Below, one piece after another: positions 1 to 64,000 of a stretch of 64,000 nt of DNA. Both the position numbers and the translations under genes were made by a program. Source of the DNA: Bacteroidaceae bacterium (GTDB lineage Bacteria > Bacteroidota > Bacteroidia > Bacteroidales > Bacteroidaceae); contig JAFTAJ010000034.1 of assembly GCA_017458585.1 (NCBI GenBank), positions 1 to 64,000 on the forward strand, written 5' to 3'. The first letter of the stretch is position 1. Every line of letters starts with the position of its first letter. The notes under the pieces were generated by a model. The model was not told the origin of the DNA and searched no databases. It saw nothing but the letters and a program-made list of their open reading frames with translations.

Positions 1-1
1 C

Positions 2-925
2 AAGAATGCCATCAAGTATGAGCAGGCCATCGCCCAGATAGACCACGATGTAAACCAAGATCTGGCCAACCAATACGACAAAGGCATAGAGACATTAGGT
101 GTTATCGACAAGACCTGCGAGATAGGCGTCAACGTGATGGCCACATGTGTGCCCGGCGGTGAAGCCGTGAAGGATGCCTACACCTTTGCCAAGGCCACGC
201 TCGTGGCTGCCAGCGAGGCTGTCAACGAGGGCAAGTCTCTCGGCGAGGGCTTGGCACACGTCGCTGTCGGCATGGGCAACGGTGCTCTCGGCGTTATCCA
301 GAACCAGGCAGGCAACCTGGCTGGCGAAGGACACTGGGTCAAGGAACTGGGCATCAATGTCGTCACCGAAGACCTCAAGGAGGGCATGAACGCATACTAC
401 CAGACAGGCGACCTCAGCAAGGCTCGCGACGCCATGCTCAATGCCACCGGCAAGAAAGCCGCCGAGTTCGGTATCAGCAAAGGTATCAGCGGAATCACAG
501 GCGTACTCAAAAAATCGGCCACCAACTCCCTGGCAGGAAATGGCAGTATGAGCGAAGGCGTGGCCAAGAAGGTGGACTACTGGTTCAACAAGACTCACAC
601 CGGCCACATCGGCTCCCGCGCTGAGATGTTTAAGGCAAAGGTAAGCACCGACGGCAAGCTCTCCTTCGGCAAGGGCGCCGGTTTCAGCGTCTTCTACGGC
701 AATGTCGATACTGGCAAACTGACCGAAGGCGTCATCAATGAGACGCTCAACCAGACCGGCGCCCACGACTGGGCAGGCAACCTGGTGCAGGGAGCCAACG
801 ACCTGGGCGTGGAGGCTGCCGCCAATGTGGCGTACGGTGCAGGAGTAGTCAAGGACAGCGTCGTTAACTTCGCCAAGGATGTGGCAAAATTCTCCAACAT
901 GGCCGCAGACTTCAGAAAGAAATAG
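2..925 (+). CDS. Family A secreted modular protein, C-terminal part (cut by window start)
   Basis: Open from the window edge; in-frame codons before the first ATG (134) keep matching the intact paralogue at 2348-4564, so this is the 3' part of a longer gene. The first ~140 residues align well with the paralogue (VNVM...PGG, YTFAKAT.VAASEA, GVIQNQAG), the middle is clearly different (GSMSEGVAKKVDYWFNKT has no counterpart), and the end converges again (FSNMAADFRKK against FSNAAEKFRKT). Ala/Gly-rich amphipathic helices dominate. I do not recognise an enzyme domain. Conserved ends around a divergent centre would suit a polymorphic effector or surface protein, but that is inference. It is followed at 38 bp by a family B gene, the same order as in the second copy downstream. 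Confidence 0.8.
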   Translation, partial: KNAIKYEQAIAQIDHDVNQDLANQYDKGIETLGVIDKTCEIGVNVMATCVPGGEAVKDAYTFAKATLVAASEAVNEGKSLGEGLAHVAVGMGNGALGVIQNQAGNLAGEGHWVKELGINVVTEDLKEGMNAYYQTGDLSKARDAMLNATGKKAAEFGISKGISGITGVLKKSATNSLAGNGSMSEGVAKKVDYWFNKTHTGHIGSRAEMFKAKVSTDGKLSFGKGAGFSVFYGNVDTGKLTEGVINETLNQTGAHDWAGNLVQGANDLGVEAAANVAYGAGVVKDSVVNFAKDVAKFSNMAADFRKK

Positions 926-963
926 CAATTCATTGAACGAGCAAACAATAAAACTCAAAATAT

Positions 964-1557
964 ATGGAACAAGTAAATCAACCTAGAACAACAGGACGTG
1001 GCCCTGTCAACGGACACTACCGCAAGATGATGTCCGCACTTGCAGTAGCAATGTCAAAGTGCGTTGTATGGCGCGAGACAGAAAGCGGCACGCCCTTCAC
1101 AGCAAAAGAACTCTATGAGTTCTGCCTAAAACACGACGAACAAAAACCCTTGAGACCAGAGCAGTTCTACATGGTGTCGCGTGAAGGCGCCATCGGCATC
1201 AGCCCTGGGCTGGAGTGGATGACCACATGGATGTTTCTCCCTATGGAGCCCTGCAAGGAGCGCGACTTTGCCTTCCGCAACATGATGGAGGAACTCCATA
1301 CTGAGAGTGAGGTGGAGAAAGCCATCGAGCAGGCCGTAACAGAAGGATTGGCACGGGAGAAAGCAGCCAAGGAACTGGTTGCAGCCCAGCCTGCACCGCA
1401 ACCCGTAGCACAATCCGTAGAAGTAGAGCCCGCACCAACGCCTGCAGTTGAGCCGGCTCCCGCACAAGCATTTATCTTCTGTCCCTATTGTGGCACCAAG
1501 CTTCCCGCAGGAAGCAAATTCTGTTCTGAATGTGGCAATAATCTCGAAAACATTTGA
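964..1557 (+). CDS. Family B protein with C-terminal zinc ribbon
   Basis: 197 residues. Residues 1-110 are a globular domain of unknown function (HYRKMMSALAVAMSKCVVW, then EGAIGISPGLEWMTTWMFLPMEP), also found in the protein at 4580-4990. Residues 110-165 are charged helix and a Pro/Ala/Val/Glu-rich linker. The C-terminus is a rubredoxin-type zinc ribbon with two CxxC knuckles, CPYCGTKLPAGSKFCSECG. There is no signal peptide, so it is probably cytosolic or tethered to the membrane by a partner. The stop overlaps the reading frame of the next gene (membrane protein C), pointing to one transcript A-B-C. Function unknown; zinc binding is a family-level prediction. Confidence 0.8.
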   Translation: MEQVNQPRTTGRGPVNGHYRKMMSALAVAMSKCVVWRETESGTPFTAKELYEFCLKHDEQKPLRPEQFYMVSREGAIGISPGLEWMTTWMFLPMEPCKERDFAFRNMMEELHTESEVEKAIEQAVTEGLAREKAAKELVAAQPAPQPVAQSVEVEPAPTPAVEPAPAQAFIFCPYCGTKLPAGSKFCSECGNNLENI

Positions 1558-1562
1558 TAATC

Positions 1563-2333
1563 ATGGAAAAAGAAAGAATAGGCGTAGGCAAGTATCTAAG
1601 TAATGCCCTGAAGCAGGGTTTGCAAGTGTTCAAGCACCCAATGAAGCTGTTGCCCACCATTGTGATAGGTGCAGTATGGATTGTGCTGGGTTATCTATCG
1701 GCCGCTATGCAGCCATTCCCCATGCCGCTTAAGATAGCCAGCTTCCTCTCGTATGCCGAGGGCGGATTGTTCGGTGGAGTATTTGGAGCTGTCGGAGGCA
1801 TTGCCGGCAAGGTGGTGATGGCCGTGTTTATCAATAGCCTCATACTGCCGCTGTTCGAGAAAAAGCTACCCTTTGTCGGGGTGGCTGGCGGCATCAAGGG
1901 CATGTTCACCAGCATGACGAAAGACACAGCCCGTGGTATCGCCCCGTTGCTGAAAGGCATTGGACTGGCCTTGCTACTTTACATGTTTATGAATATCAAC
2001 GAGGGCAAGCAGAACTCCATCATTGGCGTTGTGGCACTGGTAATGCTGCTGCAGAACATCGGCAACCAGGGCGGCTTCCTTTTCGGACTGCTGTTTAGCC
2101 TGGCCAACTCGATGTCCAAGGGCAAGGTGCCCAGATATATCAGCATCACCCGTTTCCTCACCGGCATGACACTGGGCTTCACCCTTGCCATAGGTATCAC
2201 CCTCCTCGGCAAGCACTGGTGTCTGATTGGCGGCGTAGGCTTCCTGCTGCTCGGCACAATCTTCGGCCTTATCTTCCGCCCGAAGAAGGAAACGGCTCCA
2301 CAGAATCAAACTCCCGTAGCTGCTCCAAATTAA
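1563..2333 (+). CDS. Family C polytopic glycine-rich membrane protein
   Basis: 256 residues from the ATG at 1563; an in-frame TTG at 1554 overlaps the previous stop and is a possible coupled start. About five to six hydrophobic segments are visible (VIGAVWIVLGYLSAAM, GGLFGGVFGAVGGIAGKVVMAVFI, GIGLALLLYMFM, IIGVVALVMLLQNIG, GFTLAIGITLLG, LIGGVGFLLLGTIFGLIF), several with GxxxG packing. The basic N-terminus and a Lys/Gln/Pro tail should be cytoplasmic. I know no family match. It lies between the two A-B pairs and may be the membrane partner of the secreted A and zinc-ribbon B proteins; that link rests only on gene order. Confidence 0.75.
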   Translation: MEKERIGVGKYLSNALKQGLQVFKHPMKLLPTIVIGAVWIVLGYLSAAMQPFPMPLKIASFLSYAEGGLFGGVFGAVGGIAGKVVMAVFINSLILPLFEKKLPFVGVAGGIKGMFTSMTKDTARGIAPLLKGIGLALLLYMFMNINEGKQNSIIGVVALVMLLQNIGNQGGFLFGLLFSLANSMSKGKVPRYISITRFLTGMTLGFTLAIGITLLGKHWCLIGGVGFLLLGTIFGLIFRPKKETAPQNQTPVAAPN

Positions 2334-2347
2334 TAAAGGCCGCAGTC

Positions 2348-4564
2348 ATGAAGAAATTATTCTTATTTCTGCTAACCGCCTTAATGGTCAATTGTCAATG
2401 GTCAATTGTCAATGCCCAAAAGAAAGACGGCCATTGGGTCAACCCCGTGGAGTACTTCAAGCTAAAGGGGGCTGGCACCCTCAAGGGCTCCGCGCTCTAC
2501 AACCATATGTGGGAAGCCAAGGAGCGTTACATCGTGGGCATGAAGTGCACGGTGTGCAACTTCACTCCGCAGGGTGATGAGCCAGAAGATGCCGACCTGC
2601 CCATTTCCAAACAGACTTTCTATCTTTACCTTGACAAGCCAGCGACCATTGGAGCCGTATCCGATTGGGCTCATCAGGCAAACAAACACGGATCAACTGG
2701 TACAGGCAAAGGTCCTATCTGGAAAATTGGAGCTTCTAATCTTGTCTTTTCTTTCAGCGAGAAGACAACGGGCTATTCTTTCGACTATCATCCCAATGGT
2801 AGTATGAGCGACGATGAAGACCATGGTGAAGTGACAGACAATACCGATATTGGTATGTTTTATAGCGAACGAGGAGGACTGTTGCTTTACTTCAAGAATG
2901 TCTATGTACACAATGTGGACTGGGAAGAAGGACCTGACGGAGAGCTTGTTGATATAAAAGGCGAAGACCCCTACTATCTCCAGCTCTCTATTGACGAAGT
3001 GCTGCTCGACGGCACCGACACGCCGCTAACGGAGACGGAGCGTCAGTCGCTCATAGACCAGATGGACAAACTGGCCGACTGGCTAATGGGCAAGGGCGAC
3101 CCCCTCGGGCTGGGCGAACATACCGACGAGACAGAGTCTGCCGTCGTAGAGATTATCGGCGTAATCGGCTCTGTTCTGCTGGCCAACGGCGTTGCTGCTG
3201 CATCAGGCGGTGCAGCAGGAGCCGTGCTTCCCGGCATGATGGGCGCTCCCACCAGCGGTGGTCCATCCCCCACAATGCCCGATATGCCCAACTCTGACCT
3301 CCCCAATATTAAAAAGGAGGAAGAGGAGGACGATACTCCGCCTACCCCCAACGAGGGCGACGGCAATCCCCCAGAGCAGAACCTGGACTTCTACAATCAG
3401 TTTGCCAAGGAGCAGCCCGATGGTACTGTTACCATATCCGACCCTATCACGGGCAAGACACTCACCTACTATCCCACGGCCGACGGCAAGTTGGAGAGCG
3501 AACTCGGCACTATCTACGACAAGGAGAGCCTCAACGAGAACATCCGCTACCGCCAGGAGAATGCCGGCCTGCTGAAGCAGGATGCTGACCAAGCTGCCAA
3601 GAACGTTGCCGAGCAACATGCCCAGTGGGAGAAGGAGTCGAAAGAACTGTCACAGAATGCCAAAGAATACGCAGCATGGAAGAAGGAACAGTCAGAAGCG
3701 TGGGAGAAGGAAGACAAAATAATAAGGCTTGCCGATAAGTATGGCGTGCCGCCTACGGAGAAATCCGTCAGGGATGCCATCAAGTGGGAGCAGACTTCCG
3801 CTCAGCTGGACGCCAACATCGCCAACTCCGAGGCAGAAGCCTACGAGAAGAGCCTTGACACCCTGGACAAGATAGACAAAACCTCCGAAGTCCTCGTCAA
3901 CGTGATGGGTGAGACCATCCCTGGCGGACGTGTGGTAAAGAATGTCTATACCTTTGCTAAGGCTACCGGCGTGGCTGCCAGCGAGGCATACAATCAGGAC
4001 ATGAGTCTCGGCGATGCTGCCAAGCATGTCAGCATGGGTGCTGTCAGCGGTGCCGTGGGTGTCCTGCAGAACCAGGCAGGTGAACTCACGAAGAATCCCT
4101 TCGTGGAAGGCGTTACCGTAGTAGGTGGCGAGAGTATCCGTGCCGGACTTGATGCCATTGCACACAACAAGGATGTCAACGATGCCATGCTCCAGGCTGC
4201 TGGCAAGAAGGCCGCCTTCTTCATCACGGGCAAGAGCGTACAGTTTGGCCTGGGTCAGACAGGCTACCAGCCGCCCGAGATGGGGCAGAACACCACTAAC
4301 GCTTTGGAGAAATACCTCGGCAAAGGCGATATGCACGCCAACTGGGGCAACCTCGCCTCGTCCAACGCTGTACACGTAACCGAAGGCCTCGCCTCCGCGG
4401 CGCAGGAAGCACCGATTACCTTTGGTGGATTCGACAAGGCAGGAGAAGCCGTTCAAGACATGGCCTACGGCGTGTCCTCAGACACTAAGAGCGACGTCAA
4501 AGACTTCGTTAATACTGTCAAGCAATTCTCCAATGCTGCTGAAAAATTCCGCAAGACACAATAA
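2348..4564 (+). CDS. Family A secreted modular protein, intact copy
   Basis: 738 residues from ATG 2348, chosen because it begins a clear signal peptide (MKKLFLFLLTALMVNCQWS, cleavage near VNAQ). Its c-region is encoded by four GGTCAAT-type heptamers. Then: a beta-rich region (to ~230); a helical stretch; a hydrophobic Ala/Gly segment near 280-310 (IIGVIGSVLLANGVAAASGG); a Pro/acidic linker; an ISDPITGKTLTYYPTADG module; a charged coiled coil (~430-520, AQWEKESKELSQNAKEYAAW); and a C-terminal Ala/Gly helical domain shared with the truncated paralogue at the window start. DPITG-type modules followed by long helices occur in large secreted proteins of gut bacteria, but I cannot assign a function. 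Exported by its signal peptide; the hydrophobic segment may insert in a membrane. Confidence 0.8.
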   Translation: MKKLFLFLLTALMVNCQWSIVNAQKKDGHWVNPVEYFKLKGAGTLKGSALYNHMWEAKERYIVGMKCTVCNFTPQGDEPEDADLPISKQTFYLYLDKPATIGAVSDWAHQANKHGSTGTGKGPIWKIGASNLVFSFSEKTTGYSFDYHPNGSMSDDEDHGEVTDNTDIGMFYSERGGLLLYFKNVYVHNVDWEEGPDGELVDIKGEDPYYLQLSIDEVLLDGTDTPLTETERQSLIDQMDKLADWLMGKGDPLGLGEHTDETESAVVEIIGVIGSVLLANGVAAASGGAAGAVLPGMMGAPTSGGPSPTMPDMPNSDLPNIKKEEEEDDTPPTPNEGDGNPPEQNLDFYNQFAKEQPDGTVTISDPITGKTLTYYPTADGKLESELGTIYDKESLNENIRYRQENAGLLKQDADQAAKNVAEQHAQWEKESKELSQNAKEYAAWKKEQSEAWEKEDKIIRLADKYGVPPTEKSVRDAIKWEQTSAQLDANIANSEAEAYEKSLDTLDKIDKTSEVLVNVMGETIPGGRVVKNVYTFAKATGVAASEAYNQDMSLGDAAKHVSMGAVSGAVGVLQNQAGELTKNPFVEGVTVVGGESIRAGLDAIAHNKDVNDAMLQAAGKKAAFFITGKSVQFGLGQTGYQPPEMGQNTTNALEKYLGKGDMHANWGNLASSNAVHVTEGLASAAQEAPITFGGFDKAGEAVQDMAYGVSSDTKSDVKDFVNTVKQFSNAAEKFRKTQ
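2386..2413 (+). repeat. Four GGTCAAT/TGTCAAT heptamers in a signal peptide
   Basis: The units alternate GGTCAAT and TGTCAAT. They encode the end of the hydrophobic core and the c-region of the signal peptide of the gene starting at 2348, so a repeat supplies functional signal sequence. Confidence 0.85.
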
Positions 4565-4579
4565 AACAATTTTACAAAT

Positions 4580-4990
4580 ATGGAACCAAACAACCAAACA
4601 ACTAAACAACCAAACGACCAACAGAACCACGAATGGGCAGAAGAAGCCTTCTGGACCGGACATTGTCATTACCTAATGCAGGCATTGGCTCTCGCCATGC
4701 AGCGATGCCAAGTGTGGCGACTCACCGATACGGGCGATGTGTTTACACTCATCGAACTGTTCGATTTCGCTAAGGCATACGATAAGGAGCATCCATTAGA
4801 TGACAACCAGTTCTATCGCACCACCGTGGAAGGGGCTATCGGACTCTGCATGGGAGCCGAATACCTTACCAAGTGGCTCTTCACACCCATGGAGCCGGGA
4901 GCCATACGCGATGCATACCTGCAAGAACTGCAGGAGAAGCTCGACGAAATGGCTAAGGTAGAAGAAAACATAGAAAATGCTGTCGGTTGA
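4580..4990 (+). CDS. Family B protein without zinc ribbon
   Basis: 136 residues. Residues 28-110 match the N-terminal domain of the protein at 964-1557 (HYLMQALALAMQRCQVW; EGAIGLCMGAEYLTKWLFTPMEP), but the linker and zinc ribbon are missing. The N-terminus (EPNNQTTKQPNDQQN) is encoded by five ACCAAACA octamers right after the ATG, so the true start or ancestral N-terminus may be obscured. The end is a charged helix. It sits 15 bp after the second family A gene and overlaps the next gene by 14 bp. Function unknown. Confidence 0.75.
   Translation: MEPNNQTTKQPNDQQNHEWAEEAFWTGHCHYLMQALALAMQRCQVWRLTDTGDVFTLIELFDFAKAYDKEHPLDDNQFYRTTVEGAIGLCMGAEYLTKWLFTPMEPGAIRDAYLQELQEKLDEMAKVEENIENAVG
4585..4624 (+). 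repeat. Five ACCAAACA-type octamers at a gene start
   Basis: Period-8 array directly after the start codon of the 4580 gene, coding for a low-complexity Asn/Gln/Thr N-terminus that its paralogue lacks. Confidence 0.8.
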
Positions 4991-6923
4991 AAATCTGAAG
5001 GTCAAATTTAGCGTGGAGCCCCTGTTTGAAGGGGTGAGCTTTGTCGTGAACGACAAGGAGCGCGTATGCCTCGTGGGCAAGAACGGTGCCGGCAAGAGTA
5101 CGATGCTCAAAATCATCGCAGGCCTTCAGCAGCCCACCTCTGGCAGCGTGGCAATGCCGCAGGGCAGCACAGTGGGTTACCTGCCGCAAGTGATGCAGCT
5201 CGCCGACAGTTGTACACTGATCCAAGAGACAGAGAAGGCGTTCGCTGCACTGAAAGAGAAGGAGCAGCGTCTGGAGCGCATCAATCGCGAGCTGGCCAAC
5301 CGCACCGACTATGAGAGCGACGACTATGCACGCCTCATAGAGCAGAGCACCTCGTTGCAGGAACTGCTGCATATGGGCGGTGGCCAGAGCTGGCGTGCCG
5401 ACATGGAGCGGACTCTGATGGGCCTCGGCTTTGAGCGCACCGACTTCGATCGCCCCACGGCGGAGTTCAGCGGCGGATGGCGCATGCGCATAGAGCTCGC
5501 CAAGATACTGCTGCAACGCCCCGACGTGCTGCTGCTCGACGAGCCCACCAACCATCTCGACATTGAGAGTATCAGTTGGCTGGAGGACTTCTTGATTAAG
5601 GAGAGCAAGGCATCGGTGATTCTGGTGAGCCACGACCGTGCATTTCTTAATAACGTGTGCTCACGAACACTGGAGATTAGCTGCGGACAACTGATTGATT
5701 ATAAGGTAAAGTATGATGAGTTTGTTAAACTAAGGGCTGAACGCCGTGAGCAGCAGCTCCGCGCCTACGAAAACCAGCAGAAAGAGATAGCCGACACCAA
5801 GGCATTTATCGAGCGCTTCCGCTACAAGGCCACCAAGGCGGTGCAGGTGCAGAGCCGCATCAAGCAGCTCGCCAAGATAGTGCCCATCAAGATTGACGAG
5901 GTGGACAACAGCACACTCCATTTGCGCTTCAACGAGCCTACGCGCAGCGGCGACTTCCCATTAATCTGCGAGGAGGTAGGCAAGGCCTACGGCAGCCACC
6001 GCGTGTTTAGCGGCGTGAACCTCACCATACGGCGCGGCGAGAAGGTGGCCTTTGTGGGCCGCAACGGCGAAGGCAAGAGCACACTGGTGAAGTGCATCAT
6101 GGGCGAGATACCCTACGAGGGCAAGCTCACCGTGGGCCACAACGTGCAGATAGGCTACTATGCACAAAACCAGGCTCAGCTGCTCGACGATAGCCTGACA
6201 GTGTACGACACCATCGACCGCGTAGCCACAGGCAACGTGAGACTCAAGATACGCGAACTGCTCGGCGCCTTCATGTTTGGCGGCGAACAGAGCGACAAGC
6301 GTGTGAAGGTGCTCAGCGGTGGAGAACGTAGCCGACTGGCCATGCTCAAGCTGCTGCTGGAGCCCATGAACTTCCTCATCCTCGACGAGCCCACCAACCA
6401 CCTCGCCATGCGCACGAAGGACGTGCTCAAGGAGGCCCTGCTCCACTTCAAGGGCACGGTGATAGTGGTGAGCCACGACCGAGACTTCCTCGACGGACTG
6501 GTGAGCCGAGTGTATGCCTTCGGCGGAGGAAAGGTGAGAGAGCATCTGGGGGGAATATATGACTACCTCAACGGAGAATGGAAGAATGGAAGAATGGAAG
6601 AATGGAAGAATGAGAAAATGGAAGAACGCAAGTCCGACTTCAATCCTTCAATCCCTCAATCCTTCAATGGCAAAAATGACTACGAGCAGCAGAAGGAGCA
6701 GCGCAAGAGAGTGAACAAACTCGAAAAACAGATAAAGGAGGCGGAGCAGCGCATCGGCGAACTGGAGGCGGCCATCAAGGTTATTGAGAGCCGCATGAAC
6801 ACTCCAGAGTTCGCCTGCGACCTAAGCATGATGGAGAAGCACATGTCCTTCAGCCGACAACTCAGCGAGGCTATGGATGAGTGGACTGCGGCGAGCGAGG
6901 AATTGGAAACCTTGAACTCTTGA
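4977..6923 (+). CDS. ABC-F family ATPase (ribosome-associated, Uup/EttA-like)
   Basis: 648 residues, two ATPase cassettes and no membrane segments. Cassette 1 has Walker A GKNGAGKST (~34-42), signature FSGGW, and Walker B LLLDEPTNHLD. Cassette 2 has GRNGEGKST, LSGGERSRL and LILDEPTNHLA. The inter-cassette linker is helical and basic (ERREQQLRAYENQQKEIADT), as expected for the P-site tRNA interaction motif. A C-terminal coiled coil (NKLEKQIKEAEQRIGELEAA) resembles Uup/ABCF3-type tails. Family role: cytosolic translation factors acting at the ribosomal E site. Oddities: the D-loop Asp of cassette 2 is Ala477 (GCC for GAC), and two tandem-repeat insertions lie between cassette 2 and the coiled coil (6576-6670). 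The stop lies inside a CTTGAAC-type repeat. Confidence 0.93.
   Translation: MLSVENLKVKFSVEPLFEGVSFVVNDKERVCLVGKNGAGKSTMLKIIAGLQQPTSGSVAMPQGSTVGYLPQVMQLADSCTLIQETEKAFAALKEKEQRLERINRELANRTDYESDDYARLIEQSTSLQELLHMGGGQSWRADMERTLMGLGFERTDFDRPTAEFSGGWRMRIELAKILLQRPDVLLLDEPTNHLDIESISWLEDFLIKESKASVILVSHDRAFLNNVCSRTLEISCGQLIDYKVKYDEFVKLRAERREQQLRAYENQQKEIADTKAFIERFRYKATKAVQVQSRIKQLAKIVPIKIDEVDNSTLHLRFNEPTRSGDFPLICEEVGKAYGSHRVFSGVNLTIRRGEKVAFVGRNGEGKSTLVKCIMGEIPYEGKLTVGHNVQIGYYAQNQAQLLDDSLTVYDTIDRVATGNVRLKIRELLGAFMFGGEQSDKRVKVLSGGERSRLAMLKLLLEPMNFLILDEPTNHLAMRTKDVLKEALLHFKGTVIVVSHDRDFLDGLVSRVYAFGGGKVREHLGGIYDYLNGEWKNGRMEEWKNEKMEERKSDFNPSIPQSFNGKNDYEQQKEQRKRVNKLEKQIKEAEQRIGELEAAIKVIESRMNTPEFACDLSMMEKHMSFSRQLSEAMDEWTAASEELETLNS
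6576..6670 (+). repeat. GAATGGAA octamers, then CAATCCTT octamers, inside ABC-F gene
   Basis: About six GAATGGAA-type units (6576-6625), then about 3.5 CAATCCTT-type units (6641-6670). Both keep the frame and encode a Trp/Lys/Glu/Met-rich then Ser/Pro/Phe-rich stretch between ATPase cassette 2 and the C-terminal coiled coil. Confidence 0.85.
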
Positions 6924-6950
6924 ACCCTTGAACATTATATATTAACTGAT

Positions 6951-8987
6951 ATGAAACTAATTATGACTTTAACACTGGCGGCTGCGATGACAACGGCCGT
7001 AGCTCAAAACGATGAGCACCCACATGGCATTGACGTTAACAACCTTGACAAGAGCGAGGCACCCGGCACCGACTTCTACCGCTATGCGGTGGGCGGATGG
7101 CAGGACAGCCACCCGCTGGACGACGAATACGCCCGCTTCGGCTCCTTCCATGTGCTCGACGAGATGAACAACGCCCGCATACGAGGCATCATAGAGGAGC
7201 TCGCCAAGGAGTGGCACGCCCCCGACACCAACGAGGGCAAGATAGCCAAGCTATACAACATGGCGATGGATATGGACGCACGCAACAAGGCCGGCATTGA
7301 GCCCATAATAGACTTCGTGAAGGAGATAGACCGCAAGAAAAGCAAGGAGGCACTCATCAACATAGTGCCGCTGATGATGCTCTGGCACACCGACTGCTTC
7401 TTCAACGTCTTTGTGGAGGCCGACGCCAAGAACAGCACTGAGAACCTGGTGCAGCTCTACCAGGGTGGCACCACACTCGGCGAGAAGGAATACTACCTCG
7501 ACGAGGACGAGCACACACTCGCCATACGCAAGGCATACCGCGAGTTTGGAACAAAGGTATTCAAGATGATCTTCCCCAGCCTCAGCGACGAAGAGGCGCT
7601 TGCCAAGATGAACACCGTGGCGCGACTGGAGACACGCCTCGCCACGGCCTTCAAGACCAAAGCCCAGCTGCGCATAGCCGAGGAGAACTACAACAAGATA
7701 CCCGTGTCGCAACTGCAGAAAGACTACCCCGCCGTTGACTGGGTAAAAATGTTCTTCGACGTAGCCCAATTCCCCTACTTCGACCAGATATGCGTGGGAC
7801 AGCCCGAAGCCACCAAGGCCGCGTGCCAAATGATTGAAGACGAGAGCCTCGACGACCTGAAGACATACATGATATTCCGCTTCGCCGCCGACAACCTCAG
7901 CCTATGCGGAGAGGAGCAGGTGAACCTCTCGTTCGACTTCTTCGGCCGCACCCTCTCTGGCCGCCAGAGCCTCCAGCCGCTGTGGAAACGTGCCGTCAAC
8001 ACCGTCAACGGACTGCTGGGCGAGGCCGTAGGACAGATATATGTGGAGAGATACTTCCCCGAGAGCGCCAAGCAGCGCATGGAGCAGCTGGTAGAGAACC
8101 TTCGCACCGCTCTGGGCGAGCGCATCATGGCGCAGAAATGGATGAGCCCCAAGACAAAGATCAAGGCCATGGAGAAACTCAGCACCTTCTACGTCAAGAT
8201 TGGATACCCCAACAAATGGCGCGACTACAGAGGCTTCGACTTCAACAAACCCACCAACTTCATGGACGCCGTGCTGGTGGGACGGGCACTCAACACAGTG
8301 CTCGACATCACCGAGACGGTGGGCAAGCCCGTAGATAGGGATAAATGGTACATGACGCCGCAAACGGTCAACGCCTACTACAACCCGCCCACCAACGAGA
8401 TATGCTTCCCCGCTGGCATACTGCAGTACCCCTTCTTCGACCCCGAGGCCGACGATGCGTTTAACTATGGTGCCATTGGAGTGGTGATAGGCCACGAGAT
8501 GACACACGGCTTCGACGACCAGGGCCGCAAGTTCGACAAGGACGGCAACATGACCGACTGGTGGACAACGAAAGACGAGAAAGGCTTCAACACCCAGGCG
8601 CAGAGGATGGTGGACTTCTACAACAACATCAATGTGCTGCCCGACCTCAAAGCCAATGGCTCATTGACGCAGGGCGAGAACCTCGCTGACCACGGCGGTC
8701 TGATGGTGGCATTCCAAGCGCTTAAAAACGCCACCAAGGGACAGCCCGAGAAGACCATCGATGGCTTCACCGACGACCAGCGTTTCTTCCTCGCCTACGC
8801 CGGAGTGTGGGCTGGCAACATACGCGAGGCAGAGATACGACGCCTCACAAAGGCTGACCCCCACTCGCTCGCCCAATGGAGAGTGAACGGAGCACTGCCC
8901 CACATCGACGCGTGGTACAAAGCATTTGGTATAACCGAAAAAGACCCCCTCTTCGTGCCCAAAGCCAAGAGAGTTACGGTGTGGTAG
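6951..8987 (+). CDS. pepO: M13 family zinc endopeptidase (PepO/neprilysin-like)
   Basis: 678 residues with a signal peptide (MKLIMTLTLAAAMTTAVAQ), so secreted or periplasmic; Bacteroidales homologues are often outer-membrane associated. The zinc site is H515-E516-M-T-H519 (HEMTHGFDDQGRKFD), with E576 and D580 in ENLADHGG as third ligand and supporting Asp. The substrate-binding NAYY motif is present (VNAYYNPPTNEICFPAGILQ) and the C-terminus ends VTVW as in M13 proteins (CxxW without the Cys). Length fits the family. It degrades peptides in nutrition or peptide scavenging. It stands between ABC-F and metA with no obvious functional link. Confidence 0.95.
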   Translation: MKLIMTLTLAAAMTTAVAQNDEHPHGIDVNNLDKSEAPGTDFYRYAVGGWQDSHPLDDEYARFGSFHVLDEMNNARIRGIIEELAKEWHAPDTNEGKIAKLYNMAMDMDARNKAGIEPIIDFVKEIDRKKSKEALINIVPLMMLWHTDCFFNVFVEADAKNSTENLVQLYQGGTTLGEKEYYLDEDEHTLAIRKAYREFGTKVFKMIFPSLSDEEALAKMNTVARLETRLATAFKTKAQLRIAEENYNKIPVSQLQKDYPAVDWVKMFFDVAQFPYFDQICVGQPEATKAACQMIEDESLDDLKTYMIFRFAADNLSLCGEEQVNLSFDFFGRTLSGRQSLQPLWKRAVNTVNGLLGEAVGQIYVERYFPESAKQRMEQLVENLRTALGERIMAQKWMSPKTKIKAMEKLSTFYVKIGYPNKWRDYRGFDFNKPTNFMDAVLVGRALNTVLDITETVGKPVDRDKWYMTPQTVNAYYNPPTNEICFPAGILQYPFFDPEADDAFNYGAIGVVIGHEMTHGFDDQGRKFDKDGNMTDWWTTKDEKGFNTQAQRMVDFYNNINVLPDLKANGSLTQGENLADHGGLMVAFQALKNATKGQPEKTIDGFTDDQRFFLAYAGVWAGNIREAEIRRLTKADPHSLAQWRVNGALPHIDAWYKAFGITEKDPLFVPKAKRVTVW

Positions 8988-9033
8988 AATTAGAAATTAG
9001 AAATTAGGAGTTAGGAATAAGGAGAGAGGAGTT
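8988..9033 (+). repeat. TTAGGAG-type heptamer array before metA
   Basis: Degenerate units (AATTAGA, AATTAGG, AGTTAGG, AATAAGG, GAGAGGA) fill the whole gap. The last unit runs into the metA start (GGAGTTATG). Confidence 0.85.
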
Positions 9034-9912
9034 ATGATTTTCCTACCAAAGAAACATCCGTCGGTAGCGAGGCTTAAGGCAAGAGGCATAAGCATCAGCG
9101 ACGGCGAGCCCGGTGACAACGCACTTCGCGTGGTCATACTCAACCTCATGCCCCAGAAGCAAGAGGCCGAGGAAGAGTACTACACCATGATGGACGGCGC
9201 AGGGCTCGACATAGAGATAGTGCTCGCCAAGATGAGCGGCCTCACCTACAAGACCACGCCGCAAGCATACATGGACGAGTTCTACACCGACATAGCAGAC
9301 ATCATGGCGGCTCCCACCCACTACCACGGCATGATAATCAGCGGCGCACCGCTGGAGCACCTCGATTATACAGAGGTAACATACTGGCAACAGCTCAAGC
9401 AGGTGTATCAATGGACTCTCACCCATGTGGGCAGCACACTCAATATCTGCTGGGGAGCATTCGCTGCACTCAAGATATTCTTCGACATCGACAAACACTG
9501 GACAGAGGAAAAACTATTTGGAGTGTACCCACACATCAGAGTGCGCAACGATGTACCACTGGTGGAAGGACTTAGCCTTGAAGTGATGGTGCCCATCAGC
9601 CGCCACATAACCATGATGCGCGAAGAGCTGGAGGCGCAACCCGAGATAACCCTACTCATCGACCAAGAGATAACGGGACCGGAGCTCGCCATGGCATGGG
9701 GAGGGCGCCACATCTTCGCCAATGGCCACATGGAGTATGCCGAGGGACGCCTGCGCTTTGAGTATGAGCGCGATATGGCAAAGGGCGTGCCTATCTGCGT
9801 GCCACTCAACTACTTCATCGACAACGATCCCGCCAAAGACATAAAGGTAAGCTGGCAGGGGACTGGAAAACAATTCTACCACAACTGGCTGACACACTAT
9901 GTTAGGCATTGA
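9034..9912 (+). CDS. metA: Homoserine O-acyltransferase MetA (predicted acetyl-CoA type)
   Basis: 292 residues, full length. Activates homoserine for methionine synthesis in the cytosol. The nucleophile is Cys139 (NICWGAF) and the catalytic His lies in GRHIFANGHMEY. At the position that decides acyl-CoA choice (E. coli Gly111, Bacillus/Thermotoga Glu111) this protein has Glu108 (GAPLEHLDYTEV). By that established rule it should prefer acetyl-CoA although it will usually be labelled succinyltransferase. The stop (TGA 9910-9912) is inside the first ATTGAAC heptamer of the array leading to the next gene. Confidence 0.95.
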   Translation: MIFLPKKHPSVARLKARGISISDGEPGDNALRVVILNLMPQKQEAEEEYYTMMDGAGLDIEIVLAKMSGLTYKTTPQAYMDEFYTDIADIMAAPTHYHGMIISGAPLEHLDYTEVTYWQQLKQVYQWTLTHVGSTLNICWGAFAALKIFFDIDKHWTEEKLFGVYPHIRVRNDVPLVEGLSLEVMVPISRHITMMREELEAQPEITLLIDQEITGPELAMAWGGRHIFANGHMEYAEGRLRFEYERDMAKGVPICVPLNYFIDNDPAKDIKVSWQGTGKQFYHNWLTHYVRH

Positions 9913-9942
9913 ACATTGAACATTGAACATTGAATATTGAAA
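9908..9942 (+). repeat. Five ATTGAAC heptamers bridging metA and U32 peptidase
   Basis: Units: ATTGAAC x3, ATTGAAT, ATTGAAA. The first unit holds the metA stop (9910) and the fourth holds the TTG start (9930) of the next gene. Confidence 0.9.
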
Positions 9943-11786
9943 CTCGTGAAATAGAACTGCTGGCTCCTGCCCGCAATGCGGAGATAGGCATCGAGGCCAT
10001 CAACTGCGGAGCCGACGCTGTGTATATCGGTGCCGAGGCATACGGAGCAAGACATGCCGCCGGCAATAGCGTGAAGGATATCGCACGGCTGGCAGACTAT
10101 GCCCACCACTACGGAGCCAAGGTATATGTCACGGTCAACACCATACTCTATGACGGCGAGCTGCACGATGTGCGCCTCCTCATCGACCAACTGCACGACG
10201 CTGGTGTAGATGCACTGATAGTGCAGGATACTGCCCTGCTGACAATGGACCTGCCGCTGCCATTGCATGCCAGCACACAGATGGACATACGCACCGCCGA
10301 CAAGGTGAGGCAGCTCCACAGCTGGGGCTTTGAGCAGGCTGTGCTCGCTCGCGAGCTGGGACTGAAGGAGATGGCTGACATCCACCAGGCATGCCCCGAG
10401 ATGAAGCTGGAGGCCTTTGTGCACGGTGCCCTGTGCGTGAGCTACAGCGGTCGCTGTTATGCCTCGCAATACTGCTTCGGACGCAGCGCCAACCGCGGAG
10501 AGTGTGCCCAATTCTGCCGCCTCGCCTTCGACTTGGAAGACGCTCAGGGCAACATCATCGCAAGAAACAAACACCTCCTCTCACTCAAGGATATGAACCG
10601 CAGCCGCAACGTAGAGCAAATGCTCGACGCAGGCATCAGTTCACTCAAGATTGAGGGACGCCTCAAAGACATGGCGTATGTGAAAAACACCACTGCCTAC
10701 TACAGCCAACTGCTCGACAAGCTAATCAGCCGCAGGCCGCAAGACTACCGCCGCGCCTCCTACGGACAATGCCACACCACCTTCGAGCCCAATCTCGACA
10801 AGACCTTCAACCGAGGATTCACCGACTATTTCCTGCGCGGCAGAACCGAGGACGTAGCATCCATACATACGCCGAAAGCCGTGGGAGAGCCAGTGGGCAC
10901 AGTGAAGGAGATAAAAAACAACTACATACTTGTGAGCGGCACCAGCAGTTTCCACAACGGCGACGGCATCTGCTTCTTTGACGCTAACGGTACCCTGCAG
11001 GGATTTCGCGTCAACAGAGCCGACAACAACAAGCTCTATCCTCACCTCATGCCGCAGAGCCTTCAGGCAAAGACTCCCTTGTTTTGCAACCACGACGCAA
11101 CCTTAGAGACAGCCATGCTGCGCCCCACCCCACAGCGCACCGTTGGCATCAGCCTCAAGATAGAGGACACCGACGAGGGCTTCCGCCTCACCGCCACCAC
11201 ACAGCAGGGACACACCACCACACTCGATGTAAAAGCCGAACACCAGTCCGCCATCAAGCCGCAGACCGACAGGATAGTTGCAGAACTGAGCAAGACGGGC
11301 GGCACGGGATATGAGGTGACTGAGGTGACAACCCATTTTTCCAAAGACTACTTCATCCCTGCATCCATGCTGGGACAGTGGAGAAGAGAATTGATTGAAA
11401 AAGTGCGAGAGTCAGAAAGTGAGAGAGCCCAAAAGTCAATGCTCAATCCTCAATCTTCAATCCTCAATCTTCAATATTCAATGCTCAATGCCCCCTTTAC
11501 AGAAAACATCTCCAACCGCGCAGCACGCCAGTTCTACGAAGAGCATGGCGCCAAAGAGATAGAGCCCGCATTCGAGATTTCATTGCCAAAAGGCAATGTA
11601 ACATTGATGACTTGTCGCCACTGCATAAAATATTCCTTAGGATTATGCGTTAAATATGATAGGAACAACAAATCTCAATTCCCAAATCTCAATTCCCAAA
11701 TCTCCCTGGTGCTGCCCGACGGCCGACGCTTCCCTCTGGAGTTTGACTGCCATAAGTGCGAGATGAGAGTAACTGCAAAGATATAG
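9930..11786 (+). CDS. Peptidase U32 family protein (collagenase-like / YegQ/RlhA type)
   Basis: 618 residues. TTG 9930 is chosen because the frame closes at 9924 and the family normally begins just before ELLAPA. Family signatures: ELLAPARNAEIGIEAINCGA near the N-terminus; the cysteine-rich SYSGRCYASQYCFGRSANRGECAQFCR; and KIEGRLKDMAYVK. The four Cys of this core probably bind an Fe-S cluster, as in RlhA-type tRNA/rRNA hydroxylases, so RNA modification is as likely as proteolysis. A C-terminal beta domain follows, then a Cys-rich end (TCRHCIKYSLGLC, FDCHKCEMRV). Two in-frame insertions of short tandem repeats (11435-11490; 11670-11704) interrupt this C-terminal part. Confidence 0.9.
   Translation: MNIETREIELLAPARNAEIGIEAINCGADAVYIGAEAYGARHAAGNSVKDIARLADYAHHYGAKVYVTVNTILYDGELHDVRLLIDQLHDAGVDALIVQDTALLTMDLPLPLHASTQMDIRTADKVRQLHSWGFEQAVLARELGLKEMADIHQACPEMKLEAFVHGALCVSYSGRCYASQYCFGRSANRGECAQFCRLAFDLEDAQGNIIARNKHLLSLKDMNRSRNVEQMLDAGISSLKIEGRLKDMAYVKNTTAYYSQLLDKLISRRPQDYRRASYGQCHTTFEPNLDKTFNRGFTDYFLRGRTEDVASIHTPKAVGEPVGTVKEIKNNYILVSGTSSFHNGDGICFFDANGTLQGFRVNRADNNKLYPHLMPQSLQAKTPLFCNHDATLETAMLRPTPQRTVGISLKIEDTDEGFRLTATTQQGHTTTLDVKAEHQSAIKPQTDRIVAELSKTGGTGYEVTEVTTHFSKDYFIPASMLGQWRRELIEKVRESESERAQKSMLNPQSSILNLQYSMLNAPFTENISNRAARQFYEEHGAKEIEPAFEISLPKGNVTLMTCRHCIKYSLGLCVKYDRNNKSQFPNLNSQISLVLPDGRRFPLEFDCHKCEMRVTAKI
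11435..11490 (+). repeat. Eight TTCAATC-type heptamers inside U32 gene
   Basis: Units GTCAATG, CTCAATC, CTCAATC, TTCAATC, CTCAATC, TTCAATA, TTCAATG, CTCAATG; 56 nt read through as a Ser/Leu/Asn/Gln-rich stretch. Confidence 0.9.
11670..11704 (+). repeat. Alternating AAATCTC/AATTCCC heptamers inside U32 gene
   Basis: Five heptamers in a 14-bp period, encoding a Ser/Gln/Pro/Asn stretch between the CxxC motif and the final beta segment. Confidence 0.85.
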
Positions 11787-11789
11787 ACC

Positions 11790-12758
11790 ATGAGACACGC
11801 GACAAGATATATATGGCTGATAATCACTGCGCTATGCGTGCTTGCCTCATGTTCCTACCAAAGCACGGAGCACAACAACAAGTGGACTCTCACGCAGAGC
11901 CAGAGAGACTCCATCGCGTTCTCTACCTATCACCACTACAACGTAGGGTACAATTTTCTATGCATCGCCGACAGCATGCTACTCGGCTCCCACCCTGAGG
12001 GCACAGACCTCAAGCTCGACTATCCCCATGAGGATGTATATCTATACGAAGACGATGACTTCGTGGTAACTGAGATATTCCGCAACCCAAATGTCACCAA
12101 GACATCCATCGACAGCATCTGGCTGTGCGTAGGCTCCGACGGTATCCCCCTCGGCTGGATAAGCGAATATGACCTACATCACAACTCTACGCCCGTAGAT
12201 CCCATCTCGCGGTTTATGGCGTTTTGTGGTAACCTTCGCGACAAACTCTTATCTGGATGGATAGGAAAGAATTTTATAATCTTCCTATTAATATATCTCA
12301 TATTGATTCAGATAAAAAAACAAAATCTTATTCTAATAAAACAGACTGAAAGGTCAATATACACCTATCTCTTCTGGTTCTCTGCTGTAAGTGCCGGCAC
12401 TATTTATGCCACGATAAAATGCCTTACACCGGAAATGTGGGAAGAATTCTATTACCATCCCTCGCTAAACCCTGTGGGCCAGCCACCAATGATTGCTCTC
12501 TACCTATCGCTGATGTGGCTGAACATCATATTCTACATAGCCATCTTCTTCGACCTAAAAGACAGAGTCTCATTAGGTAAGACACTATTAATAATGACTT
12601 TGGCTGCAATAATCGGAATATGTTTTTATATTTGCTTAGCGGCACTTAAGGAAATATTTCTTATCTACGGAATTTACATAATCCTTGTAGCTGCATTAGC
12701 TGCATTCGTATGGAATTACTTAGAATCAAAGAAAAAATGCAAACAAAAATCACAATAA
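11790..12758 (+). CDS. Lipoprotein with SH3-like domain and C-terminal membrane segments
   Basis: 322 residues. It begins with a lipoprotein-type signal (ITALCVLASC). Residues ~30-140 look like a bacterial SH3-like region (DYPHEDVYLYEDDDFVVTEIF..., IWLCVGSDGIPLGWISEYDL). Four hydrophobic segments follow (FIIFLLIYLILI, YLFWFSAVSAGTIYAT, MIALYLSLMWLNIIFYIAIFF, LLIMTLAAIIGICFYICL and a last one near 290-312), then a Lys-rich tail. An SH3-like head on membrane helices suggests wall or envelope sensing, but I cannot name a function. It overlaps the next gene by 22 bp. Confidence 0.75.
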   Translation: MRHATRYIWLIITALCVLASCSYQSTEHNNKWTLTQSQRDSIAFSTYHHYNVGYNFLCIADSMLLGSHPEGTDLKLDYPHEDVYLYEDDDFVVTEIFRNPNVTKTSIDSIWLCVGSDGIPLGWISEYDLHHNSTPVDPISRFMAFCGNLRDKLLSGWIGKNFIIFLLIYLILIQIKKQNLILIKQTERSIYTYLFWFSAVSAGTIYATIKCLTPEMWEEFYYHPSLNPVGQPPMIALYLSLMWLNIIFYIAIFFDLKDRVSLGKTLLIMTLAAIIGICFYICLAALKEIFLIYGIYIILVAALAAFVWNYLESKKKCKQKSQ

Positions 12759-13168
12759 ACGACTGCGCCATCATCGACCTGCCCACATTCACCGACCAGC
12801 GTGGCTGTCTCACCCTCGTTGACAACAATGCCGTAACTCAGTTGCTACCTTTCAAGCCCGCCCGGATATTCTGGATATATGGCACCACCCCCTCCACGGT
12901 GCGCGGCCAACATGCCCACCGCAGCTGCTGGGAAATGGTATGTGCCGTCAGTGGCAGTTTCCGCCTCACCCTCAACGATGGCAGGGAAGAGAAGACATTC
13001 ATGCTCGACTCTCCCTGCAAGGGCGTGATTATTCCGCCGATGGTGTGGTGTCGCCTCTACGACTTCGCCCCTGGCACCGCATGCCTTGCCCTCGCTTCCG
13101 ACGACTATGACGCCGAAGGCTACATCAATGATTTCGAACAGTTTAAAAACGACACAAGCAATGATTAA
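12737..13168 (+). CDS. fdtA: FdtA/WxcM-like sugar 3,4-ketoisomerase (cupin)
   Basis: 143 residues from ATG 12737 (an upstream in-frame ATG at 12710 lies inside the previous gene). Single cupin: RGQHAHRSCWEM holds the catalytic His pair, SGSFRLTLNDG and SPCKGVIIPPMVWCRLYDF the second barrel motif, then LALASDDYDAEGYINDF. The family converts dTDP-4-keto-6-deoxyglucose to the 3-keto isomer for dTDP-3-amino-3,6-dideoxyhexoses. The aminotransferase two genes downstream would be the next enzyme. No dTDP-glucose synthesis genes lie in this window. Confidence 0.88.
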   Translation: MQTKITINDCAIIDLPTFTDQRGCLTLVDNNAVTQLLPFKPARIFWIYGTTPSTVRGQHAHRSCWEMVCAVSGSFRLTLNDGREEKTFMLDSPCKGVIIPPMVWCRLYDFAPGTACLALASDDYDAEGYINDFEQFKNDTSND

Positions 13169-14117
13169 GGCTACCAGATACACGGCACAGATGGCCGACA
13201 AATGGGATGAGTTTGTCAGCAAGGCCCGCAACTCCACGCTACTGCATCGGCGAGGATACATGGACTATCACGCCGACCGTTTCCAAGACGCATCGCTGGT
13301 CTTCACCGACGAGCAAGACAATATCGTGGCTCTGCTCCCTGCATGCCTCAGCCGCGACGACAACAAGACTATCGTCTCCCACCAAGGACTTACATACGGC
13401 GGCTTTATTGTAGAGCCGCTCACGCATACCTTTGTCATAGAGCAAGTATTTGATGCCGCCATCGCCTACTATAGGACACAGATGCAGGCCACTAGCCTGG
13501 TCATAAAACACATACCTTATATATATAGTTCTCAGGCCAGCGACGAGGAACTCTATTTCATCCACAGCCACGGAGGGCAACTCATTGAGCGCGGACTAAG
13601 CCAGACCATTGATCTGTCGCGACCGCTGCCTCTCAACTATCTTCGCCGTCGATGCCTCAACAAGGCGCAGCATGACAACCTCAAAGTCATTGTCGCCAAT
13701 CAGCGAGAGGAGTGGGACCGCTACCACCCGTTGCTTAGCAGCTGTGTGGAGCGACACGGCTTTAAGCCCGTGCACAATGCTGACGAACTGTGGTTGCTCC
13801 ATAGCCGTTTCCCAGACGAGATATTGCTATACGGCACATACAAGGATCACCAGTTGCTCGCCGGCGCAGTAGTATATCTTTCCCCCAATGTGGCACACGC
13901 CCAGTATCTCGCTGTGTCGGATGTGGGCAAGAAATGCGGTGCCCTCGACCTTGCCATCATGACAGCCATCACCGACCAACGCATCAGCCATTGCCGCTAC
14001 TTCGACTTCGGCATCTCCACTGAGCGCGACGGCTCTCTCAACCATGGGCTTACACTACAAAAAGAAGGCTTCGGCGCACGTGGCGTATGCTACGACATAT
14101 ACAAGATGACACTATGA
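13161..14117 (+). CDS. FemAB/GNAT-like acyltransferase
   Basis: 318 residues. ATG 13161 overlaps the isomerase stop. The N-terminal half (IKATRYTAQMADKWDEFVS, LHRRGYMDYHADRF, LVFTDEQDNIVALLPA, HQGLTYGGFIVEP) and a second domain with ILLYGTYKDHQLLAGAVVYL and HAQYLAVSDVGKKCGALDLAI form the doubled GNAT fold of FemAB-like transferases. In a sugar operon it probably acylates the amino sugar made by FdtA and the DegT enzyme, filling the role that FdtC has elsewhere; that is inferred from position. It overlaps the next gene by 4 bp (ATGA). Confidence 0.8.
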   Translation: MIKATRYTAQMADKWDEFVSKARNSTLLHRRGYMDYHADRFQDASLVFTDEQDNIVALLPACLSRDDNKTIVSHQGLTYGGFIVEPLTHTFVIEQVFDAAIAYYRTQMQATSLVIKHIPYIYSSQASDEELYFIHSHGGQLIERGLSQTIDLSRPLPLNYLRRRCLNKAQHDNLKVIVANQREEWDRYHPLLSSCVERHGFKPVHNADELWLLHSRFPDEILLYGTYKDHQLLAGAVVYLSPNVAHAQYLAVSDVGKKCGALDLAIMTAITDQRISHCRYFDFGISTERDGSLNHGLTLQKEGFGARGVCYDIYKMTL

Positions 14118-15226
14118 ACATACCATTCCTTGACCTCGGCAATGTCAACGGCCTATTGCAGACCGAGATAGAGCAGGCCGCCCTCCGCGTCATACGCTCA
14201 GGGCAATATCTCTACGGCGACGAGATTCAGAACTTCGAGCAACAATGGGCCGCCGCCAATGGCGCTGCCTATTGTGTCAGCACAGCCAATGGCCTCGATG
14301 CGCTCACCGCAGCACTGCACTGCCTCAAGGCACTGTGCCACTGGCCCGATGGCAGCGAGGTGATAGTCAGTGCCCACACATTCATAGCCTCCTTCGAAGC
14401 CATCACCCGCTGCAACCTCAAGCCGGTACCTTGCGATGTGACTCCCCACGACTACAACATTGACTGCAACAAAATAACCGCGCTCATCAATGCCAACACG
14501 GTGGCCATCATGCCAGTGCATATCTATGGGCGACCTTGCGACATGCCCACTATCAAAGCAATAGCCGACCATCACAACCTGCGCATCATCACCGACTCCT
14601 GCCAGATGCATCGTCAATCTTCAATCTTCAATTTTCAATCTTCAATAAATTCTGATGTCACCGCGTTCAGCTTCTACCCTGCAAAGAATATGGGAGCTTT
14701 TGGCGATGCAGGATGTCTGGTGACAGACAACAACGAGCTGGCAGACCTCGCAAGAGCATACTGCAACTACGGGGCAACGGTGAAATATCATCATGAGATA
14801 AAGGGCATCAACTCCCGCATGGACTCAGTGCAAGCCGCGATACTGAGTGTAAAACTATCGCACCTTGACGAACAAAACAAACTGCGCCAAGCTCAGGCTC
14901 TGCGCTATAACCAAGGCATCAGCAATCCTTTGGTCAGTCTGCCTTACGGAGGACAAGACGTCGACCAATCATGCTGGCATGTCTATCCCGTGTTCTGCGA
15001 CAAGCGCCAGCAACTACAGCAGTGGCTTTCCTCTCATGGAGTTGGCTCCATTATCCACTACCCCATCCCGCCACACAAACAAAAGGCGTACGCAGAACTC
15101 AATGACCTTACCCTACCCGTGACCGAGCATATTTGCAACACTGAGCTGAGCCTCCCGCTTAATCCTGCACTCACTGCAGAGCAACAAGATTACATTATCG
15201 ACGTGCTCAACAAATTCACAGCCTAA
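14114..15226 (+). CDS. DegT/DnrJ/EryC1/StrS sugar aminotransferase (FdtB-like)
   Basis: 370 residues, PLP-dependent. Recognised by NIPFLDLG start, TANGLDALTAAL, MPVHIYGRPCDM, the cofactor-contacting D161-S-C-Q164 and the Schiff-base Lys191 in FSFYPAKNMGAFGDAG, then NYGA...GINSRMDSVQAAIL. It would transaminate the 3-keto sugar made by the FdtA-like enzyme. Oddity: the loop that normally reads HGA.Y.G...G between DSCQ and SFYP.K is replaced by a sequence coded by five TTCAATC heptamers (14613-14647), directly beside the PLP site. Confidence 0.92.
   Translation: MNIPFLDLGNVNGLLQTEIEQAALRVIRSGQYLYGDEIQNFEQQWAAANGAAYCVSTANGLDALTAALHCLKALCHWPDGSEVIVSAHTFIASFEAITRCNLKPVPCDVTPHDYNIDCNKITALINANTVAIMPVHIYGRPCDMPTIKAIADHHNLRIITDSCQMHRQSSIFNFQSSINSDVTAFSFYPAKNMGAFGDAGCLVTDNNELADLARAYCNYGATVKYHHEIKGINSRMDSVQAAILSVKLSHLDEQNKLRQAQALRYNQGISNPLVSLPYGGQDVDQSCWHVYPVFCDKRQQLQQWLSSHGVGSIIHYPIPPHKQKAYAELNDLTLPVTEHICNTELSLPLNPALTAEQQDYIIDVLNKFTA
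14613..14647 (+). repeat. Five TTCAATC heptamers in aminotransferase active-site loop
   Basis: Units GTCAATC, TTCAATC, TTCAATT, TTCAATC, TTCAATA lie between codons for DSCQMH and SDVTAFSFYPAK and take the place of a normally conserved Gly-rich loop. Confidence 0.9.
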
Positions 15227-15241
15227 GTTCTCTGCACACAG

Positions 15242-16042
15242 ATGTCTCTGACAATCAATATATTGATATCTACTATCGGTGAGCGCATAAAGCGTGTGCC
15301 TAATGTTGCTATGCCGCCATGCGAGGGAGTGACATACATCGTCTCCCACCAGACGGACGGCTCGCACCCTGTGCCGCCAGAACTGACGAATCGCAGCGAT
15401 GTCACACTGACCACCATCGCAGGTCGCGGACTCAGTGCCAATCGCAACAATGCCATCGCCCACGCCACAGCCGACATCTGTATCATAGCTGATGACGACT
15501 GCATGTATGACCAACAATGTCTGAAAACCATAACCGACTCATACAGCAAATACCCCAAGGCCGACATTATCTGTTTCACCGCACAAGACTACGACTCACA
15601 GCCACTGCGCCACTACCCTGCCGAGGATATGCCTTACCTGCAGGCTGTCGAGCAAGGGTATTACCCCGCAAGCATCCAGATAACCTTTCGTCGCCACTCT
15701 GTAGCGGGACACATAGTCTTCAACACCAACTTCGGACTAGGCTCTGCCCTGCTCTGTGCAGGTGAAGAAGAGGTCTTTATTGCCGATGCGCTGCAGGCAG
15801 GACTAAACATAATGTATGTCAATCAACCAATCGTACGCACAGATCCCGACACCACAGGCACTCATTTCCTCACCAACCCTCAGCTGCAGATAACCAAGGG
15901 AGCCACCTTCCGCCATTGCTACGGCTACACCAACGCTCTATGGCGTTCCATCAAGGAGGCCGGCTGGTGGTTTGTCCATCGCAGAGCAAACCCATTCCCT
16001 ATCTTTTGCAGAATGCTCAAGGGCGTTAGGCTCAAATTTTAA
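15242..16042 (+). CDS. Family 2 (GT-A) glycosyltransferase
   Basis: 266 residues, no membrane segment. GT-A features: LTINILISTIGER start, GLSANRNNAIAHATADICIIADDDC with the metal-binding Asp cluster, and a C-terminal acceptor region (FGLGSALLCAGEEEVFIADALQAG, with the Gly-x-x-x-E-E-D-like element). It lies 15 bp after the aminotransferase, so it may transfer the amino sugar made by the operon, perhaps onto O-antigen or a capsule. Donor and acceptor cannot be read from the sequence. Confidence 0.85.
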   Translation: MSLTINILISTIGERIKRVPNVAMPPCEGVTYIVSHQTDGSHPVPPELTNRSDVTLTTIAGRGLSANRNNAIAHATADICIIADDDCMYDQQCLKTITDSYSKYPKADIICFTAQDYDSQPLRHYPAEDMPYLQAVEQGYYPASIQITFRRHSVAGHIVFNTNFGLGSALLCAGEEEVFIADALQAGLNIMYVNQPIVRTDPDTTGTHFLTNPQLQITKGATFRHCYGYTNALWRSIKEAGWWFVHRRANPFPIFCRMLKGVRLKF

Positions 16043-16051
16043 TATCCAACT

Positions 16052-17578
16052 ATGAACAGACTGATTGCCTTATACAACCAACTCTACGGCTCACAGCCTA
16101 CTGTCACACCTATCACCGGCTCCGGCAGTCCCCGACAATATTACCGACTGACTGACGACAAGCATTCTGCCATCGGCACCATCGGCACGTCGCATGAGGA
16201 GAACCGAGCCTTTATTGGCCTGACAAAGCATTTTGAGAGCAAGGGGCTGCCAGTGCCCCATATCCTCGGTGTGAGTCCTGACGGCATGGCGTATATCCAG
16301 AGCGACCTCGGCAGCACCGCGCTCTACGACGCTCTCAGCAATGGGCGCAACAGCGGTAGCTACTCAGCCGAAGAGCAACAGCTGCTGCACAAGGCAATGA
16401 CTATGCTGCCACGCTTCCAGATACTTGGCGCTCAGGACCTTGACACGAGCCTCTGCTACCCCACCCCCACCATGGATAGCATGAGCATAATGTTTGACCT
16501 CAACTATTTCAAATACTGTTTCCTCAAGCTACAACCCGAAATAGAGTTCAACGAGATTGCGCTGCAGCACGACATGGAGCATCTGTGCGCAGCTCTTGCC
16601 GACCTCACCGCTCAGGCGGTAAACGAGCCCACCCTTATGCTGCGCGACTTCCAGGCCAGAAACATTATGCTCAATGGTCAATTGTCAATGGTCAACGGTC
16701 AACGGTCAATGGTCAATGGTCAATTAAATATGTCCCTCATCGACTATCAAGGCAGCCGTCTCGGTCCTGCGGAATATGACCTCGCCTCCTTCCTATGGCA
16801 AGCCTCAGCACATTATGGCTCAGCCCTGCGCAACGCACTGATCGACACCTACATACAAGCAGCCAATGAACTACGTCCTACTGACGGCGCCACCCTCCGA
16901 CAGCGTCTCCGACTGATGGTGTTCTTCCGCCTGCTGCAGGTACTCGGTGCATACGGCTACCGCGGACTCCATCAGCGCAAGCCCCATTTCCTCAACTCCA
17001 TCCCCCCTGCTCTCTCCAGCCTCCACGACACCCTCGCCACTGGCATAGCAGACCAATACCCATACCTCAAGTCACTCCTCACTCAACTCACTCACTCCTC
17101 ACTCCTCACTCAACTCACTCACTCCTCACTCCTCCCTCCTCACTCCTCACTCAACTCACTCACTCCTTCCTCCTTAACTATTACTATTTACAGCTTCAGC
17201 TACAAGCGCGGCATACCCGACGACCCCTCAGGCAACGGCGGCGGCTATGTCTTTGACTGCCGCTCCGCTCACAACCCCGGTCGGTACGAGCAATACAAAT
17301 GCTTCACGGGGTTAGACCAGCCGGTGATAAAGTTTCTGGAAGACGACGGCGAGATACTCACCTTCCTCAGCCATATCTATCCGTTGGCGGAGCAGCATGT
17401 GGAGCGCTATATCAGTCGCGGATTCACCAGTCTGATGTTCTGCTTCGGCTGCACGGGCGGCCAGCACCGCAGCGTATATTGCGCCCAGCACCTTGCCGAG
17501 CATCTGCACTCTCTCTATCCGCAAATAACGATCAGGCTCATCCATCGCGAGCAGGGTATCAACAGCGAAATGAATTGA
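16052..17578 (+). CDS. Sugar kinase-like phosphotransferase fused to RapZ C-terminal domain
   Basis: 508 residues. Residues 1-335 are an APH/AmgK-type kinase fold: Gly-rich TPITGSGSPRQYYRL, catalytic D199/N204 (LRDFQARN) and metal-binding D231 (LIDYQG). Such proteins phosphorylate cell-wall amino sugars such as N-acetylmuramate at C1. Residues ~380-508 match the RapZ C-terminal domain (YSFSYKRGIP, VFDCRSAHNPGR, TGLDQPV, GCTGGQHRSV), which in E. coli RapZ senses glucosamine-6-phosphate. Joining an amino-sugar kinase to it suggests control by wall precursors (inference). Heptamer arrays lengthen the loop between N204 and D231 (26 residues) and form the linker between the domains. Confidence 0.9.
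   Translation: MNRLIALYNQLYGSQPTVTPITGSGSPRQYYRLTDDKHSAIGTIGTSHEENRAFIGLTKHFESKGLPVPHILGVSPDGMAYIQSDLGSTALYDALSNGRNSGSYSAEEQQLLHKAMTMLPRFQILGAQDLDTSLCYPTPTMDSMSIMFDLNYFKYCFLKLQPEIEFNEIALQHDMEHLCAALADLTAQAVNEPTLMLRDFQARNIMLNGQLSMVNGQRSMVNGQLNMSLIDYQGSRLGPAEYDLASFLWQASAHYGSALRNALIDTYIQAANELRPTDGATLRQRLRLMVFFRLLQVLGAYGYRGLHQRKPHFLNSIPPALSSLHDTLATGIADQYPYLKSLLTQLTHSSLLTQLTHSSLLPPHSSLNSLTPSSLTITIYSFSYKRGIPDDPSGNGGGYVFDCRSAHNPGRYEQYKCFTGLDQPVIKFLEDDGEILTFLSHIYPLAEQHVERYISRGFTSLMFCFGCTGGQHRSVYCAQHLAEHLHSLYPQITIRLIHREQGINSEMN
16669..16724 (+). repeat. Eight GGTCAAT-type heptamers between kinase catalytic motifs
   Basis: Units GCTCAAT, GGTCAAT, TGTCAAT, GGTCAAC x2, GGTCAAT x3. They encode the repeated MVNGQ phrase between catalytic Asn204 and metal-binding Asp231. 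Confidence 0.92.
17072..17175 (+). repeat. CTCACTC heptamer array forming interdomain linker
   Basis: About 100 nt of CTCACTC/CTCAACT/CTCCTCA variants encode a Thr/Ser/Leu/His-rich linker between the kinase and RapZ-like domains. Confidence 0.9.
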
Positions 17579-17619
17579 AGATTTTGGCACTCGACAGTCG
17601 TAAAATATTGTGCGGCGCA

Positions 17620-19092
17620 ATGATAGTGCCGTTGTCGGCCATAGGTCACTGCCGCAAGCCCAACATCGTGTTTATCCTTTGCGACGACATGGGCTACGGT
17701 GACTTAGGATGCTACGGCCAGCGCTATATCGACACCCCCAACATCGACCGCCTCGCGACACAGGGAATGCTTTTCACACAAGCCTACGCCGGCAGTCCCG
17801 TCAGTGCACCGTCCAGGGCCAGCTTGATGACCGGCCAGCACATCGGCCACTGCGAGGTGCGTGGCAATAAGGAGTATTGGAGCGGTCTAACCATGTATGG
17901 CAACAACCGCGAGTACGCCGTCACAGGGCAACATCCCCTTGACCCTGACCATATAGTGCTGCCGGAGATTATGAAGGACAATGGCTACACCACTGCGCAG
18001 TTTGGCAAATGGGCAGGCGGCTACGAAGGCTCGGTGTCCACCCCCGACAAGCGCGGCGTGGATGAGTTCTACGGTTATATCTGCCAGTTTCAGGCTCACC
18101 TCTACTATCCCAATTTCCTTAATCGCTACAGCCGCGCCCTCGGCGACACGGCAGTGGTGCGCGAGGTGATGCACCAGAATGTGGAGCATGCCATGTACGG
18201 CCCCGATTACTTCAACCGCGCACAGTACTCCGCCGATATCATCCACCGCAAAGCTATGGAGTGGCTCGACCGTCAAGACGAGCAGCAGCCGTTCTACGCC
18301 CTCCTGACCTACACCCTCCCCCACGCCGAGCTGGTGCAGCCTGAGGACTCTATCCTCGCCGACTACAAGCGCCGCTTTGACGAAGACAAGACCTTCAGAG
18401 GCAGCGAAGGCAGCCGCTACAATGCCATAACCAATGTGCATGCCGAGTTTGCTGGCATGATAACGAGGCTTGATGCTTACGTCGGCGAGATTATGGCCAA
18501 ACTGGAGGAGCGCGGACTGGCCGACAATACGATTCTCATTTTCAGCAGCGACAACGGCCCTCATGAGGAGGGAGGTGCAGACCCCACGTTCTTCAATCGC
18601 GACGGACTGCTGCGCGGACTGAAACGCCAGACCTACGAGGGAGGCATACGCATACCGTTTATCGTGCGATGGCCCCGCCATATCAAGGCAGGCAGCCGCA
18701 GCGACATGCAGATTGCCTTCTGGGACATCATGCCCACCTTCTGCGACATCATCGGAGTCAACGACTATGCCACCCGCTATGCCCGCAAGGACACTCCGGA
18801 CTACTTCGACGGCATATCGTTCCTGCCCACGCTCAAGGGCAAGACAAAGAAACAACGGCACCACGACCACCTCTACTGGGAGTTTGACGAGACCGACCAG
18901 GTGGCAGTGCGCAAGGGTGATTGGAAGCTTATCAGCATCCACGGCAAATGCCACCTCTACAATCTGGCCACCGACCTGCACGAGGACAATGATGTTGCCG
19001 CGCAGCACCCCGACATAGTCCGCCAGCTGAAGGCCATCGCCCACAGGGAGCACCTGCCCAACCCCCACTTCAAGGTCACCCTCCCCGAATAG
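17620..19092 (+). CDS. Sulfatase of the S-type (formylglycine from Ser)
   Basis: 490 residues from ATG 17620. A TTG at 17575, overlapping the previous stop (TTGA), would add residues that make a better signal peptide (MKILALDSRKILCGAMIVPL) and may be the true start. Sulfatase features: NIVFILCDDMGYGDLGCYG with metal-binding Asp pair, the maturation motif S62-A-P-S-R66, GKWAGG, HAE, FSSDNGPHEEGG and GGIRIPFIVRWP. Serine at the modification site means it needs the radical-SAM enzyme anSME. It cleaves sulfate esters, probably of host or algal glycans, in the periplasm or outside the cell. Substrate not predictable; it may be unrelated to the upstream sugar operon despite the coupling. Confidence 0.92.
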   Translation: MIVPLSAIGHCRKPNIVFILCDDMGYGDLGCYGQRYIDTPNIDRLATQGMLFTQAYAGSPVSAPSRASLMTGQHIGHCEVRGNKEYWSGLTMYGNNREYAVTGQHPLDPDHIVLPEIMKDNGYTTAQFGKWAGGYEGSVSTPDKRGVDEFYGYICQFQAHLYYPNFLNRYSRALGDTAVVREVMHQNVEHAMYGPDYFNRAQYSADIIHRKAMEWLDRQDEQQPFYALLTYTLPHAELVQPEDSILADYKRRFDEDKTFRGSEGSRYNAITNVHAEFAGMITRLDAYVGEIMAKLEERGLADNTILIFSSDNGPHEEGGADPTFFNRDGLLRGLKRQTYEGGIRIPFIVRWPRHIKAGSRSDMQIAFWDIMPTFCDIIGVNDYATRYARKDTPDYFDGISFLPTLKGKTKKQRHHDHLYWEFDETDQVAVRKGDWKLISIHGKCHLYNLATDLHEDNDVAAQHPDIVRQLKAIAHREHLPNPHFKVTLPE

Positions 19093-19120
19093 TACCGAGT
19101 TTCTTCTTGCATACACAATC

Positions 19121-19155
19121 AACGCCCCCGCTTCATTGCTGCAGGGGCGTTTATT
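19121..19155. terminator. Bidirectional terminator between converging genes
   Basis: Stem AACGCCCC (19121-19128) pairs with GGGGCGTT (19144-19151), T-rich on both flanks. It lies between the sulfatase (+) and the TPR gene (-). Confidence 0.85.
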
Positions 19156-19187
19156 GGTTAACGGTTAACGGTTATTGGTTAACGGTT
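19156..19187 (-). repeat. GGTTAAC heptamer array
   Basis: GGTTAAC, GGTTAAC, GGTTATT, GGTTAAC and a partial unit fill the space between the terminator and the stop of the TPR gene. Confidence 0.85.
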
Positions 19188-20453
19188 CTACTTCTTGTCG
19201 CGCTTGGCAATCTCGCTGAGGTTCTTGTCAACCACGGAGATGAGCTCGTCAATATTGTCCAGCTTGCTCTGCCACAGGTCGCTGCGGTCGGGAGCCAGTT
19301 CCTGCACCTTGGCGAAATAGACGCGGGTGGTGGTGAGCTTGTCCTTGAGCTCCTGCTGCTGGGCCTTGTACTGCGGGTCGCGGTTGTTGGTGGTAGCCTT
19401 CTGGTTGAGGTCGCGTATCTCATTAAAGTTGACTACGCCCACATTGGCTATGGCTTCCACGAAGTTGGGGTCTATCTCCAGAGCCTTGTTGAAGCTGGCC
19501 AGAGCCTCCTTGTCCTTCGTCTGGTCCATCAGCACTACGCCCTTGATATAGTGGGCCATCTTGTTCTGCGGTGCTTTCTGGATAAACTCGTCGGCTATCT
19601 TCATGGCCTCATCCCGCTGGTGCTTGTCGTAGTAGTACTTGAGGATTATCTGAGGATAGTTCACATTGGTGGTGTTCTCCATGGCATCCTTCAGTGTGCT
19701 GAGCCACTGCACGGTGTCGCCCTTGTGCAGCAGCGAGGTGGTCTTCATGTGGTAACCGTCCTCACGGGTGGTCTCGTCCTCCGACTGTATGGCGTAGTCA
19801 ACGGTCTTGAGCACGCGGTCGTAGTCCTTGTCCTTAAAGGCCAGGATGGTGGCGAAGTATCCCACCTTGGGATAGTTCTTGTCCGACTTGTAGATGGAGT
19901 CGGTCTCTGCCTCGGTGAAGACAGGGCTCTTGGGCAGCTCCAGGTGCTTCATGTAGTACTTGTAGGCACCTTCGTTGTCGCCCTTGTTGTAGCAGAGCTG
20001 TGCGGAGATGAGGTAGTAGCCCACTATCTTCTTCATCCACTCCACGTTGCCGTTATGCTCACCGATGTCGTACTCGTTTTTCTTCGTACCATAGTCAAAG
20101 CGCGGCTTTACCTTGCCCTTGGCGTCGGGGGCGTGGTCTATCTCAAACGACTTGGTCAGGTACTCCACTGCTTTGTCCATGCTCGAGATAAACAGGGCGG
20201 TGTCAACATCGGCTGCCTGCTGCATTTGGGTTATTTGCCCATTGATAAGACGCAGCTCCACCTGGCCGGCCACATTGTAGGCGTAGGCAAGCTTCTTGGT
20301 CTTGGGACTCTCAAGGACGGCCTTCATCGTTTCGCGGGCCTCCATGAACTTTCCTTCGTTAATCTGCTCCTGAGCCTTGTATATCTGGCCATCCTGCGCA
20401 AAGCCGATGGCGGCAGTCATTAGGGCTGCAAGAGATAAGATAATCTTTTTCAT
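19188..20453 (-). CDS. Periplasmic tetratricopeptide-repeat protein
   Basis: 421 residues with a signal peptide (MKKIILSLAALMTAAIGFAQ). Several TPR-like helical pairs can be seen, clearest at MAHYIKGVVLMDQTKDKEALASFNKALEIDPNFVEAIANVGVV, cut by a charged loop (LNQKATTNNRDPQYKAQQ). The end is basic. It follows gyrA at 36 bp on the same strand and may share its transcript. TPR proteins act as scaffolds; the partner is unknown. Confidence 0.88.
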   Translation of the reverse strand: MKKIILSLAALMTAAIGFAQDGQIYKAQEQINEGKFMEARETMKAVLESPKTKKLAYAYNVAGQVELRLINGQITQMQQAADVDTALFISSMDKAVEYLTKSFEIDHAPDAKGKVKPRFDYGTKKNEYDIGEHNGNVEWMKKIVGYYLISAQLCYNKGDNEGAYKYYMKHLELPKSPVFTEAETDSIYKSDKNYPKVGYFATILAFKDKDYDRVLKTVDYAIQSEDETTREDGYHMKTTSLLHKGDTVQWLSTLKDAMENTTNVNYPQIILKYYYDKHQRDEAMKIADEFIQKAPQNKMAHYIKGVVLMDQTKDKEALASFNKALEIDPNFVEAIANVGVVNFNEIRDLNQKATTNNRDPQYKAQQQELKDKLTTTRVYFAKVQELAPDRSDLWQSKLDNIDELISVVDKNLSEIAKRDKK

Positions 20454-20489
20454 AGCTTTTGATGTTTAGAGTTTAAAGTTTGTTTTTTC

Positions 20490-23030
20490 TTATTCTTCAT
20501 TATCAGATTCTTCCTGGAACTCCTGGAACTCTCCTTGAACTCCTTGAACTTCCTCACCGTCCTCCGGCTCTGCCTCCACGTGGCATACTGAGGAGATGGT
20601 GTCGTTGCGCTTTGCGATATCAATTATCTTCACGCCCTGGGTGATGCGGCCCTGCACACTTATGCTCTTCACGGGCACACGGATGGCGGTACCGCTCTTG
20701 TTGATCACTACGAGGTCGTTCTCGTCGTGTACCAGCAGTATGGCTACCAGTTTGCCGGTCTTCTCGGTGATGTTGATGGTCTTCACACCCTTGCCGCCAC
20801 GGCCGGTCAGGCGGTAGTCCTCTATAAGCGAGCGCTTGCCTATACCGTTCTCCGACACTACGAGTATCGTGCTCTGCATATCCTGTGCCCATGCGCAGAT
20901 CATGCCTACCACCTCGTCGTCCGCTCCGTCCAGCGTCACGCCCTTCACACCGGTGGCGTTGCGGCCCATGGCGCGTACCTTGCTCTCGTTGAAGCGGATG
21001 GCCCTACCGTTGCGTGTGGCGATTACTATCTCGCTGCTGCCATCGGTCAGCGATACGCTAACGATGGAGTCGTCTTCCCTGATGTTGATGGCGTTCACAC
21101 CGTTAGCCCTCGGGCGTGAGTAGTCGGTCAGCACGGTCTTCTTTATCACACCCTTCTTCGAGCAGAAGGTGATGTAGTGGGTGCGGCAGAACTCCTCGTC
21201 CTTGAGGTTCTGCACATGTATCATCGTGTTCAGCGAGTCGTCGCCCGGAATGTTCAGCAGGTTCTGTATCGCACGCCCCTTGGAGTTCTTCACTCCCTCG
21301 GGCACCTCATACACCTTCAGCCAGTAGCAGCGGCCTTTCTGGGTGAAGAAGAGCAGCGTGTCGTGCATATTGGCGCGATACACCTTGTCTATAAAGTCCG
21401 CGTCGCGCGTTGATGACAGCTTGCTGCCTATGCCGCCGCGACCTTGGGCATGGAACTCGCTCAGCGGAGTGCGCTTGATGTAGCCCAGATGGCTGGTCGT
21501 TATCATCATCGGGTCGTTGGCAAAGAAGTCCTCGGGATTGAAGTTGTCGGCCTCGCCCGGCATTATCTCCGTCAGGCGCGGTGTAGCGTACTTCTCCTTC
21601 ACCTCCATCAGCTCGTCCTTGATGACCTTCTTACACAGCTCGTCGTCGGTCAGTATGCGGTTGTAATAGTCTATCTTACGCATCAGTTCTTCAAACTCTT
21701 CATGCAGCTGCTCCTGACGCAGACCTGTCAGCTGGGCCAGACGCATATCCACGATTGCCTTGGCCTGTATTTCATCCAGGTCAAAGCGCTTCATCAGAGC
21801 CTCAATGGCATCCTGCGGTGTCTTCGATGCGCGGATCAGACGAACCACCTCGTCAATGTTGTCGCATGCAATGATGAGACCCTCTATGATGTGGGCCCTC
21901 TCCTGAGCCTTGCGCAGGTCAAACTTTGTGCGGCGTATCACCACGTCGTGACGGTGCTCTATGAAGTACTTGATGCAGTCCTTCAGCGTCAGCAGACGCG
22001 GACGGCCGTGAACCAACGCAATATTATTCACACTGAACGAGCACTGCAGGTCAGTCAGCTTGAGCAGCTTGTTGAGCACCACGTTGGCGTTCGCATCGCG
22101 CTTCACATCCACCACGATGCGCATACCCTCGCGGCCTGTCTCGTCGTTCACGTTGCTGATGCCTATCACCTTTTTCTCGTTCGAGAGCATGGCTATCTTC
22201 TTTATCAGCTCAGCCTTGTTTACGCCGTAGGGTATCTCCGTTATCACGATGGCAGAGTGAGTGCCCAGGTCTTCTATCTCATAGCGGGCACGCATCACCA
22301 CGCGGCCCTTGCCTGTAGCGTAAGCGTCTTTCACTCCCTGCAGACCGCAGATAATGCCTCCTGTGGGGAAGTCGGGGGCGGGGATGTACTGCATCAGCTC
22401 ATCCACTGTGATGTCGGGGTTATCTACGTATGCCACGCAGCCGTCTATCACCTCGCCCAGGTTGTGGGTGGGCACGTTGGTGGCCATACCTACGGCGATA
22501 CCCGTGGCACCGTTCACCAGGAAGTTGGGTATGCGCGTCGGCATCACCGTCGGCTCCTGGGTGGAGTCGTCAAAGTTGTTGCGCATATCCACCGTCTCCT
22601 TGTCGAGGTCCTGCATCATCGCCTCGCCCAGCAGGCTGAGGCGCGCCTCAGTGTAACGCATGGCGGCTGCAGAGTCGCCGTCCACCGAGCCGAAGTTACC
22701 GTGACCGTCCACCAGCACCTCGCGCATATTCCATGGCTGCGCCAGGCGCACCAGGGCACCATATACCGAAGAGTCTCCGTGGGGATGATACTTACCGAGC
22801 ACCTCACCCACTATACGGGCGCACTTCTTGTAAGGGCTGTTATGCGTGTTGCCAATGCCCAGCATACCATAGAGGATACGGCGGTGCACAGGCTTGAAGC
22901 CATCCCTTACGTCGGGCAACGCACGCGCCACGATAACCGACATGGAGTAATCGATGTAGCTGCTCCGCATCTCGCGGTTCAGATCCACTTTTATTATCCT
23001 GTCGTTGTTCAGATTTTGTGTTTCGTCCAT
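20490..23030 (-). CDS. gyrA: DNA gyrase subunit A
   Basis: 846 residues. Breakage-reunion domain with the catalytic Tyr126 (AAAMRYTEARLS) and the quinolone-determining stretch HPHGDSSVYGALVRLAQPW. The C-terminal beta-pinwheel carries the gyrase box QGRGGIGSK and later GRGGKGVKT and QGRITQGVK blade motifs, which separates GyrA from ParC. The position of E. coli Asp87 is Gly91; Ser83 is kept (Ser87). The acidic tail (EVQGVQGEFQEFQEESDNEE) is coded by CTTGAACTC/CTGGAACTC-type tandem repeats (20507-20560). Forms A2B2 with GyrB to introduce negative supercoils. Confidence 0.97.
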   Translation of the reverse strand: MDETQNLNNDRIIKVDLNREMRSSYIDYSMSVIVARALPDVRDGFKPVHRRILYGMLGIGNTHNSPYKKCARIVGEVLGKYHPHGDSSVYGALVRLAQPWNMREVLVDGHGNFGSVDGDSAAAMRYTEARLSLLGEAMMQDLDKETVDMRNNFDDSTQEPTVMPTRIPNFLVNGATGIAVGMATNVPTHNLGEVIDGCVAYVDNPDITVDELMQYIPAPDFPTGGIICGLQGVKDAYATGKGRVVMRARYEIEDLGTHSAIVITEIPYGVNKAELIKKIAMLSNEKKVIGISNVNDETGREGMRIVVDVKRDANANVVLNKLLKLTDLQCSFSVNNIALVHGRPRLLTLKDCIKYFIEHRHDVVIRRTKFDLRKAQERAHIIEGLIIACDNIDEVVRLIRASKTPQDAIEALMKRFDLDEIQAKAIVDMRLAQLTGLRQEQLHEEFEELMRKIDYYNRILTDDELCKKVIKDELMEVKEKYATPRLTEIMPGEADNFNPEDFFANDPMMITTSHLGYIKRTPLSEFHAQGRGGIGSKLSSTRDADFIDKVYRANMHDTLLFFTQKGRCYWLKVYEVPEGVKNSKGRAIQNLLNIPGDDSLNTMIHVQNLKDEEFCRTHYITFCSKKGVIKKTVLTDYSRPRANGVNAINIREDDSIVSVSLTDGSSEIVIATRNGRAIRFNESKVRAMGRNATGVKGVTLDGADDEVVGMICAWAQDMQSTILVVSENGIGKRSLIEDYRLTGRGGKGVKTINITEKTGKLVAILLVHDENDLVVINKSGTAIRVPVKSISVQGRITQGVKIIDIAKRNDTISSVCHVEAEPEDGEEVQGVQGEFQEFQEESDNEE
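20507..20560 (-). repeat. 9-bp tandem repeats encoding the GyrA acidic tail
   Basis: On the plus strand CTGGAACTC appears twice, then CTTGAACTC-type units; read in the gene's direction they give Gln/Glu/Phe/Gly repeats at the extreme C-terminus, where GyrA tails vary in length. Confidence 0.75.
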
Positions 23031-23072
23031 ACTGATTGTACCTTATTTATAAATGTTATTGATTTTCGACTC

Positions 23073-23080
23073 CAAAGTTA
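23073..23080 (-). promoter_or_regulatory. -7 box of the gyrA promoter
   Basis: On the minus strand TAACTTTG (Bacteroidetes -7 consensus TANNTTTG), about 43 bp before the gyrA start. No well-spaced -33 TTTG was found. Confidence 0.55.
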
Positions 23081-23238
23081 CGACTTTTCTTTCAAACGGA
23101 GCGGCATTTCGAGGAATAAAAATGAGGGGAAATCCAAAAATTAGGCTTTTTTAGCGTTTCTCGCGCATTTTAGTTCCGTTTTCGACCTCCTGTCGAGTAA
23201 TGTGTAAAAGACGCTAAAAACTAGTAAAAGAAAAAAAT

Positions 23239-23280
23239 CAGTTCAAGAGGTTCAAGAGTTTAAGGAGTTTAAGGAGTGTA
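23239..23280 (+). repeat. TTCAAGAGG/TTTAAGGAG 9-bp array
   Basis: Two TTCAAGAG-type units followed by two TTTAAGGAG units, like the 9-bp family at the gyrA 3' end and at the ABC-F stop (6902-6930). Confidence 0.7.
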
Positions 23281-24055
23281 TTCTAATTGTGAAAAATTTT
23301 GACAGAATTTATGTTGAGATTTTTCGCAAAATAGAGAGAATTTGATGTTTTGCTGCTAATTTGAGCAGATTTCTTAGAGGGAGAAGATACCTGGATTTTC
23401 GCGACGAGTGACGCGAATTTGGATGGCGGAGTCATTGCGTCAATATTAAGGCACAAAATGCGGGCGAGTGTGCGTATATTTGGAGGGAATTTGGAGTGAG
23501 AAACGAAAAATTTTGCTTTTTCGAGGAGGGAGAGCGAGTGCGCGGAATTTGCGTCAGTTCGTACAAAAATCAGGTCAGATTTCGCTCCAACAAAGACGGC
23601 TTTAGTTCCAACTAGAACGCCCTTTTTTTCAATTAGAACAGCGTTAGTTTCCGGAAATGCGGCTTTAGTGGGGGTCAAGAACGGCTTTTTTTTGAATTAG
23701 AACAGCGAAAAATTCGGCGAGCATGCGGTAAATTTTGGTAAGGCTTGGTTGATTCTTGGCAAGGGTGCAATTAGTTGATTATCATTGCGTTAATCCAAAT
23801 CGCCATATTCGCGCTATTTCGGTGCGATATTCAGTTCGTTTTCGTACACGCGATTCTAGAGGGCCAAAAAGGCCGTTTTTGCTACGAAATATTTTGACAG
23901 TGGCGGCATGTAGAGAGTGATTTCTGGGCTATTTTTTGATCGTGGCAATGCACAAAAATGGCCGCTGGCACCCCCCCAGGCATCCAGCGGCTCACATTCG
24001 TTTATAACAAAAGGATAAACAAATGTATAAATGTATAATTCGTTGTCTATCTGTC

Positions 24056-24400
24056 CTATAGCTTGTTTCCTTCTTTGGGGAATATGATCTGCGGTTTGAA
24101 GGTCTTGGCCTCTTCCACGGTCATGGAGCCAAAGGCCATGATGATGACTATGTCGCCCACCTCGACCTTGCGTGCCGCAGCACCATTGAGGCATACGCAT
24201 CCGCTACCTCGTTCGCCAGCAATGACATAGGTCTCAAGGCGCTCGCCATTGTTGTTGTCCACCACATAGACATGCTCGCCCCTGACGAGGCCGGAGGCAT
24301 CCATGAGGTCTTCGTCAATAGTGATACTACCTACATAGTTGAGGTTGGCGTCGGTAACAGTGGCGCGATGTATCTTGGATTTCAGTACTTCGATGAACAT
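24056..24400 (-). CDS. panD: Aspartate 1-decarboxylase
   Basis: 114 residues, standard length. Makes beta-alanine from aspartate for pantothenate. The self-cleavage site is Gly24-Ser25 (NYVGSITID), which gives the pyruvoyl cofactor on Ser25. [20 protein letters not shown] and [19 protein letters not shown] are typical. Second gene of a panC-panD operon, separated from panC by a TTAGGAG-type array. Confidence 0.97.
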
Positions 24401-24443
24401 TTTAAAAATTAGAAATGAGAAATTAGAAATTAGGAGTTAGGAG
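24401..24443 (+). repeat. TTAGGAG-type heptamer array between panC and panD
   Basis: AATTAGAA/AATGAGA units run into two AGTTAGG units. For these minus-strand genes the array reads as CTCCTAA. Confidence 0.8.
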
Positions 24444-24448
24444 TTATT

Positions 24449-25297
24449 TTACTTGTACCTTATGTTGTCGATGAGTCGGACGGGGCGGTGGCCACAGAAG
24501 ACGGTGATGCATCCCACGACGGAGGGGCTGTCGTCCCACTCGCTGAGGCTGCGGAGGCTGTCGCCATCGACGATGTCATAGTACTGCACCTCGAGGCCCT
24601 CCACGGCATTGATGCCGTCCACGACGAAGGCCTTGGTCTCGGCGAGGGTGTGGTCGCGCATAAAGTCCTTGCTCTCAAAGAGATACTTGGATATGTTAAC
24701 GGCTATCTTGCGCTCCTCGGGGGTGAGCAGTGCATTGCGGCTGCTGAGCGCGAGACCGTCGGTCTCCCTCACGATGGGGCAAGGGCAGATCTCGAGCTTC
24801 AGGCCCAGGTCCTTGACCATTGCCTTGATGACGGCGACCTGCTGGAAGTCTTTCTCACCAAAATAGGCTCGGTCGGGCTCGACGGCATAGAAGAGTTTGC
24901 TTACTATCTGGCACACGCCATTGAAATGGCCCGGACGGAAGGCTCCCTCCATGACCGTGTCGGTGGGGGGATAGGAGAACTGGCGGGTGTCGGGCTCGGG
25001 ATACATCTCTCTTACGGAGGGTGCGAACACGACATCGGCCCCGATGCTCTCGAGCAGGGCGCAGTCGGCCTCCATGGTGTGTGGGTAGTTCTTGAGGTCG
25101 TTCTTGTCGTTGAACTGTGTGGGATTGACGAAATCGCTTACCACGGTGAAGCCGTTCTCCTTCACGCTGCGCCTGACGAGCGAGGCATGGCCCTCGTGGA
25201 GGGCGCCCATGGTGGGCACCAGGCCGATGGTCTTGCCTTCGCGGCGGGCGGCGGCGAGGACGGACTTAAGTTTCTTTATGGAGGTTATTTTGAGCAT
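24449..25297 (-). CDS. panC: Pantothenate synthetase
   Basis: 282 residues, start at the ATG whose complement is 25295-25297 ([14 protein letters not shown]); longer in-frame starts lie in the repeat region. Joins pantoate and beta-alanine with ATP. HxGH motif H34-x-x-H37 ([15 protein letters not shown]), [19 protein letters not shown] and [15 protein letters not shown] (KMSKS-like) are present. Operon with panD, which supplies beta-alanine. Confidence 0.97.
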
Positions 25298-25323
25298 TGA
25301 AGATTTTTTTAAGATTGAAAATT

Positions 25324-25410
25324 GACACACCCCATCCGACACACCCCCTCGGCCTTTGGCCACTCCCCCTAGCTTAGGGGGAGAAGGAGTTAGGAGTTAG
25401 GAGTTAGGAG
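25324..25410. repeat. G+C-rich palindromes plus TTAGGAG array
   Basis: GGCC-TTT-GGCC (25351-25361) and CTCCCCCT/AGGGGGAG (25363-25370 with 25376-25383) stand beside ACACACCCC words and a TTAGGAG array. The same composite occurs in opposite orientation at 63381-63430, so this is a dispersed element. Confidence 0.8.
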
Positions 25411-25484
25411 TGCAAAATAACACAATTCTTTTCACATACGGAAGGGTTTTGGTACGAAAATGTTCTTTTTTTGACATAAAATGC

Positions 25485-25514
25485 TTTATATATGAAAAAA
25501 AACAGCTAACTTTG
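25485..25514 (+). promoter_or_regulatory. Promoter of the glycogen-synthase-like gene
   Basis: TTTA at 25485-25488, 18 nt, TAACTTTG at 25507-25514; fits the -33/-7 pattern with one mismatch in the -33 box. Start codon at 25545. Confidence 0.7.
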
Positions 25515-25544
25515 CATGTAACGACTAACCATATAACACAAAAA

Positions 25545-26357
25545 ATGAGTAAAAGAGTTCTCTTCATTTCGCAGGAGATAAGTCCCTTCGTTCCCGAGAC
25601 GCCGATGTCGGTGCTGGGGAAGGAGATTCCACAAACCCTCTACGAGCTCGGCTTCGAGGCCCGCGCCTTCCATCCCAAATGGGGCAACATCAACGAGCGC
25701 CGCAATCAGCTGCATGAGGTGCAGCGCCTGTCGGGCATGAACACCATCATCGATGACACCGACCACCCGCTCATCATCAAGGTGGCTACCCTACCCTCCA
25801 CGAAGATGCAGGTGTATTTCATTGACAACGATGACTATTTCCTCAAGCGGCTGGCTGCCTGCGACCGTGAGGGAGTGGAGTATGGCGACAACTACGAGCG
25901 TGCCGTCTTCTTTGCCCGCAGCGCCCTGGAGATTACCAAGAAGCTGAGATGGTATCCCGACTATGTGCTGTGCCAGGGCTGGATCTCCGCTGTGGCTCCA
26001 TTTCTCATCAAGACAGTGTATCAGGACGAGCCCGCTTTTGCTGAGGCAAAGGTGGTTACCTCGCTCCAGAAGCTGGACATCACCAAGCCGATGCCTGAGC
26101 GCTTCCCTTACTTCTTGGCGTTTCGCAATATAGGCGTAAAGGAGGTGGCGGCGCTGAAGATGGAGTTCCGTCGGCCTACCGACATAATGAAGCTTGCCCT
26201 GCGGTTCTCTGACGCGACTGTGGTCACGGATGATGAGGTTGACCCCGTGCTGCTGGATTATGCCAAGGGGCTCGGCATACCGACCATCAAGTTTGAGGCA
26301 GACAGCAGTCGACAGAACAAGACCGACCTTCTGAACACGATGCTGCAGGGGCTGTGA
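25545..26357 (+). CDS. Glycogen/starch synthase-like protein, catalytic N-domain only
   Basis: 270 residues, equal to the N-terminal (GT5) half of glycogen synthase: RVLFISQEISPFVPETPMSVLGKEIPQTLYELGFEARAF, then YVLCQGWISAVAPFLIK. The C-terminal Rossmann domain that binds ADP-glucose is absent, and KTGGL is replaced by ETPMS, so normal glucosyl transfer is doubtful. Such short homologues are usual in Bacteroidales beside panC, divergently arranged as here. Function uncertain; possibly regulatory, or active with a partner. Confidence 0.85.
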   Translation: MSKRVLFISQEISPFVPETPMSVLGKEIPQTLYELGFEARAFHPKWGNINERRNQLHEVQRLSGMNTIIDDTDHPLIIKVATLPSTKMQVYFIDNDDYFLKRLAACDREGVEYGDNYERAVFFARSALEITKKLRWYPDYVLCQGWISAVAPFLIKTVYQDEPAFAEAKVVTSLQKLDITKPMPERFPYFLAFRNIGVKEVAALKMEFRRPTDIMKLALRFSDATVVTDDEVDPVLLDYAKGLGIPTIKFEADSSRQNKTDLLNTMLQGL

Positions 26358-26407
26358 AGAAATTAGGAGTTAGGAGTTAGGAGTTAGGAATGAGAAATTA
26401 GGAATTG
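26358..26407 (+). repeat. TTAGGAG heptamer array
   Basis: AATTAGG, AGTTAGG x3, AATGAGA, AATTAGG; runs up to the start codon of the DUF4270 gene. Confidence 0.85.
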
Positions 26408-27856
26408 ATGAACAAGATAATTCTCTTTTTTTCTATTGTGCTGAGCGCGTGCGTGACCCTCACCTCTTGTGACGACGAGACGGGGTCGCTGGGCATAAAC
26501 ACGATGCCCTCGTCCGACCATGGGCGCACGTCGCAGTCGATATATAACGTTGTGTCTCGGTCCATCGCCGCGGACTCGCTGGCCTCGTACACCACCGACA
26601 GCTACCTGGGTCGCGTGACAGATCCCGAGACCAACGCCACCACGACATGCAACTATATCGCTCAGTTTGCCATCCTGGAGGCTGACGACCTGCCCGACAT
26701 CGACGCGATGCACAAAGAGGATGGCATGGTGATCGCCGACTCAGTGGTGCTGAACCTGTATATCAAATCATACTACGGCGACTCGGTCAACTCGATGAAG
26801 CTTGGCGTGTATGAGCTTGACTCGGCCAACGTGATACCCGAGGGCGAAAAGATATACACCAACATAGACCCCGAGGACTACGTGAGCACCAATCCGCTGG
26901 CGATGAAGAAAGAGACCTCCTTCGCCGTAACGGATTTTGATATCGAGGACACCGTGCGCTTTGCCTCGAAATACAACAAGAACATACGCATCCATCTGCC
27001 CGCCAGCTACGGCACACGCATCCTGCGTATGTACTATGAGCATCCCGAGTACTTCCGCAACAACTACTCGTTTATCCATCATGTGATGCCAGGCTTCTAC
27101 TTCAAGATACTTGGCGGCAACGGCACGATGGTAGATATCGACATCACCACGCTCACCATCTTCTTCAGGTTTGATGCCAACGGAAAGACCTACACGGGCT
27201 TCAAGCGCGTGGCAGCGACGAGCGAGGTGATACAATGCAACTATTTTGACAACCGCAACCTGCAGCCGCTGCTGGAGGCAGAGGATTACACCTTCATAAA
27301 GTCGCCGGTAGCCATCTTTACAGAAGTGGAGCTGCCCGTGGAGTCTATCTACCAGAATCATCGCAACGACTCCATCAACAGTGCCAAGCTGGTGCTGCCG
27401 CGCTACAACAACGAGCAAGACATCAGTTCGGCCTATGTGCTACCGGCACCCAGCAAGCTGCTGATGGTGTGCAAGGGACAGTTGCACCAGTTCTTTGAGC
27501 AACGCAATGTGCCCGACAGCCGCACATCGTACCTCGCCGACTTCTCGGCCACCAACAACTCCTACACCTTCAGCAATATAGCCAACCTGATAAGCTATCT
27601 GCACAAGCTGCGCGACGACGGCGCAAAGGTACGCGCCACCGACTCTGAGGCCACCCGCAAGGCCAAGATTGAGGCATGGGAGGCCGACAATCCCGACTGG
27701 AACAAGGTGGTGCTGCTGCCTGTCACCACGAGCAGCAATAGCAGCGGCAAGATTGTTGACGTATCGAACGATCTGTCGATGTCTTCCGTCAAGCTGGTGG
27801 GCAGCACAAACAACCAGTTGCAGCTATCCGTTATTTACAGCAGCTTCAGCCAATAA
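26408..27856 (+). CDS. DUF4270 family lipoprotein
   Basis: 482 residues from ATG 26408 (the TTG just before it, inside the repeat, is also in frame). Lipoprotein signal (NKIILFFSIVLSACVTLTSC) with acidic residues after the Cys, which in Bacteroidetes favours surface export. DUF4270 features: GSLGINTMP at the N-terminus, SYLGRVTDPETNATTTC, AIVADSVVL-like strand, a beta-rich body, and an ending LQLSVIYSSFSQ. Function unknown; the neighbouring glycogen-synthase-like gene is its usual companion. Confidence 0.88.
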   Translation: MNKIILFFSIVLSACVTLTSCDDETGSLGINTMPSSDHGRTSQSIYNVVSRSIAADSLASYTTDSYLGRVTDPETNATTTCNYIAQFAILEADDLPDIDAMHKEDGMVIADSVVLNLYIKSYYGDSVNSMKLGVYELDSANVIPEGEKIYTNIDPEDYVSTNPLAMKKETSFAVTDFDIEDTVRFASKYNKNIRIHLPASYGTRILRMYYEHPEYFRNNYSFIHHVMPGFYFKILGGNGTMVDIDITTLTIFFRFDANGKTYTGFKRVAATSEVIQCNYFDNRNLQPLLEAEDYTFIKSPVAIFTEVELPVESIYQNHRNDSINSAKLVLPRYNNEQDISSAYVLPAPSKLLMVCKGQLHQFFEQRNVPDSRTSYLADFSATNNSYTFSNIANLISYLHKLRDDGAKVRATDSEATRKAKIEAWEADNPDWNKVVLLPVTTSSNSSGKIVDVSNDLSMSSVKLVGSTNNQLQLSVIYSSFSQ

Positions 27857-27859
27857 TAA

Positions 27860-27886
27860 GAATTAGGAGTTAGGAGTTAGGAATTA
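27860..27886 (+). repeat. TTAGGAG heptamer array
   Basis: Three to four units directly before the terminator stem. Confidence 0.8.
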
Positions 27887-27933
27887 ACCATTACGCCTGA
27901 GTAACTAAACGGGGGCATAATGGTTAATTTTTC
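27884..27933 (+). terminator. Terminator after the DUF4270 gene
   Basis: Perfect 10-bp stem TTAACCATTA (27884-27893) with TAATGGTTAA (27918-27927), 24-nt loop, then a T-rich run. Confidence 0.75.
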
Positions 27934-27986
27934 TTATTATACCATATTTAATATAAGGTAATAGCTACGATTAAAATAATATTTCG

Positions 27987-27994
27987 TATATTTG
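27987..27994 (+). promoter_or_regulatory. -7 box before the GT2 gene
   Basis: TATATTTG matches TANNTTTG, 17 bp before the start codon at 28011. No good -33 box. Confidence 0.5.
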
Positions 27995-28010
27995 CCAAAA
28001 ATAAACAACG

Positions 28011-29006
28011 ATGAAATACTCAGTAATCATTCCGGTCTATAACCGTCCCGACGAGCTGCAGGAATTGCTCGAGAGCAGTGTGGCCCAAGGGCGCAGCACT
28101 GAAGAGGTAGAGGTGGTGTGTGTGGAAGACGGGTCATCCGTGAGATGTGAGAATATCACCACCCTCTACTCCGACAAACTCAATATCAGATATTTCTATA
28201 AGGACAATTCGGGCCCCGGCCAGACTCGCAACTACGGTGCAGAGCGTGCCAGCGGCGATTGGCTGATAATACTGGACAGCGACGTGGTGCTGCCCCCCGG
28301 CTACTTAGACGCCATAGACCGCGAGCTGGAGCGCGAGGACTGCGATGCCTTTGGCGGTCCCGACCGCGCCAACAAGGACTTCACCGTCATGCAGCGCGCC
28401 ATCAATTATGCCATGACCTCCTTCTTTACCACCGGTGGCATACGCGGCGGCAACAAGAAGATGGACAAGTTCTACCCCCGCTCGTTCAATATGGGCATCC
28501 GCCGCGAGGTCTATCAGGCCCTCGGAGGATTCAGCAAGATGCGGTTCGGCGAAGACATAGACCTCAGCATACGAATCTTCAAGGGCGGCTACCGCTGCAG
28601 ACTGTTTCCTGAGGCATGGGTATGGCACAAGCGCCGCACCGACCTCAAGAAATTCTTCAAGCAGGTACACAACTCAGGCATAGCGCGCATCAATCTCTAC
28701 AAGCGCTATCCCGAGAGCCTCAAGCTGGTGCACACGCTGCCCGCAGTCTTCACCGTGGGCTGCGCCCTGCTATTGCTCATCAGCATCTTTTGGCCATGGG
28801 CGTTGATTCCACTTTTCCTCTTTGCTTTAGTCATCTTCATCGATGCCAGCGTCAAGGAAAACGATCCTGAGGTAGGTCTCATGGCAGTGCCTGCGGCCTT
28901 TGTGCAACTCACAGGCTATGGCAGCGGCTTCCTGCGTGCAGCATGGCAGCGGCTGGTGCTGGGGCAGGATGAGTTCAGCGCATTCCAAAAGAACTTTTAT
29001 AAATGA
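28011..29006 (+). CDS. Membrane-anchored family 2 glycosyltransferase
   Basis: 331 residues. GT2 motifs: YSVIIPVYNRPDELQELL, VCVEDGSS, SGPGQTRNYG, LIILDSDV (DxD), and the acceptor/catalytic GGFSKMRFGEDIDLSIRI (ED). A QxxRW-like element is not obvious. Two C-terminal hydrophobic helices (TVGCALLLLISIFWPWALIPLFLFALVIF) anchor it in the inner membrane. Stands alone with its own promoter; product not predictable. Confidence 0.88.
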   Translation: MKYSVIIPVYNRPDELQELLESSVAQGRSTEEVEVVCVEDGSSVRCENITTLYSDKLNIRYFYKDNSGPGQTRNYGAERASGDWLIILDSDVVLPPGYLDAIDRELEREDCDAFGGPDRANKDFTVMQRAINYAMTSFFTTGGIRGGNKKMDKFYPRSFNMGIRREVYQALGGFSKMRFGEDIDLSIRIFKGGYRCRLFPEAWVWHKRRTDLKKFFKQVHNSGIARINLYKRYPESLKLVHTLPAVFTVGCALLLLISIFWPWALIPLFLFALVIFIDASVKENDPEVGLMAVPAAFVQLTGYGSGFLRAAWQRLVLGQDEFSAFQKNFYK

Positions 29007-29090
29007 GGAATGAGAAATTAGGAATTAGGAGTTAGGAGTTAGGAGTTAGGAATTAGGAGTTAGGAGTTAGGAATTAGAAATGAGAGTGAG
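29006..29090 (+). repeat. Long TTAGGAG heptamer array before radC
   Basis: At least ten units of AATTAGG/AGTTAGG/AATGAGA, ending in the unit that carries the radC ATG (29080). Confidence 0.9.
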
Positions 29091-29769
29091 TATCAAACAT
29101 AGGAGTGAGGACTCACGGCCACGCGAGCGACTGCTTAAGAACGGGGCCGCCAGCCTGTCCACAGCCGAGCTGATGGCCATACTCATCGGCTCCGGCACCA
29201 CCGACAAGGATGCTGTGCAACTCATGAGCGAGGTATTGGAATACTGCAACAACGACCTTACCCAGTTGGCACGCATCACCTATGAGCAGCTCACCTCCTT
29301 CAAAGGCATCGGTGAGGCCAAGGCCATCACCATCCTCGCAGCGCTGGAGCTGGCCCGTCGCCGCATGAACGCACAGCCCCTCAAGCGACTGCACTTCGGC
29401 AGCGCACAAGACATATACGAATATTTCCGCCCACTGATGTGCGACAAGGATCACGAAGTATTCTGGGTGGTGCTGCTCAACAACCGTATGCAGCACATCG
29501 ACGACCGCTGCATCAGTCAGGGCGACGTGAAAGGCACCGTCGTTGAGCCGCGCATGGTGTTCAACTATGTGGTGTCAAGGCCGGCCGTGGCTTTCGCTGT
29601 AGCCCACAACCATCCCTCGGGCAATCCCCACCCCAGCCAAAAGGACGAGATACTCACCAAGCGAATAGCTGCAGTAGCCAAAGAGCTCGGAGTGAAGTTC
29701 TTGGACCACGTCATTATCAGCGAGGGGCAAGACAATTACTACTCCTTTCAAGAAGAAGGAAAGATCTGA
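29080..29769 (+). CDS. radC: RadC-family JAB/MPN domain protein
   Basis: 229 residues. N-terminal RPRERLL.NGAASLSTAELMAILIGSGT, a helix-hairpin-helix (TSFKGIGEAKAITILAALELARR), then the metal-binding JAMM motif AHNHPSGNPHPSQKD. The biochemical role is unsettled; the name DNA repair protein is historical. The start codon is provided by the preceding heptamer array; the only conserved residues upstream of RPRE are few, so the array may have replaced the native N-terminus. Confidence 0.93.
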   Translation: MRVSIKHRSEDSRPRERLLKNGAASLSTAELMAILIGSGTTDKDAVQLMSEVLEYCNNDLTQLARITYEQLTSFKGIGEAKAITILAALELARRRMNAQPLKRLHFGSAQDIYEYFRPLMCDKDHEVFWVVLLNNRMQHIDDRCISQGDVKGTVVEPRMVFNYVVSRPAVAFAVAHNHPSGNPHPSQKDEILTKRIAAVAKELGVKFLDHVIISEGQDNYYSFQEEGKI

Positions 29770-29775
29770 TACATT

Positions 29776-29845
29776 GAAATTAGAAATTAGAAATGAGAAA
29801 TTAGGAATTAGGAGTTAGGAGTTAGGAGTTAGGAATTAGAAATTG
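29776..29845 (+). repeat. TTAGGAG heptamer array after radC
   Basis: AATTAGAA, AATGAGA, AATTAGG and three AGTTAGG units, then AATTGAAAACGATAACG. Confidence 0.85.
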
Positions 29846-29878
29846 AAAACGATAACGAAAACAAGAAAAACTATCGTC

Positions 29879-29964
29879 GAGCGAAGCGGTAACTTCGAGG
29901 AGCTGAAAGCTCCGATAACTTCTGAGCGCGAAGCGCGGTAACTTCTGAGCGAAGCGATAACTAC
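29879..29964 (+). repeat. Four-unit array of GAA-triloop hairpins followed by ATAACTTCT
   Basis: Units at 29879-29896, 29897-29923, 29924-29946 and 29947-29964. Each starts GA, has a small stem with loop GAA, and ends (G)RTAACTTC(T). The stems differ but stay complementary: GGAGCT/AGCTCC in unit 2, GCGC/GCGC in unit 3, GC/GC in units 1 and 4. It lies 30 bp before the next start codon and could act in the 5' leader as RNA. Confidence 0.7.
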
Positions 29965-29993
29965 TTAAGAAAATGAAAATTATATTATAAGGT

Positions 29994-30308
29994 ATGGACA
30001 AACAGCAAGTGGAAGAACGCATAGTGGAAATGCTCAAGACCGTCTATGATCCTGAGATACCCGCCAACATATATGACCTCGGCCTTATCTACCGCGTTGA
30101 CTATAACGAGGAGGACGGCTCGCTCGACATTGACATGACCCTCACGGCACCAGGCTGTCCGCTGGCCGACTATATCATGGAGGACGTGAGGCAGAAGGTG
30201 CTCTGCGTGGAAGGAGTAAAGACTGCGCAGGTCAATCTGGTGTTTGAGCCCGAGTGGACACAAGACATGATGAGCGACGAGGCAAAGATGGACCTCGGAT
30301 TTATGTAG
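29994..30308 (+). CDS. DUF59/MIP18-family Fe-S assembly factor (SufT/PaaD-like)
   Basis: 104 residues, the DUF59 domain alone: VEMLKTVYDPEIPANIYDLGLIYRVDY, TLTAPGCPLADYI (conserved Cys), VNLVFEPEW, then MMSDEAKMDLGF. The family assists maturation of iron-sulfur proteins in the cytosol. No other suf gene is nearby. Confidence 0.92.
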   Translation: MDKQQVEERIVEMLKTVYDPEIPANIYDLGLIYRVDYNEEDGSLDIDMTLTAPGCPLADYIMEDVRQKVLCVEGVKTAQVNLVFEPEWTQDMMSDEAKMDLGFM

Positions 30309-30357
30309 AAGATTGAAAATTGAAGAATTGAAGAATTGAAGAATTGAAGAATTGGAA
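30309..30357 (+). repeat. AATTGAAG octamer array before the LpxH-like gene
   Basis: About five AATTGAAG units; the last one contains the TTG start at 30352. Confidence 0.9.
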
Positions 30358-31110
30358 AATAAGAATACATACTTCATAGCAGATGCGCACCTCGGCTCAT
30401 GGGCCATCAAGGACACGCGCGACAAGGAGAGACACCTGGTGGCTTTTCTCGACAGCATAAAGGAGGACGCCAAGGCACTCTACATACTGGGCGACATGTT
30501 TGACTTCTGGTATGAGTACCGCTACACCGTGCCGCGCGGCTACACCCGCTTCCTCGGCAAACTCAGCGAGCTCACCGACCGCGGCATAGAGGTGCATTAC
30601 CTCGTCGGCAACCACGACCAGTGGATGATGCACGACTATCTGCACCAAGAGTGCGGCGTCACCGTTCACACTGACAAGCTGCTGCCCATCACCATCGGCA
30701 AGAAGCATTTCTGCCTCGCCCATGGCGACGGCCTTGACAATAAGGACAAGAAATACCTGATACTGCGCAGCATCTTCCACAACAAAGTATGCCAGCGCCT
30801 CTTCTCTGCCATCCATCCTCGATGGGCCATGAAGTTCGGCTATGTCTGGGCACGCCACAGCCGCCTCAAGCATGAGGGAAAAGAGGGCATCGCACTGCCC
30901 GAAGACAAGGACCGCACCCTCGCCTTCGCACGCCGATATGTGGAGGAATATCCCGAGATTGATTATTTCATCATCGGCCACCGACATGTCGACCAGCAGA
31001 ACGAGTTGCCCAACGACGGCATCTTCATCGTGCTCGGCGACTGGATAACCAAGTTCACCTACGCCCGCTTTGACGGCAACAATATCACTGTTAATCATTT
31101 TAACCCATAA
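30352..31110 (+). CDS. lpxH: UDP-2,3-diacylglucosamine diphosphatase-like metallophosphoesterase (LpxH type)
   Basis: 252 residues. TTG 30352 is the only usable start: the frame closes 15 bp upstream at 30337, and the next Met is inside the active site. Two-metal motifs: DAHLG (15-residue N-terminal segment), GDMFDFW, GNHDQW, AHGDGLD and GHRHVD. In lipid A synthesis it hydrolyses UDP-2,3-diacylglucosamine on the inner-membrane face. The start codon belongs to the octamer array before it. Confidence 0.92.
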   Translation: MENKNTYFIADAHLGSWAIKDTRDKERHLVAFLDSIKEDAKALYILGDMFDFWYEYRYTVPRGYTRFLGKLSELTDRGIEVHYLVGNHDQWMMHDYLHQECGVTVHTDKLLPITIGKKHFCLAHGDGLDNKDKKYLILRSIFHNKVCQRLFSAIHPRWAMKFGYVWARHSRLKHEGKEGIALPEDKDRTLAFARRYVEEYPEIDYFIIGHRHVDQQNELPNDGIFIVLGDWITKFTYARFDGNNITVNHFNP

Positions 31111-31114
31111 TACT

Positions 31115-34100
31115 ATGAAAAAGATTGGTATTCTCATCACAGCCATGCTGCTGCCCCTGTTGGCCATCGCACAGAACTACAGCAAGCTCTGGAACGAAGT
31201 GGAGCAAGCCCAAAACAAAGACCTGCCCAAGACCGCCCTCTCCGGCGTCAACAAAATCATCAGCCTTGCCAACACCAAGGGCGACGCCGACCAGCTGGCC
31301 AAGGCACTCATTGTCAAGATGTGCCTCGTCAACGAGCTCTCACCCGACAGTGCCGAGGTGATGCTGCCCGTCATCGAGAAAGAGTGCAAGAACCGCAAGA
31401 CAGCCCTCGACCGCTGCGTTTATAGCGCACTGCTCGGATGGCTATATAAGTGCAATACCACCGACCGCGACCCACAGACCAAAAACAAGGCTATACAAGC
31501 CTTTACCGAGGCCACGTCCAACCCCGCAGCCCTCGCCGCAGCCAAGACCGACGGCTACATGGCGCTGCTCACCAAGGGCGACGACAGCAAGTACTACAAC
31601 CACGACATGCTCAGCGTCATCTTCCCCTTCGTGGCCAACGAGCTCGACGACATGCGTGTGCCCGAGGCCAAGCCCCTTGCCCGCACCATAATGGGCAAAG
31701 AGATTGAGTGGTACAAGACCCACGGCATGCGCGAGGCCACTATGCTCGCCAAGATAGACTCTGTCAACATCCTCGACTACGGCAGCCGCCGCTTCTACGA
31801 AGAGCTCGTGAAGGAATACGGCGACCTCCCCGTCAGCACCAAGGCCTACGCGTGGCTCTGCAACAACTACACCGACAAGGACGCATACCTGCTGGGCAAG
31901 GACGTGCTCAAGCGCTATCCCCGCACCACATACTCCAACTCCATCAAGAATGTGCTCAACAAGATAGAGGAGCCCAGACTCAGCATCTCCGCCGACGCCA
32001 ACGACACCTACCCCGGCAACGAGGTGAAGCTCATCTACAACTACAAGAACACCAAAAACGCCACACTGCGCTACTACCGCCTGCCCTTCGCCACCAGCGA
32101 CACGGCGTGGATAAAGCTCAAATCCAAAGACTACACCAAGTACGCCAAGAAGGCCGACTTCACGCAGCAGTTGCCCATACGCCACGGCGAGCCATACGAC
32201 AAGTTTAAGGACACCGTCAACTTCACCGTGCCCAGCCCGGGCATATACCTCGTGGAGGTCGGCGGCAGCGACTACGACAACAGCTACACCATAGTCTATG
32301 TCTCCCGCCTCGCAGTAATGCAGCTGCCCCTGCCGGACCAGAAACTGCGTATCAGCGTGGTGGACTACAAGAACGGCAAGCCCGTGCCCTACTCCACCGT
32401 CAAGCTGCGCAATGTGTATAGAGACACCGTGCGCTGGCAGCAGCATATCACCGACGCACGCGGCGAGCTGCTGCTGCCCAACCTCAGAGGCAACACCGAC
32501 ATCTTCGCCTTCACAGAGGACGACAAGGCACTCACCTCCACCAGCATGACCTATAGCCGCGAATACAACTGGAACCGCCACGAACAAAACATCTTCACCG
32601 AAATATACACCGACCGCGCCATCTATCGCCCGGGACAGGAGGTAAAGATTGGCGGATTCTTCTTTGAGAAAAACGACGACAGCACCAAAGTGATACCCGA
32701 GATGTCGCTCGACCTCACCATTCGCGATGCCAACGACAAGAAGCTGCAGACCATCACCGTGGTCTCCGACGAGCTGGGCTCCTTCAGCGCCGAGTTCACC
32801 CTGCCGCAGGAGTGCCTCAACGGCAGGTTCACCATACGCTCCAGCATGAACGGCAGCACCTCCTTCAAGGTGGAGGAATACAAGCGCCCCAAGTTTAAGG
32901 TTACCATCGACAAGCCCACCGACGCCTACGTGCTCGGCGACACCATCACCGTCACAGGCCAGGTGATGACCTACTCAGGACTGCCGCTGGAGAACACCAC
33001 CGTCTATTGCAGCAACGAGCGCAAAAAGACCTGGTGGTTCCGCTACTACGACAAAGACGAGCCACTCACCGTGCGCGACACCGTCAAGACCGACGCCGAC
33101 GGCAAGTTCTCAGTGCCCGTAGTGCTGAGCGTGCCCAAGATGAGCGACGACTACTGGCGCCCGCTCTGCTACAGCTACAACATCACCGCCAAGGCCACAG
33201 CCGATGACGGCGAGACCGAGGAGGGCAGCCTGCTCATCACCGCCGGCAACACCAAGACCTTTGTCCAGACCAACATACCCTCCGTCATCTGCAAAGAGAA
33301 GATGCCCACCCTCACCGTTACCCAGAACAACGCTATGGGCGAGGCTGTAGAAGGCGAAGGCAAATACTACCTTATATGTAATAAGGACACCGTGCGCACC
33401 GGCAGCCTGCAATTTAACAAGCCCGACCAGCTCGACTTCATCGCTCAGCTGCCATCCGGCGAATACAAGCTCATCGTGCTGCCCACAGGCGAGACAAAGC
33501 TCTACTACGGCTACAACGCCTACTTCACCATCCTCTCGCTCACCGACACCAAGCCCCTCGGCACCAAGCCGCTGAGAGTATGGCACAGCAACGACGAGTT
33601 CAGCTACACCGAGCCCGTGGATATCCTCATTGCCACGCCGCTCAAGGATATGTGGCTCCGCTACGATATCATGGCCAACGAGCAAGTGAGGGAGAGCCAA
33701 ATAGTCCAGATTAGCGACACCGTGATGCACCTCCGCCTCAACTGGAAGGAGGAGTACGGCCGTGGAGCCCATATCATATTCGCCCTCTACAACGAAGGCA
33801 ACCTCCACACCGAAGCCTTCACCCTCATCAAGCCGTTGCCCGACAAAGACCTGCAGCTGCAGTGGTCCACCTTCCGCGACAAGCTGCAGCCCGGCTCTGC
33901 CGAGCGTTGGACACTCCGCGTGCTCAAGCAAGACAAGCCCGTCGAGGCATCATTGCTCGCCACCATGTATGACGCCAGTCTCGACAAGTTTGGCAAGCAC
34001 TCCCTGCCCTTCGGCCTCAGCTACGACCGCTATGTGCCGGAGATGAGCTGGAAAAGCACCTACAACCGCAAGTTCTACAGCAACCTCATCAAGGGCTACG

Positions 34101-36685
34101 AACGCCTGAGCGAAGAGTCGTTTGAATTCACCGAGTTTGACAGCGACCTGCTGGACCACAATCCCTTCCACTACTATGGCCGCATCATGAGACTCGGCGC
34201 AGGACTGAACGCCAGTGGCAGAGTGCTCCGCGAAGTCGCGATGCCCATGGCCATGGCCAAGAGCTCACGCAGAAATAGGAATGACGTTGACATGAAGATG
34301 GTTGAAGAAGAAGCCGCGATGGCTGCTGACGACGAAGAAGAGGAGCAGGACATCACCGGCGACGTAGAGATGCGCTCCAACTTCAACGAGACGGCCTACT
34401 TCACCTCCACCCTACGCACCGACACCAACGGCGAGGCAACCATCGAGTTCACCCTGCCCGAGAGCCTCACCTCGTGGAACTTCAAGGCACTCGCCCACAC
34501 CCGCGACGTCAGCTACGGCTTCCTCGACAATGTCATCATCGTGCAGAAGCCCCTCATGGTGCAGGCCAATATGCCGCGCTTCCTGCGTAGCGGCGACGAG
34601 ACCAGCCTAGCCGTCACCGTACGCAACAACAGCGATCAGCCGCAGAGCGGCAAGGCGCAGCTCTCCATCATCGATGCACAGACAGGCCAGCAGGTGAAGC
34701 TCATCACCAACAAGTTCTCCATCGATCCTGGCAAGACCGAGACCATTGACTTCCCGTTCCAGGTCAGCGGTGACCAGAGTATGCTCATCTGCCGCTACGC
34801 CGCCCTCACCGACGAGTTCAGCGACGGAGAGCAGCAATATCTGCCCGTGCTCAGCGACCTGCAGAAGACCGTCACCACCGTGCCCTTCATGATTAACGAC
34901 GGCCAGACCCACACCTTCCCGCTCGACCCGCTGCAGTACAATCCCAAGGCAACCCACTCGCTGCTCACCATAGAGTACACCGGCAATCCTGCATGGACAG
35001 CCATCAGCGCATTGCCCTCCACCGTCAATTACCAGACCAAGTGCGCCACCCAGCTAGCCATCAACTACAATGCCCTCACCCTTATGCGCCAGATTATCGC
35101 ACGCAACCCGCAGCTTGCCGACGCCATCCGCGACTGGAAGCAGCAAGACAGCGTGCCCTCCTTCTTCGCGCAGTTGCAGAAGAATCCTGAGCTCAAGATT
35201 GTGGCGCTGCAGAATACCCCGTGGGTCGGCGACGCAGACCACGAGCGCAGCCGTCTGGACAATCTCATGCAGGACGACCAGACACTCAGCCTCAAGCAGG
35301 TCTCCATGCTTCACAAGCTCAAGGACATGCAGACCGCTGAGGGCGGATGGCAATGGTTCCCCGGCATGCCCGCCAGCACATGGCTCACCATCGACATCGC
35401 AGAGATGCTCAGCAACACACGCGCCCTCTGCCCCGAGGCAGCCGACGACATTGACAAGCTGCTCAAGCCCGCCATGCGCTTCCTCGACAACGAAGCCGTT
35501 GACGAGGTGGCCTACATCAAGAAATACAAGACCAAGTATGTGCCCACCACCTGGATGCGCTATCTCTATATCAAGACACTAAATGGTCAAGAGTCAAGAG
35601 TCAAGAGTCAAGCGTCAAAGGCAGAGAAGTACCTCCTCAAGCGTCTGCAGAAGAGCTCCAGGAGCTACGACCTCTACGACAAGGCTATGGCCGCCAGCAT
35701 CCTGCAGCGTGCTGCGCGCACCAAACAGGCTAACCTCACCCTCAAGAGCCTGATGGAGTACACCGTCAGCACACCCGAGATGGGCCGCTACTTCGACAGC
35801 GAGCGTGCCCCGCGCTCGTGGTCTATGTATAAGGTACCCACGCAGGTAGCCGCCATCGACGCCCTGCGGCTCATCAAGCCTGACGACAAGCAGACCCTCG
35901 ACGAGATGCGCCTGTGGCTGCTCCAGAGCAAGCACACCCAGATGTGGGACGAGCCGCTGGCTGCCACCAAGGCCATCAGCTGTCTGCTCAGCGACGGCAT
36001 GCTCGCAGCACCTACCGCCCTGCCCTCGCAGCTCGACCTCAACCTCACCACGCGCGAGGTCATCCCCGTGCAGGAGTACGCCAACATAGAGCCCTTCGTG
36101 CAGGCAGGCTACATCAAGGCCGCGTTCAGCGACAGCCTCCTCGCCGCCACGCCGCAGAGCCTCACCGTGCGCCAGTCCGCCGCCACCGTAGAGCAGCCGC
36201 TCTCCTACGGAGCCGCCTACCTCCAGTCGTGGCAGCCAGCCATCGAGACGCCTGCCGCAGGCTCCGAGCTGCGCCTCACCTGCCAGTACTACAAGGAGAC
36301 AGCCGGTGGGTGGATGCTGCTCAACAATGGTCAATCATCAATGGTCAATGGCCTGAGCAAGGGCGACCGCATCATGGTGCGCTACGACATCGACGCCGAC
36401 CGCGACTTTGACTTTGTGGCACTCCGCGACGGACGCCCCGCATGCCTCGAACCCACCAGCACAGCCTCCGGCTACGAGTGGAAGAACGGCTGCTACCGTT
36501 CGGTGGAAGACGACGGCACCATCTGGTACTTCGACACATTCCGCAAGGGCCACCACGTCATCGAAGAGACCTACGACGTTGACCGCATCGGCCGCTTCAC
36601 CTCCGCATGCCCGCAGGTGCAATGCCAGTACGCTCCCGAGTTCTCGGCACGCGCACGCGCCATCACCATTATAGTGGAAGACTGA
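31115..36685 (+). CDS. Giant alpha-2-macroglobulin family protein
   Basis: 1856 residues with signal peptide (MKKIGILITAMLLPLLAIAQ; not a lipobox). A helical N-terminal region (to ~290) is followed by macroglobulin-type beta domains (TDRAIYRPGQEVKIGGFFFE near 500), a Met/Glu/Asp-rich bait-like stretch (~1050-1085), the A2M domain (FNETAYFTSTLRTDTNGEA) and an alpha/alpha thioester-type domain (GGWQWFPGMPASTWLTIDIAE). The thioester motif CxEQ is C1310-A-T-Q: Cys and Gln are kept, Glu is Thr. Probably a periplasmic or surface protease trap or structural relative. Two in-frame heptamer insertions lie near residues 1491-1502 and 1739-1745. Confidence 0.92.
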   Translation: MKKIGILITAMLLPLLAIAQNYSKLWNEVEQAQNKDLPKTALSGVNKIISLANTKGDADQLAKALIVKMCLVNELSPDSAEVMLPVIEKECKNRKTALDRCVYSALLGWLYKCNTTDRDPQTKNKAIQAFTEATSNPAALAAAKTDGYMALLTKGDDSKYYNHDMLSVIFPFVANELDDMRVPEAKPLARTIMGKEIEWYKTHGMREATMLAKIDSVNILDYGSRRFYEELVKEYGDLPVSTKAYAWLCNNYTDKDAYLLGKDVLKRYPRTTYSNSIKNVLNKIEEPRLSISADANDTYPGNEVKLIYNYKNTKNATLRYYRLPFATSDTAWIKLKSKDYTKYAKKADFTQQLPIRHGEPYDKFKDTVNFTVPSPGIYLVEVGGSDYDNSYTIVYVSRLAVMQLPLPDQKLRISVVDYKNGKPVPYSTVKLRNVYRDTVRWQQHITDARGELLLPNLRGNTDIFAFTEDDKALTSTSMTYSREYNWNRHEQNIFTEIYTDRAIYRPGQEVKIGGFFFEKNDDSTKVIPEMSLDLTIRDANDKKLQTITVVSDELGSFSAEFTLPQECLNGRFTIRSSMNGSTSFKVEEYKRPKFKVTIDKPTDAYVLGDTITVTGQVMTYSGLPLENTTVYCSNERKKTWWFRYYDKDEPLTVRDTVKTDADGKFSVPVVLSVPKMSDDYWRPLCYSYNITAKATADDGETEEGSLLITAGNTKTFVQTNIPSVICKEKMPTLTVTQNNAMGEAVEGEGKYYLICNKDTVRTGSLQFNKPDQLDFIAQLPSGEYKLIVLPTGETKLYYGYNAYFTILSLTDTKPLGTKPLRVWHSNDEFSYTEPVDILIATPLKDMWLRYDIMANEQVRESQIVQISDTVMHLRLNWKEEYGRGAHIIFALYNEGNLHTEAFTLIKPLPDKDLQLQWSTFRDKLQPGSAERWTLRVLKQDKPVEASLLATMYDASLDKFGKHSLPFGLSYDRYVPEMSWKSTYNRKFYSNLIKGYERLSEESFEFTEFDSDLLDHNPFHYYGRIMRLGAGLNASGRVLREVAMPMAMAKSSRRNRNDVDMKMVEEEAAMAADDEEEEQDITGDVEMRSNFNETAYFTSTLRTDTNGEATIEFTLPESLTSWNFKALAHTRDVSYGFLDNVIIVQKPLMVQANMPRFLRSGDETSLAVTVRNNSDQPQSGKAQLSIIDAQTGQQVKLITNKFSIDPGKTETIDFPFQVSGDQSMLICRYAALTDEFSDGEQQYLPVLSDLQKTVTTVPFMINDGQTHTFPLDPLQYNPKATHSLLTIEYTGNPAWTAISALPSTVNYQTKCATQLAINYNALTLMRQIIARNPQLADAIRDWKQQDSVPSFFAQLQKNPELKIVALQNTPWVGDADHERSRLDNLMQDDQTLSLKQVSMLHKLKDMQTAEGGWQWFPGMPASTWLTIDIAEMLSNTRALCPEAADDIDKLLKPAMRFLDNEAVDEVAYIKKYKTKYVPTTWMRYLYIKTLNGQESRVKSQASKAEKYLLKRLQKSSRSYDLYDKAMAASILQRAARTKQANLTLKSLMEYTVSTPEMGRYFDSERAPRSWSMYKVPTQVAAIDALRLIKPDDKQTLDEMRLWLLQSKHTQMWDEPLAATKAISCLLSDGMLAAPTALPSQLDLNLTTREVIPVQEYANIEPFVQAGYIKAAFSDSLLAATPQSLTVRQSAATVEQPLSYGAAYLQSWQPAIETPAAGSELRLTCQYYKETAGGWMLLNNGQSSMVNGLSKGDRIMVRYDIDADRDFDFVALRDGRPACLEPTSTASGYEWKNGCYRSVEDDGTIWYFDTFRKGHHVIEETYDVDRIGRFTSACPQVQCQYAPEFSARARAITIIVED
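35585..35619 (+). repeat. Five GGTCAAG/AGTCAAG heptamers inside A2M gene
   Basis: GGTCAAG, AGTCAAG x3, CGTCAAA; 35 nt encoding a Ser/Arg/Lys-rich loop in the helical thioester-type domain. Confidence 0.88.
36329..36349 (+). repeat. Three GGTCAAT heptamers inside A2M gene
   Basis: GGTCAAT, CATCAAT, GGTCAAT: 21 nt, exactly seven codons, in a loop of the C-terminal beta domain (NNGQSSMVNG). Confidence 0.85.
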
Positions 36686-36687
36686 AA

Positions 36688-37707
36688 ATGAACATACTAA
36701 AGATTATTTCCTCCCCCTTTAGGGGGATAAGAGGGGGTCTCTTATTCTTTATTGCCGTAGCCGCTATGCCGGCTGCGGCTAAGGTTAAGGTGCACAAGCA
36801 GCAAAACCTCAACCACTGGCACATCGCCCCCGCCAACTACAGCGGCATCACGCCGCTGGGCGGCAACCGCTACGCCGTGGTGGACGACAAGAGCCCCACC
36901 GACGGTTTCCACATCTTCAGCATCCGCCTCAATCCCCGCACCGGCAAGGTCACGCACGTCAGCAGCACACCGCTCATCGGTAATCCCGACGGCAATGCCA
37001 AGGCCGACTGCGAGGACATCGTCTTCTGTCCGCAAGACAGCACCCTCTTCATCGCTCAGGAAGGCACATCCACCATCGCCGAATACAGCATGGACGGCTC
37101 ACCCACCGGCCGCCTCCTGAAGCCACACTCATTCTTCACTCACGACAAGATACAGCATAACGGCGGCTTCGAGGCCCTCGCCTACGACACAGCCAGCCAG
37201 CGCTTCTATCTCACCACCGAGATGCCCCTCAAGGGCGACTCCCTGCACCACATAGCACTCTCAGACTCACCATTCACCATCCCTTACCGGATGGATGCCC
37301 CCGAGCTCAAGCGCAAGGCCAAGTACTACGCCCACGGCATCTCCGCCATGACCGTGCTGCCCAACGGCAAGCTCCTCGTCATGGAGCGCGAGCTCAGCGT
37401 GCCGCCACGATATATCGGGGGCAAATGCAGAATAAAGATATATGAGATAACCCCCACCCCTTCCGCACCGCAACTCCAGACATCCCTCGACATGAAGAGG
37501 ACCCAACGGGCGGTTTCAAAATCCCTCCTTTTCTCTTTCACCACCCACATCTCGCGCCTCAACTACGCCAACTACGAAGGCATGTGCCTCGGCCCCAAGC
37601 TGGACGACGGACGCCAGACGCTGCTGCTCATCAACGACTCGCAGGGAGGAGTCAAGAACGGCCCCTTCCGTCTCAAGGACTATCTTAGAGTCGCTATCTT
37701 GAAATAG
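36688..37707 (+). CDS. Phytase-like (esterase-like activity of phytase) beta-propeller protein
   Basis: 339 residues. The signal peptide (MNILKIISSPFRGIRGGLLF...MPAAA) has its early part coded by a G+C-rich palindrome. The body has phytase-like-domain features: YSGITPLGGNRYAVVDDKSP, DCEDIVFCP, LFIAQEGTSTIAEY, GGFEALAYD, GISAMTVLPNGKLLVMER, NYEGMCLGP, LLLINDSQGG. The family includes periplasmic or secreted propellers of uncertain substrate. It starts 2 bp after the A2M stop, so the two are probably co-transcribed. Confidence 0.88.
   Translation: MNILKIISSPFRGIRGGLLFFIAVAAMPAAAKVKVHKQQNLNHWHIAPANYSGITPLGGNRYAVVDDKSPTDGFHIFSIRLNPRTGKVTHVSSTPLIGNPDGNAKADCEDIVFCPQDSTLFIAQEGTSTIAEYSMDGSPTGRLLKPHSFFTHDKIQHNGGFEALAYDTASQRFYLTTEMPLKGDSLHHIALSDSPFTIPYRMDAPELKRKAKYYAHGISAMTVLPNGKLLVMERELSVPPRYIGGKCRIKIYEITPTPSAPQLQTSLDMKRTQRAVSKSLLFSFTTHISRLNYANYEGMCLGPKLDDGRQTLLLINDSQGGVKNGPFRLKDYLRVAILK
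36709..36740 (+). repeat. G+C-rich palindrome inside a signal-peptide sequence
   Basis: CCCCCT (36713-36718) pairs with AGGGGG (36721-36726), followed by GAGGGGGTCTC. It resembles the dispersed palindromes at 25363, 40858 and 63390 and is translated here as SSPFRGIRGG. Confidence 0.75.
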
Positions 37708-37915
37708 CGAGGGGAGAAATTAAAACATCGAGGGGAGACAATAAAACTTCGCCGAGAAAATATAAAAAGCCGTCGAGGCGCAAATTTGATGCCCATCACA
37801 ATTAAACGTGATGGGCACGAAATTTTATTTTGATGGGCATCGCATTTTCGCGAGATCGCCTTTTATTTCTTTCCGCTCGGCATTTATTATTCTCCGCTCG
37901 CTTATTTCCTGATTA
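37708..37915. repeat. Two-armed inverted array around a TGCCCATCAC hairpin
   Basis: Left arm: ~21-bp degenerate units of form CGAGGGGAGAAATTAAAA (37707, 37728, 37748), then CGTCGAGGCG. Centre: TGCCCATCAC (37790-37799) pairs perfectly with GTGATGGGCA (37808-37817), and a third copy TGATGGGCATCG (37831-37842) could pair with the first instead. Right arm: the same unit on the other strand (CTCCGCTCG, CCGCTCGG with TTTATT tracts). No coding potential was found. Confidence 0.7.
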
Positions 37916-37940
37916 TGTTCTGATTTTCTCTGCAAAAAGC

Positions 37941-37970
37941 TTTGTTTTTAACAAAAAAGAGCTAACTTTG
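37941..37970 (+). promoter_or_regulatory. Promoter of the dockerin/BspA-like gene
   Basis: TTTG (37941-37944), 18 nt, TAACTTTG (37963-37970): a clean match to the Bacteroidetes consensus. Leader of about 55 nt to the ATG at 38033. Confidence 0.85.
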
Positions 37971-38032
37971 TACAAGTTGATTCCCTCTTATACCCATAGG
38001 GAGCAAACTCTCGAACTTTCAAACTTATAAAT

Positions 38033-39589
38033 ATGAAAAAGATTTTCCTTTTCTTTGCTGCGATGCTGACGCTCCTCAGCGTGCAGACGGTTAATGCACA
38101 AATCAACTACGAGTATGTTGACCTCGGCCTGCCCAGCGGTACGCTTTGGGCGACATGCAACGTGGGTGCCAACAGCCCCGAGGAATTCGGCGACTACTTT
38201 GCCTGGGGCGAGACAGATGGGAAGAAAAGCATCTACGACTATCCTAATTACAAGTACTGCATGGGTTCACACACCACGCTGACGAAGTACTGTACTGATA
38301 GTGAATACGGCTACAATGGCTTCACCGATGGCAAGACGGTGCTTGATCCCGAGGACGATGCCGCGACTGTCAACATGGGAGAGGACTGGTGCACGCCGAC
38401 AATCGCCCAGCTAAGGGGACTCATGGAGAAATGCACCAGAAAGTGGACTCAGCAAAACGGCGTGGGCGGCTTCCTCTTGACGGGTCCTAACGGAAATCAA
38501 ATTTTCCTCCCTGCCGCCGGCTATCGACGCGAGGACGAGCTCTGCTACGGGGGCATCCACGGCAGCTACAGGGCCAATTCAATCTGCCCGGGCACAGACA
38601 TGGTCGCATACTACGTGTGGTTCGATGTAGACAGCCATTGGGACTGGAACTACCTCGGCGGTCGTCGCGCTGATGGGGTTTCCGTGCGCGCCGTGCGTGT
38701 TATACGCGAAGTCTATACGGAGTTTGTGGAAGAGACGGGCACGCTGACATACTACTATGACAACCGGCGAGCCTCTCGCAGCGGCGTGACAGAACTGTAC
38801 GACCCTTCCATCACTTACGAAAATAACACGCGCTTCAAGGACTATTACGACAAGGTGACAAAGGCTGTCATTGACCCCTCGATGAAGAACGCTCCCCTTA
38901 CCTCGTTCAAGAATATGTTCTATGGCGGATTTGATTCAGAAACATTTACGTTCTATGTCCCGGAGAACATGACGAGCATCGAGGGACTGAAGAATCTGAA
39001 CACAGAGATTGTTACAGACATGAACTCTATGTTTACCATGTGTTCTTCGCTGACTTCGCTCGACCTCAGCTCCTTCAACACCTCCAAAGTGACGAACATG
39101 AATGGTATGTTCCTTGGCTGTAATAAGTTACAGACGCTCGACCTTACCTCTTTCGATGTCTCCAAAGTGACGGATATGCGTATGATGTTCGGCTCCTGCA
39201 GTAATCTGACCACCATCTATTGCAACGGTGACTGGAGCAAAATCATATCACATGATGACTCCTATATAATGTTCAGCGGCTGCAATAAGCTCGTGGGCGG
39301 CAATGGAACAACATTCGACAGCAATGTGATAGACGCGACCTACGCCCGTCTCGATAAAGGCGAGTATTACCCGGGCTACTTCTCGGAAAGGTTGTACGCC
39401 AAGGGCGACGTCAACCGCGACGGCAAGGTCAACACAGCCGATGTGGTAGCCGTCTATTCCTTCATTGAGAAGGGCGCCGAAGAGTCAGGCTTCGCCCGTG
39501 AGGATGCAAATGTCAACGGCGACGCCAATGTCAACACCGCCGACGTGGTGGCCATCTACTCCATCATCGTTAAGGGACACGTGGAGTGA
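38033..39589 (+). CDS. Secreted BspA-like (DUF285) protein with C-terminal dockerin-type repeats
   Basis: 518 residues. Signal peptide MKKIFLFFAAMLTLLSVQTVNAQ. Residues ~25-230 are a major-paralogous-type domain (YVDLGLPSGTLWATCNVGA, FGDYFAWGET, DWCTPTIAQLRGL). Residues ~260-420 hold DUF285/BspA repeats (DMNSMFTMCSSLTSLDLSSF; TSKVTNMNGMF; DMRMMFGSCSNL). The end (~458-518) is a pair of dockerin-type calcium loops, GDVNRDGKVNTADVVAVYS and DANVNGDANVNTADVVAIYS. Probably a surface adhesion protein; no cohesin is in the window. Confidence 0.9.
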   Translation: MKKIFLFFAAMLTLLSVQTVNAQINYEYVDLGLPSGTLWATCNVGANSPEEFGDYFAWGETDGKKSIYDYPNYKYCMGSHTTLTKYCTDSEYGYNGFTDGKTVLDPEDDAATVNMGEDWCTPTIAQLRGLMEKCTRKWTQQNGVGGFLLTGPNGNQIFLPAAGYRREDELCYGGIHGSYRANSICPGTDMVAYYVWFDVDSHWDWNYLGGRRADGVSVRAVRVIREVYTEFVEETGTLTYYYDNRRASRSGVTELYDPSITYENNTRFKDYYDKVTKAVIDPSMKNAPLTSFKNMFYGGFDSETFTFYVPENMTSIEGLKNLNTEIVTDMNSMFTMCSSLTSLDLSSFNTSKVTNMNGMFLGCNKLQTLDLTSFDVSKVTDMRMMFGSCSNLTTIYCNGDWSKIISHDDSYIMFSGCNKLVGGNGTTFDSNVIDATYARLDKGEYYPGYFSERLYAKGDVNRDGKVNTADVVAVYSFIEKGAEESGFAREDANVNGDANVNTADVVAIYSIIVKGHVE

Positions 39590-39604
39590 AAGAGCATAAA
39601 AAAG

Positions 39605-39637
39605 TAAGCGCCGATTGTATTCGGCGCTTATTTTTTG
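39605..39637. terminator. Bidirectional terminator
   Basis: TAAGCGCCG (39605-39613) pairs with CGGCGCTTA (39622-39630), followed by T6; A-rich on the other flank. It serves the dockerin gene (+) and meaB (-), which converge. Confidence 0.9.
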
Positions 39638-39639
39638 TC

Positions 39640-40746
39640 TTACTTTCCTTTAAGTTTCTGGAAGTATTGCTCCAGCAATCGGTGGGCGGCCATGAAAGAC
39701 GTCTGCTGCCCAAGCTCTATGGAGTTCTCCGCCGCGATGAGGCGTTGCTCCATGTCGGGGTCTTGGTAGAAAGAGTTGCGCAGACGCTGGTCGATGGTCT
39801 CGTACATCCAGTAGCGGTTCTGCTGGCGACGGCGACGGTCGAAGTAGCCGTTGGCCTTCACAAAATCGATGTACTCGTAGATGCCGTCCCAAATCTCCTT
39901 GATACCGAGGCCGTAGAACCCGCTGTAGGTATATACGCGCGGAGCCCATCCGCTGTCGGGCAGCGGGAAGAGATGGAGTGCGTTCTTGAAGTGGCCCGCC
40001 GCCACGCGGCAACGCTCCACATTGTCGCCATCACACTTGTTGATGGCTATGCCGTCGGCCATCTCCATGATGCCACGCTTGATGCCCTGCAACTCGTCGC
40101 CTGTGCCCGCCACCTGAATAACAAGGAAGAAATCGACCATCGAGTGGCAGGCTGTCTCGCTCTGCCCCACTCCGACCGTCTCGATGAATATCTTGTCGTA
40201 GCCTGCGGCCTCACACAACACGATGGTCTCGCGTGTCTTGCGAGCCACACCGCCGAGCGAGCCGCTGCTTGGGCTGGGACGTATAAAGCTCTTGGGATGC
40301 ACGGACAGCTTCTCCATGCGTGTCTTGTCGCCAAGGATGGAGCCCTTGGTGCGCTCGCTGGTGGGGTCGATGGCCAGCACAGCCAGCTTGCCGCCCTTCT
40401 CGTTGAGCACATGGATGCCAAACTCGTCGATACTGGTACTCTTACCGGCGCCAGGCACACCGCTGATACCGATGCGCACACTATTGCCAGCGAATGGGAG
40501 GCACTTCTCTATCACCTCCTGCGCCATCGCCTCGTGCTCGGGGCGTGTGCTCTCCAGCAGAGTGACAGCACGGCTGAGGATGGTGACATCGCCGCGGCGT
40601 ATGCCCTCCACAAAGTCTGCCACACTAAGCTCGCGCTTTCGCGCGCGCGGGCGTGTTTTTAAATAAGGATTAACTATGCCCGGGTTCTCAGGACTGGTGG
40701 CCACCTTGAGCCCCTGATATTGGCTGTCGTTTTCAGGATGTTCCAT
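39640..40746 (-). CDS. meaB: MeaB, G-protein chaperone of methylmalonyl-CoA mutase
   Basis: 368 residues. P-loop GVPGAGKST, AIDPTSERTKGSILGDKTRM, RPSPSSGSLGGVARKTRE, ETVGVGQSE, INKCDGDN (NKxD-type base recognition) and a C-terminal dimerisation helix. It guards and reloads the B12-dependent mutase of the succinate-propionate pathway, which is common in Bacteroidales; mutA/mutB are not in the window. Confidence 0.96.
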   Translation of the reverse strand: MEHPENDSQYQGLKVATSPENPGIVNPYLKTRPRARKRELSVADFVEGIRRGDVTILSRAVTLLESTRPEHEAMAQEVIEKCLPFAGNSVRIGISGVPGAGKSTSIDEFGIHVLNEKGGKLAVLAIDPTSERTKGSILGDKTRMEKLSVHPKSFIRPSPSSGSLGGVARKTRETIVLCEAAGYDKIFIETVGVGQSETACHSMVDFFLVIQVAGTGDELQGIKRGIMEMADGIAINKCDGDNVERCRVAAGHFKNALHLFPLPDSGWAPRVYTYSGFYGLGIKEIWDGIYEYIDFVKANGYFDRRRRQQNRYWMYETIDQRLRNSFYQDPDMEQRLIAAENSIELGQQTSFMAAHRLLEQYFQKLKGK

Positions 40747-40748
40747 GT

Positions 40749-40855
40749 ATATGAGTTAGGAGTGAGGAGTGAGGAGTGAGGAGTTAGGAATTAGGAGTGA
40801 GGAGTGAAGAGTGAGGAGTGAAGAGTGAGGAGTTAGGAATTAGGAGTGAGGAGTT
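40749..40855 (+). repeat. TTAGGAG/GTGAGGA heptamer array
   Basis: About fifteen units (AGTTAGG, AGTGAGG, AGTGAAG, AATTAGG) fill the gap before meaB's start. Confidence 0.9.
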
Positions 40856-40857
40856 GT

Positions 40858-40890
40858 CTCCCCTCCTTTTGGGAGGGGTCGGGGGTAGGC
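40858..40890. repeat. G+C-rich palindrome
   Basis: CCCCTCC (40860-40866) pairs with GGAGGGG (40872-40878), then GGGGGTAGGC. Attached to the heptamer array on its left. Confidence 0.8.
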
Positions 40891-40892
40891 CG

Positions 40893-41981
40893 TCACTTAA
40901 TGCTTACCAGCACTACAGGACGGCGGTAATCGTTGGTAATCATCAGTATGCGGTGGCGGGCGCTGGAAAGCTCGCGGTACTTGTTTACCACCGTTACACG
41001 CATGTTGACCGTCTCGCCCGGAGCGATGGTAGTCTTTGGCAGACTTACATTGATGGCGGGATGGAACACCTGTAGCGATTTTATCATCAGGTCGCTGCGC
41101 CCTGTGTTGGTGATGCTGACGGTGCCCTTTACCTTGCTCTTGCCCGAATTGGGGAGGTCAAGCTCCTCAGTGCTGAGCTGCACCGACGGTGCGCGGTTGG
41201 AACGCTCCACCGTGGCTGTGTCGAAGAGGACAATGCTCACGGGTATCTCATTCTCTTTCGATACACTCTCGCCCTCGTAGCTGCTAACATACACCACGTC
41301 CTGCGTGAGGCCGAGGTTGTGATTGAGCTTGCGGCTGTCGAGCGTGATGGTGAGATAGCCCTTGCGACCAGGGCGCAGCACGCGGGGCGAAGCCTCCACG
41401 CTTAGATATGCTGGCAGGTGCAGCAGATTGGGCATACAGTTCTCATCGCCCGTATTGGTGACGGCTATCGTCTTGGTCACCACGTCGCCGTCGTTGACAT
41501 AGTCAAACTCTATATTGTCGGTGGTAAAGGTAAGAGGACCGAAGCTCACACCGAAATCGTCGGCGTTGCCCTGCGAGCCCTGTCGCTCATAGGCCTGATT
41601 CATATTGAGAAACACCTTGCCCTTCAGCTGCAGGACAAGAGGCTTGTCGCTACCCTCAGCGTAGAGATAGACTGCGTGGGTGAAGCGCCCCACGAGGTCG
41701 GTGCTGTAGCTGACGCTGACTGTGGCAGTGCCGCCCGCAGGGATATTCGTCGGCGAACAGGTAGCCTTGATTTGCGAAGATGACGTAATTATCTTTGCCA
41801 CATTCACGGCCGTATTGGCCGTATTCTTAATCTTAAAGGAGGTGGTCGCTTCGCTGTAAAGCTGCAGCGTACCGAGATTCTGCATCTTCTTGTCTGCAGT
41901 GAGCTGCGCGCACCCTGTGGTGGGTATGGCCATCAGCGCCACAAGCAGCCATGAGAATATAAATATGTGTCTTTTCATCAT
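40893..41981 (-). CDS. DUF1573-type Ig-like lipoprotein/exported protein
   Basis: 362 residues from the ATG complementing 41979-41981. Signal MMKRHIFIFSWLLVALMAIPTTGC could be a lipoprotein signal (TTGC). Four or more Ig-like modules of the DUF1573 kind follow: NLGTLQLYSEATTSFKIKNT, CSPTNIPAGGTATVSVSY, then FTTDNIEFDYVNDGDVVTKTIAVTN, and SITNTGRSDLMIKSLQ...TIAPGETVNMRV. Family members are envelope proteins of unknown function. Confidence 0.88.
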   Translation of the reverse strand: MMKRHIFIFSWLLVALMAIPTTGCAQLTADKKMQNLGTLQLYSEATTSFKIKNTANTAVNVAKIITSSSQIKATCSPTNIPAGGTATVSVSYSTDLVGRFTHAVYLYAEGSDKPLVLQLKGKVFLNMNQAYERQGSQGNADDFGVSFGPLTFTTDNIEFDYVNDGDVVTKTIAVTNTGDENCMPNLLHLPAYLSVEASPRVLRPGRKGYLTITLDSRKLNHNLGLTQDVVYVSSYEGESVSKENEIPVSIVLFDTATVERSNRAPSVQLSTEELDLPNSGKSKVKGTVSITNTGRSDLMIKSLQVFHPAINVSLPKTTIAPGETVNMRVTVVNKYRELSSARHRILMITNDYRRPVVLVSIK

Positions 41982-42001
41982 AAAAAATCTACTTGTTGCC
42001 G

Positions 42002-42009
42002 CGAAGTTA
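42002..42009 (-). promoter_or_regulatory. -7 box for the DUF1573 gene
   Basis: Minus-strand TAACTTCG, 21 bp before the start codon; close to TANNTTTG. -33 box unclear. Confidence 0.5.
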
Positions 42010-42022
42010 GTGATTTTTTCTA

Positions 42023-42030
42023 TACTTTTG
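42023..42030 (+). promoter_or_regulatory. -7 box for the exonuclease III gene
   Basis: TACTTTTG (TANNTTTG), with a TTG at 41996-41998, spacing 24 nt (longer than ideal). A heptamer array lies between it and the start codon. Confidence 0.55.
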
Positions 42031-42054
42031 CACCTAAATGCACCAATAAATTCC

Positions 42055-42098
42055 AAAATTCCTAACTCCTAACTCCTAACTCCTAATTCTTAACTCCA
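42055..42098 (-). repeat. CTCCTAA heptamer array before exonuclease III
   Basis: Reverse-orientation TTAGGAG units, in the 5' leader. Confidence 0.88.
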
Positions 42099-42099
42099 A

Positions 42100-42855
42100 A
42101 TGATGCGCTTTATTTCATGGAATGTAAACGGCTTGCGAGCATGCGCAGGCAAAGGCTTTGCCGATATCTTCGACCGTCTGGATGCCGACATCTTCTCTCT
42201 GCAGGAGACCAAGATGCAAGCCGGGCAGCTAGACCTCAACTTCCTGGGCTACCAGAGTTGCTGGAACTACGCTGACAAGAAAGGCTACAGCGGCACGGCT
42301 GCCTACACGCGGATGATGCCCCAGTCGGTAAGCCTCGGCATGGGCATTGACGAGCACGACCACGAAGGGCGCGTGATTACGCTTGAGTTTCCGGAGTTTT
42401 ACTACGTCACCGTTTACACGCCCAATTCGCAGGACGGCCTCAAGCGCCTCGACTATCGCATGAGGTGGGATGACGCTTTCCGCGACTTTGTGTGCGAACT
42501 CGACAAGAAGAAACCTGTGATTATCTGCGGCGATATGAACGTGGCGCACCACGAGATTGACATAAAGAACCCCAAGTCCAACCTGCGCAATGCAGGCTTC
42601 ACCCAGGAAGAGCGTGACAAATTCACCCTTCTGCTGGACAGTGGCTTCGTGGATACCTTCCGCCACCTTAACCCCGACCTGGAGGGTGCCTACTCATGGT
42701 GGTCCTACCGATTCAATGCCCGTCAGAACAACGCCGGATGGCGCATTGACTACTACCTCATCAGCCAGCGGTTGCTACCTAAGCTGAAGGACGCACGCAT
42801 ACTGAGCGACATCTATGGCTCTGACCACTGCCCCGTGCTGCTGGAACTGGAATAG
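42100..42855 (+). CDS. xth: Exodeoxyribonuclease III (AP endonuclease)
   Basis: 251 residues; ATG at 42100 or 42103. EEP fold motifs: SWNVNGLRAC, FSLQETK (metal Glu), GYSGTAAYTR, VYTPNSQ, GDMNVAHHEIDIKNP, WWSYRFNARQNNAGWRIDY and the catalytic GSDHCPV. Cytosolic base-excision repair. Its leader and its 3' flank are both heptamer arrays. Confidence 0.96.
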   Translation: MMRFISWNVNGLRACAGKGFADIFDRLDADIFSLQETKMQAGQLDLNFLGYQSCWNYADKKGYSGTAAYTRMMPQSVSLGMGIDEHDHEGRVITLEFPEFYYVTVYTPNSQDGLKRLDYRMRWDDAFRDFVCELDKKKPVIICGDMNVAHHEIDIKNPKSNLRNAGFTQEERDKFTLLLDSGFVDTFRHLNPDLEGAYSWWSYRFNARQNNAGWRIDYYLISQRLLPKLKDARILSDIYGSDHCPVLLELE

Positions 42856-42872
42856 ATAGCTTTTTTCAAAAA

Positions 42873-42906
42873 AAACTCCTAATTCCTAACTCCTAATTCC
42901 TAATTT
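42873..42906 (-). repeat. CTCCTAA/TTCCTAA heptamer array before the tRNA
   Basis: Four to five units, occupying the place where the tRNA promoter -33 box would be expected. Confidence 0.85.
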
Positions 42907-42911
42907 CTTTG

Positions 42912-42919
42912 TACCTTTG
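42912..42919 (+). promoter_or_regulatory. -7 box for tRNA-Ser
   Basis: TACCTTTG matches TANNTTTG, 16 bp before the tRNA 5' end. Confidence 0.6.
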
Positions 42920-42934
42920 CACCCGCAAACAAAC

Positions 42935-43022
42935 GGAGAGGTGCTCGAGTGGCTGAAGAGGCACGCCTGGAAAGCGTGTAACCGCCGAAAGCGGTTCGTA
43001 GGTTCGAATCCTATCCTCTCCG
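42935..43022 (+). tRNA. tRNA-Ser (anticodon GGA)
   Basis: 88 nt class II tRNA. Acceptor stem GGAGAGG (42935-42941) with CCTCTCC (43015-43021); anticodon loop CTGGAAA gives GGA; long variable arm (ACCGCCGAAAGCGGT); T loop GGTTCGAATCC. CCA is not encoded. Confidence 0.97.
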
Positions 43023-43031
43023 CAAAGAATG

Positions 43032-43068
43032 AGAAAGAGGCAGGCGTGCGCCTGCCTCTTTCTTATTT
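43032..43068. terminator. Terminator shared by tRNA-Ser and the C10 protease gene
   Basis: Perfect arms AGAAAGAGGCAGGCG (43032-43046) and CGCCTGCCTCTTTCT (43049-43063), then TATTTT. The converging gene's stop codon (43063-43065) is at the stem's end. Confidence 0.9.
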
Positions 43069-46000
43069 TGCCACCACCTTTCTGCCCTGAATATAAATGC
43101 CCTTGGGATAAGGCTGTCCGGCAGAAACCCTACGGCCCTGTAGGTCATAAGCAGACTGTCCATTGACATTTGACGAGTGAGAATCCTCGAAAACCTGGTT
43201 TTGCATGGTGTCCAGTCCCGTGAACATGTCGGGCATCACAGTTAAGCTGTAGATGCGCACCTCATTACCTACTGAGGATAAGGCGACGGCATAAATATAG
43301 ATAAAGGTGTCGTCAGAAACGTCGTAGTTAACCACGGCTTCGCCTTGTGTGTTGAGCGTAACTTTCCGTGGTGGCTGGTTGCCTGCCTGCACAGCCAGCT
43401 GTGCGCTGCCAATGGTCTGGGCATTGATTTTGATGGTGCCGTTTCCTTCTGCCGCCTCCAGAATGACGCCGGTGAAGTTGGCCTTCACTTCGTCAGAGCC
43501 TGGCGTGGCATCGGTTATCTGCGCCATGTCGGTAGGCTTGTCGATGACTATGCAACCGTCGGCAGAGTCGTAGCTATCGGAACCCGTGTTGTAGTAGATG
43601 TTGTCAATTACCTTGTCAGCCAGTTGCTGCCCGGCGAGACTGCCGCCGCTTACGTCTGTCTTGGCTACCACAGGCTCAAGGGCTTCCATCTCTATAATAT
43701 TGGTAAAATTCTTCCAGCCCTCGGCTGCCATGTATTTCTTCTTTGAGCCGTAGGGCACGTAGAATGGGGTGCTGTAGTCACAGCCATAGAAGATGTTGCT
43801 GTAGTATTCGTCATGGTTCTCCACAGGCTCCTCTCTCAGCATCACAATCTTCTCAAGATTGGTACAACCATAAAATGCTCTTCCGTCGATGCAGTCTACA
43901 TTCTTTGGGATGGTAATGGATGTTAGCTTGCTGTTCCCTGAGAATGCTTCGTAGCCTATATATCTCAGACTGCTGGGTAGCGACAAAGATTTGAGATGGT
44001 CGCAGTAAGCTAAGGCTCTGTATTTGATGCTGTCCACACCTTCGGGAATAACTATGGCCTCCATATTGAGTGTGTTCTGAAAGGCCATTTGGCCGATGCG
44101 TTTCACTGAGCGGGGGATGGTGGTAGTCATGATTCCCGTTACGAGCTCATTGTTGGCAGTGCGGATTATGGCGTTGCAGTTATTGCGCGAGTCATAGACA
44201 GGGTTGCGCTTGTCCACCCGAATTGTCTTCAACAGGCCGCAGTTACCCACAATGCCTCCTCCAACGTAGGTCACACCGGCGGGCAATACGAAGGTCTCGA
44301 TAGAGTTTGTAATGAATGCATAGTCGCCAATACTCTTGAGGGTGGAGGGCAACTTGAATTGTTTGATGAGATTTTCGCCGCACCAATAAAAAGCCTGTGT
44401 ACCGATGGTCTCCAGCCCCTCGGGTAGATTGATTCCGCGCAGGCGGGTGCAAGTGCTGAAGGCGAAGTCGCCTATATGTTTCAGACCCGCAGGCAGGTCA
44501 ATTTGTTTCAACCAGTAGCATGAATAGAAGGCATAATTTCCCAGGCTGGTCACTTCTTTCGGAATCTTGGTGCTCTGGCACCCTCTTACCAACTCGTTAG
44601 TTGCAGTGCGGATGATAGCGTTGCAGTCGTTACGCGAGTCGAAGACGGGGTTATCCTTATCGACACTCAGTCTGCACAGCTGGGGCATATATCCGAAGGC
44701 AGAGCCATCCAGTGAGGTCACTTTGGCAGGAATGGTAAGGTCCATCAGATATTCATTCAGAAAGAATGCGTTCCAGCCTATAGACACGATGGAATTAGGA
44801 AGCTTAACGGCACCCAGATGATAGCAGTAGGAAAAGGCATAGTTGGGGAATACGTTGTCTTCGGTGTTTACGGTTCCACTTGCATTATACAGAATCAACG
44901 GCTCGCCTCCTGCCACTACGTTGGCGTTGCTGAGGTCGAGGTCAATCAGCCGCCCGGCCCTGACAAGCCTCTTGAGGCAGTTGAAGTCGGTGCCGTTGAT
45001 GTTTCCGTTGACCTTCAGGCGGTCAGTAAACAGCACCTGGTCAGAGTCAATGACGCTTTCCAGTTCACCGGCTTGGCTTACGCTAACCTCGTAGATCTGC
45101 GGCTTGTAGTCGGCAGGACGAATCTCGCAGCACATCTCCTCGCCGCTGTTATAGCTCCTGCCGCCAGGGCTGAGGGCGCCAAGGTCGTAGTATCCGTCGA
45201 AGGCTCCCGACCATCCCCAGTTGACATGTACTCGCCCCTCGCTGTCGTAGCCGTCGAGCACGAATCCGTGGCCACCGCCTGAGTAGTAAACGGGCAGACC
45301 CCGCGAGATGTTGGAGTAAACAGTGTACATCCATACATCGTCTTCAATAAGCTCGCGCTTCAGGTACATCAGAAAGGGGTAATTCAGATACAGCGCCATT
45401 GCCGACTGCATCTTGCCACAGTTGGTGTAGCTGCCATCCGTGCTGTACTGCATCTCAGCAGCCTTGCCGCACACCTCCATCAGTGAGGCCACGGCGGCCG
45501 ACTGGTTGTCGGAGTAGCCGGAAGAGTAGCTGTCAAGCATATTGGCGTAGTCAAAGGTGGTGGTGCTAAAGTCTGCGTCTATCTCTTCGTTGCCGTTGTA
45601 CCAGGTATAGATGTTACGGTTGTACCCACGCTTCGGGTAGCCGAAATAGCGGCATATCTGCGCCATGGCCGTAGCCACGCAGCCGGTCAGGCATTGCGTG
45701 CCATTCAGTTGCGGACACTGCTGGTTGAACGGTGCATCCTGTCCCCACTGCGATTTAATCATCGGGGCAACCTCGCTCTTCAGAGCCGTCGGAACTGATT
45801 GGGGGATTATAACTGCCGATTGGGAATCGACAGCATTTAGCCACCAAACGAAGCCTGCCGGCATAGACTCTGGAGAATACGACTGTGTGGCGTAGGCCAA
45901 TATGCGGTCACTGCTGCTACTCCTGGGCAGCACCACCATGCCGTCTTCTCCGCTCACTATGGCTATATTTTCTTTCTCCTCCATGACCTGCAGCGCGTCG

Positions 46001-46155
46001 GATTTCGGATAGTCAGAAGTTGCAAACTTCTTCGACGCAACTTTCTGCATAAGGAAAGTCCTCGCCATATCCTTCAGTTCTTCGTGTGAGCGATACTGGC
46101 CGCGCACCTGCAAACCAATGGCCAGCAGCAGGAGTGTTATAAAAAATGATTTCAT
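43063..46155 (-). CDS. Secreted C10 cysteine protease (streptopain-like) fused to BspA-type leucine-rich repeats
   Basis: 1030 residues. Signal peptide to about residue 19, a propeptide with SpeB-like features, then the C10 catalytic domain: nucleophile Cys159 (TQCLTGCVATAMAQICRYFGYP) and GGHGFVLDGYD with the catalytic His, HVNWGWSGAFDGYY. Residues ~370-810 are LRR_5/BspA repeats (LPAGLKHIGDFAFSTCTRL; LPEGLETIGTQAFYWCG; LPSSLRYIGYEAFSG). A beta domain follows, and the C-terminus is the YDLQGRRV...KGIYIQGRKVVAK tail of Prevotella secreted proteins. The repeats may tether the protease to a target or surface. Partners with the downstream-strand glycosidase at 6 bp. Confidence 0.92.
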   Translation of the reverse strand: MKSFFITLLLLAIGLQVRGQYRSHEELKDMARTFLMQKVASKKFATSDYPKSDALQVMEEKENIAIVSGEDGMVVLPRSSSSDRILAYATQSYSPESMPAGFVWWLNAVDSQSAVIIPQSVPTALKSEVAPMIKSQWGQDAPFNQQCPQLNGTQCLTGCVATAMAQICRYFGYPKRGYNRNIYTWYNGNEEIDADFSTTTFDYANMLDSYSSGYSDNQSAAVASLMEVCGKAAEMQYSTDGSYTNCGKMQSAMALYLNYPFLMYLKRELIEDDVWMYTVYSNISRGLPVYYSGGGHGFVLDGYDSEGRVHVNWGWSGAFDGYYDLGALSPGGRSYNSGEEMCCEIRPADYKPQIYEVSVSQAGELESVIDSDQVLFTDRLKVNGNINGTDFNCLKRLVRAGRLIDLDLSNANVVAGGEPLILYNASGTVNTEDNVFPNYAFSYCYHLGAVKLPNSIVSIGWNAFFLNEYLMDLTIPAKVTSLDGSAFGYMPQLCRLSVDKDNPVFDSRNDCNAIIRTATNELVRGCQSTKIPKEVTSLGNYAFYSCYWLKQIDLPAGLKHIGDFAFSTCTRLRGINLPEGLETIGTQAFYWCGENLIKQFKLPSTLKSIGDYAFITNSIETFVLPAGVTYVGGGIVGNCGLLKTIRVDKRNPVYDSRNNCNAIIRTANNELVTGIMTTTIPRSVKRIGQMAFQNTLNMEAIVIPEGVDSIKYRALAYCDHLKSLSLPSSLRYIGYEAFSGNSKLTSITIPKNVDCIDGRAFYGCTNLEKIVMLREEPVENHDEYYSNIFYGCDYSTPFYVPYGSKKKYMAAEGWKNFTNIIEMEALEPVVAKTDVSGGSLAGQQLADKVIDNIYYNTGSDSYDSADGCIVIDKPTDMAQITDATPGSDEVKANFTGVILEAAEGNGTIKINAQTIGSAQLAVQAGNQPPRKVTLNTQGEAVVNYDVSDDTFIYIYAVALSSVGNEVRIYSLTVMPDMFTGLDTMQNQVFEDSHSSNVNGQSAYDLQGRRVSAGQPYPKGIYIQGRKVVAK

Positions 46156-46160
46156 AGTTT

Positions 46161-48983
46161 TTATATTTTCACCAATTTGCCGTTGACGATGTAGAGACCA
46201 TTCTTTAACATTGAGGATTGAGGATTAACCCTGCGTCCTTGTAAGTCGTAATAACTTTGAGATTTGAGATTTGAGGTTTGAGATTGATTCTCTGTTCTCT
46301 TTTCACTGTCTTCTAATCCTGTGGGATCATAATTTTCGTCCGTACCGTCAAAGACATAGACGCTGCTGGCAGGAATGCGGATGGTGAGAGTGCGGTCAAT
46401 ATCCAGAGGATAAAGTTCGCTCAAGCCGCTGAGCGCTTTCTGGTCGGCAAATGCTTTCTTTAGTTGGATGCTACCCTTCACATTAGCAGGGATATTGAGC
46501 ATCTCGCGCAGAGTAGTGATATAGTTCTGCGTAGCAGTGCCACCGTTGCGCAGGGCAAGCGTTGCCTTGGGGCCGTTCCACGATGCCCAGCCATAGACAC
46601 CGGCTTTGCTGCCGTCCCACGGATTGCCGCCTACCCAGTGGGCATCGGGCAACACATCGGCATTGCGTTTCTGCCACTCGATGCACTCTGCGAGGTCGCC
46701 CCATAGCTTGCCATTGCCGATAGAGTTCATCAAGGCGTAGTCGTTATACAGCTCTACCATCCCGCTACCGCAGGCAAAGGCGCAACGCATCTCGCGCCGT
46801 ACGGCCTCATAGCTGTTATCGCTGCTTACATTACCATATTTGGAGAGGATAAATCCGTGCGTCATCAATGTATTGATGGGGCAGATAGGCGAATTGGTAA
46901 CATAATTCTGATAGACGAGACGGTCGCGATATGTAATCCAATTCTCGCGGTCTGACGAGTTGTTGCCAATAGTGCCGTAGTCATTCTCTTGACGCCACGT
47001 GGCATCGGTGTAGTGATACCAGAATGGGCTGGCCCACGTGCCGACAGTAGTGTTGAAGAAGATGTCAGGCTTGAGATTCTCCCTCACATAGCGCTCGAGC
47101 CTTATTATTCCCTCGGCATTCTCGTTGCCGCTGTCGCCAGCATCGGGGCCTGTGGCACTGAACTGCGCGCTGATACCGTCAAACTTAAAGAAACGGAAGA
47201 GTCCGTTGCCCTCCGAGTCAGTGCCCTGATTCTTGGTGAGGTTCTCGGCTGCGTCAAGAAACACCTTATAATAATTCTTGTTGCCCAGCACCATGCTTTG
47301 TCCCATATTGCTCCAATAGCTGCGGCGATAGTTGCCGCTCTGCCCATAGCCTCCCACAGGACCGAGCCACGCCCCTACTCCACTGCCCATCTCATCGGCC
47401 AGCGCAGCAATGTCGCGCATCTCATTGGGGAAGCCACTGTGGAATGTCCATAGGCCGTAGTTGTCCCAGCCGTCGTCGATTACAAAGGCTGCGGGAGCAG
47501 TGTTGTACACATCATAGAAAGCCGTTTTCCAGTTGTTAAGGATGTCCATCACCTGCGCAGCGTTCATATTCTGCGTAGGGTCAACAGCGTTATTGCGATT
47601 GATATTCAGTTCATACCAACTGATGTAGCATGGGAACGGCCTCCAAGGCACCGCCCTCTCCCTCTCGCTGTACGCCAGGAAGGAACGGCGTTTCTGTGTC
47701 TTGGGGATATCGCTATTTGCCTCTGTGCCGTCCTGCGCTATCAGGCCGACCACGCTGCTAACCTTCCATGTCTCGCCTTTCTCCAGCGTAGTGTTGCGAC
47801 TCCATAGTCCCTGGATGTTCACGATGTCGTCATCGATGACTGCACCCTGCTTGGCCTTGTAGATATTCACAGTCATAGTGGAAGAGGCGTCGATACTCTC
47901 CGTTCCGTTCTCCACCAGCGCTCTCACAGTATAGGTGCCGTCGTTTGGCACCACAAGCGAGAAAGTATTATTGCTCGCCTGATGACCCGAGAAACCGCTA
48001 TGATAGTCGCTGGCCACAACATTGCCGCTTCCGTCAAGCAAATCCACACCACCGAAATTGAGGCGGTGGTTGCCGCTCTTGTAGACAATAGTGACTTCTA
48101 CCTTTTGGTTTTTCTCCAGCAAAACACTGGACTTGCCATACTTGTAGATATTTGGATAGCCATAGCCCGTAGCCTCCGTTACTCTCGCCGGCACCTGTGC
48201 CGCCGGCACTTGTGACCAACTGTCAGCAGTTAGCTCTATCGTCGCCAGTTTCTTAACAAACTCCCAGTTGTCGTCGCTCATCGACGCATCGCCAACAGTG
48301 TTGTAAGCCATCGGTGTCTCCAGTCCGGCAAAGATTCGGTCGCTCATTATCACCGCACCACGCGTGTTACCCACCACGGCAGGCACTGAGCCAGCCTCCT
48401 TGGTGTCAACATTATAGAGCATCGGCACCACATGATGCATATCCACATCATCGACACCTGTCAGCTCCATCTCCGTGCGGAGGTAATGGCTGCCATCCCT
48501 AAGCACAGCACGCCAAGTAATCTCCAGGCCCTTGCCTGCATAGGAATACGCGTATTTGGCCTCTATCTGCTGTCCAGCAAAATGCTTGGCGCCGTTCACT
48601 GCATTGGGCTCAGCCTCCAAGTGTGAGGCCTCTACGCTGCGCAGTGTCATCTCGCTTGCCGCAACCACCTTGCTGCCATCGCCGAAAACCACACGGAAAG
48701 GCTCGGTGCCGCCCACAAGGTTCATAGCCTCGCAACCACCGAAGATTAGCCCCTTTGCGCTCTTTACGAAAGTAGCCGACAATACATTATTATATAAGGT
48801 ATACTCTGGCTCCGCGCCATCAACTATACTCATCATAGCCTCGCCTACGGCATCCTGCTGCATAGGGTACACCACTGGCAGTTCATAAACATCCGCAGCC
48901 TCTTGAGCCAGCGCATCGCAAGGCACGCCCATCATCAGGGCAATAAGGGAAAACGCAAAAGACTTGACACTGATTCTTTTCAT
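46161..48983 (-). CDS. Secreted clan GH-D-like glycoside hydrolase (alpha-galactosidase-type barrel)
   Basis: 940 residues; signal peptide MKRISVKSFAFSLIALMMGVPCDALA. An N-terminal beta-sandwich (to ~270), an inserted carbohydrate-binding-like module (~270-380, GNHRLNFGGVDLLDGSGNVV), and a TIM barrel containing AFVIDDGWDNYG and FRFFKFDGIS; the K-F-D there matches the nucleophile motif (KxD) of GH27/GH36 enzymes. A beta domain and the YYDLQGRRV...NGLYIVNGKLVKI tail close it. Homologues are sometimes labelled enterotoxin without evidence. Substrate unknown, perhaps host or plant alpha-galactosides. Two heptamer arrays interrupt the tail (46206-46288). Upstream partner of the C10 protease in an operon. 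Confidence 0.82.
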   Translation of the reverse strand: MKRISVKSFAFSLIALMMGVPCDALAQEAADVYELPVVYPMQQDAVGEAMMSIVDGAEPEYTLYNNVLSATFVKSAKGLIFGGCEAMNLVGGTEPFRVVFGDGSKVVAASEMTLRSVEASHLEAEPNAVNGAKHFAGQQIEAKYAYSYAGKGLEITWRAVLRDGSHYLRTEMELTGVDDVDMHHVVPMLYNVDTKEAGSVPAVVGNTRGAVIMSDRIFAGLETPMAYNTVGDASMSDDNWEFVKKLATIELTADSWSQVPAAQVPARVTEATGYGYPNIYKYGKSSVLLEKNQKVEVTIVYKSGNHRLNFGGVDLLDGSGNVVASDYHSGFSGHQASNNTFSLVVPNDGTYTVRALVENGTESIDASSTMTVNIYKAKQGAVIDDDIVNIQGLWSRNTTLEKGETWKVSSVVGLIAQDGTEANSDIPKTQKRRSFLAYSERERAVPWRPFPCYISWYELNINRNNAVDPTQNMNAAQVMDILNNWKTAFYDVYNTAPAAFVIDDGWDNYGLWTFHSGFPNEMRDIAALADEMGSGVGAWLGPVGGYGQSGNYRRSYWSNMGQSMVLGNKNYYKVFLDAAENLTKNQGTDSEGNGLFRFFKFDGISAQFSATGPDAGDSGNENAEGIIRLERYVRENLKPDIFFNTTVGTWASPFWYHYTDATWRQENDYGTIGNNSSDRENWITYRDRLVYQNYVTNSPICPINTLMTHGFILSKYGNVSSDNSYEAVRREMRCAFACGSGMVELYNDYALMNSIGNGKLWGDLAECIEWQKRNADVLPDAHWVGGNPWDGSKAGVYGWASWNGPKATLALRNGGTATQNYITTLREMLNIPANVKGSIQLKKAFADQKALSGLSELYPLDIDRTLTIRIPASSVYVFDGTDENYDPTGLEDSEKRTENQSQTSNLKSQSYYDLQGRRVNPQSSMLKNGLYIVNGKLVKI
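46206..46288 (-). repeat. Heptamer arrays within the secretion-tail coding sequence
   Basis: ATTGAGG x2 (46210-46225) and GAGATTT x2, GAGGTTT, GAGATTG (46259-46285) on the plus strand, i.e. CTCAAAT-type units in the coding sense, on either side of the YYDLQGRRV codons. Confidence 0.85.
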
Positions 48984-49004
48984 GATACTATTGGTTTAAT
49001 GATG

Positions 49005-49012
49005 CAAAGATA
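49005..49012 (-). promoter_or_regulatory. -7 box for the glycosidase/protease operon
   Basis: Minus-strand TATCTTTG, 22 bp before the glycosidase start. -33 not evident. Confidence 0.55.
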
Positions 49013-49065
49013 GCATTTTTATAATATTTCGCCCCTCCACGAAAGCAAATATTTAAATAATTTGC

Positions 49066-49073
49066 TAACTTTG
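49066..49073 (+). promoter_or_regulatory. -7 box for the NfnAB-like gene
   Basis: TAACTTTG, exact consensus, 52 bp before ATG 49125; the -33 element is weak. Confidence 0.6.
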
Positions 49074-49124
49074 CCACGTAAAAGCATTACTTGCACTTAA
49101 TCTATAACACAAAAAAAGATTCCT

Positions 49125-51359
49125 ATGTATAAGATAACATACAAGCAGCAGTTTTCAGAGAATGTTTTCCGCCTCGACGTGGAGGCGCCCCTCATTGCCC
49201 GCAGCCGTAAGGCAGGTCATTTCGTGATTGTGCGCGTGGAAGAGGGGGGCGAGCGTATCCCTCTCACTATCAGCGACAGCAATACCGAGAAAGGCACCAT
49301 CATGCTGGTTGTGCAGCAGATTGGTGTCAGCACACGCAAGCTATGTGCCCTCAATCCCGGCGACACTATTGCCGATGTGGTAGGCCCGCTTGGTCAAGCC
49401 ACACATATCGAGAATTTCGGCACTGTGGTCTGCGCTGGAGGCGGTGTGGGTGTAGCCCCGATGCTGCCTATCATCCGTGCTCTCAAGGCAAAGGGCAACA
49501 AGGTCATCTCTGTGCTCGCCGGTCGCAGCAAGGAGCTCATTATCCTGGAGGATATGGTTAGGGAGAGCAGCGACGAGGTTATCATCATGACTGACGACGG
49601 CAGCTATGGCGAGAAAGGACTCGTCACTGCGGGCATTGAGCGCGTTATCCAGCGTGAGCGCGTGGACAAATGCTTCGCCATAGGCCCTGCGATAATGATG
49701 AAGTTCTGCTGCTTGCTGACGAAGAAATACGGCATCCCCACCGACGTGTCGCTCAACACTATCATGGTGGACGGCACAGGAATGTGCGGTGCCTGCCGCG
49801 TTACAGTGGACGGCAAGACACGCTTTGTGTGCGTTGATGGCCCCGAGTTTGACGGCCATCTGGTGGACTTCGATGAGATGCTCAAGCGTATGAAGGCATT
49901 CTCTGCCGAAGAGCGTGAGGCTCTCGCTGCCTTTGAGACACAAGCGCCCACCCTCACTGCCAAACAGCGCATGGCTATCCCGCGCGTGGTAATGCCCGAG
50001 CTAGAGCCCAGATATCGTGCCACCAAGCTGAGAGAGGAAGTCAATCAGGGGCTTACTCTGGAGCAAGCGCAGAGGGAGGCCAGTCGCTGCCTCGGCTGCA
50101 AGAACCCAGGCTGCGTGACGGGCTGTCCCGTAGGCATCGACATCCCCGCTTTCATCAAGAATATTGAGCACGGTGACGTGGCTGAGGCCGCCCGCGTAAT
50201 AAAGCAATACAGTTCGCTGCCCGCAGTGTGTGGGCGCGTATGTCCGCAGGAGAAACAGTGCGAGGCCCACTGCATCCACATCAAGATGAACAGCCAGCCC
50301 GTAGCTATCGGCTACTTGGAGAGGTTTGCAGCAGACCACTCTATTGACACGGGAGCGACGCCCCCTCCCCAAGCAAGTGAAGGACATGAGAAAGGGTCTA
50401 TAGCCGTTGTCGGCAGTGGCCCGGCAGGACTTTCTTTTGCTGGCGAGATGGCGGGCAGAGGATACAATGTTACCGTGTTTGAGGCTCTCCATGAGATTGG
50501 CGGAGTGCTGAAGTACGGCATCCCCGAATACCGTCTGCCCAATAGCGTGGTGGATCGCGAGATTGAGAGTCTCAAGCAGAGAGGCGTACGCTTTGAGACC
50601 GACTGCGTTATCGGCAAGACCATCACCATCGATGAGCTGAAGGCTCAAGGCTACAAAGGCATCTTCGTGGCCAGCGGTGCCGGCCTACCTAACTTTATGA
50701 ATATCCCTGGCGAGAACCTAATCAACGTCCTCTCCAGCAACGAATACCTCACCCGCGTCAATCTGATGGACGCTAGCAATAAGGACACCGACACCCCCGT
50801 GCCTATGGGCAAGCGTGTAGCTGTCATTGGCGGAGGCAACACTGCCATGGACTCCGTGCGCACCGCGCTTAGGCTCAGGGCTGAGAAGGCAATGATTGTC
50901 TATCGTCGCTCAGAGACAGAGATGCCCGCCCGTGCCGAAGAGGTGAAGCACGCAAAAGAGGAAGGCGTTGAGTTTCTCACCCTCCACAACCCTATAGAGT
51001 ATCTTGGCGACGAGGACGGCAAGGTGCAGAAGATTGTACTTCAGAAGATGGAGCTCGGCGAGCCGGACAGCAGCGGCCGCCGCAGTCCCGTGCCAATAGA
51101 GGGAGCCACGGAGACTCTTGACGTGGACCTCGTGATTGTGGCAGTAGGCGTAAGCCCTAACCCCATTGTGCCACGTAGCATCGAAGGCCTAGAGCTAGGC
51201 CGCAAGAACACCATCGTCGTCAACGAGCAGATGGAGTCAAGCATCCCAATGATATTTGCCGGCGGCGACATCGTGAGAGGCGGAGCTACCGTCATCCTCG
51301 CCATGGGCGACGGCAAGCGTGCCGCACAGGAAATGGATAAGAAACTCTCCAAGAATTGA
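49125..51359 (+). CDS. NfnAB-type fused NAD(P)H oxidoreductase (ferredoxin-NADP reductase subunit + GltD-like subunit)
   Basis: 744 residues. Residues 1-280: FAD/NAD(P)-binding reductase like DHOD PyrK/NfnA (GHFVIVRV, RIPLTISDSN, VVCAGGGVGVAPMLPI) ending in a [2Fe-2S] motif DGTGMCGACRV...FVCVDGP. Residues ~280-744: GltD/NfnB with two four-Cys clusters (CLGCKNPGCVTGCPVGIDIP; CGRVCPQEKQCEAHC), FAD site VVGSGPAGLSFAGEMA and NADPH site VIGGGNTAMDSVRTA. Two separate genes elsewhere, fused here as is common in Bacteroidetes. May carry out NADH/ferredoxin/NADPH electron bifurcation or supply NADPH; annotation as glutamate synthase small subunit alone would be misleading. Confidence 0.94.
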   Translation: MYKITYKQQFSENVFRLDVEAPLIARSRKAGHFVIVRVEEGGERIPLTISDSNTEKGTIMLVVQQIGVSTRKLCALNPGDTIADVVGPLGQATHIENFGTVVCAGGGVGVAPMLPIIRALKAKGNKVISVLAGRSKELIILEDMVRESSDEVIIMTDDGSYGEKGLVTAGIERVIQRERVDKCFAIGPAIMMKFCCLLTKKYGIPTDVSLNTIMVDGTGMCGACRVTVDGKTRFVCVDGPEFDGHLVDFDEMLKRMKAFSAEEREALAAFETQAPTLTAKQRMAIPRVVMPELEPRYRATKLREEVNQGLTLEQAQREASRCLGCKNPGCVTGCPVGIDIPAFIKNIEHGDVAEAARVIKQYSSLPAVCGRVCPQEKQCEAHCIHIKMNSQPVAIGYLERFAADHSIDTGATPPPQASEGHEKGSIAVVGSGPAGLSFAGEMAGRGYNVTVFEALHEIGGVLKYGIPEYRLPNSVVDREIESLKQRGVRFETDCVIGKTITIDELKAQGYKGIFVASGAGLPNFMNIPGENLINVLSSNEYLTRVNLMDASNKDTDTPVPMGKRVAVIGGGNTAMDSVRTALRLRAEKAMIVYRRSETEMPARAEEVKHAKEEGVEFLTLHNPIEYLGDEDGKVQKIVLQKMELGEPDSSGRRSPVPIEGATETLDVDLVIVAVGVSPNPIVPRSIEGLELGRKNTIVVNEQMESSIPMIFAGGDIVRGGATVILAMGDGKRAAQEMDKKLSKN

Positions 51360-51404
51360 AAAATTGAAAAATTGAAAAATTGAAGAATTGAAAAATTGAA
51401 AATT
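51357..51404 (+). repeat. AAATTGAA octamer array
   Basis: Six units of AAATTGAA/AATTGAAG from the NfnAB stop (the TGA is in the first unit) to 2 bp before the next ATG. Confidence 0.88.
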
Positions 51405-51405
51405 A

Positions 51406-52701
51406 ATGCGTAAGCTCTCCTTTATACTTATCATCCTTGCCCTCTGCATGCCTGAGGTGGCTATCCTGGCACAGAAGAAGAAGGCCACACCTAAGCCAAA
51501 GGTGCAGCCCGTGGTGGAGCGTAAGCCCAAGACCGCCGAGATAGACTCGCTGATTAACGCCTATCTCTTCGATGAGGCCACCGACCTAATTGACGACGAG
51601 ATGGACACTAATCCCGCCGCCGACTATGCCGCCATACTGACTGCACGCCAGCAACAGGCCGCCAAGGGCAGCAGCATGCTCGAGGCAACACAAAAAGTGG
51701 TGTTTGTTGATAGCATTGTCGTAGGGCGCGAACTGATGCTGCAGACAATTAGCATCGACGGCAGCTGTGGACAACTGCTCACTGCCAGGCAGATAAAAGA
51801 TTTGCTCGGTCTCAAGGAGCCGGCCGTAGGCACCGGTTTTGTCAACGACTTCGGCGACCACGCTATCTTCAGCCAGACTATAAAGGGCAACGGCACAAAA
51901 CTGATGCAGACCAGCCTCTTCGGCGACAAATGGAGCACTCCCACCCCACTCAACGGAATTGGCGACAGCCTCAGCGCAGAGGGATTTCCTTTCTTGATGG
52001 CTGACGGCACGACTCTCTATTTTGCCGCCCACGACGAGGCATCACTGGGAGGCTATGACATCTATGTCACACGCTACGATGCAGAGAGCGCATCATATCT
52101 CAAGCCCGAAAACATAGGCATGCCTTTCAACTCGCCTGCCAACGAATACCTCATGGTGTATGACGAAGTGAACAACCTCGGTTGGCTCGTGAGCGACCGC
52201 AATCAGCCTGCCGACAAGGTCTGCGTGTATGTGTTTATTCCCGATGAGGCTCGCGAAACCTACGATGACCTGCCTGACGGCCAGTTGCGCAACCTGGCTG
52301 CCATACACAGCATCAAGGACACCCAGCAAAAAGCTGCTGCCAATGTAAGCGAGGCTCTTGATCGACTCAAGACCGCCCGCACCGCCCATCATGACATCGC
52401 AAACGACAACGACATCAACTTTGATGTGGCCTACGGCAAACGCTATCACAGCCTTGATGACTTCCGTAACCCCAAGGCCAAAGAGAAAGCTGTAGAATGG
52501 GTGACGCAGAAACTGCGCCATGAACAACTAATCACACTCCTGGCCGACAATCGCCATAAGTATGCTGCAGCCCACACCGATGCCGAGCGTAAGGCACTGG
52601 CTCCCGTCATTCTGCGTCAGGAGCAAGAGCTGGAGGCGCAGGCCGTGCAACTCATAGAGCTTGCCAACAAGGTGCGCTCACTAGAAACAGACAAACAATA
52701 A
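51406..52701 (+). CDS. Exported PD40/WD40-like propeller protein with helical C-terminus
   Basis: 431 residues. Signal MRKLSFILIILALCMPEVAILAQ, then a Lys/Pro-rich segment. The centre has PD40-like blades (GDKWSTPTPLNGIGDSLSAEGFPFLMADGTTLYFAAHDEASLGGYDIYVTRYD; FNSPANEYLMVYDE, LGWLVSDRN) similar to the propeller of PorE-type proteins. The last ~130 residues are helical and charged. No OmpA domain, so peptidoglycan binding is not predicted. Confidence 0.82.
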   Translation: MRKLSFILIILALCMPEVAILAQKKKATPKPKVQPVVERKPKTAEIDSLINAYLFDEATDLIDDEMDTNPAADYAAILTARQQQAAKGSSMLEATQKVVFVDSIVVGRELMLQTISIDGSCGQLLTARQIKDLLGLKEPAVGTGFVNDFGDHAIFSQTIKGNGTKLMQTSLFGDKWSTPTPLNGIGDSLSAEGFPFLMADGTTLYFAAHDEASLGGYDIYVTRYDAESASYLKPENIGMPFNSPANEYLMVYDEVNNLGWLVSDRNQPADKVCVYVFIPDEARETYDDLPDGQLRNLAAIHSIKDTQQKAAANVSEALDRLKTARTAHHDIANDNDINFDVAYGKRYHSLDDFRNPKAKEKAVEWVTQKLRHEQLITLLADNRHKYAAAHTDAERKALAPVILRQEQELEAQAVQLIELANKVRSLETDKQ

Positions 52702-52720
52702 CATTCTAATATACAACGCT

Positions 52721-54307
52721 ATGAAAAAATTTGCTGCACTTTTGATTTCGTTGCTGATTGGCGGCACTTGCCTCAATGCCAACGCCAAGCAGAAGGTAGT
52801 TAAAGTTAGTAACGCCACTGAGTTGATTAGGGCAATCAAGAGCAATACTAAGATTGTCATCACCGCCACAGGACCTCTCGACATTACCAAAGCACTTGAC
52901 GGTCTCATCGCCGCTGGCGAGGTTCCCGCCATCGACTGGGATGCCCCCGAACTGGAATTCGGCATATATTTTGACCAGGAGTACGATGGCCCCGAACTTA
53001 TCATCGCCGGCATGATTGACCTGACCATCGAAGGAGGTGGAAAAGAGCCTGTAGAACTACAGGTCAGCCCGCGCTATACTGATGTGCTGCACTTTGAGAA
53101 CTGCGAGAACCTAACCCTGAACAATCTCAAGCTCGGCCACACCGACGGCGGCACATGCAGCAGCGGCGTGATCACCCTCACCGACTGCCGCACCGCAAAC
53201 ATCAACGGCTGCGACATCTATGGCTGCGGCGAAGTGGGACTATACATCTACCACTGCAACAATGTGACGCTGAACAACAGCATAATCCATGATTGCACCG
53301 AGAATGCAATGACTATTGATATGGACAATCGCCAGAGCGAAGGCCTGTCTTTCAACAATTGCACCTTCACACGCTGCAACAGTGGAATGTATGTTAGTGA
53401 AGGCACAGAGGAAATCGTCTTCAACAACTGTAAGTTCTCAAATAATAAGGGCACACTTTTCTGGCAGGGGCGCCCCATCACCCTTAACAACTGCGACGTG
53501 GAGCATCATCACTACGACGAAAGCGACAACAAGTTTCTCACTCGCAACGGCGGCACATGGGAGACCGACTTTCGCGATGCAGAATACCTGCCCGACATTG
53601 AGGACGACACTCCCGATTTTAATGTGGTTGACAAGAGGTATGCTTGGGAAGGCTACCTGAATGCTACCACTCATTTCCGCCTTGAACTGGAGCAGGGACG
53701 CAACAACCTCGTTATCGGCGAGATGACATACTTCCGCAAAAACGGCACTGTGAGCGACATCCCTGTATATGGAGTATTCCGCGAGATAGGCGACGGCGAA
53801 TGGCTACTGCTGCACGAGTACAACGGACGTAAGGAGTGCGGCACCATCACCATAGACATAGGTGCTAACGATGCCATATATGCCGGCACCTGGAGCTATG
53901 GCAATAAAGAGATGGTGATGAGCAAGACCGAGAAGGTGCAGTTCTCCGAAGGCAAGCATGAGACATTCTTCCATCCTGCCTCCCCTGAGGAGATGAAGGG
54001 CGAGTTTGGCTTCAGCTATGTGAAGAGCGAAGAGCCTCTCGTTGAAGGCGGCGGCTATGTCAAGCTCACTCCGTATGGCGACGATATGGTTCGCTGGGAG
54101 ATGAACAATATCAGCGGTGGCACTGCCGAGGCCAGTGGCGAAAGCGTTATAGAACTCAACACTTTCGAGGGTGTCTACCAGAACTTTGAGTTCCGCGCCT
54201 TCGTATATAAAGACTGCATTTACGTGATGCGCACCAATCCCGACGACGGCCCGATTGACGACTGGGGCGTAGCCGGCACACTGGAAGGCGTATATCTCCG
54301 ACACTAA
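52721..54307 (+). CDS. Secreted right-handed beta-helix (pectate-lyase-like fold) protein
   Basis: 528 residues. Signal peptide MKKFAALLISLLIGGTCLNANA. Residues ~100-270 show NosD/pectin-lyase-like coils with Asn ladders (LTLNNLKLGH, ANINGCDIYGCGEVGLYIYHCNNVTLNNSIIHDCTENAMTI, LSFNNCTFTRCNSGMYV). The C-terminal ~230 residues are a beta domain of unknown kind. It may bind or cleave polysaccharide, but no catalytic residues can be named. Same strand as the propeller gene, 19 bp apart. Confidence 0.85.
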   Translation: MKKFAALLISLLIGGTCLNANAKQKVVKVSNATELIRAIKSNTKIVITATGPLDITKALDGLIAAGEVPAIDWDAPELEFGIYFDQEYDGPELIIAGMIDLTIEGGGKEPVELQVSPRYTDVLHFENCENLTLNNLKLGHTDGGTCSSGVITLTDCRTANINGCDIYGCGEVGLYIYHCNNVTLNNSIIHDCTENAMTIDMDNRQSEGLSFNNCTFTRCNSGMYVSEGTEEIVFNNCKFSNNKGTLFWQGRPITLNNCDVEHHHYDESDNKFLTRNGGTWETDFRDAEYLPDIEDDTPDFNVVDKRYAWEGYLNATTHFRLELEQGRNNLVIGEMTYFRKNGTVSDIPVYGVFREIGDGEWLLLHEYNGRKECGTITIDIGANDAIYAGTWSYGNKEMVMSKTEKVQFSEGKHETFFHPASPEEMKGEFGFSYVKSEEPLVEGGGYVKLTPYGDDMVRWEMNNISGGTAEASGESVIELNTFEGVYQNFEFRAFVYKDCIYVMRTNPDDGPIDDWGVAGTLEGVYLRH

Positions 54308-54317
54308 ACAAATATCA

Positions 54318-54352
54318 ATTCCTCACTCCTAACTCCTAACTCCTCATTTTCT
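54318..54352 (-). repeat. CTCCTAA heptamer array
   Basis: Units CTCACTC, CTAACTC x2, CTCATTT up to the start of the phosphorylase gene. Confidence 0.85.
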
Positions 54353-54353
54353 A

Positions 54354-55220
54354 ATGCCCATCCCTCCTTCTGAACTTATAATCAACGACGATGGAAGCAT
54401 CTTCCATCTTCACCTGAAGCCAGAGCAGCTTGCCCATAAAATCATTCTGGTCGGCGACCCGGGCAGAGTGAGTACTGTGGCCGCGCATTTCGACAGCGTG
54501 GAGTGCGAAGTGCAGAGTCGCGAGTTCCACACCATCACCGGCACCTATTGTGGCAAGCGTATCAGCGTGGTCTCCACAGGCATAGGCTGCGACAACATCG
54601 ACATTGTGCTCACCGAGCTTGATGCCCTCGTAAATATCGACTTCAACACGCGTGAGCCAAAGACGGAGCTTACCTCGCTGGAGATTGTGCGCCTCGGCAC
54701 CTGTGGCGGCCTGCAGGAAAATACTCCTGTCGGCACGTTCATCGCCTCCGCAAAGAGTATCGGTTTCGACGGCCTCTTGAATTTCTACGCATACCGCGAC
54801 CGCGTCTGCGACCTTGATATGGAGCAGCACTTCCTCCACCACATGCGCTGGAAGCAGCCCCTGTGTTTACCATACGTGATTGATGCCAATCCGCAACTGC
54901 TCGACCGCATCGCTGCCGACGATATGGTGCGCGGCATCACCATCGCATGCAACGGATTCTACGGCCCGCAAGGACGCCTACTGCGCCTCCCGCTCGCTGA
55001 CCCCGAGCAGAACAGCAAGGTAGAGGACTACGAATACAACGGTCTGCGCATCACCAACTACGAGATGGAGTCCTCGGCCGTGGCCGGTATGAGCGCCATG
55101 CTCGGCCACAAGGCCATGACTTGCTGCATGGTTGTGGCAGGGCGCCGCACCGGTGAAGCTAATGCCAACTACAAGAACACTATCGACACCCTTATCCAGA
55201 AGGTACTTGACCGCATCTAA
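54354..55220 (+). CDS. Nucleoside phosphorylase (uridine phosphorylase-like)
   Basis: 288 residues. PNP/UDP fold: ILVGDPGRVSTVAAHF (phosphate-binding GDPGR), REFHTITGTYCGKRISVVSTGIGCDNIDIVLTEL, IVRLGTCGGLQ, and NYEMESSAVAGMSAMLGH (the ribose-binding ExE). Bacteroidales have this form as a uridine or purine phosphorylase for salvage; substrate cannot be fixed here. The mnmE start follows at 14 bp. Confidence 0.9.
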   Translation: MPIPPSELIINDDGSIFHLHLKPEQLAHKIILVGDPGRVSTVAAHFDSVECEVQSREFHTITGTYCGKRISVVSTGIGCDNIDIVLTELDALVNIDFNTREPKTELTSLEIVRLGTCGGLQENTPVGTFIASAKSIGFDGLLNFYAYRDRVCDLDMEQHFLHHMRWKQPLCLPYVIDANPQLLDRIAADDMVRGITIACNGFYGPQGRLLRLPLADPEQNSKVEDYEYNGLRITNYEMESSAVAGMSAMLGHKAMTCCMVVAGRRTGEANANYKNTIDTLIQKVLDRI

Positions 55221-55236
55221 TGTTCAATCTTCAATG
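55221..55236 (+). repeat. Short TTCAATC array carrying the mnmE start
   Basis: GTTCAATC, TTCAATG: the second unit's ATG (55234) is the mnmE start codon. Confidence 0.75.
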
Positions 55237-56517
55237 AATACCATCTGCGCCATAGCCACACCCCCGGGAGGTGCCATCGGCATCGTCCGCATCAGTGGAC
55301 CTGATGCCATCGGTATTGCCGACGAAGTCTTCCGTACCAAGGGCAGCAAGAGTCTCGGCGAGCGCAAGACCGGCACCATAGCCTTTGGCACCATCGAAGC
55401 TGACGGCTCCGTGCTGGACGAGGTGCTGGTCAGCATCTTCCGCGCCCCCCACAGCTACACAGGCGAAGACTCGGTGGAGATAGCGTGCCACGGCTCTCCC
55501 TATATATTAAATAAGGTAGTGCAACTGCTCACAACCCACGGCTGTCGCATGGCCGAGCCAGGCGAATACACGCAGCGAGCCTTCCTCAACGGCAAGATGG
55601 ACCTCAGCCAGGCCGAAGCCGTTGCCGACCTCATAGCCTCTGGTAGCGCAGCCAGCCATCGCATAGCCATAAATCAGATGCGCGGCGGCATCAGCCACCG
55701 CCTCGGCGAACTGCGCAACAAGCTATTGCAGCTCACCAGCCTGCTGGAGTTGGAGCTGGACTTCTCCGAGGAAGACATAGAGTTCGCCGACCGGAGCCAG
55801 CTGCTAACCCTCGCCGAGGACACCGCCGCCGAGATCAGTCGCCTCACCGCCACCTTCGCCGACGGCAATGCCCTCCGCAACGGAGTGCCCGTAGCTATCG
55901 TTGGCGCTCCCAACGTGGGCAAATCGACACTGCTCAATGCCCTGCTCCGTGACGACAAAGCCATTGTAAGCCCCGTCAGCGGCACCACGCGCGACACAAT
56001 AGAGGACACCGTCACTCTGGGCGGCATCCTCTTCCGCTTCATCGACACAGCCGGACTGCGCCACACCACCGACACTATTGAGCAGATGGGCATAGAGAGA
56101 GCCAAGCAAGCCGCCAGCCGGGCCCGCATAATAATAATGATGACAGAGCCTGGTGTCCCTTACCCCGAAATCAATGCAGTCGATGGGCAGACCATAATAA
56201 AGATTGTAAACAAGACTCCCGAGTTTCAAGCTATCAACGGCACTGGCCTTCCGCAACTGGAGCGACAGCTCGTTGCAGCAGTGCCGCAGGTCGGTAGCGA
56301 CACCGTGCTCATCACCAATGTCCGCCATAAGCAAGCCCTCGACCTTGCCCACGCCGACATACAGCGTGCCATCGCCTCGCTGCGTAACGACGCCAGCGGA
56401 GACCTCGTGGCCGAAGATCTACGTCAATGCCTCGCCCACCTCGCCGAGATAGTCGGCGAAATCAGCGACACAGCCATCTTAGAAAACATATTCAAGAACT
56501 TCTGCATCGGCAAGTAG
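55234..56517 (+). CDS. mnmE: tRNA uridine-5-carboxymethylaminomethyl GTPase
   Basis: 427 residues. N-terminal folate-binding domain (TICAIATPPGGAIGIVRISG, HGSPYI, RAFLNGKMDLSQAEAV), helical domain, GTPase (P-loop GAPNVGKST, SGTTRDTIED, DTAGLR) and C-terminal catalytic CIGK. About 30 residues shorter than most MnmE proteins, mainly in the G domain after DTAGLR, where the usual NKxD appears as IVNKTPE without its Asp. Works with MnmG on tRNA wobble uridines. Confidence 0.95.
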   Translation: MNTICAIATPPGGAIGIVRISGPDAIGIADEVFRTKGSKSLGERKTGTIAFGTIEADGSVLDEVLVSIFRAPHSYTGEDSVEIACHGSPYILNKVVQLLTTHGCRMAEPGEYTQRAFLNGKMDLSQAEAVADLIASGSAASHRIAINQMRGGISHRLGELRNKLLQLTSLLELELDFSEEDIEFADRSQLLTLAEDTAAEISRLTATFADGNALRNGVPVAIVGAPNVGKSTLLNALLRDDKAIVSPVSGTTRDTIEDTVTLGGILFRFIDTAGLRHTTDTIEQMGIERAKQAASRARIIIMMTEPGVPYPEINAVDGQTIIKIVNKTPEFQAINGTGLPQLERQLVAAVPQVGSDTVLITNVRHKQALDLAHADIQRAIASLRNDASGDLVAEDLRQCLAHLAEIVGEISDTAILENIFKNFCIGK

Positions 56518-56522
56518 ATTCT

Positions 56523-56574
56523 GACCGAGCATGGTTCCCAACAGGGGGATGAGTTGGCCGATACAGAGTGTCAT
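56523..56574 (-). pseudogene. Remnant of the 5' end of a second ZIP transporter gene
   Basis: On the minus strand, directly overlapping the stop of the MBL-rubredoxin gene (TAATG), ATG opens [17 protein letters not shown]. The intact ZIP gene at 58069-58845 begins MTLLIGLLIPLLGTMLG. Identity stops after 17 codons, at the 3' end of mnmE, so the rest of the gene is lost. Confidence 0.8.
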
Positions 56575-57515
56575 TATGCCGGGTTGAATTTCTCCTTAGG
56601 CTGTTTGCATCGGGGACAACGCCAGTCGTCGGGCAGATCTTCGAAGGCCACACCATCGTGCTCAGCCGGGTCATAGACATAGCCACAGACGGAGCAGACG
56701 TATTTGCCGCTGGCTTCCTGTTGGGAGAAATCCACCTCAGCAAGAATCGTCGAAACGGGATTGTCGAGGTCTATCACGCGCTTGGCCTCCAGGTTCTCGT
56801 AGCCCTGTGGGGTATGGGTGCCCATATAGACAGTGGGGTTGTTGCGAACGAATTCGCGCACTCGGTCCAGCGTCTCGCGGGCTGCGGGCAGGTCGTCATA
56901 AACCACCGACAGTTTATTCTCATGCAAGGCCTCGTCCACGTATGTGATATCGCCCTCGAACATATAGAACAATCCCTCATTCTCTGCTATAATGAGGCTG
57001 TTGCCGTTGGTGTGACCCTTTGCCTTGATGTAATATACGCCGTCGGCTATTTTCTGACTTTTAGGGAAGTTGTGATAAGGACCATCAGTGAATTGTACTG
57101 GGACAAGGTTAGGAATATCCTTCAGCTCTTCCACACCCATTTCGTCGGCATTCACATAAATCTTCGCATTGGGAAACGAGCGTAGTTCTCCGGTATGGTC
57201 GGCATGCTTGTGGGTAACCAGAATCTTCGTCACCTGCTCAGGCTTGTAGCCGAGGGCAGCGAATGCCTCCATATAGGTGCAGATGTCCTTTCCAGTATAG
57301 ATCATTGACTTCTCGTCGGGTGATTCTTCAGGGAAATCTGCCGGTAAGCCCGTATCTACCAATATCACTTCCGAACCGGTGTCGATGAGGTAGTTCTGCA
57401 GGCTGCCTCGATAGCGGATGTTTATGTCGAACTTTTCCGGACCTTCCTCACCACCGAAGACGAAGGGCTGGGTATAGAACCCGTCTCGTCTGAATTTTAC
57501 TGCTTTTATTTTCAT
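56574..57515 (-). CDS. Metallo-beta-lactamase-fold protein with C-terminal rubredoxin domain
   Basis: 313 residues; start [13 protein letters not shown] (complement of 57513-57515). MBL core: [11 protein letters not shown] (HxHxDH), [27 protein letters not shown]. Rubredoxin domain ~265-313: [12 protein letters not shown]...DDWRCPRCK with two CxxC knuckles. The pair is reminiscent of flavodiiron-type electron transfer but has no flavodoxin domain; a rubredoxin-fed hydrolase/reductase is inferred. First of several redox genes on this strand, with a rubredoxin gene just upstream. Confidence 0.9.
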
Positions 57516-57538
57516 ATTCTTGTCATTTATTGTTTTAT

Positions 57539-57700
57539 TTATTCTTCTACGGGTACGAATTTCTCCTTCTTCCGCTTGCAGCGGGGGCAGCGCCACGTAT
57601 CGGGCAGGTCTTCAAACGGGGTTCCGGGAGGTATTCCCTGCTTGGGCTCACCTTTCTCTGGGTCGTAAGTGTACTTACAGGGGCATTTCATCTTTGCCAT
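57539..57700 (-). CDS. Small rubredoxin with a CxC first knuckle
   Basis: 53 residues (ATG complement 57698-57700). Sequence features [44 protein letters not shown]. Second knuckle is normal (CPRC). The first is C6-P-C8, one residue short of the usual CxxC. Iron coordination would need a changed loop. It lies 23 bp upstream of the rubredoxin-fusion gene, likely the same transcript. Confidence 0.9.
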
Positions 57701-57733
57701 AATCGAAAGTGTATTTTGTGATTTGAAAATGAA

Positions 57734-57790
57734 GGGACAGCTTTGCGCGGTGTCTGATTCGTAGTACAGTCACTCCGGCAACACCGTCCC
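57734..57790 (-). promoter_or_regulatory. Possible structured leader between wHTH and rubredoxin genes
   Basis: GGGAC (57734-57738) pairs with GTCCC (57786-57790) and GGTGT (57749-57753) with ACACC (57781-57785), leaving an internal bulge and a 27-nt loop. It is placed in the 5' leader of the rubredoxin gene. Function unknown. Confidence 0.4.
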
Positions 57791-57848
57791 GTAAAGAAGA
57801 AATTTATTTGCGTCGAGGTGCAGAAGCACCATGCGATGCCGTGAGAGA

Positions 57849-58022
57849 TTATTGGGCTGGAGCCCACTTGCAGCGTACGGGCGACACGATGGCACCCTCT
57901 TTTTTCAGTTCGGCAAAAGCCTTATCCACTTCCTTGCGGTCGATTCCTGTAATTTCTGCAATCTTGCCAGCGTTAACGGGCGCACCGAACTCACGCATGG
58001 CTTGTAATACCTTTTCCTTCAT
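57849..58022 (-). CDS. Small winged-helix-like DNA-binding protein
   Basis: 57 residues, too short for most gene callers (ATG complement 58020-58022). MKEKVLQAMREFGAPVNAGKIAEITGIDRKEVDKAF reads as a compact helix-turn-helix with AELKKEGAIVSPVRCKWAP as wing. Single Cys at position 51. Probably a local regulator of the metal/redox genes; that role is inferred from its position alone. Confidence 0.75.
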   Translation of the reverse strand: MKEKVLQAMREFGAPVNAGKIAEITGIDRKEVDKAFAELKKEGAIVSPVRCKWAPAQ

Positions 58023-58068
58023 AATCTTTTTGTTTTAGTTATAATTTATTGTTCTGTGAGCTTAATCT

Positions 58069-58845
58069 TCACCCCATTACTACGTCGAGTACCATCATCA
58101 GTACGAAGCCGATGGCAAAACCGATGGTGCTGAGATTGCTGTGTTGGCCGTTGGAGGCTTCAGGAATAAGTTCCTCGACAACAACATAGAACATGGCTCC
58201 AGCAGCAAAGGCCAACATGTAAGGCAGGACAGGCACCAACAGCGAGGCCAACAGCAAGACGGCAACGGCTCCGATGGGTTCAACAGCCCCACTTAATGAG
58301 CCGATAACGAATGACTTCCACCTGGAATTGCCAGCCGCCCGCATGGGCATGGAGATGATGGCTCCCTCTGGCACGTTCTGGATGGCAATACCCAAAGAAA
58401 CGGCAATGGCACTTGCCAGCGAGATATTCGAGATGCCACTCTCTGCTCCAGCAAAGACCACACCCACAGCCATACCTTCTGGCAGATTGTGGATGGTAAC
58501 AGCTAGGGCCAGCATGGCTGTCTTGGAAAGATGCGAACGTGGACCCTCGGGGCTATCTGTTCCGATATGCAGGTGTGGTGTCAGCTCGTCAATCATGAGC
58601 AGGAAGCCCATACCCAACAGGAATCCAACTGCAGCAGGGACAACCGACCAACACCCATTGTCGGCTACCATCTCCATCGCCGGAATCAGTAACGACCATA
58701 TTGATGCTGCCACCATCACACCCGATGCAAACCCAAGCAGTGTCTTCTGCAGACGAAGAGGCATTTCGTCCTTCACCAGAAAGACGAAAGCCGCTCCAAG
58801 CATGGTTCCCAAAAGGGGAATGAGAAGACCAATCAGTAAGGTCAT
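58069..58845 (-). CDS. zupT: ZIP family divalent metal transporter
   Basis: 258 residues, about eight membrane helices. Metal site motifs HNLPEGMAVG (TM4) and QNVPEGAIISMP (TM5), with a His-containing loop (DELTPHLHIGTDSPEGPRSH). Imports Zn/Fe/Mn across the inner membrane. A truncated copy of its 5' end lies at 56523-56574. Confidence 0.95.
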   Translation of the reverse strand: MTLLIGLLIPLLGTMLGAAFVFLVKDEMPLRLQKTLLGFASGVMVAASIWSLLIPAMEMVADNGCWSVVPAAVGFLLGMGFLLMIDELTPHLHIGTDSPEGPRSHLSKTAMLALAVTIHNLPEGMAVGVVFAGAESGISNISLASAIAVSLGIAIQNVPEGAIISMPMRAAGNSRWKSFVIGSLSGAVEPIGAVAVLLLASLLVPVLPYMLAFAAGAMFYVVVEELIPEASNGQHSNLSTIGFAIGFVLMMVLDVVMG

Positions 58846-58854
58846 GTAAGGGGA

Positions 58855-59037
58855 TTAATACTTCGTAAACTGATATTTCTCGCGTAGTGCCTGTTGCTCT
58901 TCGGTTGGGAGAGAGGTGAAATAGGCTTTCCAACCTGGGCAGAAGTTGATGTGCCAGCGCCAGAAACGGCCCAACAGAGATTTGGGCTTCCTGTCGTAAT
59001 TAGCTCTTAGTTTGCAGTTTTCGCAGTGATGTGCCAT
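58855..59037 (-). CDS. Small conserved Cys-containing protein
   Basis: 60 residues: MAHHCENCKLRANYDRKPKS, then LLGRFWRWHINFCPGWKAYF and a helical end. CxxC plus a later Cys and several His could bind metal. Start 19 bp after the ferritin-like gene's stop, 9 bp before the ZIP gene. Not recognised; conserved spacing suggests it is real and belongs to the metal operon. Confidence 0.8.
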   Translation of the reverse strand: MAHHCENCKLRANYDRKPKSLLGRFWRWHINFCPGWKAYFTSLPTEEQQALREKYQFTKY

Positions 59038-59055
59038 AATAGCAATGTCTTGGAA

Positions 59056-59511
59056 TTACAGCTGCAGCAACAACCAGTTTTGAGTACCAATCTTTTCGAT
59101 GAGTTCCACTGCACCCTGGCTCCAGTAGAGGTCTTCCTCCTCGTCCTTCAGATAGTCCTTCAGCAGGTCGTAGGTGGTGGGATCATCCTTAACGCCTTCC
59201 ATGCACTTCATCAGCAGCTCAACGCCTGGCTCCTGAATGGCGAGGTCGGCCTTTACATACTCTACGGGGTCGCAGATAAGCTCACGGCTCTTCATGCCTT
59301 CAAACTTAACATCTCCGCCAAGGTCGAGGATGCGCTCTGTGAACTTCTCTACCCAGCCCATCTCCTCATTGAAGTGGCCGATGTACTTCTCTCCGAGCTT
59401 TGTGATGCCCTGAGCCTTGAAGATCATGCCCTGCTGCTTGTGTACGATGGCACCTTCTGCCAGATGAGTTACGAAAAACTGTAATGACTCAATAGATTTC
59501 TTCTTGTCCAT
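59056..59511 (-). CDS. Ferritin-like diiron protein (bacterioferritin type)
   Basis: 151 residues, four-helix bundle. Candidate metal ligands occur in HKQQGMIF, GHFNEEMGWVEKFTERI and DEEEDLYWSQGAVELIE. Differs from standard Bfr in its helix 1, so whether it makes a cage is open. First gene of the minus-strand metal operon with its own promoter; likely stores iron or consumes peroxide. Confidence 0.85.
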   Translation of the reverse strand: MDKKKSIESLQFFVTHLAEGAIVHKQQGMIFKAQGITKLGEKYIGHFNEEMGWVEKFTERILDLGGDVKFEGMKSRELICDPVEYVKADLAIQEPGVELLMKCMEGVKDDPTTYDLLKDYLKDEEEDLYWSQGAVELIEKIGTQNWLLLQL

Positions 59512-59566
59512 AATACTTTTGTTTTAGTTTAAACGATTTTTGTTATTTTGTTTACTGTTTCAGTTG

Positions 59567-59597
59567 CAAAATTACGAAATATCCCTATCAATCCAAA
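59567..59597 (-). promoter_or_regulatory. Promoter of the ferritin-ZIP-rubredoxin operon
   Basis: Minus strand: TTTG (complement 59594-59597), 19 nt, TAATTTTG (complement 59567-59574). Best promoter match in the window. Confidence 0.88.
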
Positions 59598-59615
59598 TCT
59601 AAAACAATACAAAAG

Positions 59616-59647
59616 TTGTCTGAATTGTAAAAAAATAGGTAATTTTG
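59616..59647 (+). promoter_or_regulatory. Promoter of the ridA-tcdA pair
   Basis: TTG (59616-59618), 21 nt, TAATTTTG (59640-59647); divergent from the ferritin promoter. Confidence 0.75.
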
Positions 59648-59674
59648 CACCCACATTTATATTTATAGCGCACA

Positions 59675-60052
59675 ATGAAAGTAATCAGCACAACAAAGGC
59701 ACCCGCTGCCATTGGTCCTTACAGTCAGGCCATTCAATGCGGCAATCTCGTCTATACCTCTGGTCAGATACCCATCGACCCTGCCACAGGCATGTTTGTT
59801 GAGGGAGGCATCAAGGAGCAGACACGCCAGTCGCTCACTAATGTCAAAGCCATCCTGGAAGAGACGGGCCTCAGCATGAGCCATGTGGTGAAGACCACCG
59901 TGTTTATGGCAGACATGAACGACTTTGCCGACATGAACGCTGTCTATGCCGAATTCTTTACTGAGCCTTTTCCGGCTCGCTCTGCAGTTGCCGTAAAGAC
60001 CCTACCTAAAGGCGCTTTGGTAGAGATTGAGGTAGTGGCCGAAGTTAAATAG
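59675..60052 (+). CDS. ridA: RidA family enamine/imine deaminase
   Basis: 125 residues, full length. [51 protein letters not shown] and [24 protein letters not shown] with the essential Arg. Removes reactive 2-aminoacrylate-type enamines in the cytosol. Confidence 0.97.
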
Positions 60053-60069
60053 GGACATCGCGATAGAGC

Positions 60070-60786
60070 ATGGCGATAGAACAAGCAATCTTTCGTAGGT
60101 CGGAACTCCTATTGGGTGATGAGGCGATGAGCCGCATCGCTGAAAAGCGTGTCATCATCTTCGGCGTGGGCGGCGTCGGCTCCTGGTGTGCTGAGAGTCT
60201 GATTCGTTCAGGCATCAGGAAGTTGACGATTGTCGACTCCGACCGTGTGTGCATTACGAACATCAACCGTCAGCTGATGGCGACGACAAAGACCATAGGA
60301 CAAGTGAAGGTGGATGCCCTGAAAGAGCGTCTGCTCAGCATCAACCCCTCGGCAGAGATCACCGCCTTGCAACAAATCTTCACGGCAGAGACTGCCGACA
60401 GTTTCCAGCTCGACAGCTACGACTATATCATCGATGCGATTGACTCGCTGAAGGACAAGGCGCTGCTTATCTTGATGAGCACAAAAACCAAGGCGAAATT
60501 CTTCTCGTCGATGGGGGCTGCCTTAAAACTCGACCCCACGCGCATCTATACCGCTGAGTTCTGGAAGGTTAAGGGTGACCCACTTGCACGCGCCCTGCGT
60601 AAGCGTTTCAAGCGCGACGGCCAGTATCCCAAACGTAAGTTCCTGTGTGTCTACTCCGATCAGCTCTTAGAAAATAAAGGCCATTGCCCATCAGAAGCCC
60701 AGTTCAACGGTACCTTGGTCCATATCACCGCCATCTTCGGTTTTACGTTGGCAGGCCTCATCATTCAGGACGCTGTTAATCCATAG
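60070..60786 (+). CDS. tcdA: tRNA threonylcarbamoyladenosine dehydratase (TcdA/CsdL)
   Basis: 238 residues, E1-like fold. ATP site VIIFGVGGVGSWCAESLIRSG, TIVDSDRVCITNINRQLMAT, YDYIIDAIDSLKDKALLI, FFSSMGAALKLDPTRI and PKRKFLCVYSDQ. Cyclises t6A37 to ct6A. The C-terminal membrane anchor of E. coli TcdA is missing. 17 bp after ridA. Confidence 0.94.
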   Translation: MAIEQAIFRRSELLLGDEAMSRIAEKRVIIFGVGGVGSWCAESLIRSGIRKLTIVDSDRVCITNINRQLMATTKTIGQVKVDALKERLLSINPSAEITALQQIFTAETADSFQLDSYDYIIDAIDSLKDKALLILMSTKTKAKFFSSMGAALKLDPTRIYTAEFWKVKGDPLARALRKRFKRDGQYPKRKFLCVYSDQLLENKGHCPSEAQFNGTLVHITAIFGFTLAGLIIQDAVNP

Positions 60787-60789
60787 CAA

Positions 60790-60918
60790 TCAAAAAGTCA
60801 TTTCATCCACCAAGTGTTTCAACTTATAGATTTCATTCTGTAGACTCTGGAGGAACTTGGCGGCATGGGCGATGACATCCACATACGGAATGCCTCCGCA
60901 CGACTCGGTTCTTGATAA
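60790..60918 (-). pseudogene. Possible 3' relic of an unknown gene
   Basis: The minus frame reads SCGGIPYVDVIAHAAKFLQ followed by SLQNEIYKLKHLVDEM and a stop; amphipathic, protein-like, but preceded by a stop and with no start. Suggests a gene remnant between tcdA and the GNAT gene. Weak. Confidence 0.35.
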
Positions 60919-60931
60919 TTAATTTCTGTCT

Positions 60932-61813
60932 TCATTTCCTCCAGCGTTTTAGCATCGGGAAGAAGCCTCGCATCATCTGCTTGTATTCCTCCTTAGTCAT
61001 GGGTTGTGGCATATTCTTGTTTACTTCATTCACGAACTGCGAGCAATGCTCTATCATATCGTCCATTGTGCATTCTTGCATAAACTTGCCATCCTTGTAG
61101 CAGTACTTGCAGTAGTCGAAGTCGATGCTGCCGTCTGCATTCGTACCACAGTCTTCATTCTTGGTTAGGGGCATACCGCAACTCTGGCAGAACTGAGGTA
61201 GCTGGCCCTCTTGGAAGGCCTTTCCTTTCTTAGGGAAGGTTGCCTCGTATGCCTCGAACGCCTCTGGATTCTCGTCCGTAATAAAGTAACCCTTGGGCGG
61301 GCAATAGGTGCCCTCGCGATTGCCCCAATAGCCGGGAATCAGCTCCTGAGCAAGGAAATATAGCACTTCTGACTCTCTCGGCTCTGCGTGATAATGAATC
61401 TTCTTCTTGCTGGCCAGGTCGAAGCCGGCATGACGGTAGAACTCGATGTTTCCTTCCATCTGCAGAAGACCAATACCCATCTCGCGTGCCTTGTCCAGCG
61501 CATACTGCAGCAGCTGCAGACCATATCCCTTGCGTTTGCAGTCAGGGTGAATGCTGATAGGACCGAAAGTACATGAAGGAAAGGCCGTTCCATCATCTAA
61601 TATGATTTCTGCCTTCGAGAACATCACATGACCGATAATCCTATTATTCTCCTCCATTACAAAATCCAGCTCGGGGATGAAGTCGGGGTTCGTCCTATAT
61701 CGGTTGAGCACATAATGCTCCGTGCAGCCAGGACGATAGACATTCCAGAATGCTTCTCGCGTAAGGTTTTCCACCTCACGCCAGTCCTTCGATTGTTCTA
61801 ACCTTATATTCAT
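60932..61813 (-). CDS. GNAT acetyltransferase fused to a C-terminal zinc ribbon
   Basis: 293 residues from MNIRLEQSKDWREVENLTRE. GNAT core (HVMFSKAEIILDDG, FGPISIHPDCKRKGYGLQLLQYALDKA with the acetyl-CoA loop). From ~195: FCQSCGMPLTKNEDCGTNADGS, DYCKYCYKDGKF, a four-Cys putative zinc ribbon seen in many stand-alone gut proteins, ending in a basic tail. Substrate unknown. Confidence 0.9.
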   Translation of the reverse strand: MNIRLEQSKDWREVENLTREAFWNVYRPGCTEHYVLNRYRTNPDFIPELDFVMEENNRIIGHVMFSKAEIILDDGTAFPSCTFGPISIHPDCKRKGYGLQLLQYALDKAREMGIGLLQMEGNIEFYRHAGFDLASKKKIHYHAEPRESEVLYFLAQELIPGYWGNREGTYCPPKGYFITDENPEAFEAYEATFPKKGKAFQEGQLPQFCQSCGMPLTKNEDCGTNADGSIDFDYCKYCYKDGKFMQECTMDDMIEHCSQFVNEVNKNMPQPMTKEEYKQMMRGFFPMLKRWRK

Positions 61814-61839
61814 TTCGCTTTTGTTTTGCAATTTCCGAA

Positions 61840-61870
61840 CAAAGATAGACAAAATCCCCCATTCCCGCAA
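61840..61870 (-). promoter_or_regulatory. Promoter of the GNAT-zinc ribbon gene
   Basis: Minus strand TTG (complement 61868-61870), 20 nt, TATCTTTG (complement 61840-61847). Confidence 0.7.
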
Positions 61871-61908
61871 GTTTCCGAAACACTTCCTCACAATTATCCC
61901 ACAAATAG

Positions 61909-61939
61909 TTGTGCAATCGTAAAAAAAGAATTAACTTCG
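61909..61939 (+). promoter_or_regulatory. Promoter of the EamA transporter gene
   Basis: TTG (61909-61911), 20 nt, TAACTTCG (61932-61939). Confidence 0.6.
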
Positions 61940-61966
61940 CGAGCCAATATTCAATTGTAGATAACA

Positions 61967-62857
61967 TTGCGTCGTTTCCTATATCATATCATCGCGCTGG
62001 TTACTGTGGCGATATGGGGCTCCACATTCGTATTCACCAAGCTGCTGCTGCTCAGCGGACTAACCGCCGCCCAGGTATTTACACTGCGCTTCCTGATAGC
62101 CTACGTGCTGCTGCTTGCATGGTCCATGACGAGGAGCAATTTCCACCTCTTCGCCTCATCAGTAAAGGACGAGCTGCTAATGCTCGCCCTCGGCATCACT
62201 GGCGGCTCTCTCTATTTCCTGAGCGAGAACACCGCCCTCAACTATACCACCACTACCAACACTTCGCTCATAGTGTGCATCTGCCCGTTGTTCGCAGCAC
62301 TTCTCATCTCAATCTTCTATCGCTCCCAGCGTCTGCGTCCCCTGCAGATAGCAGGGTCACTAATAGCCGCCGCCGGCGTGGTGGTCGTAGTACTTAACGG
62401 CCACTTCGTGCTCCACCTCTCACCCCTGGGCGATTCGCTGGCCCTCATAGCATGCCTGTGCTGGGCGTTCTATTCGCTGCTCATGATTCCTGCCAACCAG
62501 CGCTATGACGCGGTGTTTATCACCCGCAAGGTATTCTTCTACGGCATAATAAGCATCCTCCCCTACTTCATCTTCAACCCTGAGATGCCCTCACTCGCCA
62601 CACTCTGCCGTCCCGCAGTGCTGGCCAACCTCATCTTTCTCGGAGCGGTGGCCTCACTGCTATGCTTCCTGGCATGGAACTGGGTGATGAAGCAGCTCGG
62701 CGCAATCACTGTCACCAACTACGTGTATCTCAACCCAGTGATTACGATTGTCTTTGCATGGATGCTGCTCTCAGAGCAGATAACCGTCTTCTTCCTGCTA
62801 GGCACAGTGCTTATTCTGCTGGGCATGTACCTGGGCGCAGGTACTCGTCGTCCCTAG
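61967..62857 (+). CDS. EamA-family (DMT) transporter
   Basis: 296 residues, ten hydrophobic helices in two EamA repeats (IIALVTVAIWGSTFVFTKL; then LGDSLALIACLCWAFYSLL). Start is TTG 61967; no ATG is in frame nearby. Probably exports amino acids or other small metabolites. Its last 47 bp overlap the end of the converging flavin reductase gene. Confidence 0.9.
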   Translation: MRRFLYHIIALVTVAIWGSTFVFTKLLLLSGLTAAQVFTLRFLIAYVLLLAWSMTRSNFHLFASSVKDELLMLALGITGGSLYFLSENTALNYTTTTNTSLIVCICPLFAALLISIFYRSQRLRPLQIAGSLIAAAGVVVVVLNGHFVLHLSPLGDSLALIACLCWAFYSLLMIPANQRYDAVFITRKVFFYGIISILPYFIFNPEMPSLATLCRPAVLANLIFLGAVASLLCFLAWNWVMKQLGAITVTNYVYLNPVITIVFAWMLLSEQITVFFLLGTVLILLGMYLGAGTRRP

Positions 62858-63356
62858 CAAGTATCTTCTCTATCTTACCTACATACAGCGTGTGGTAGTC
62901 ACCTTCCGGATAGCACTGCACAATAGGTTCCTGACTGATAAAGTCCTCCTTCTTCATGTCCACGGCATAGAGTTTCTTGCACACCAGCACCAGCTTGGCC
63001 TCAGCAAAATACACTGTGCCATCGGCATACACAGGCGTCAGACCTGTCTTGGCTATCTTGTCCTCATCGCGCCCTGACACAGTGCCCAGGTAAAGCATCT
63101 CTTTCTTAAACGACTTGTCCATCACGCAGAGCGAGAAGCGCTCCTCCTCGTCCACAAATTTCTTAGTATAGCGTGACTGGCGGATATAGACCACCGCCGT
63201 GGGGTCGTTGTTTCCCCATAGGCACCCAAGATGCCCCCACGATATAGTCATAGTGTTGCATCCCGTCTGGCCATTACCAGCACTCAGCAACATCCATTCA
63301 TTGCCAAAAAGCGTGAACGGATTAAATCTCAAGTCTTTGTAGTTAACTTCTTTCAT
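62811..63356 (-). CDS. Flavin reductase (flavoredoxin-like FMN-binding) family protein
   Basis: 181 residues from MKEVNYKDLRFNPFTLF. FMN-binding split-barrel: NTMTISWGHLGCLWGNNDPTAVVYIRQSRYTKKF, VSGRDEDKIAKTGLTP. Typical of small flavin-linked oxidoreductases in anaerobes. It overlaps the EamA gene tail-to-tail. Confidence 0.9.
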   Translation of the reverse strand: MKEVNYKDLRFNPFTLFGNEWMLLSAGNGQTGCNTMTISWGHLGCLWGNNDPTAVVYIRQSRYTKKFVDEEERFSLCVMDKSFKKEMLYLGTVSGRDEDKIAKTGLTPVYADGTVYFAEAKLVLVCKKLYAVDMKKEDFISQEPIVQCYPEGDYHTLYVGKIEKILARDDEYLRPGTCPAE

Positions 63357-63365
63357 ATTATCAAT

Positions 63366-63475
63366 GTTCAATAATGTTCAATCCTTCTGCCCCTAAGTTA
63401 GGGGAAGTCCCCGCAAGGGGGATGGGGTGTGTCAATTTTCAATGTTCAATCTTCAATCCTCAATAGTCACCGCCT
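63366..63475. repeat. Heptamer arrays flanking G+C-rich palindromes
   Basis: GTTCAAT units, then CCCCTAA/TTAGGGG (63390-63396 with 63398-63404) and CCCC/GGGG (63409-63412 with 63417-63420), GGGGTGTGTCAA, then TTCAATC units that run into the end of the next gene. Same composite as at 25324, inverted. Confidence 0.85.
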
Positions 63476-63764
63476 CCACATAAAAGCTGACCGGCCTAAA
63501 ACCGTCGTTGCAGCTAATCATCGCACTCATCGGATTGCGCATCCACCCGTCGTAGAAATTGCCCTCGTCCTTAGCCAAGGCCTCCACAAACGGCCGCATC
63601 ACATCCCATGCCGACGGGCACAATCCCTCGGGACACTTGCCGTCCACCGACACCCACTGCTGTCCTATGCTCACATCGCAAGCATGCTCAATGGGGTTCT
63701 CGTACTTCGCCATCAAGTCCTCATAGACCGTCTGCCGTACAGCAGTAATTCTTACCTTATTCAT
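63453..63764 (-). CDS. TIGR04076-family protein
   Basis: 103 residues. Features VRITAVRQTVYEDLMAKY, QWVSVDGKCPEGLCPSAWDVMRPFVEAL, FYDGWMRNPMSAMISCNDGFRPVSFYVE. Conserved Cys residues; function unknown. Its last codons and stop (VTIED, TGA) lie in a heptamer array. Confidence 0.88.
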   Translation of the reverse strand: MNKVRITAVRQTVYEDLMAKYENPIEHACDVSIGQQWVSVDGKCPEGLCPSAWDVMRPFVEALAKDEGNFYDGWMRNPMSAMISCNDGFRPVSFYVEAVTIED

Positions 63765-63790
63765 TTCTCACTCCTAACTCCTAACTTTTC
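63764..63790 (-). repeat. CTCCTAA heptamer array
   Basis: Between the two minus-strand genes; in the genes' direction it reads TTAGGAG and supplies the TAG stop (63781-63783) of the methyltransferase. Confidence 0.85.
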
Positions 63791-64000
63791 AATGTCCTTT
63801 GCCTTACGGCTTCATACAGCAGTATCGCCGCACTCACCGACACATTCAGCGAGTCAAGCCTGCCGAGCATTGGTATGCGTATATGGGCATCCGCCGCTTG
63901 CCGCCATGCCTCGGTAAGGCCAGTGGCCTCCGTGCCCATCACGATAGCCGTGGGGCCAGTCATATTGGTGTCGTAGTACAGCGACGAGTCCTGCAGCTGC
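63781..64000 (-). CDS. TrmH/SpoU-family RNA 2'-O-methyltransferase, C-terminal part (cut by window end)
   Basis: The open frame continues past the window edge. SPOUT knot motifs: AIVMGTEATGLTEAW (motif 2, IxxGxExxGL) and IRIPMLGRLDSLNVSVSAAILLYE (motif 3, IPM.G...SLNVSVA). Methylates ribose 2'-OH in tRNA or rRNA; target not decidable. The stop codon is donated by the heptamer array. Confidence 0.93.
   Translation of the reverse strand, partial: QLQDSSLYYDTNMTGPTAIVMGTEATGLTEAWRQAADAHIRIPMLGRLDSLNVSVSAAILLYEAVRQRTLKS

Follow-up and report, generated by a model that had tools for sequence, protein, structure and literature searches.

The window, that is, the whole stretch of 64,000 nucleotides of a Bacteroidaceae contig analysed here, carries between positions 11435 and 17175 five tandem arrays with units of 7 bp, 14 bp or mixed length, hosted by a U32 peptidase-family gene, a DegT aminotransferase gene, and a gene coding for a kinase fused to a RapZ domain (Table 1). 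TRF and direct reading confirmed in-frame arrays with open translations within the window. In the U32 gene, the linker residues coded by the first array are missing from G012, from L008 and L010 (Prevotella/Prevotellaceae) and from L014 (Tannerellaceae), and G009 has TCAATGT/TCAATGC at this site; the stretch holding the second array differs among relatives. In the DegT loop, G009 carries TCAATGG in a register identical to that of the TCAATCT array, and the loop is one residue longer here than in G012 and G007, both of which have no array at the site. The kinase loop is 42 bp longer than in G013 and G001 and 21 bp longer than in the array-carrying G009. However, at 111 bp it is 9 bp shorter than the loop of the array-free G012 (120 bp), so loop length by itself is no proof of insertion. 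At the kinase-RapZ linker, G016 shows TCAACTC/TCAACTA and G007 a palindromic element. The DegT and kinase loops presumably adjoin active-site motifs.

Table 1. Arrays and host genes of the window, with the basis of each assignment
Positions	Strand	Feature	Open frame (TRF and direct reading)	Basis
2383..2414	+	TCAATGG/TCAATTG array, second half of predicted signal peptide (MKKLFLFLLTALMVNCQWSIVNAQ)	yes	signal peptide judged by eye
4584..4621	+	8-bp AACCAAAC array, very start of small ORF	yes	TRF
6575..6668	+	two adjacent 8-bp arrays (AGAATGGA; CTTCAATC), linker before ABC-F C-terminal domain	6575..6626, 6638..6668	TRF, relatives
8987..9023	+	intergenic TTAGAAA/TTAGGAG array		relatives compared
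9930..11786	+	U32 peptidase-family gene (Peptidase_U32 + DUF3656), host of two arrays		Pfam, orthologues
11398..11436	+	imperfect 16-bp repeat immediately 5' of the 11436 array		TRF; similar repeat in L003 (G009)
11436..11489	+	TCAATNN array (SMLNPQSSILNLQYSMLN), linker before NISN, U32 gene	yes	TRF, direct reading
11669..11704	+	14-bp array CAAATCTCAATTCC, U32 gene, before LVLPDGRR	yes	TRF, relatives' alignment
14087..15226	+	DegT/DnrJ/EryC1 aminotransferase gene		Pfam
14610..14646	+	TCAATCT array, DegT loop between D-x-CQ and AFSFYPxKN	yes	relatives compared
16052..17578	+	APH-type kinase fused to RapZ C-terminal domain		Pfam
16667..16724	+	TCAATGG array, kinase loop between RDFQARN and LIDYQG	yes	relatives compared
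17072..17165	+	TCACTCC/TCACTCA array, 27-bp higher-order unit, kinase-RapZ linker	yes	TRF, relatives compared
20510..20554	-	weak 9-bp repeat, acidic C-terminal tail of gyrA		TRF, relatives
29002..29081	+	intergenic TTAGGAG/TTAGGAA array		TRF, direct reading
30308..30354	+	intergenic GAAGAATT array		flank comparison
35586..35618	+	GTCAAGA array, A2M loop	yes	relatives compared by eye
36321..36351	+	TCAATGG array, second A2M loop	yes	relatives compared
46206..46285	-	TTTGAGA array and short TTGAGGA stretch, C-terminal tail (..YYDLQGRRV..GLYIVNGK..) of a 940-aa protein	46256..46285	TRF, direct reading

Most of the in-frame arrays listed in the preliminary description do lie in open frames, with some qualifications. 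The array at 4584-4621 may precede the small-ORF gene rather than lie inside it, because DNA matches to this region in G013 and G016 start only at 4622, and the gyrA tail holds a weak repeat, the tail of G009 being of equal length without it. None of the five relatives compared has an array in the ABC-F linker. The first A2M loop shows different words in relatives by eye, with TTAGGAG units in G016 where GTCAAGA words stand here, although strict scoring gives no array there in five relatives; the second has no array in G001, and AACAGGG and TCAAATC in G016. The 940-aa protein has no Pfam match, and no orthologous protein was found among the sister contigs compared for the hosts at 2383, 4584 and 46206. 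Between genes, the flanks of the site at 30308-30354 lie 53 bp apart here but 6 bp apart in G009 and G013, the array at 29002-29081 fills the whole gap between two genes and contains the stop codon of the first, and at 8987-9023 G016 has a CATTGAA array instead. The intergenic arrays of the window are mostly private: none of nine recurs in G009, and three of 39 comparisons over five array-rich relatives gave an array, in no case of the same word. Of all 132 comparisons of a site with a genome in this scoring, 46 were left out for flanks without match or for an odd or over-long gap.

The arrays extend beyond the window. In 701 kb sampled from this genome, a 47-contig draft, there are 285 of them, 152 with period 7, against none in one first-order Markov control of equal size. 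Ninety-nine lie within called genes and 186 are intergenic or on gene edges, though such sequence makes up 12% of the sample, and the density outside genes is 13.7 times that inside. With 7-bp tandem units at many loci, far above chance, and enriched outside genes, these arrays are of the heptanucleotide simple-sequence/STRR type. Clustering was rejected, neighbour gaps within 60 bp numbering 19 of 277 against 32 expected.

It had been proposed that TTAGGAG, giving a stop in every frame over three units, is never found inside a gene. The arithmetic holds when three units are identical, but mosaics escape it. No TTAGGAG array was seen within any gene of the window, yet beyond it the rule fails: a UvrD-type helicase gene holds ten exact copies in an array (contig C3, 1380-1519, starting at residue 69, the UvrD domain spanning 10-479), and five lie in a radical SAM gene (contig C34, 33037-33110, from residue 206 on; Radical_SAM_N 1-365). 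The IleRS gene carries TTAGGAA/TGAGGAR words (C34, 49415-49463, from residue 761 on) between tRNA-synt_1, which ends at 727, and Anticodon_1, which starts at 782. Domain homology flanks each of these three arrays. In the 701 kb sample, words closed in both orientations are depleted in genes (7/68 vs 41/130 outside, p 8e-4), not absent, contrary to the expectation that only stop-free words would occur in coding sequences. Words open in one orientation are open in the sense of the gene in 41 of 47 in-gene arrays. As 7 equals 1 modulo 3, a pure word gives one peptide cycle in all three frames, and an open word is therefore open at any phase of insertion. The idea that this split reflects selection on random insertion survives in part: the sense bias points to a selective filter, although the split is in part true by definition, since any called gene is free of in-frame stops. 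'Random insertion' is too weak, since words are restricted, their core is fixed between genes too, loops are in part overwritten, and the words at some sites change between sister species. Six in-gene arrays have a leading word closed in the sense of the gene, yet their frame stays open. Between co-directional genes, TTAGGAG-type arrays lie nine with and nine against gene direction; the corresponding counts for TCAA-type intergenic arrays are 11 and 23.

The view of the arrays as additions was borne out: array-free relatives are without the same residues in U32, ABC-F, DegT, kinase-RapZ, A2M and IleRS. In the last case, 14 of the 15 relatives aligned have the same short linker without an array. 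The net gain over array-free relatives is smaller than the array itself: +18 for 49 bp in IleRS, +3 to +15 for 37 bp in DegT, +33 to +45 for 58 bp in the RapZ kinase (G012 excepted), and +9 to +12 for 33 bp and +15 for 31 bp in A2M. These alignments with relatives of the same genus mark the arrays as late additions to older genes which, with a net gain below their own length, replace part of the old loops. Sister species may carry different words at one site.

In the commonest word class, inside genes and between them, the TCAAT core is fixed and the other two bases are free. Adjacent TCAAT-anchored units mismatch at 0.01-0.08 per core position, whereas the two final bases reach 0.41 and 0.22 (p 1.7e-24); the difference holds for intergenic arrays alone (p 2.4e-10). 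The 750 period-7 units represent 142 word classes, a few of which dominate. A TMAMY core is present in 58% of the units versus 10% of random genomic heptamers, a contrast inflated by the definition of the core on these same arrays. Order at 21 bp is more pronounced in coding than in intergenic arrays (p 0.014, from 17 and 18 arrays).

Within this rumen Bacteroidaceae genus the trait belongs mainly to one sub-clade, and it turns up again in other genera, whose array-rich genomes also have TTAGRAR words. The array-rich genomes of the genus (G000, G001, G007, G009, G013 and G016) form one group, with the array-free G012 just outside, and array-free species, G010 and G008 among them, exist within the same genus. 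The reversed-pattern control was poor, as it also matches TAACTNN words, and the contrast between genomes was relied on instead. In the array survey, both stretches of G102 and one of the three of G031 were all N and uninformative, and neither the 20 kb sampled of G104 nor the 12 kb of G060 held an array, though their genome-wide pattern counts are positive. Concerning a cause, loss of mutS was rejected, as mutS1 scores above cut-off in G000, G001, G007, G009, G013, G016, G031 and G034; the arrays are thus not of the mismatch-repair-loss microsatellite kind. Ku end joining was likewise set aside, a scan of 115 genomes having given no Ku match. The distribution of reverse transcriptase does not follow the trait: matches occur in G000, G001 and the array-free G003, G010 and G012 and in none of the array-rich G007, G009, G013 and G016, although in genomes 77-93% complete absence is weak evidence.

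The arrays represent a variant of known heptanucleotide arrays that is itself new. STRR heptanucleotides were reportedly described in Calothrix and Nostoc by Mazel in 1990; together with long simple sequence repeats (Mrazek 2007, as cited in PMC4679880 and PMC4692102) they resemble the present arrays as degenerate tandem heptamers at many loci. Rickettsia palindromic elements are small repeats lying in frame within proteins at tolerant places. These are palindromes of defined length, unlike our tandem short-unit arrays, and the palindromic element of the sister species resembles them more than the arrays do. TAACTGA direct repeats are reported from Beggiatoaceae, some Cyanobacteria and five Bacteroidetes, in a study that already argued that stops in one orientation govern placement and placed in-gene copies mainly at protein peripheries (MacGregor 2015, PMC4679880). 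As described there, they too are mostly intergenic heptamers, and TAACTGA fits the TMAMY-NN form. However, that system has one dominant word whose single-base relatives are rarely repeated, whereas here we find a word family, internal loops of conserved enzymes as array sites, and words that differ between species at a given site. The 30 commonest period-7 words listed do not include TAACTGA, though they include many related words, and TTAGGAG-type arrays show no direction toward the downstream start codon (judged on orientation only); these are not TAACTGA repeats. The GGGNATC repeats of Xanthomonas and Nostoc are described as G-quadruplex-forming, with a four-unit preference (Rehm 2015, PMC4692102). 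They are similarly genome-wide heptamers over-represented outside genes, with one free base in the consensus. By eye, a G/C triplet occurs in only AACTCCC (6 units) among the 30 commonest words listed, and quadruplex-capable G-tracts are thus not a feature of the arrays. The GGGACCG elements of Geobacter metallireducens, at 49 places, are also tandem heptanucleotides between and within genes, but are presented as one conserved, BLAST-matched four-unit element that the authors read as regulatory (PMC2700814). Apart from the Bacteroidetes section of PMC4679880, the literature listings consulted show no paper on in-gene arrays of this kind in Bacteroidales, from the rumen or elsewhere.

We favour, with a probability of about 0.5, a reading in which the sub-clade would make short-period arrays, with units chiefly of 7 but also of 8 and 9 bp, at high rate by local DNA synthesis, probably through recurrent slippage or template switching across a few bases. 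Arrays would draw on a limited set of favoured words, part of the earlier sequence would often be lost, and the free bases would be homogenised within each array while the core is kept. Purifying selection would let nearly any word survive between genes and, within genes, would keep frame-open arrays in loops, inter-domain linkers, signal peptides or tails. In its favour are the array-free sites of same-genus relatives, the net gain below array length, the sense bias and depletion of closed words in genes, the excess outside genes, the fixed core with free ends, the 21-bp order in genes, the lack of exact sharing between arrays beyond that of shuffled units, and the grouping of the array-rich genomes. 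Against it, plain slippage predicts neither a common vocabulary nor a fixed core, no enzyme or gene loss among mutS1, Ku and reverse transcriptase is tied to the trait, the array-free G012 has the longer RapZ kinase loop, and the 21-bp order is drawn from few arrays.

Ordinary replication slippage from chance seeds, followed by purifying selection and with no special words, is the rival that survives best, though we think it unlikely. Among long-unit repeats, heptanucleotides ranked first in abundance in most of the genomes studied (Mrazek 2007, as cited in PMC4679880), the orthologous RapZ kinase arrays of this genome and G009 differ in length by 21 bp, and 21-bp order is seen in genes. The few dominant word classes, the TMAMY excess (inflated as it is), the fixed core with free ends, the TTAGRAR words of other genera and the array-free species of the same genus all argue against it. 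Also doubtful, and more speculative, is a trans-acting array maker with sequence specificity, either an enzyme or an altered polymerase, which the sub-clade and, independently, other Bacteroidales genera would have gained or freed. It would anchor on the five-base core, add two loosely specified bases per cycle, and write heptamer arrays into or over existing sequence. Such a maker would feed new peptide stretches, including halves of signal peptides, into working proteins.

Mobile cassettes, in which whole arrays are copied between places, are improbable. They would account for the vocabulary common to many loci and for the clean insertion at 30308, but exact sharing of 21- to 42-mers between period-7 arrays of 35 bp or more is within the range of unit shuffling (65 arrays, 30 shuffles), and no target duplication was seen by eye in the relatives' alignments. 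Copy-paste was rejected on this absence of sharing beyond vocabulary, and the arrays look locally built from common words. Still less credible are selected sites for protein or ribosome binding or insulation, as proposed for the Beggiatoaceae repeats: TTAGGAG contains AGGAG and a stop, and the TCAAT core is kept outside genes, but the intergenic arrays of the window are mostly private and the even orientation of TTAGGAG-type arrays led us to reject a ribosome-binding role. Contingency loci, in which unit gain or loss would toggle genes, are very improbable: a one-unit change does shift the frame, unit length being no multiple of three, but the hosts include IleRS, the arrays are imperfect, the 46 interior period-7 arrays that were tested keep the frame of the gene open (partly by definition, as called genes are open), and the RapZ difference from G009 is 21 bp. 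An assembly artefact can practically be dismissed: the two nearest named relatives are metagenome assemblies and our genome is a draft, but the separately assembled G009 has same-word in-frame arrays at RapZ and A2M, and the pattern occurs 49 times in G026 (3 contigs, 99% complete).

Short-unit arrays are usually seen as intergenic clutter or on/off switches; here they alter loops of the essential IleRS, of DegT and of the kinase, and signal peptides, in a clade young enough for species of the same genus still to show the array-free sites. A fixed core with two free bases calls for a specific generating process, and the co-occurrence of array-rich species and the array-free G012 in one genus makes a search for its cause practical. 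For annotation, residues such as SMVNGQWSMVNGQ should be recognised as translated DNA repeats. Scans of viral contigs found 8 and 15 stretches.

We sampled 701,091 bases (~29%) of the source genome (2.40 Mb in 47 contigs, 92.5% complete; the window is its contig C23) with TRF at score 40 and period ≤12, and found 285 short-period arrays, or 407 per Mb, 152 of them having period 7 and 46 having period 8. A single first-order Markov control of the same size yielded none. With genes called by a purpose-written caller (88% coding, start codons rough), the arrays divide into 164 between genes, 22 on the edge of a gene, 80 in gene interiors, and 9 and 10 at the 5' and 3' ends, respectively. Outside genes they are 13.7 times denser than within them. 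The RapZ linker array (see table) has by TRF a higher-order unit of 27 bp, a multiple of three. Judged by the U32 gene, the nearest named relatives are two yak-rumen Bacteroidaceae MAGs, RGIG10102 and RGIG10237. A repeat-like stretch, SPLTSHHSPLTSHLSPLTF, is also present in the U32 protein of Prevotella RGIG3601 (L007, 3001-4929), at a position different from that in the window.

In-frame arrays of the interval (window coordinates) and sites of a palindromic element in comparison genomes (fetched loci)
Feature	Position	Gene	Basis
In-frame array	11436-11489	U32 peptidase family	TRF, direct reading, Pfam
In-frame array	11669-11704	U32 peptidase family	TRF, direct reading, Pfam
In-frame array	14610-14646	DegT aminotransferase	TRF, direct reading, Pfam
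In-frame array	16667-16724	APH-kinase/RapZ fusion	TRF, direct reading, Pfam
In-frame array (linker)	17072-17165	APH-kinase/RapZ fusion	TRF, direct reading, Pfam
Palindromic element	G007 L137	RapZ
Palindromic element	G007 L162	ABC-F
Palindromic element	G007 L198	IleRS
Palindromic element	G016 L160	ABC-F, U32
Palindromic element	G009 L194	IleRS

The proposal of the preliminary description that the arrays were added to older genes held up, as array-free homologues lack the same residues. In the IleRS linker, which lies outside the window, 14 of 15 aligned relatives agree in a short, array-free length, the exception being G007, whose stretch is longer and different; in DNA, the linker measures 78 bp in G009, G013, G001, G012, G010 and G005, 93 bp in G007, and 96 bp with the array in the source genome. 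A clean intergenic case is 30308-30354, with 53 bp from flank to flank where G009 and G013 have 6 bp. The RapZ kinase loop holds 58 bp of TCAATGG-type units; its counterpart in G009 has an array and is 21 bp shorter, and those without an array are 42 bp (G013, G001) or 45 bp (G016, G007) shorter. As a counter-case, array-free G012 has its own kinase loop, which exceeds the array-bearing one by 9 bp. Judging from these alignments, the arrays are mostly late additions.

The DegT array is 37 bp long, yet its loop is only one residue longer than in array-free G012 and G007, though four longer than in G013 and five longer than in G010; alignment to the solved homologue 7n63 gives a one-residue difference at the loop. 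The 49-bp IleRS array brings a net gain of 18 bp, and the A2M arrays of 33 and 31 bp bring 9-12 and 15 bp, respectively. Such partial overwriting means either that the array replaced sequence on arising, or that adjacent residues were lost later.

Sites can be re-used with other words. The A2M loop at 35586 has GTCAAGA units. Read by eye, the corresponding loop shows a mosaic of TTAGGAG and TGAGGAG in G016, degenerate TCAATCG in G013, two units of TCAAT in G001 and a short stretch of TCTCAATT in G009, and has nothing of the kind in G007; this is a reading rather than a count, because a strict automatic score accepts none of these short stretches in relatives as arrays. By that score (random 80-nt windows giving 0 to 2.6%, and 46 of 132 site-by-genome comparisons dropped), five array-rich relatives have an array at the in-gene sites in 7 of 37 comparisons (three with the same word, four with another) and at sites between genes or on gene edges in 3 of 39 (all with another word), and array-free G012 in 0 of 10. 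Most arrays of the window are therefore private to the source genome among the genomes compared. The DegT array keeps TCAA in the same register as in G009, with free bases mostly CT here and GG there, a pattern suggestive of an inherited array that was homogenised internally.

Within the genus, pattern TCAMYNNTCAMYNNTCAMY occurs 402 times in the source genome, 421 in G001, 364 in G009, 277 in G007, 208 in G016 and 109 in G013, as against 0 to 11 times in each of the remaining 13 genomes. An IleRS tree of 16 sequences, which left out array-rich G016, places the five other rich genomes on one side of a branch with support 1.0, and array-free G012 next to them. The 38 kb sampled from G012 contained no array, and the 40 kb from G008 a single one, with a period of 12. 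Other genera are also array-rich: g14 (G031 and G102, not G082), g17, g45, g47 and g54. Array matches to TTAGRAR number 150 in the source genome, 170 in G016, 65 in G007, 74 in G102, 55 in G093 and 45 in G031, as against one in G001, eight in G009 and five in G013; sister species thus differ in the words they prefer, and such preferences reappear in other genera. Exact three-unit runs were also seen in viral contigs (L223-L245), TCAATGG in 8 stretches and TTAGGAG in 15, with five places in L241.

When arrays are anchored on one TCAAT unit and mismatch is measured on later units only (47 arrays, 119 pairs), adjacent units differ at the core positions at rates of 0.017, 0.008, 0.059, 0.059 and 0.076, and at the last two bases at 0.412 and 0.218 (p 1.7e-24; intergenic arrays alone, p 2.4e-10). 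With other anchors (TCAA, AATG, GTCA, GGTC, TGGT) the sixth base is still the most variable in pooled counts, and the seventh is less distinct where the anchor fixes it. In TTAG-type arrays, positions 2, 5 and 7 vary (TKAGRAR). Among the matches listed for other genera are TCAATTY, TCACTYT and TCACCGY, the search pattern itself having required TCAMY. A fixed core with free bases is not predicted by uniform mutation plus slippage.

Stop codons divide the words less sharply than had been proposed. Among arrays of periods 7 and 8, of the 47 in-gene arrays whose word is open one way only, 41 have it open in the sense of the gene, and words closed both ways make up 7 of 68 in genes against 41 of 130 outside (p 8e-4), biases that are partly definitional because gene calling itself excludes in-frame stops; independent support comes from homology around the array. 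The absolute form, that TTAGGAG is never inside a gene, fails: a helicase-type gene has ten copies of the exact word in an array within its UvrD domain, and a radical SAM gene, presumably of YgiQ type, has five within Radical_SAM_N. IleRS has TTAGGAA/TGAGGAR words between tRNA-synt_1 (end 727) and Anticodon_1 (start 782), and TTAGGAA words also lie in a C10 peptidase gene, close to the gene's end and not in the domain. The order of units in the TTAGGAG in-gene arrays keeps one frame open: none of 1000 unit permutations of the 140-bp helicase array stays open, and 0.6% of those of the radical SAM array do. At least one stop-bearing word is present in 20 of 46 interior period-7 arrays, none of the 46 having a stop in the gene's frame. 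Since 7 is 1 modulo 3, three units cross all frames, and a pure word therefore encodes the same peptide cycle whichever frame is read, so that if open in one it is open in all; a later one-unit change in the array would shift the frame. The excess of identity at 21 bp over 7 and 14 bp is larger in genes than between them (17 vs 18 arrays, p 0.014).

Most likely, the arrays would arise by local synthesis, through slippage or template switching with a strong sequence preference, a process that would be much more active in the array-rich sub-clade and be followed by purifying selection. That a specific enzyme makes them seems rather improbable. In earlier work, heptamers are described as TAACTGA in Beggiatoaceae, Cyanobacteria and five Bacteroidetes, where it is already argued that stops constrain orientation and that in-gene copies are peripherally placed (MacGregor 2015, PMC4679880), as GGGNATC (Rehm 2015, PMC4692102), and as an element between and within genes of Geobacter metallireducens (PMC2700814). 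Unlike these, the present arrays form a word family with a fixed core, lie in internal, partly overwritten loops, and turn over between sister species.

Judged by eye, five of the sample's 13 arrays near gene starts appear to code for part of a signal peptide, e.g. MRYSLFTVLFSLFTVLSAQ. Eight of nine relatives' loci resembling the array at 2383 read as signal peptides of the MKK..LMVNGQWSMVNGQ type, a share uninformative on frequency because the loci were chosen by that similarity; three of the eight are orthologues of one gene, and the ninth locus lacks a suitable frame.

Repeats of other kinds were also seen. The palindromic element is G/C-rich and occupies the same linkers in sister species, in frame, with readings SPLKGE and PPLTPPKGE, several with CTGGCGCCAG. 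Directly after a TTAGGAG array at 29776, an interspersed repeat of ~100 bp (CGAGCGAAGCG..) spans 29864-29979, with several copies in G009 and none in its orthologous gap. A 170-bp stretch at 39404-39576, the 3' end of gene 38033-39589, matches many relatives' contigs and probably encodes a C-terminal domain common to secreted proteins. Finally, TRF finds an intergenic imperfect 21-bp repeat of a different kind at 37708-37751.
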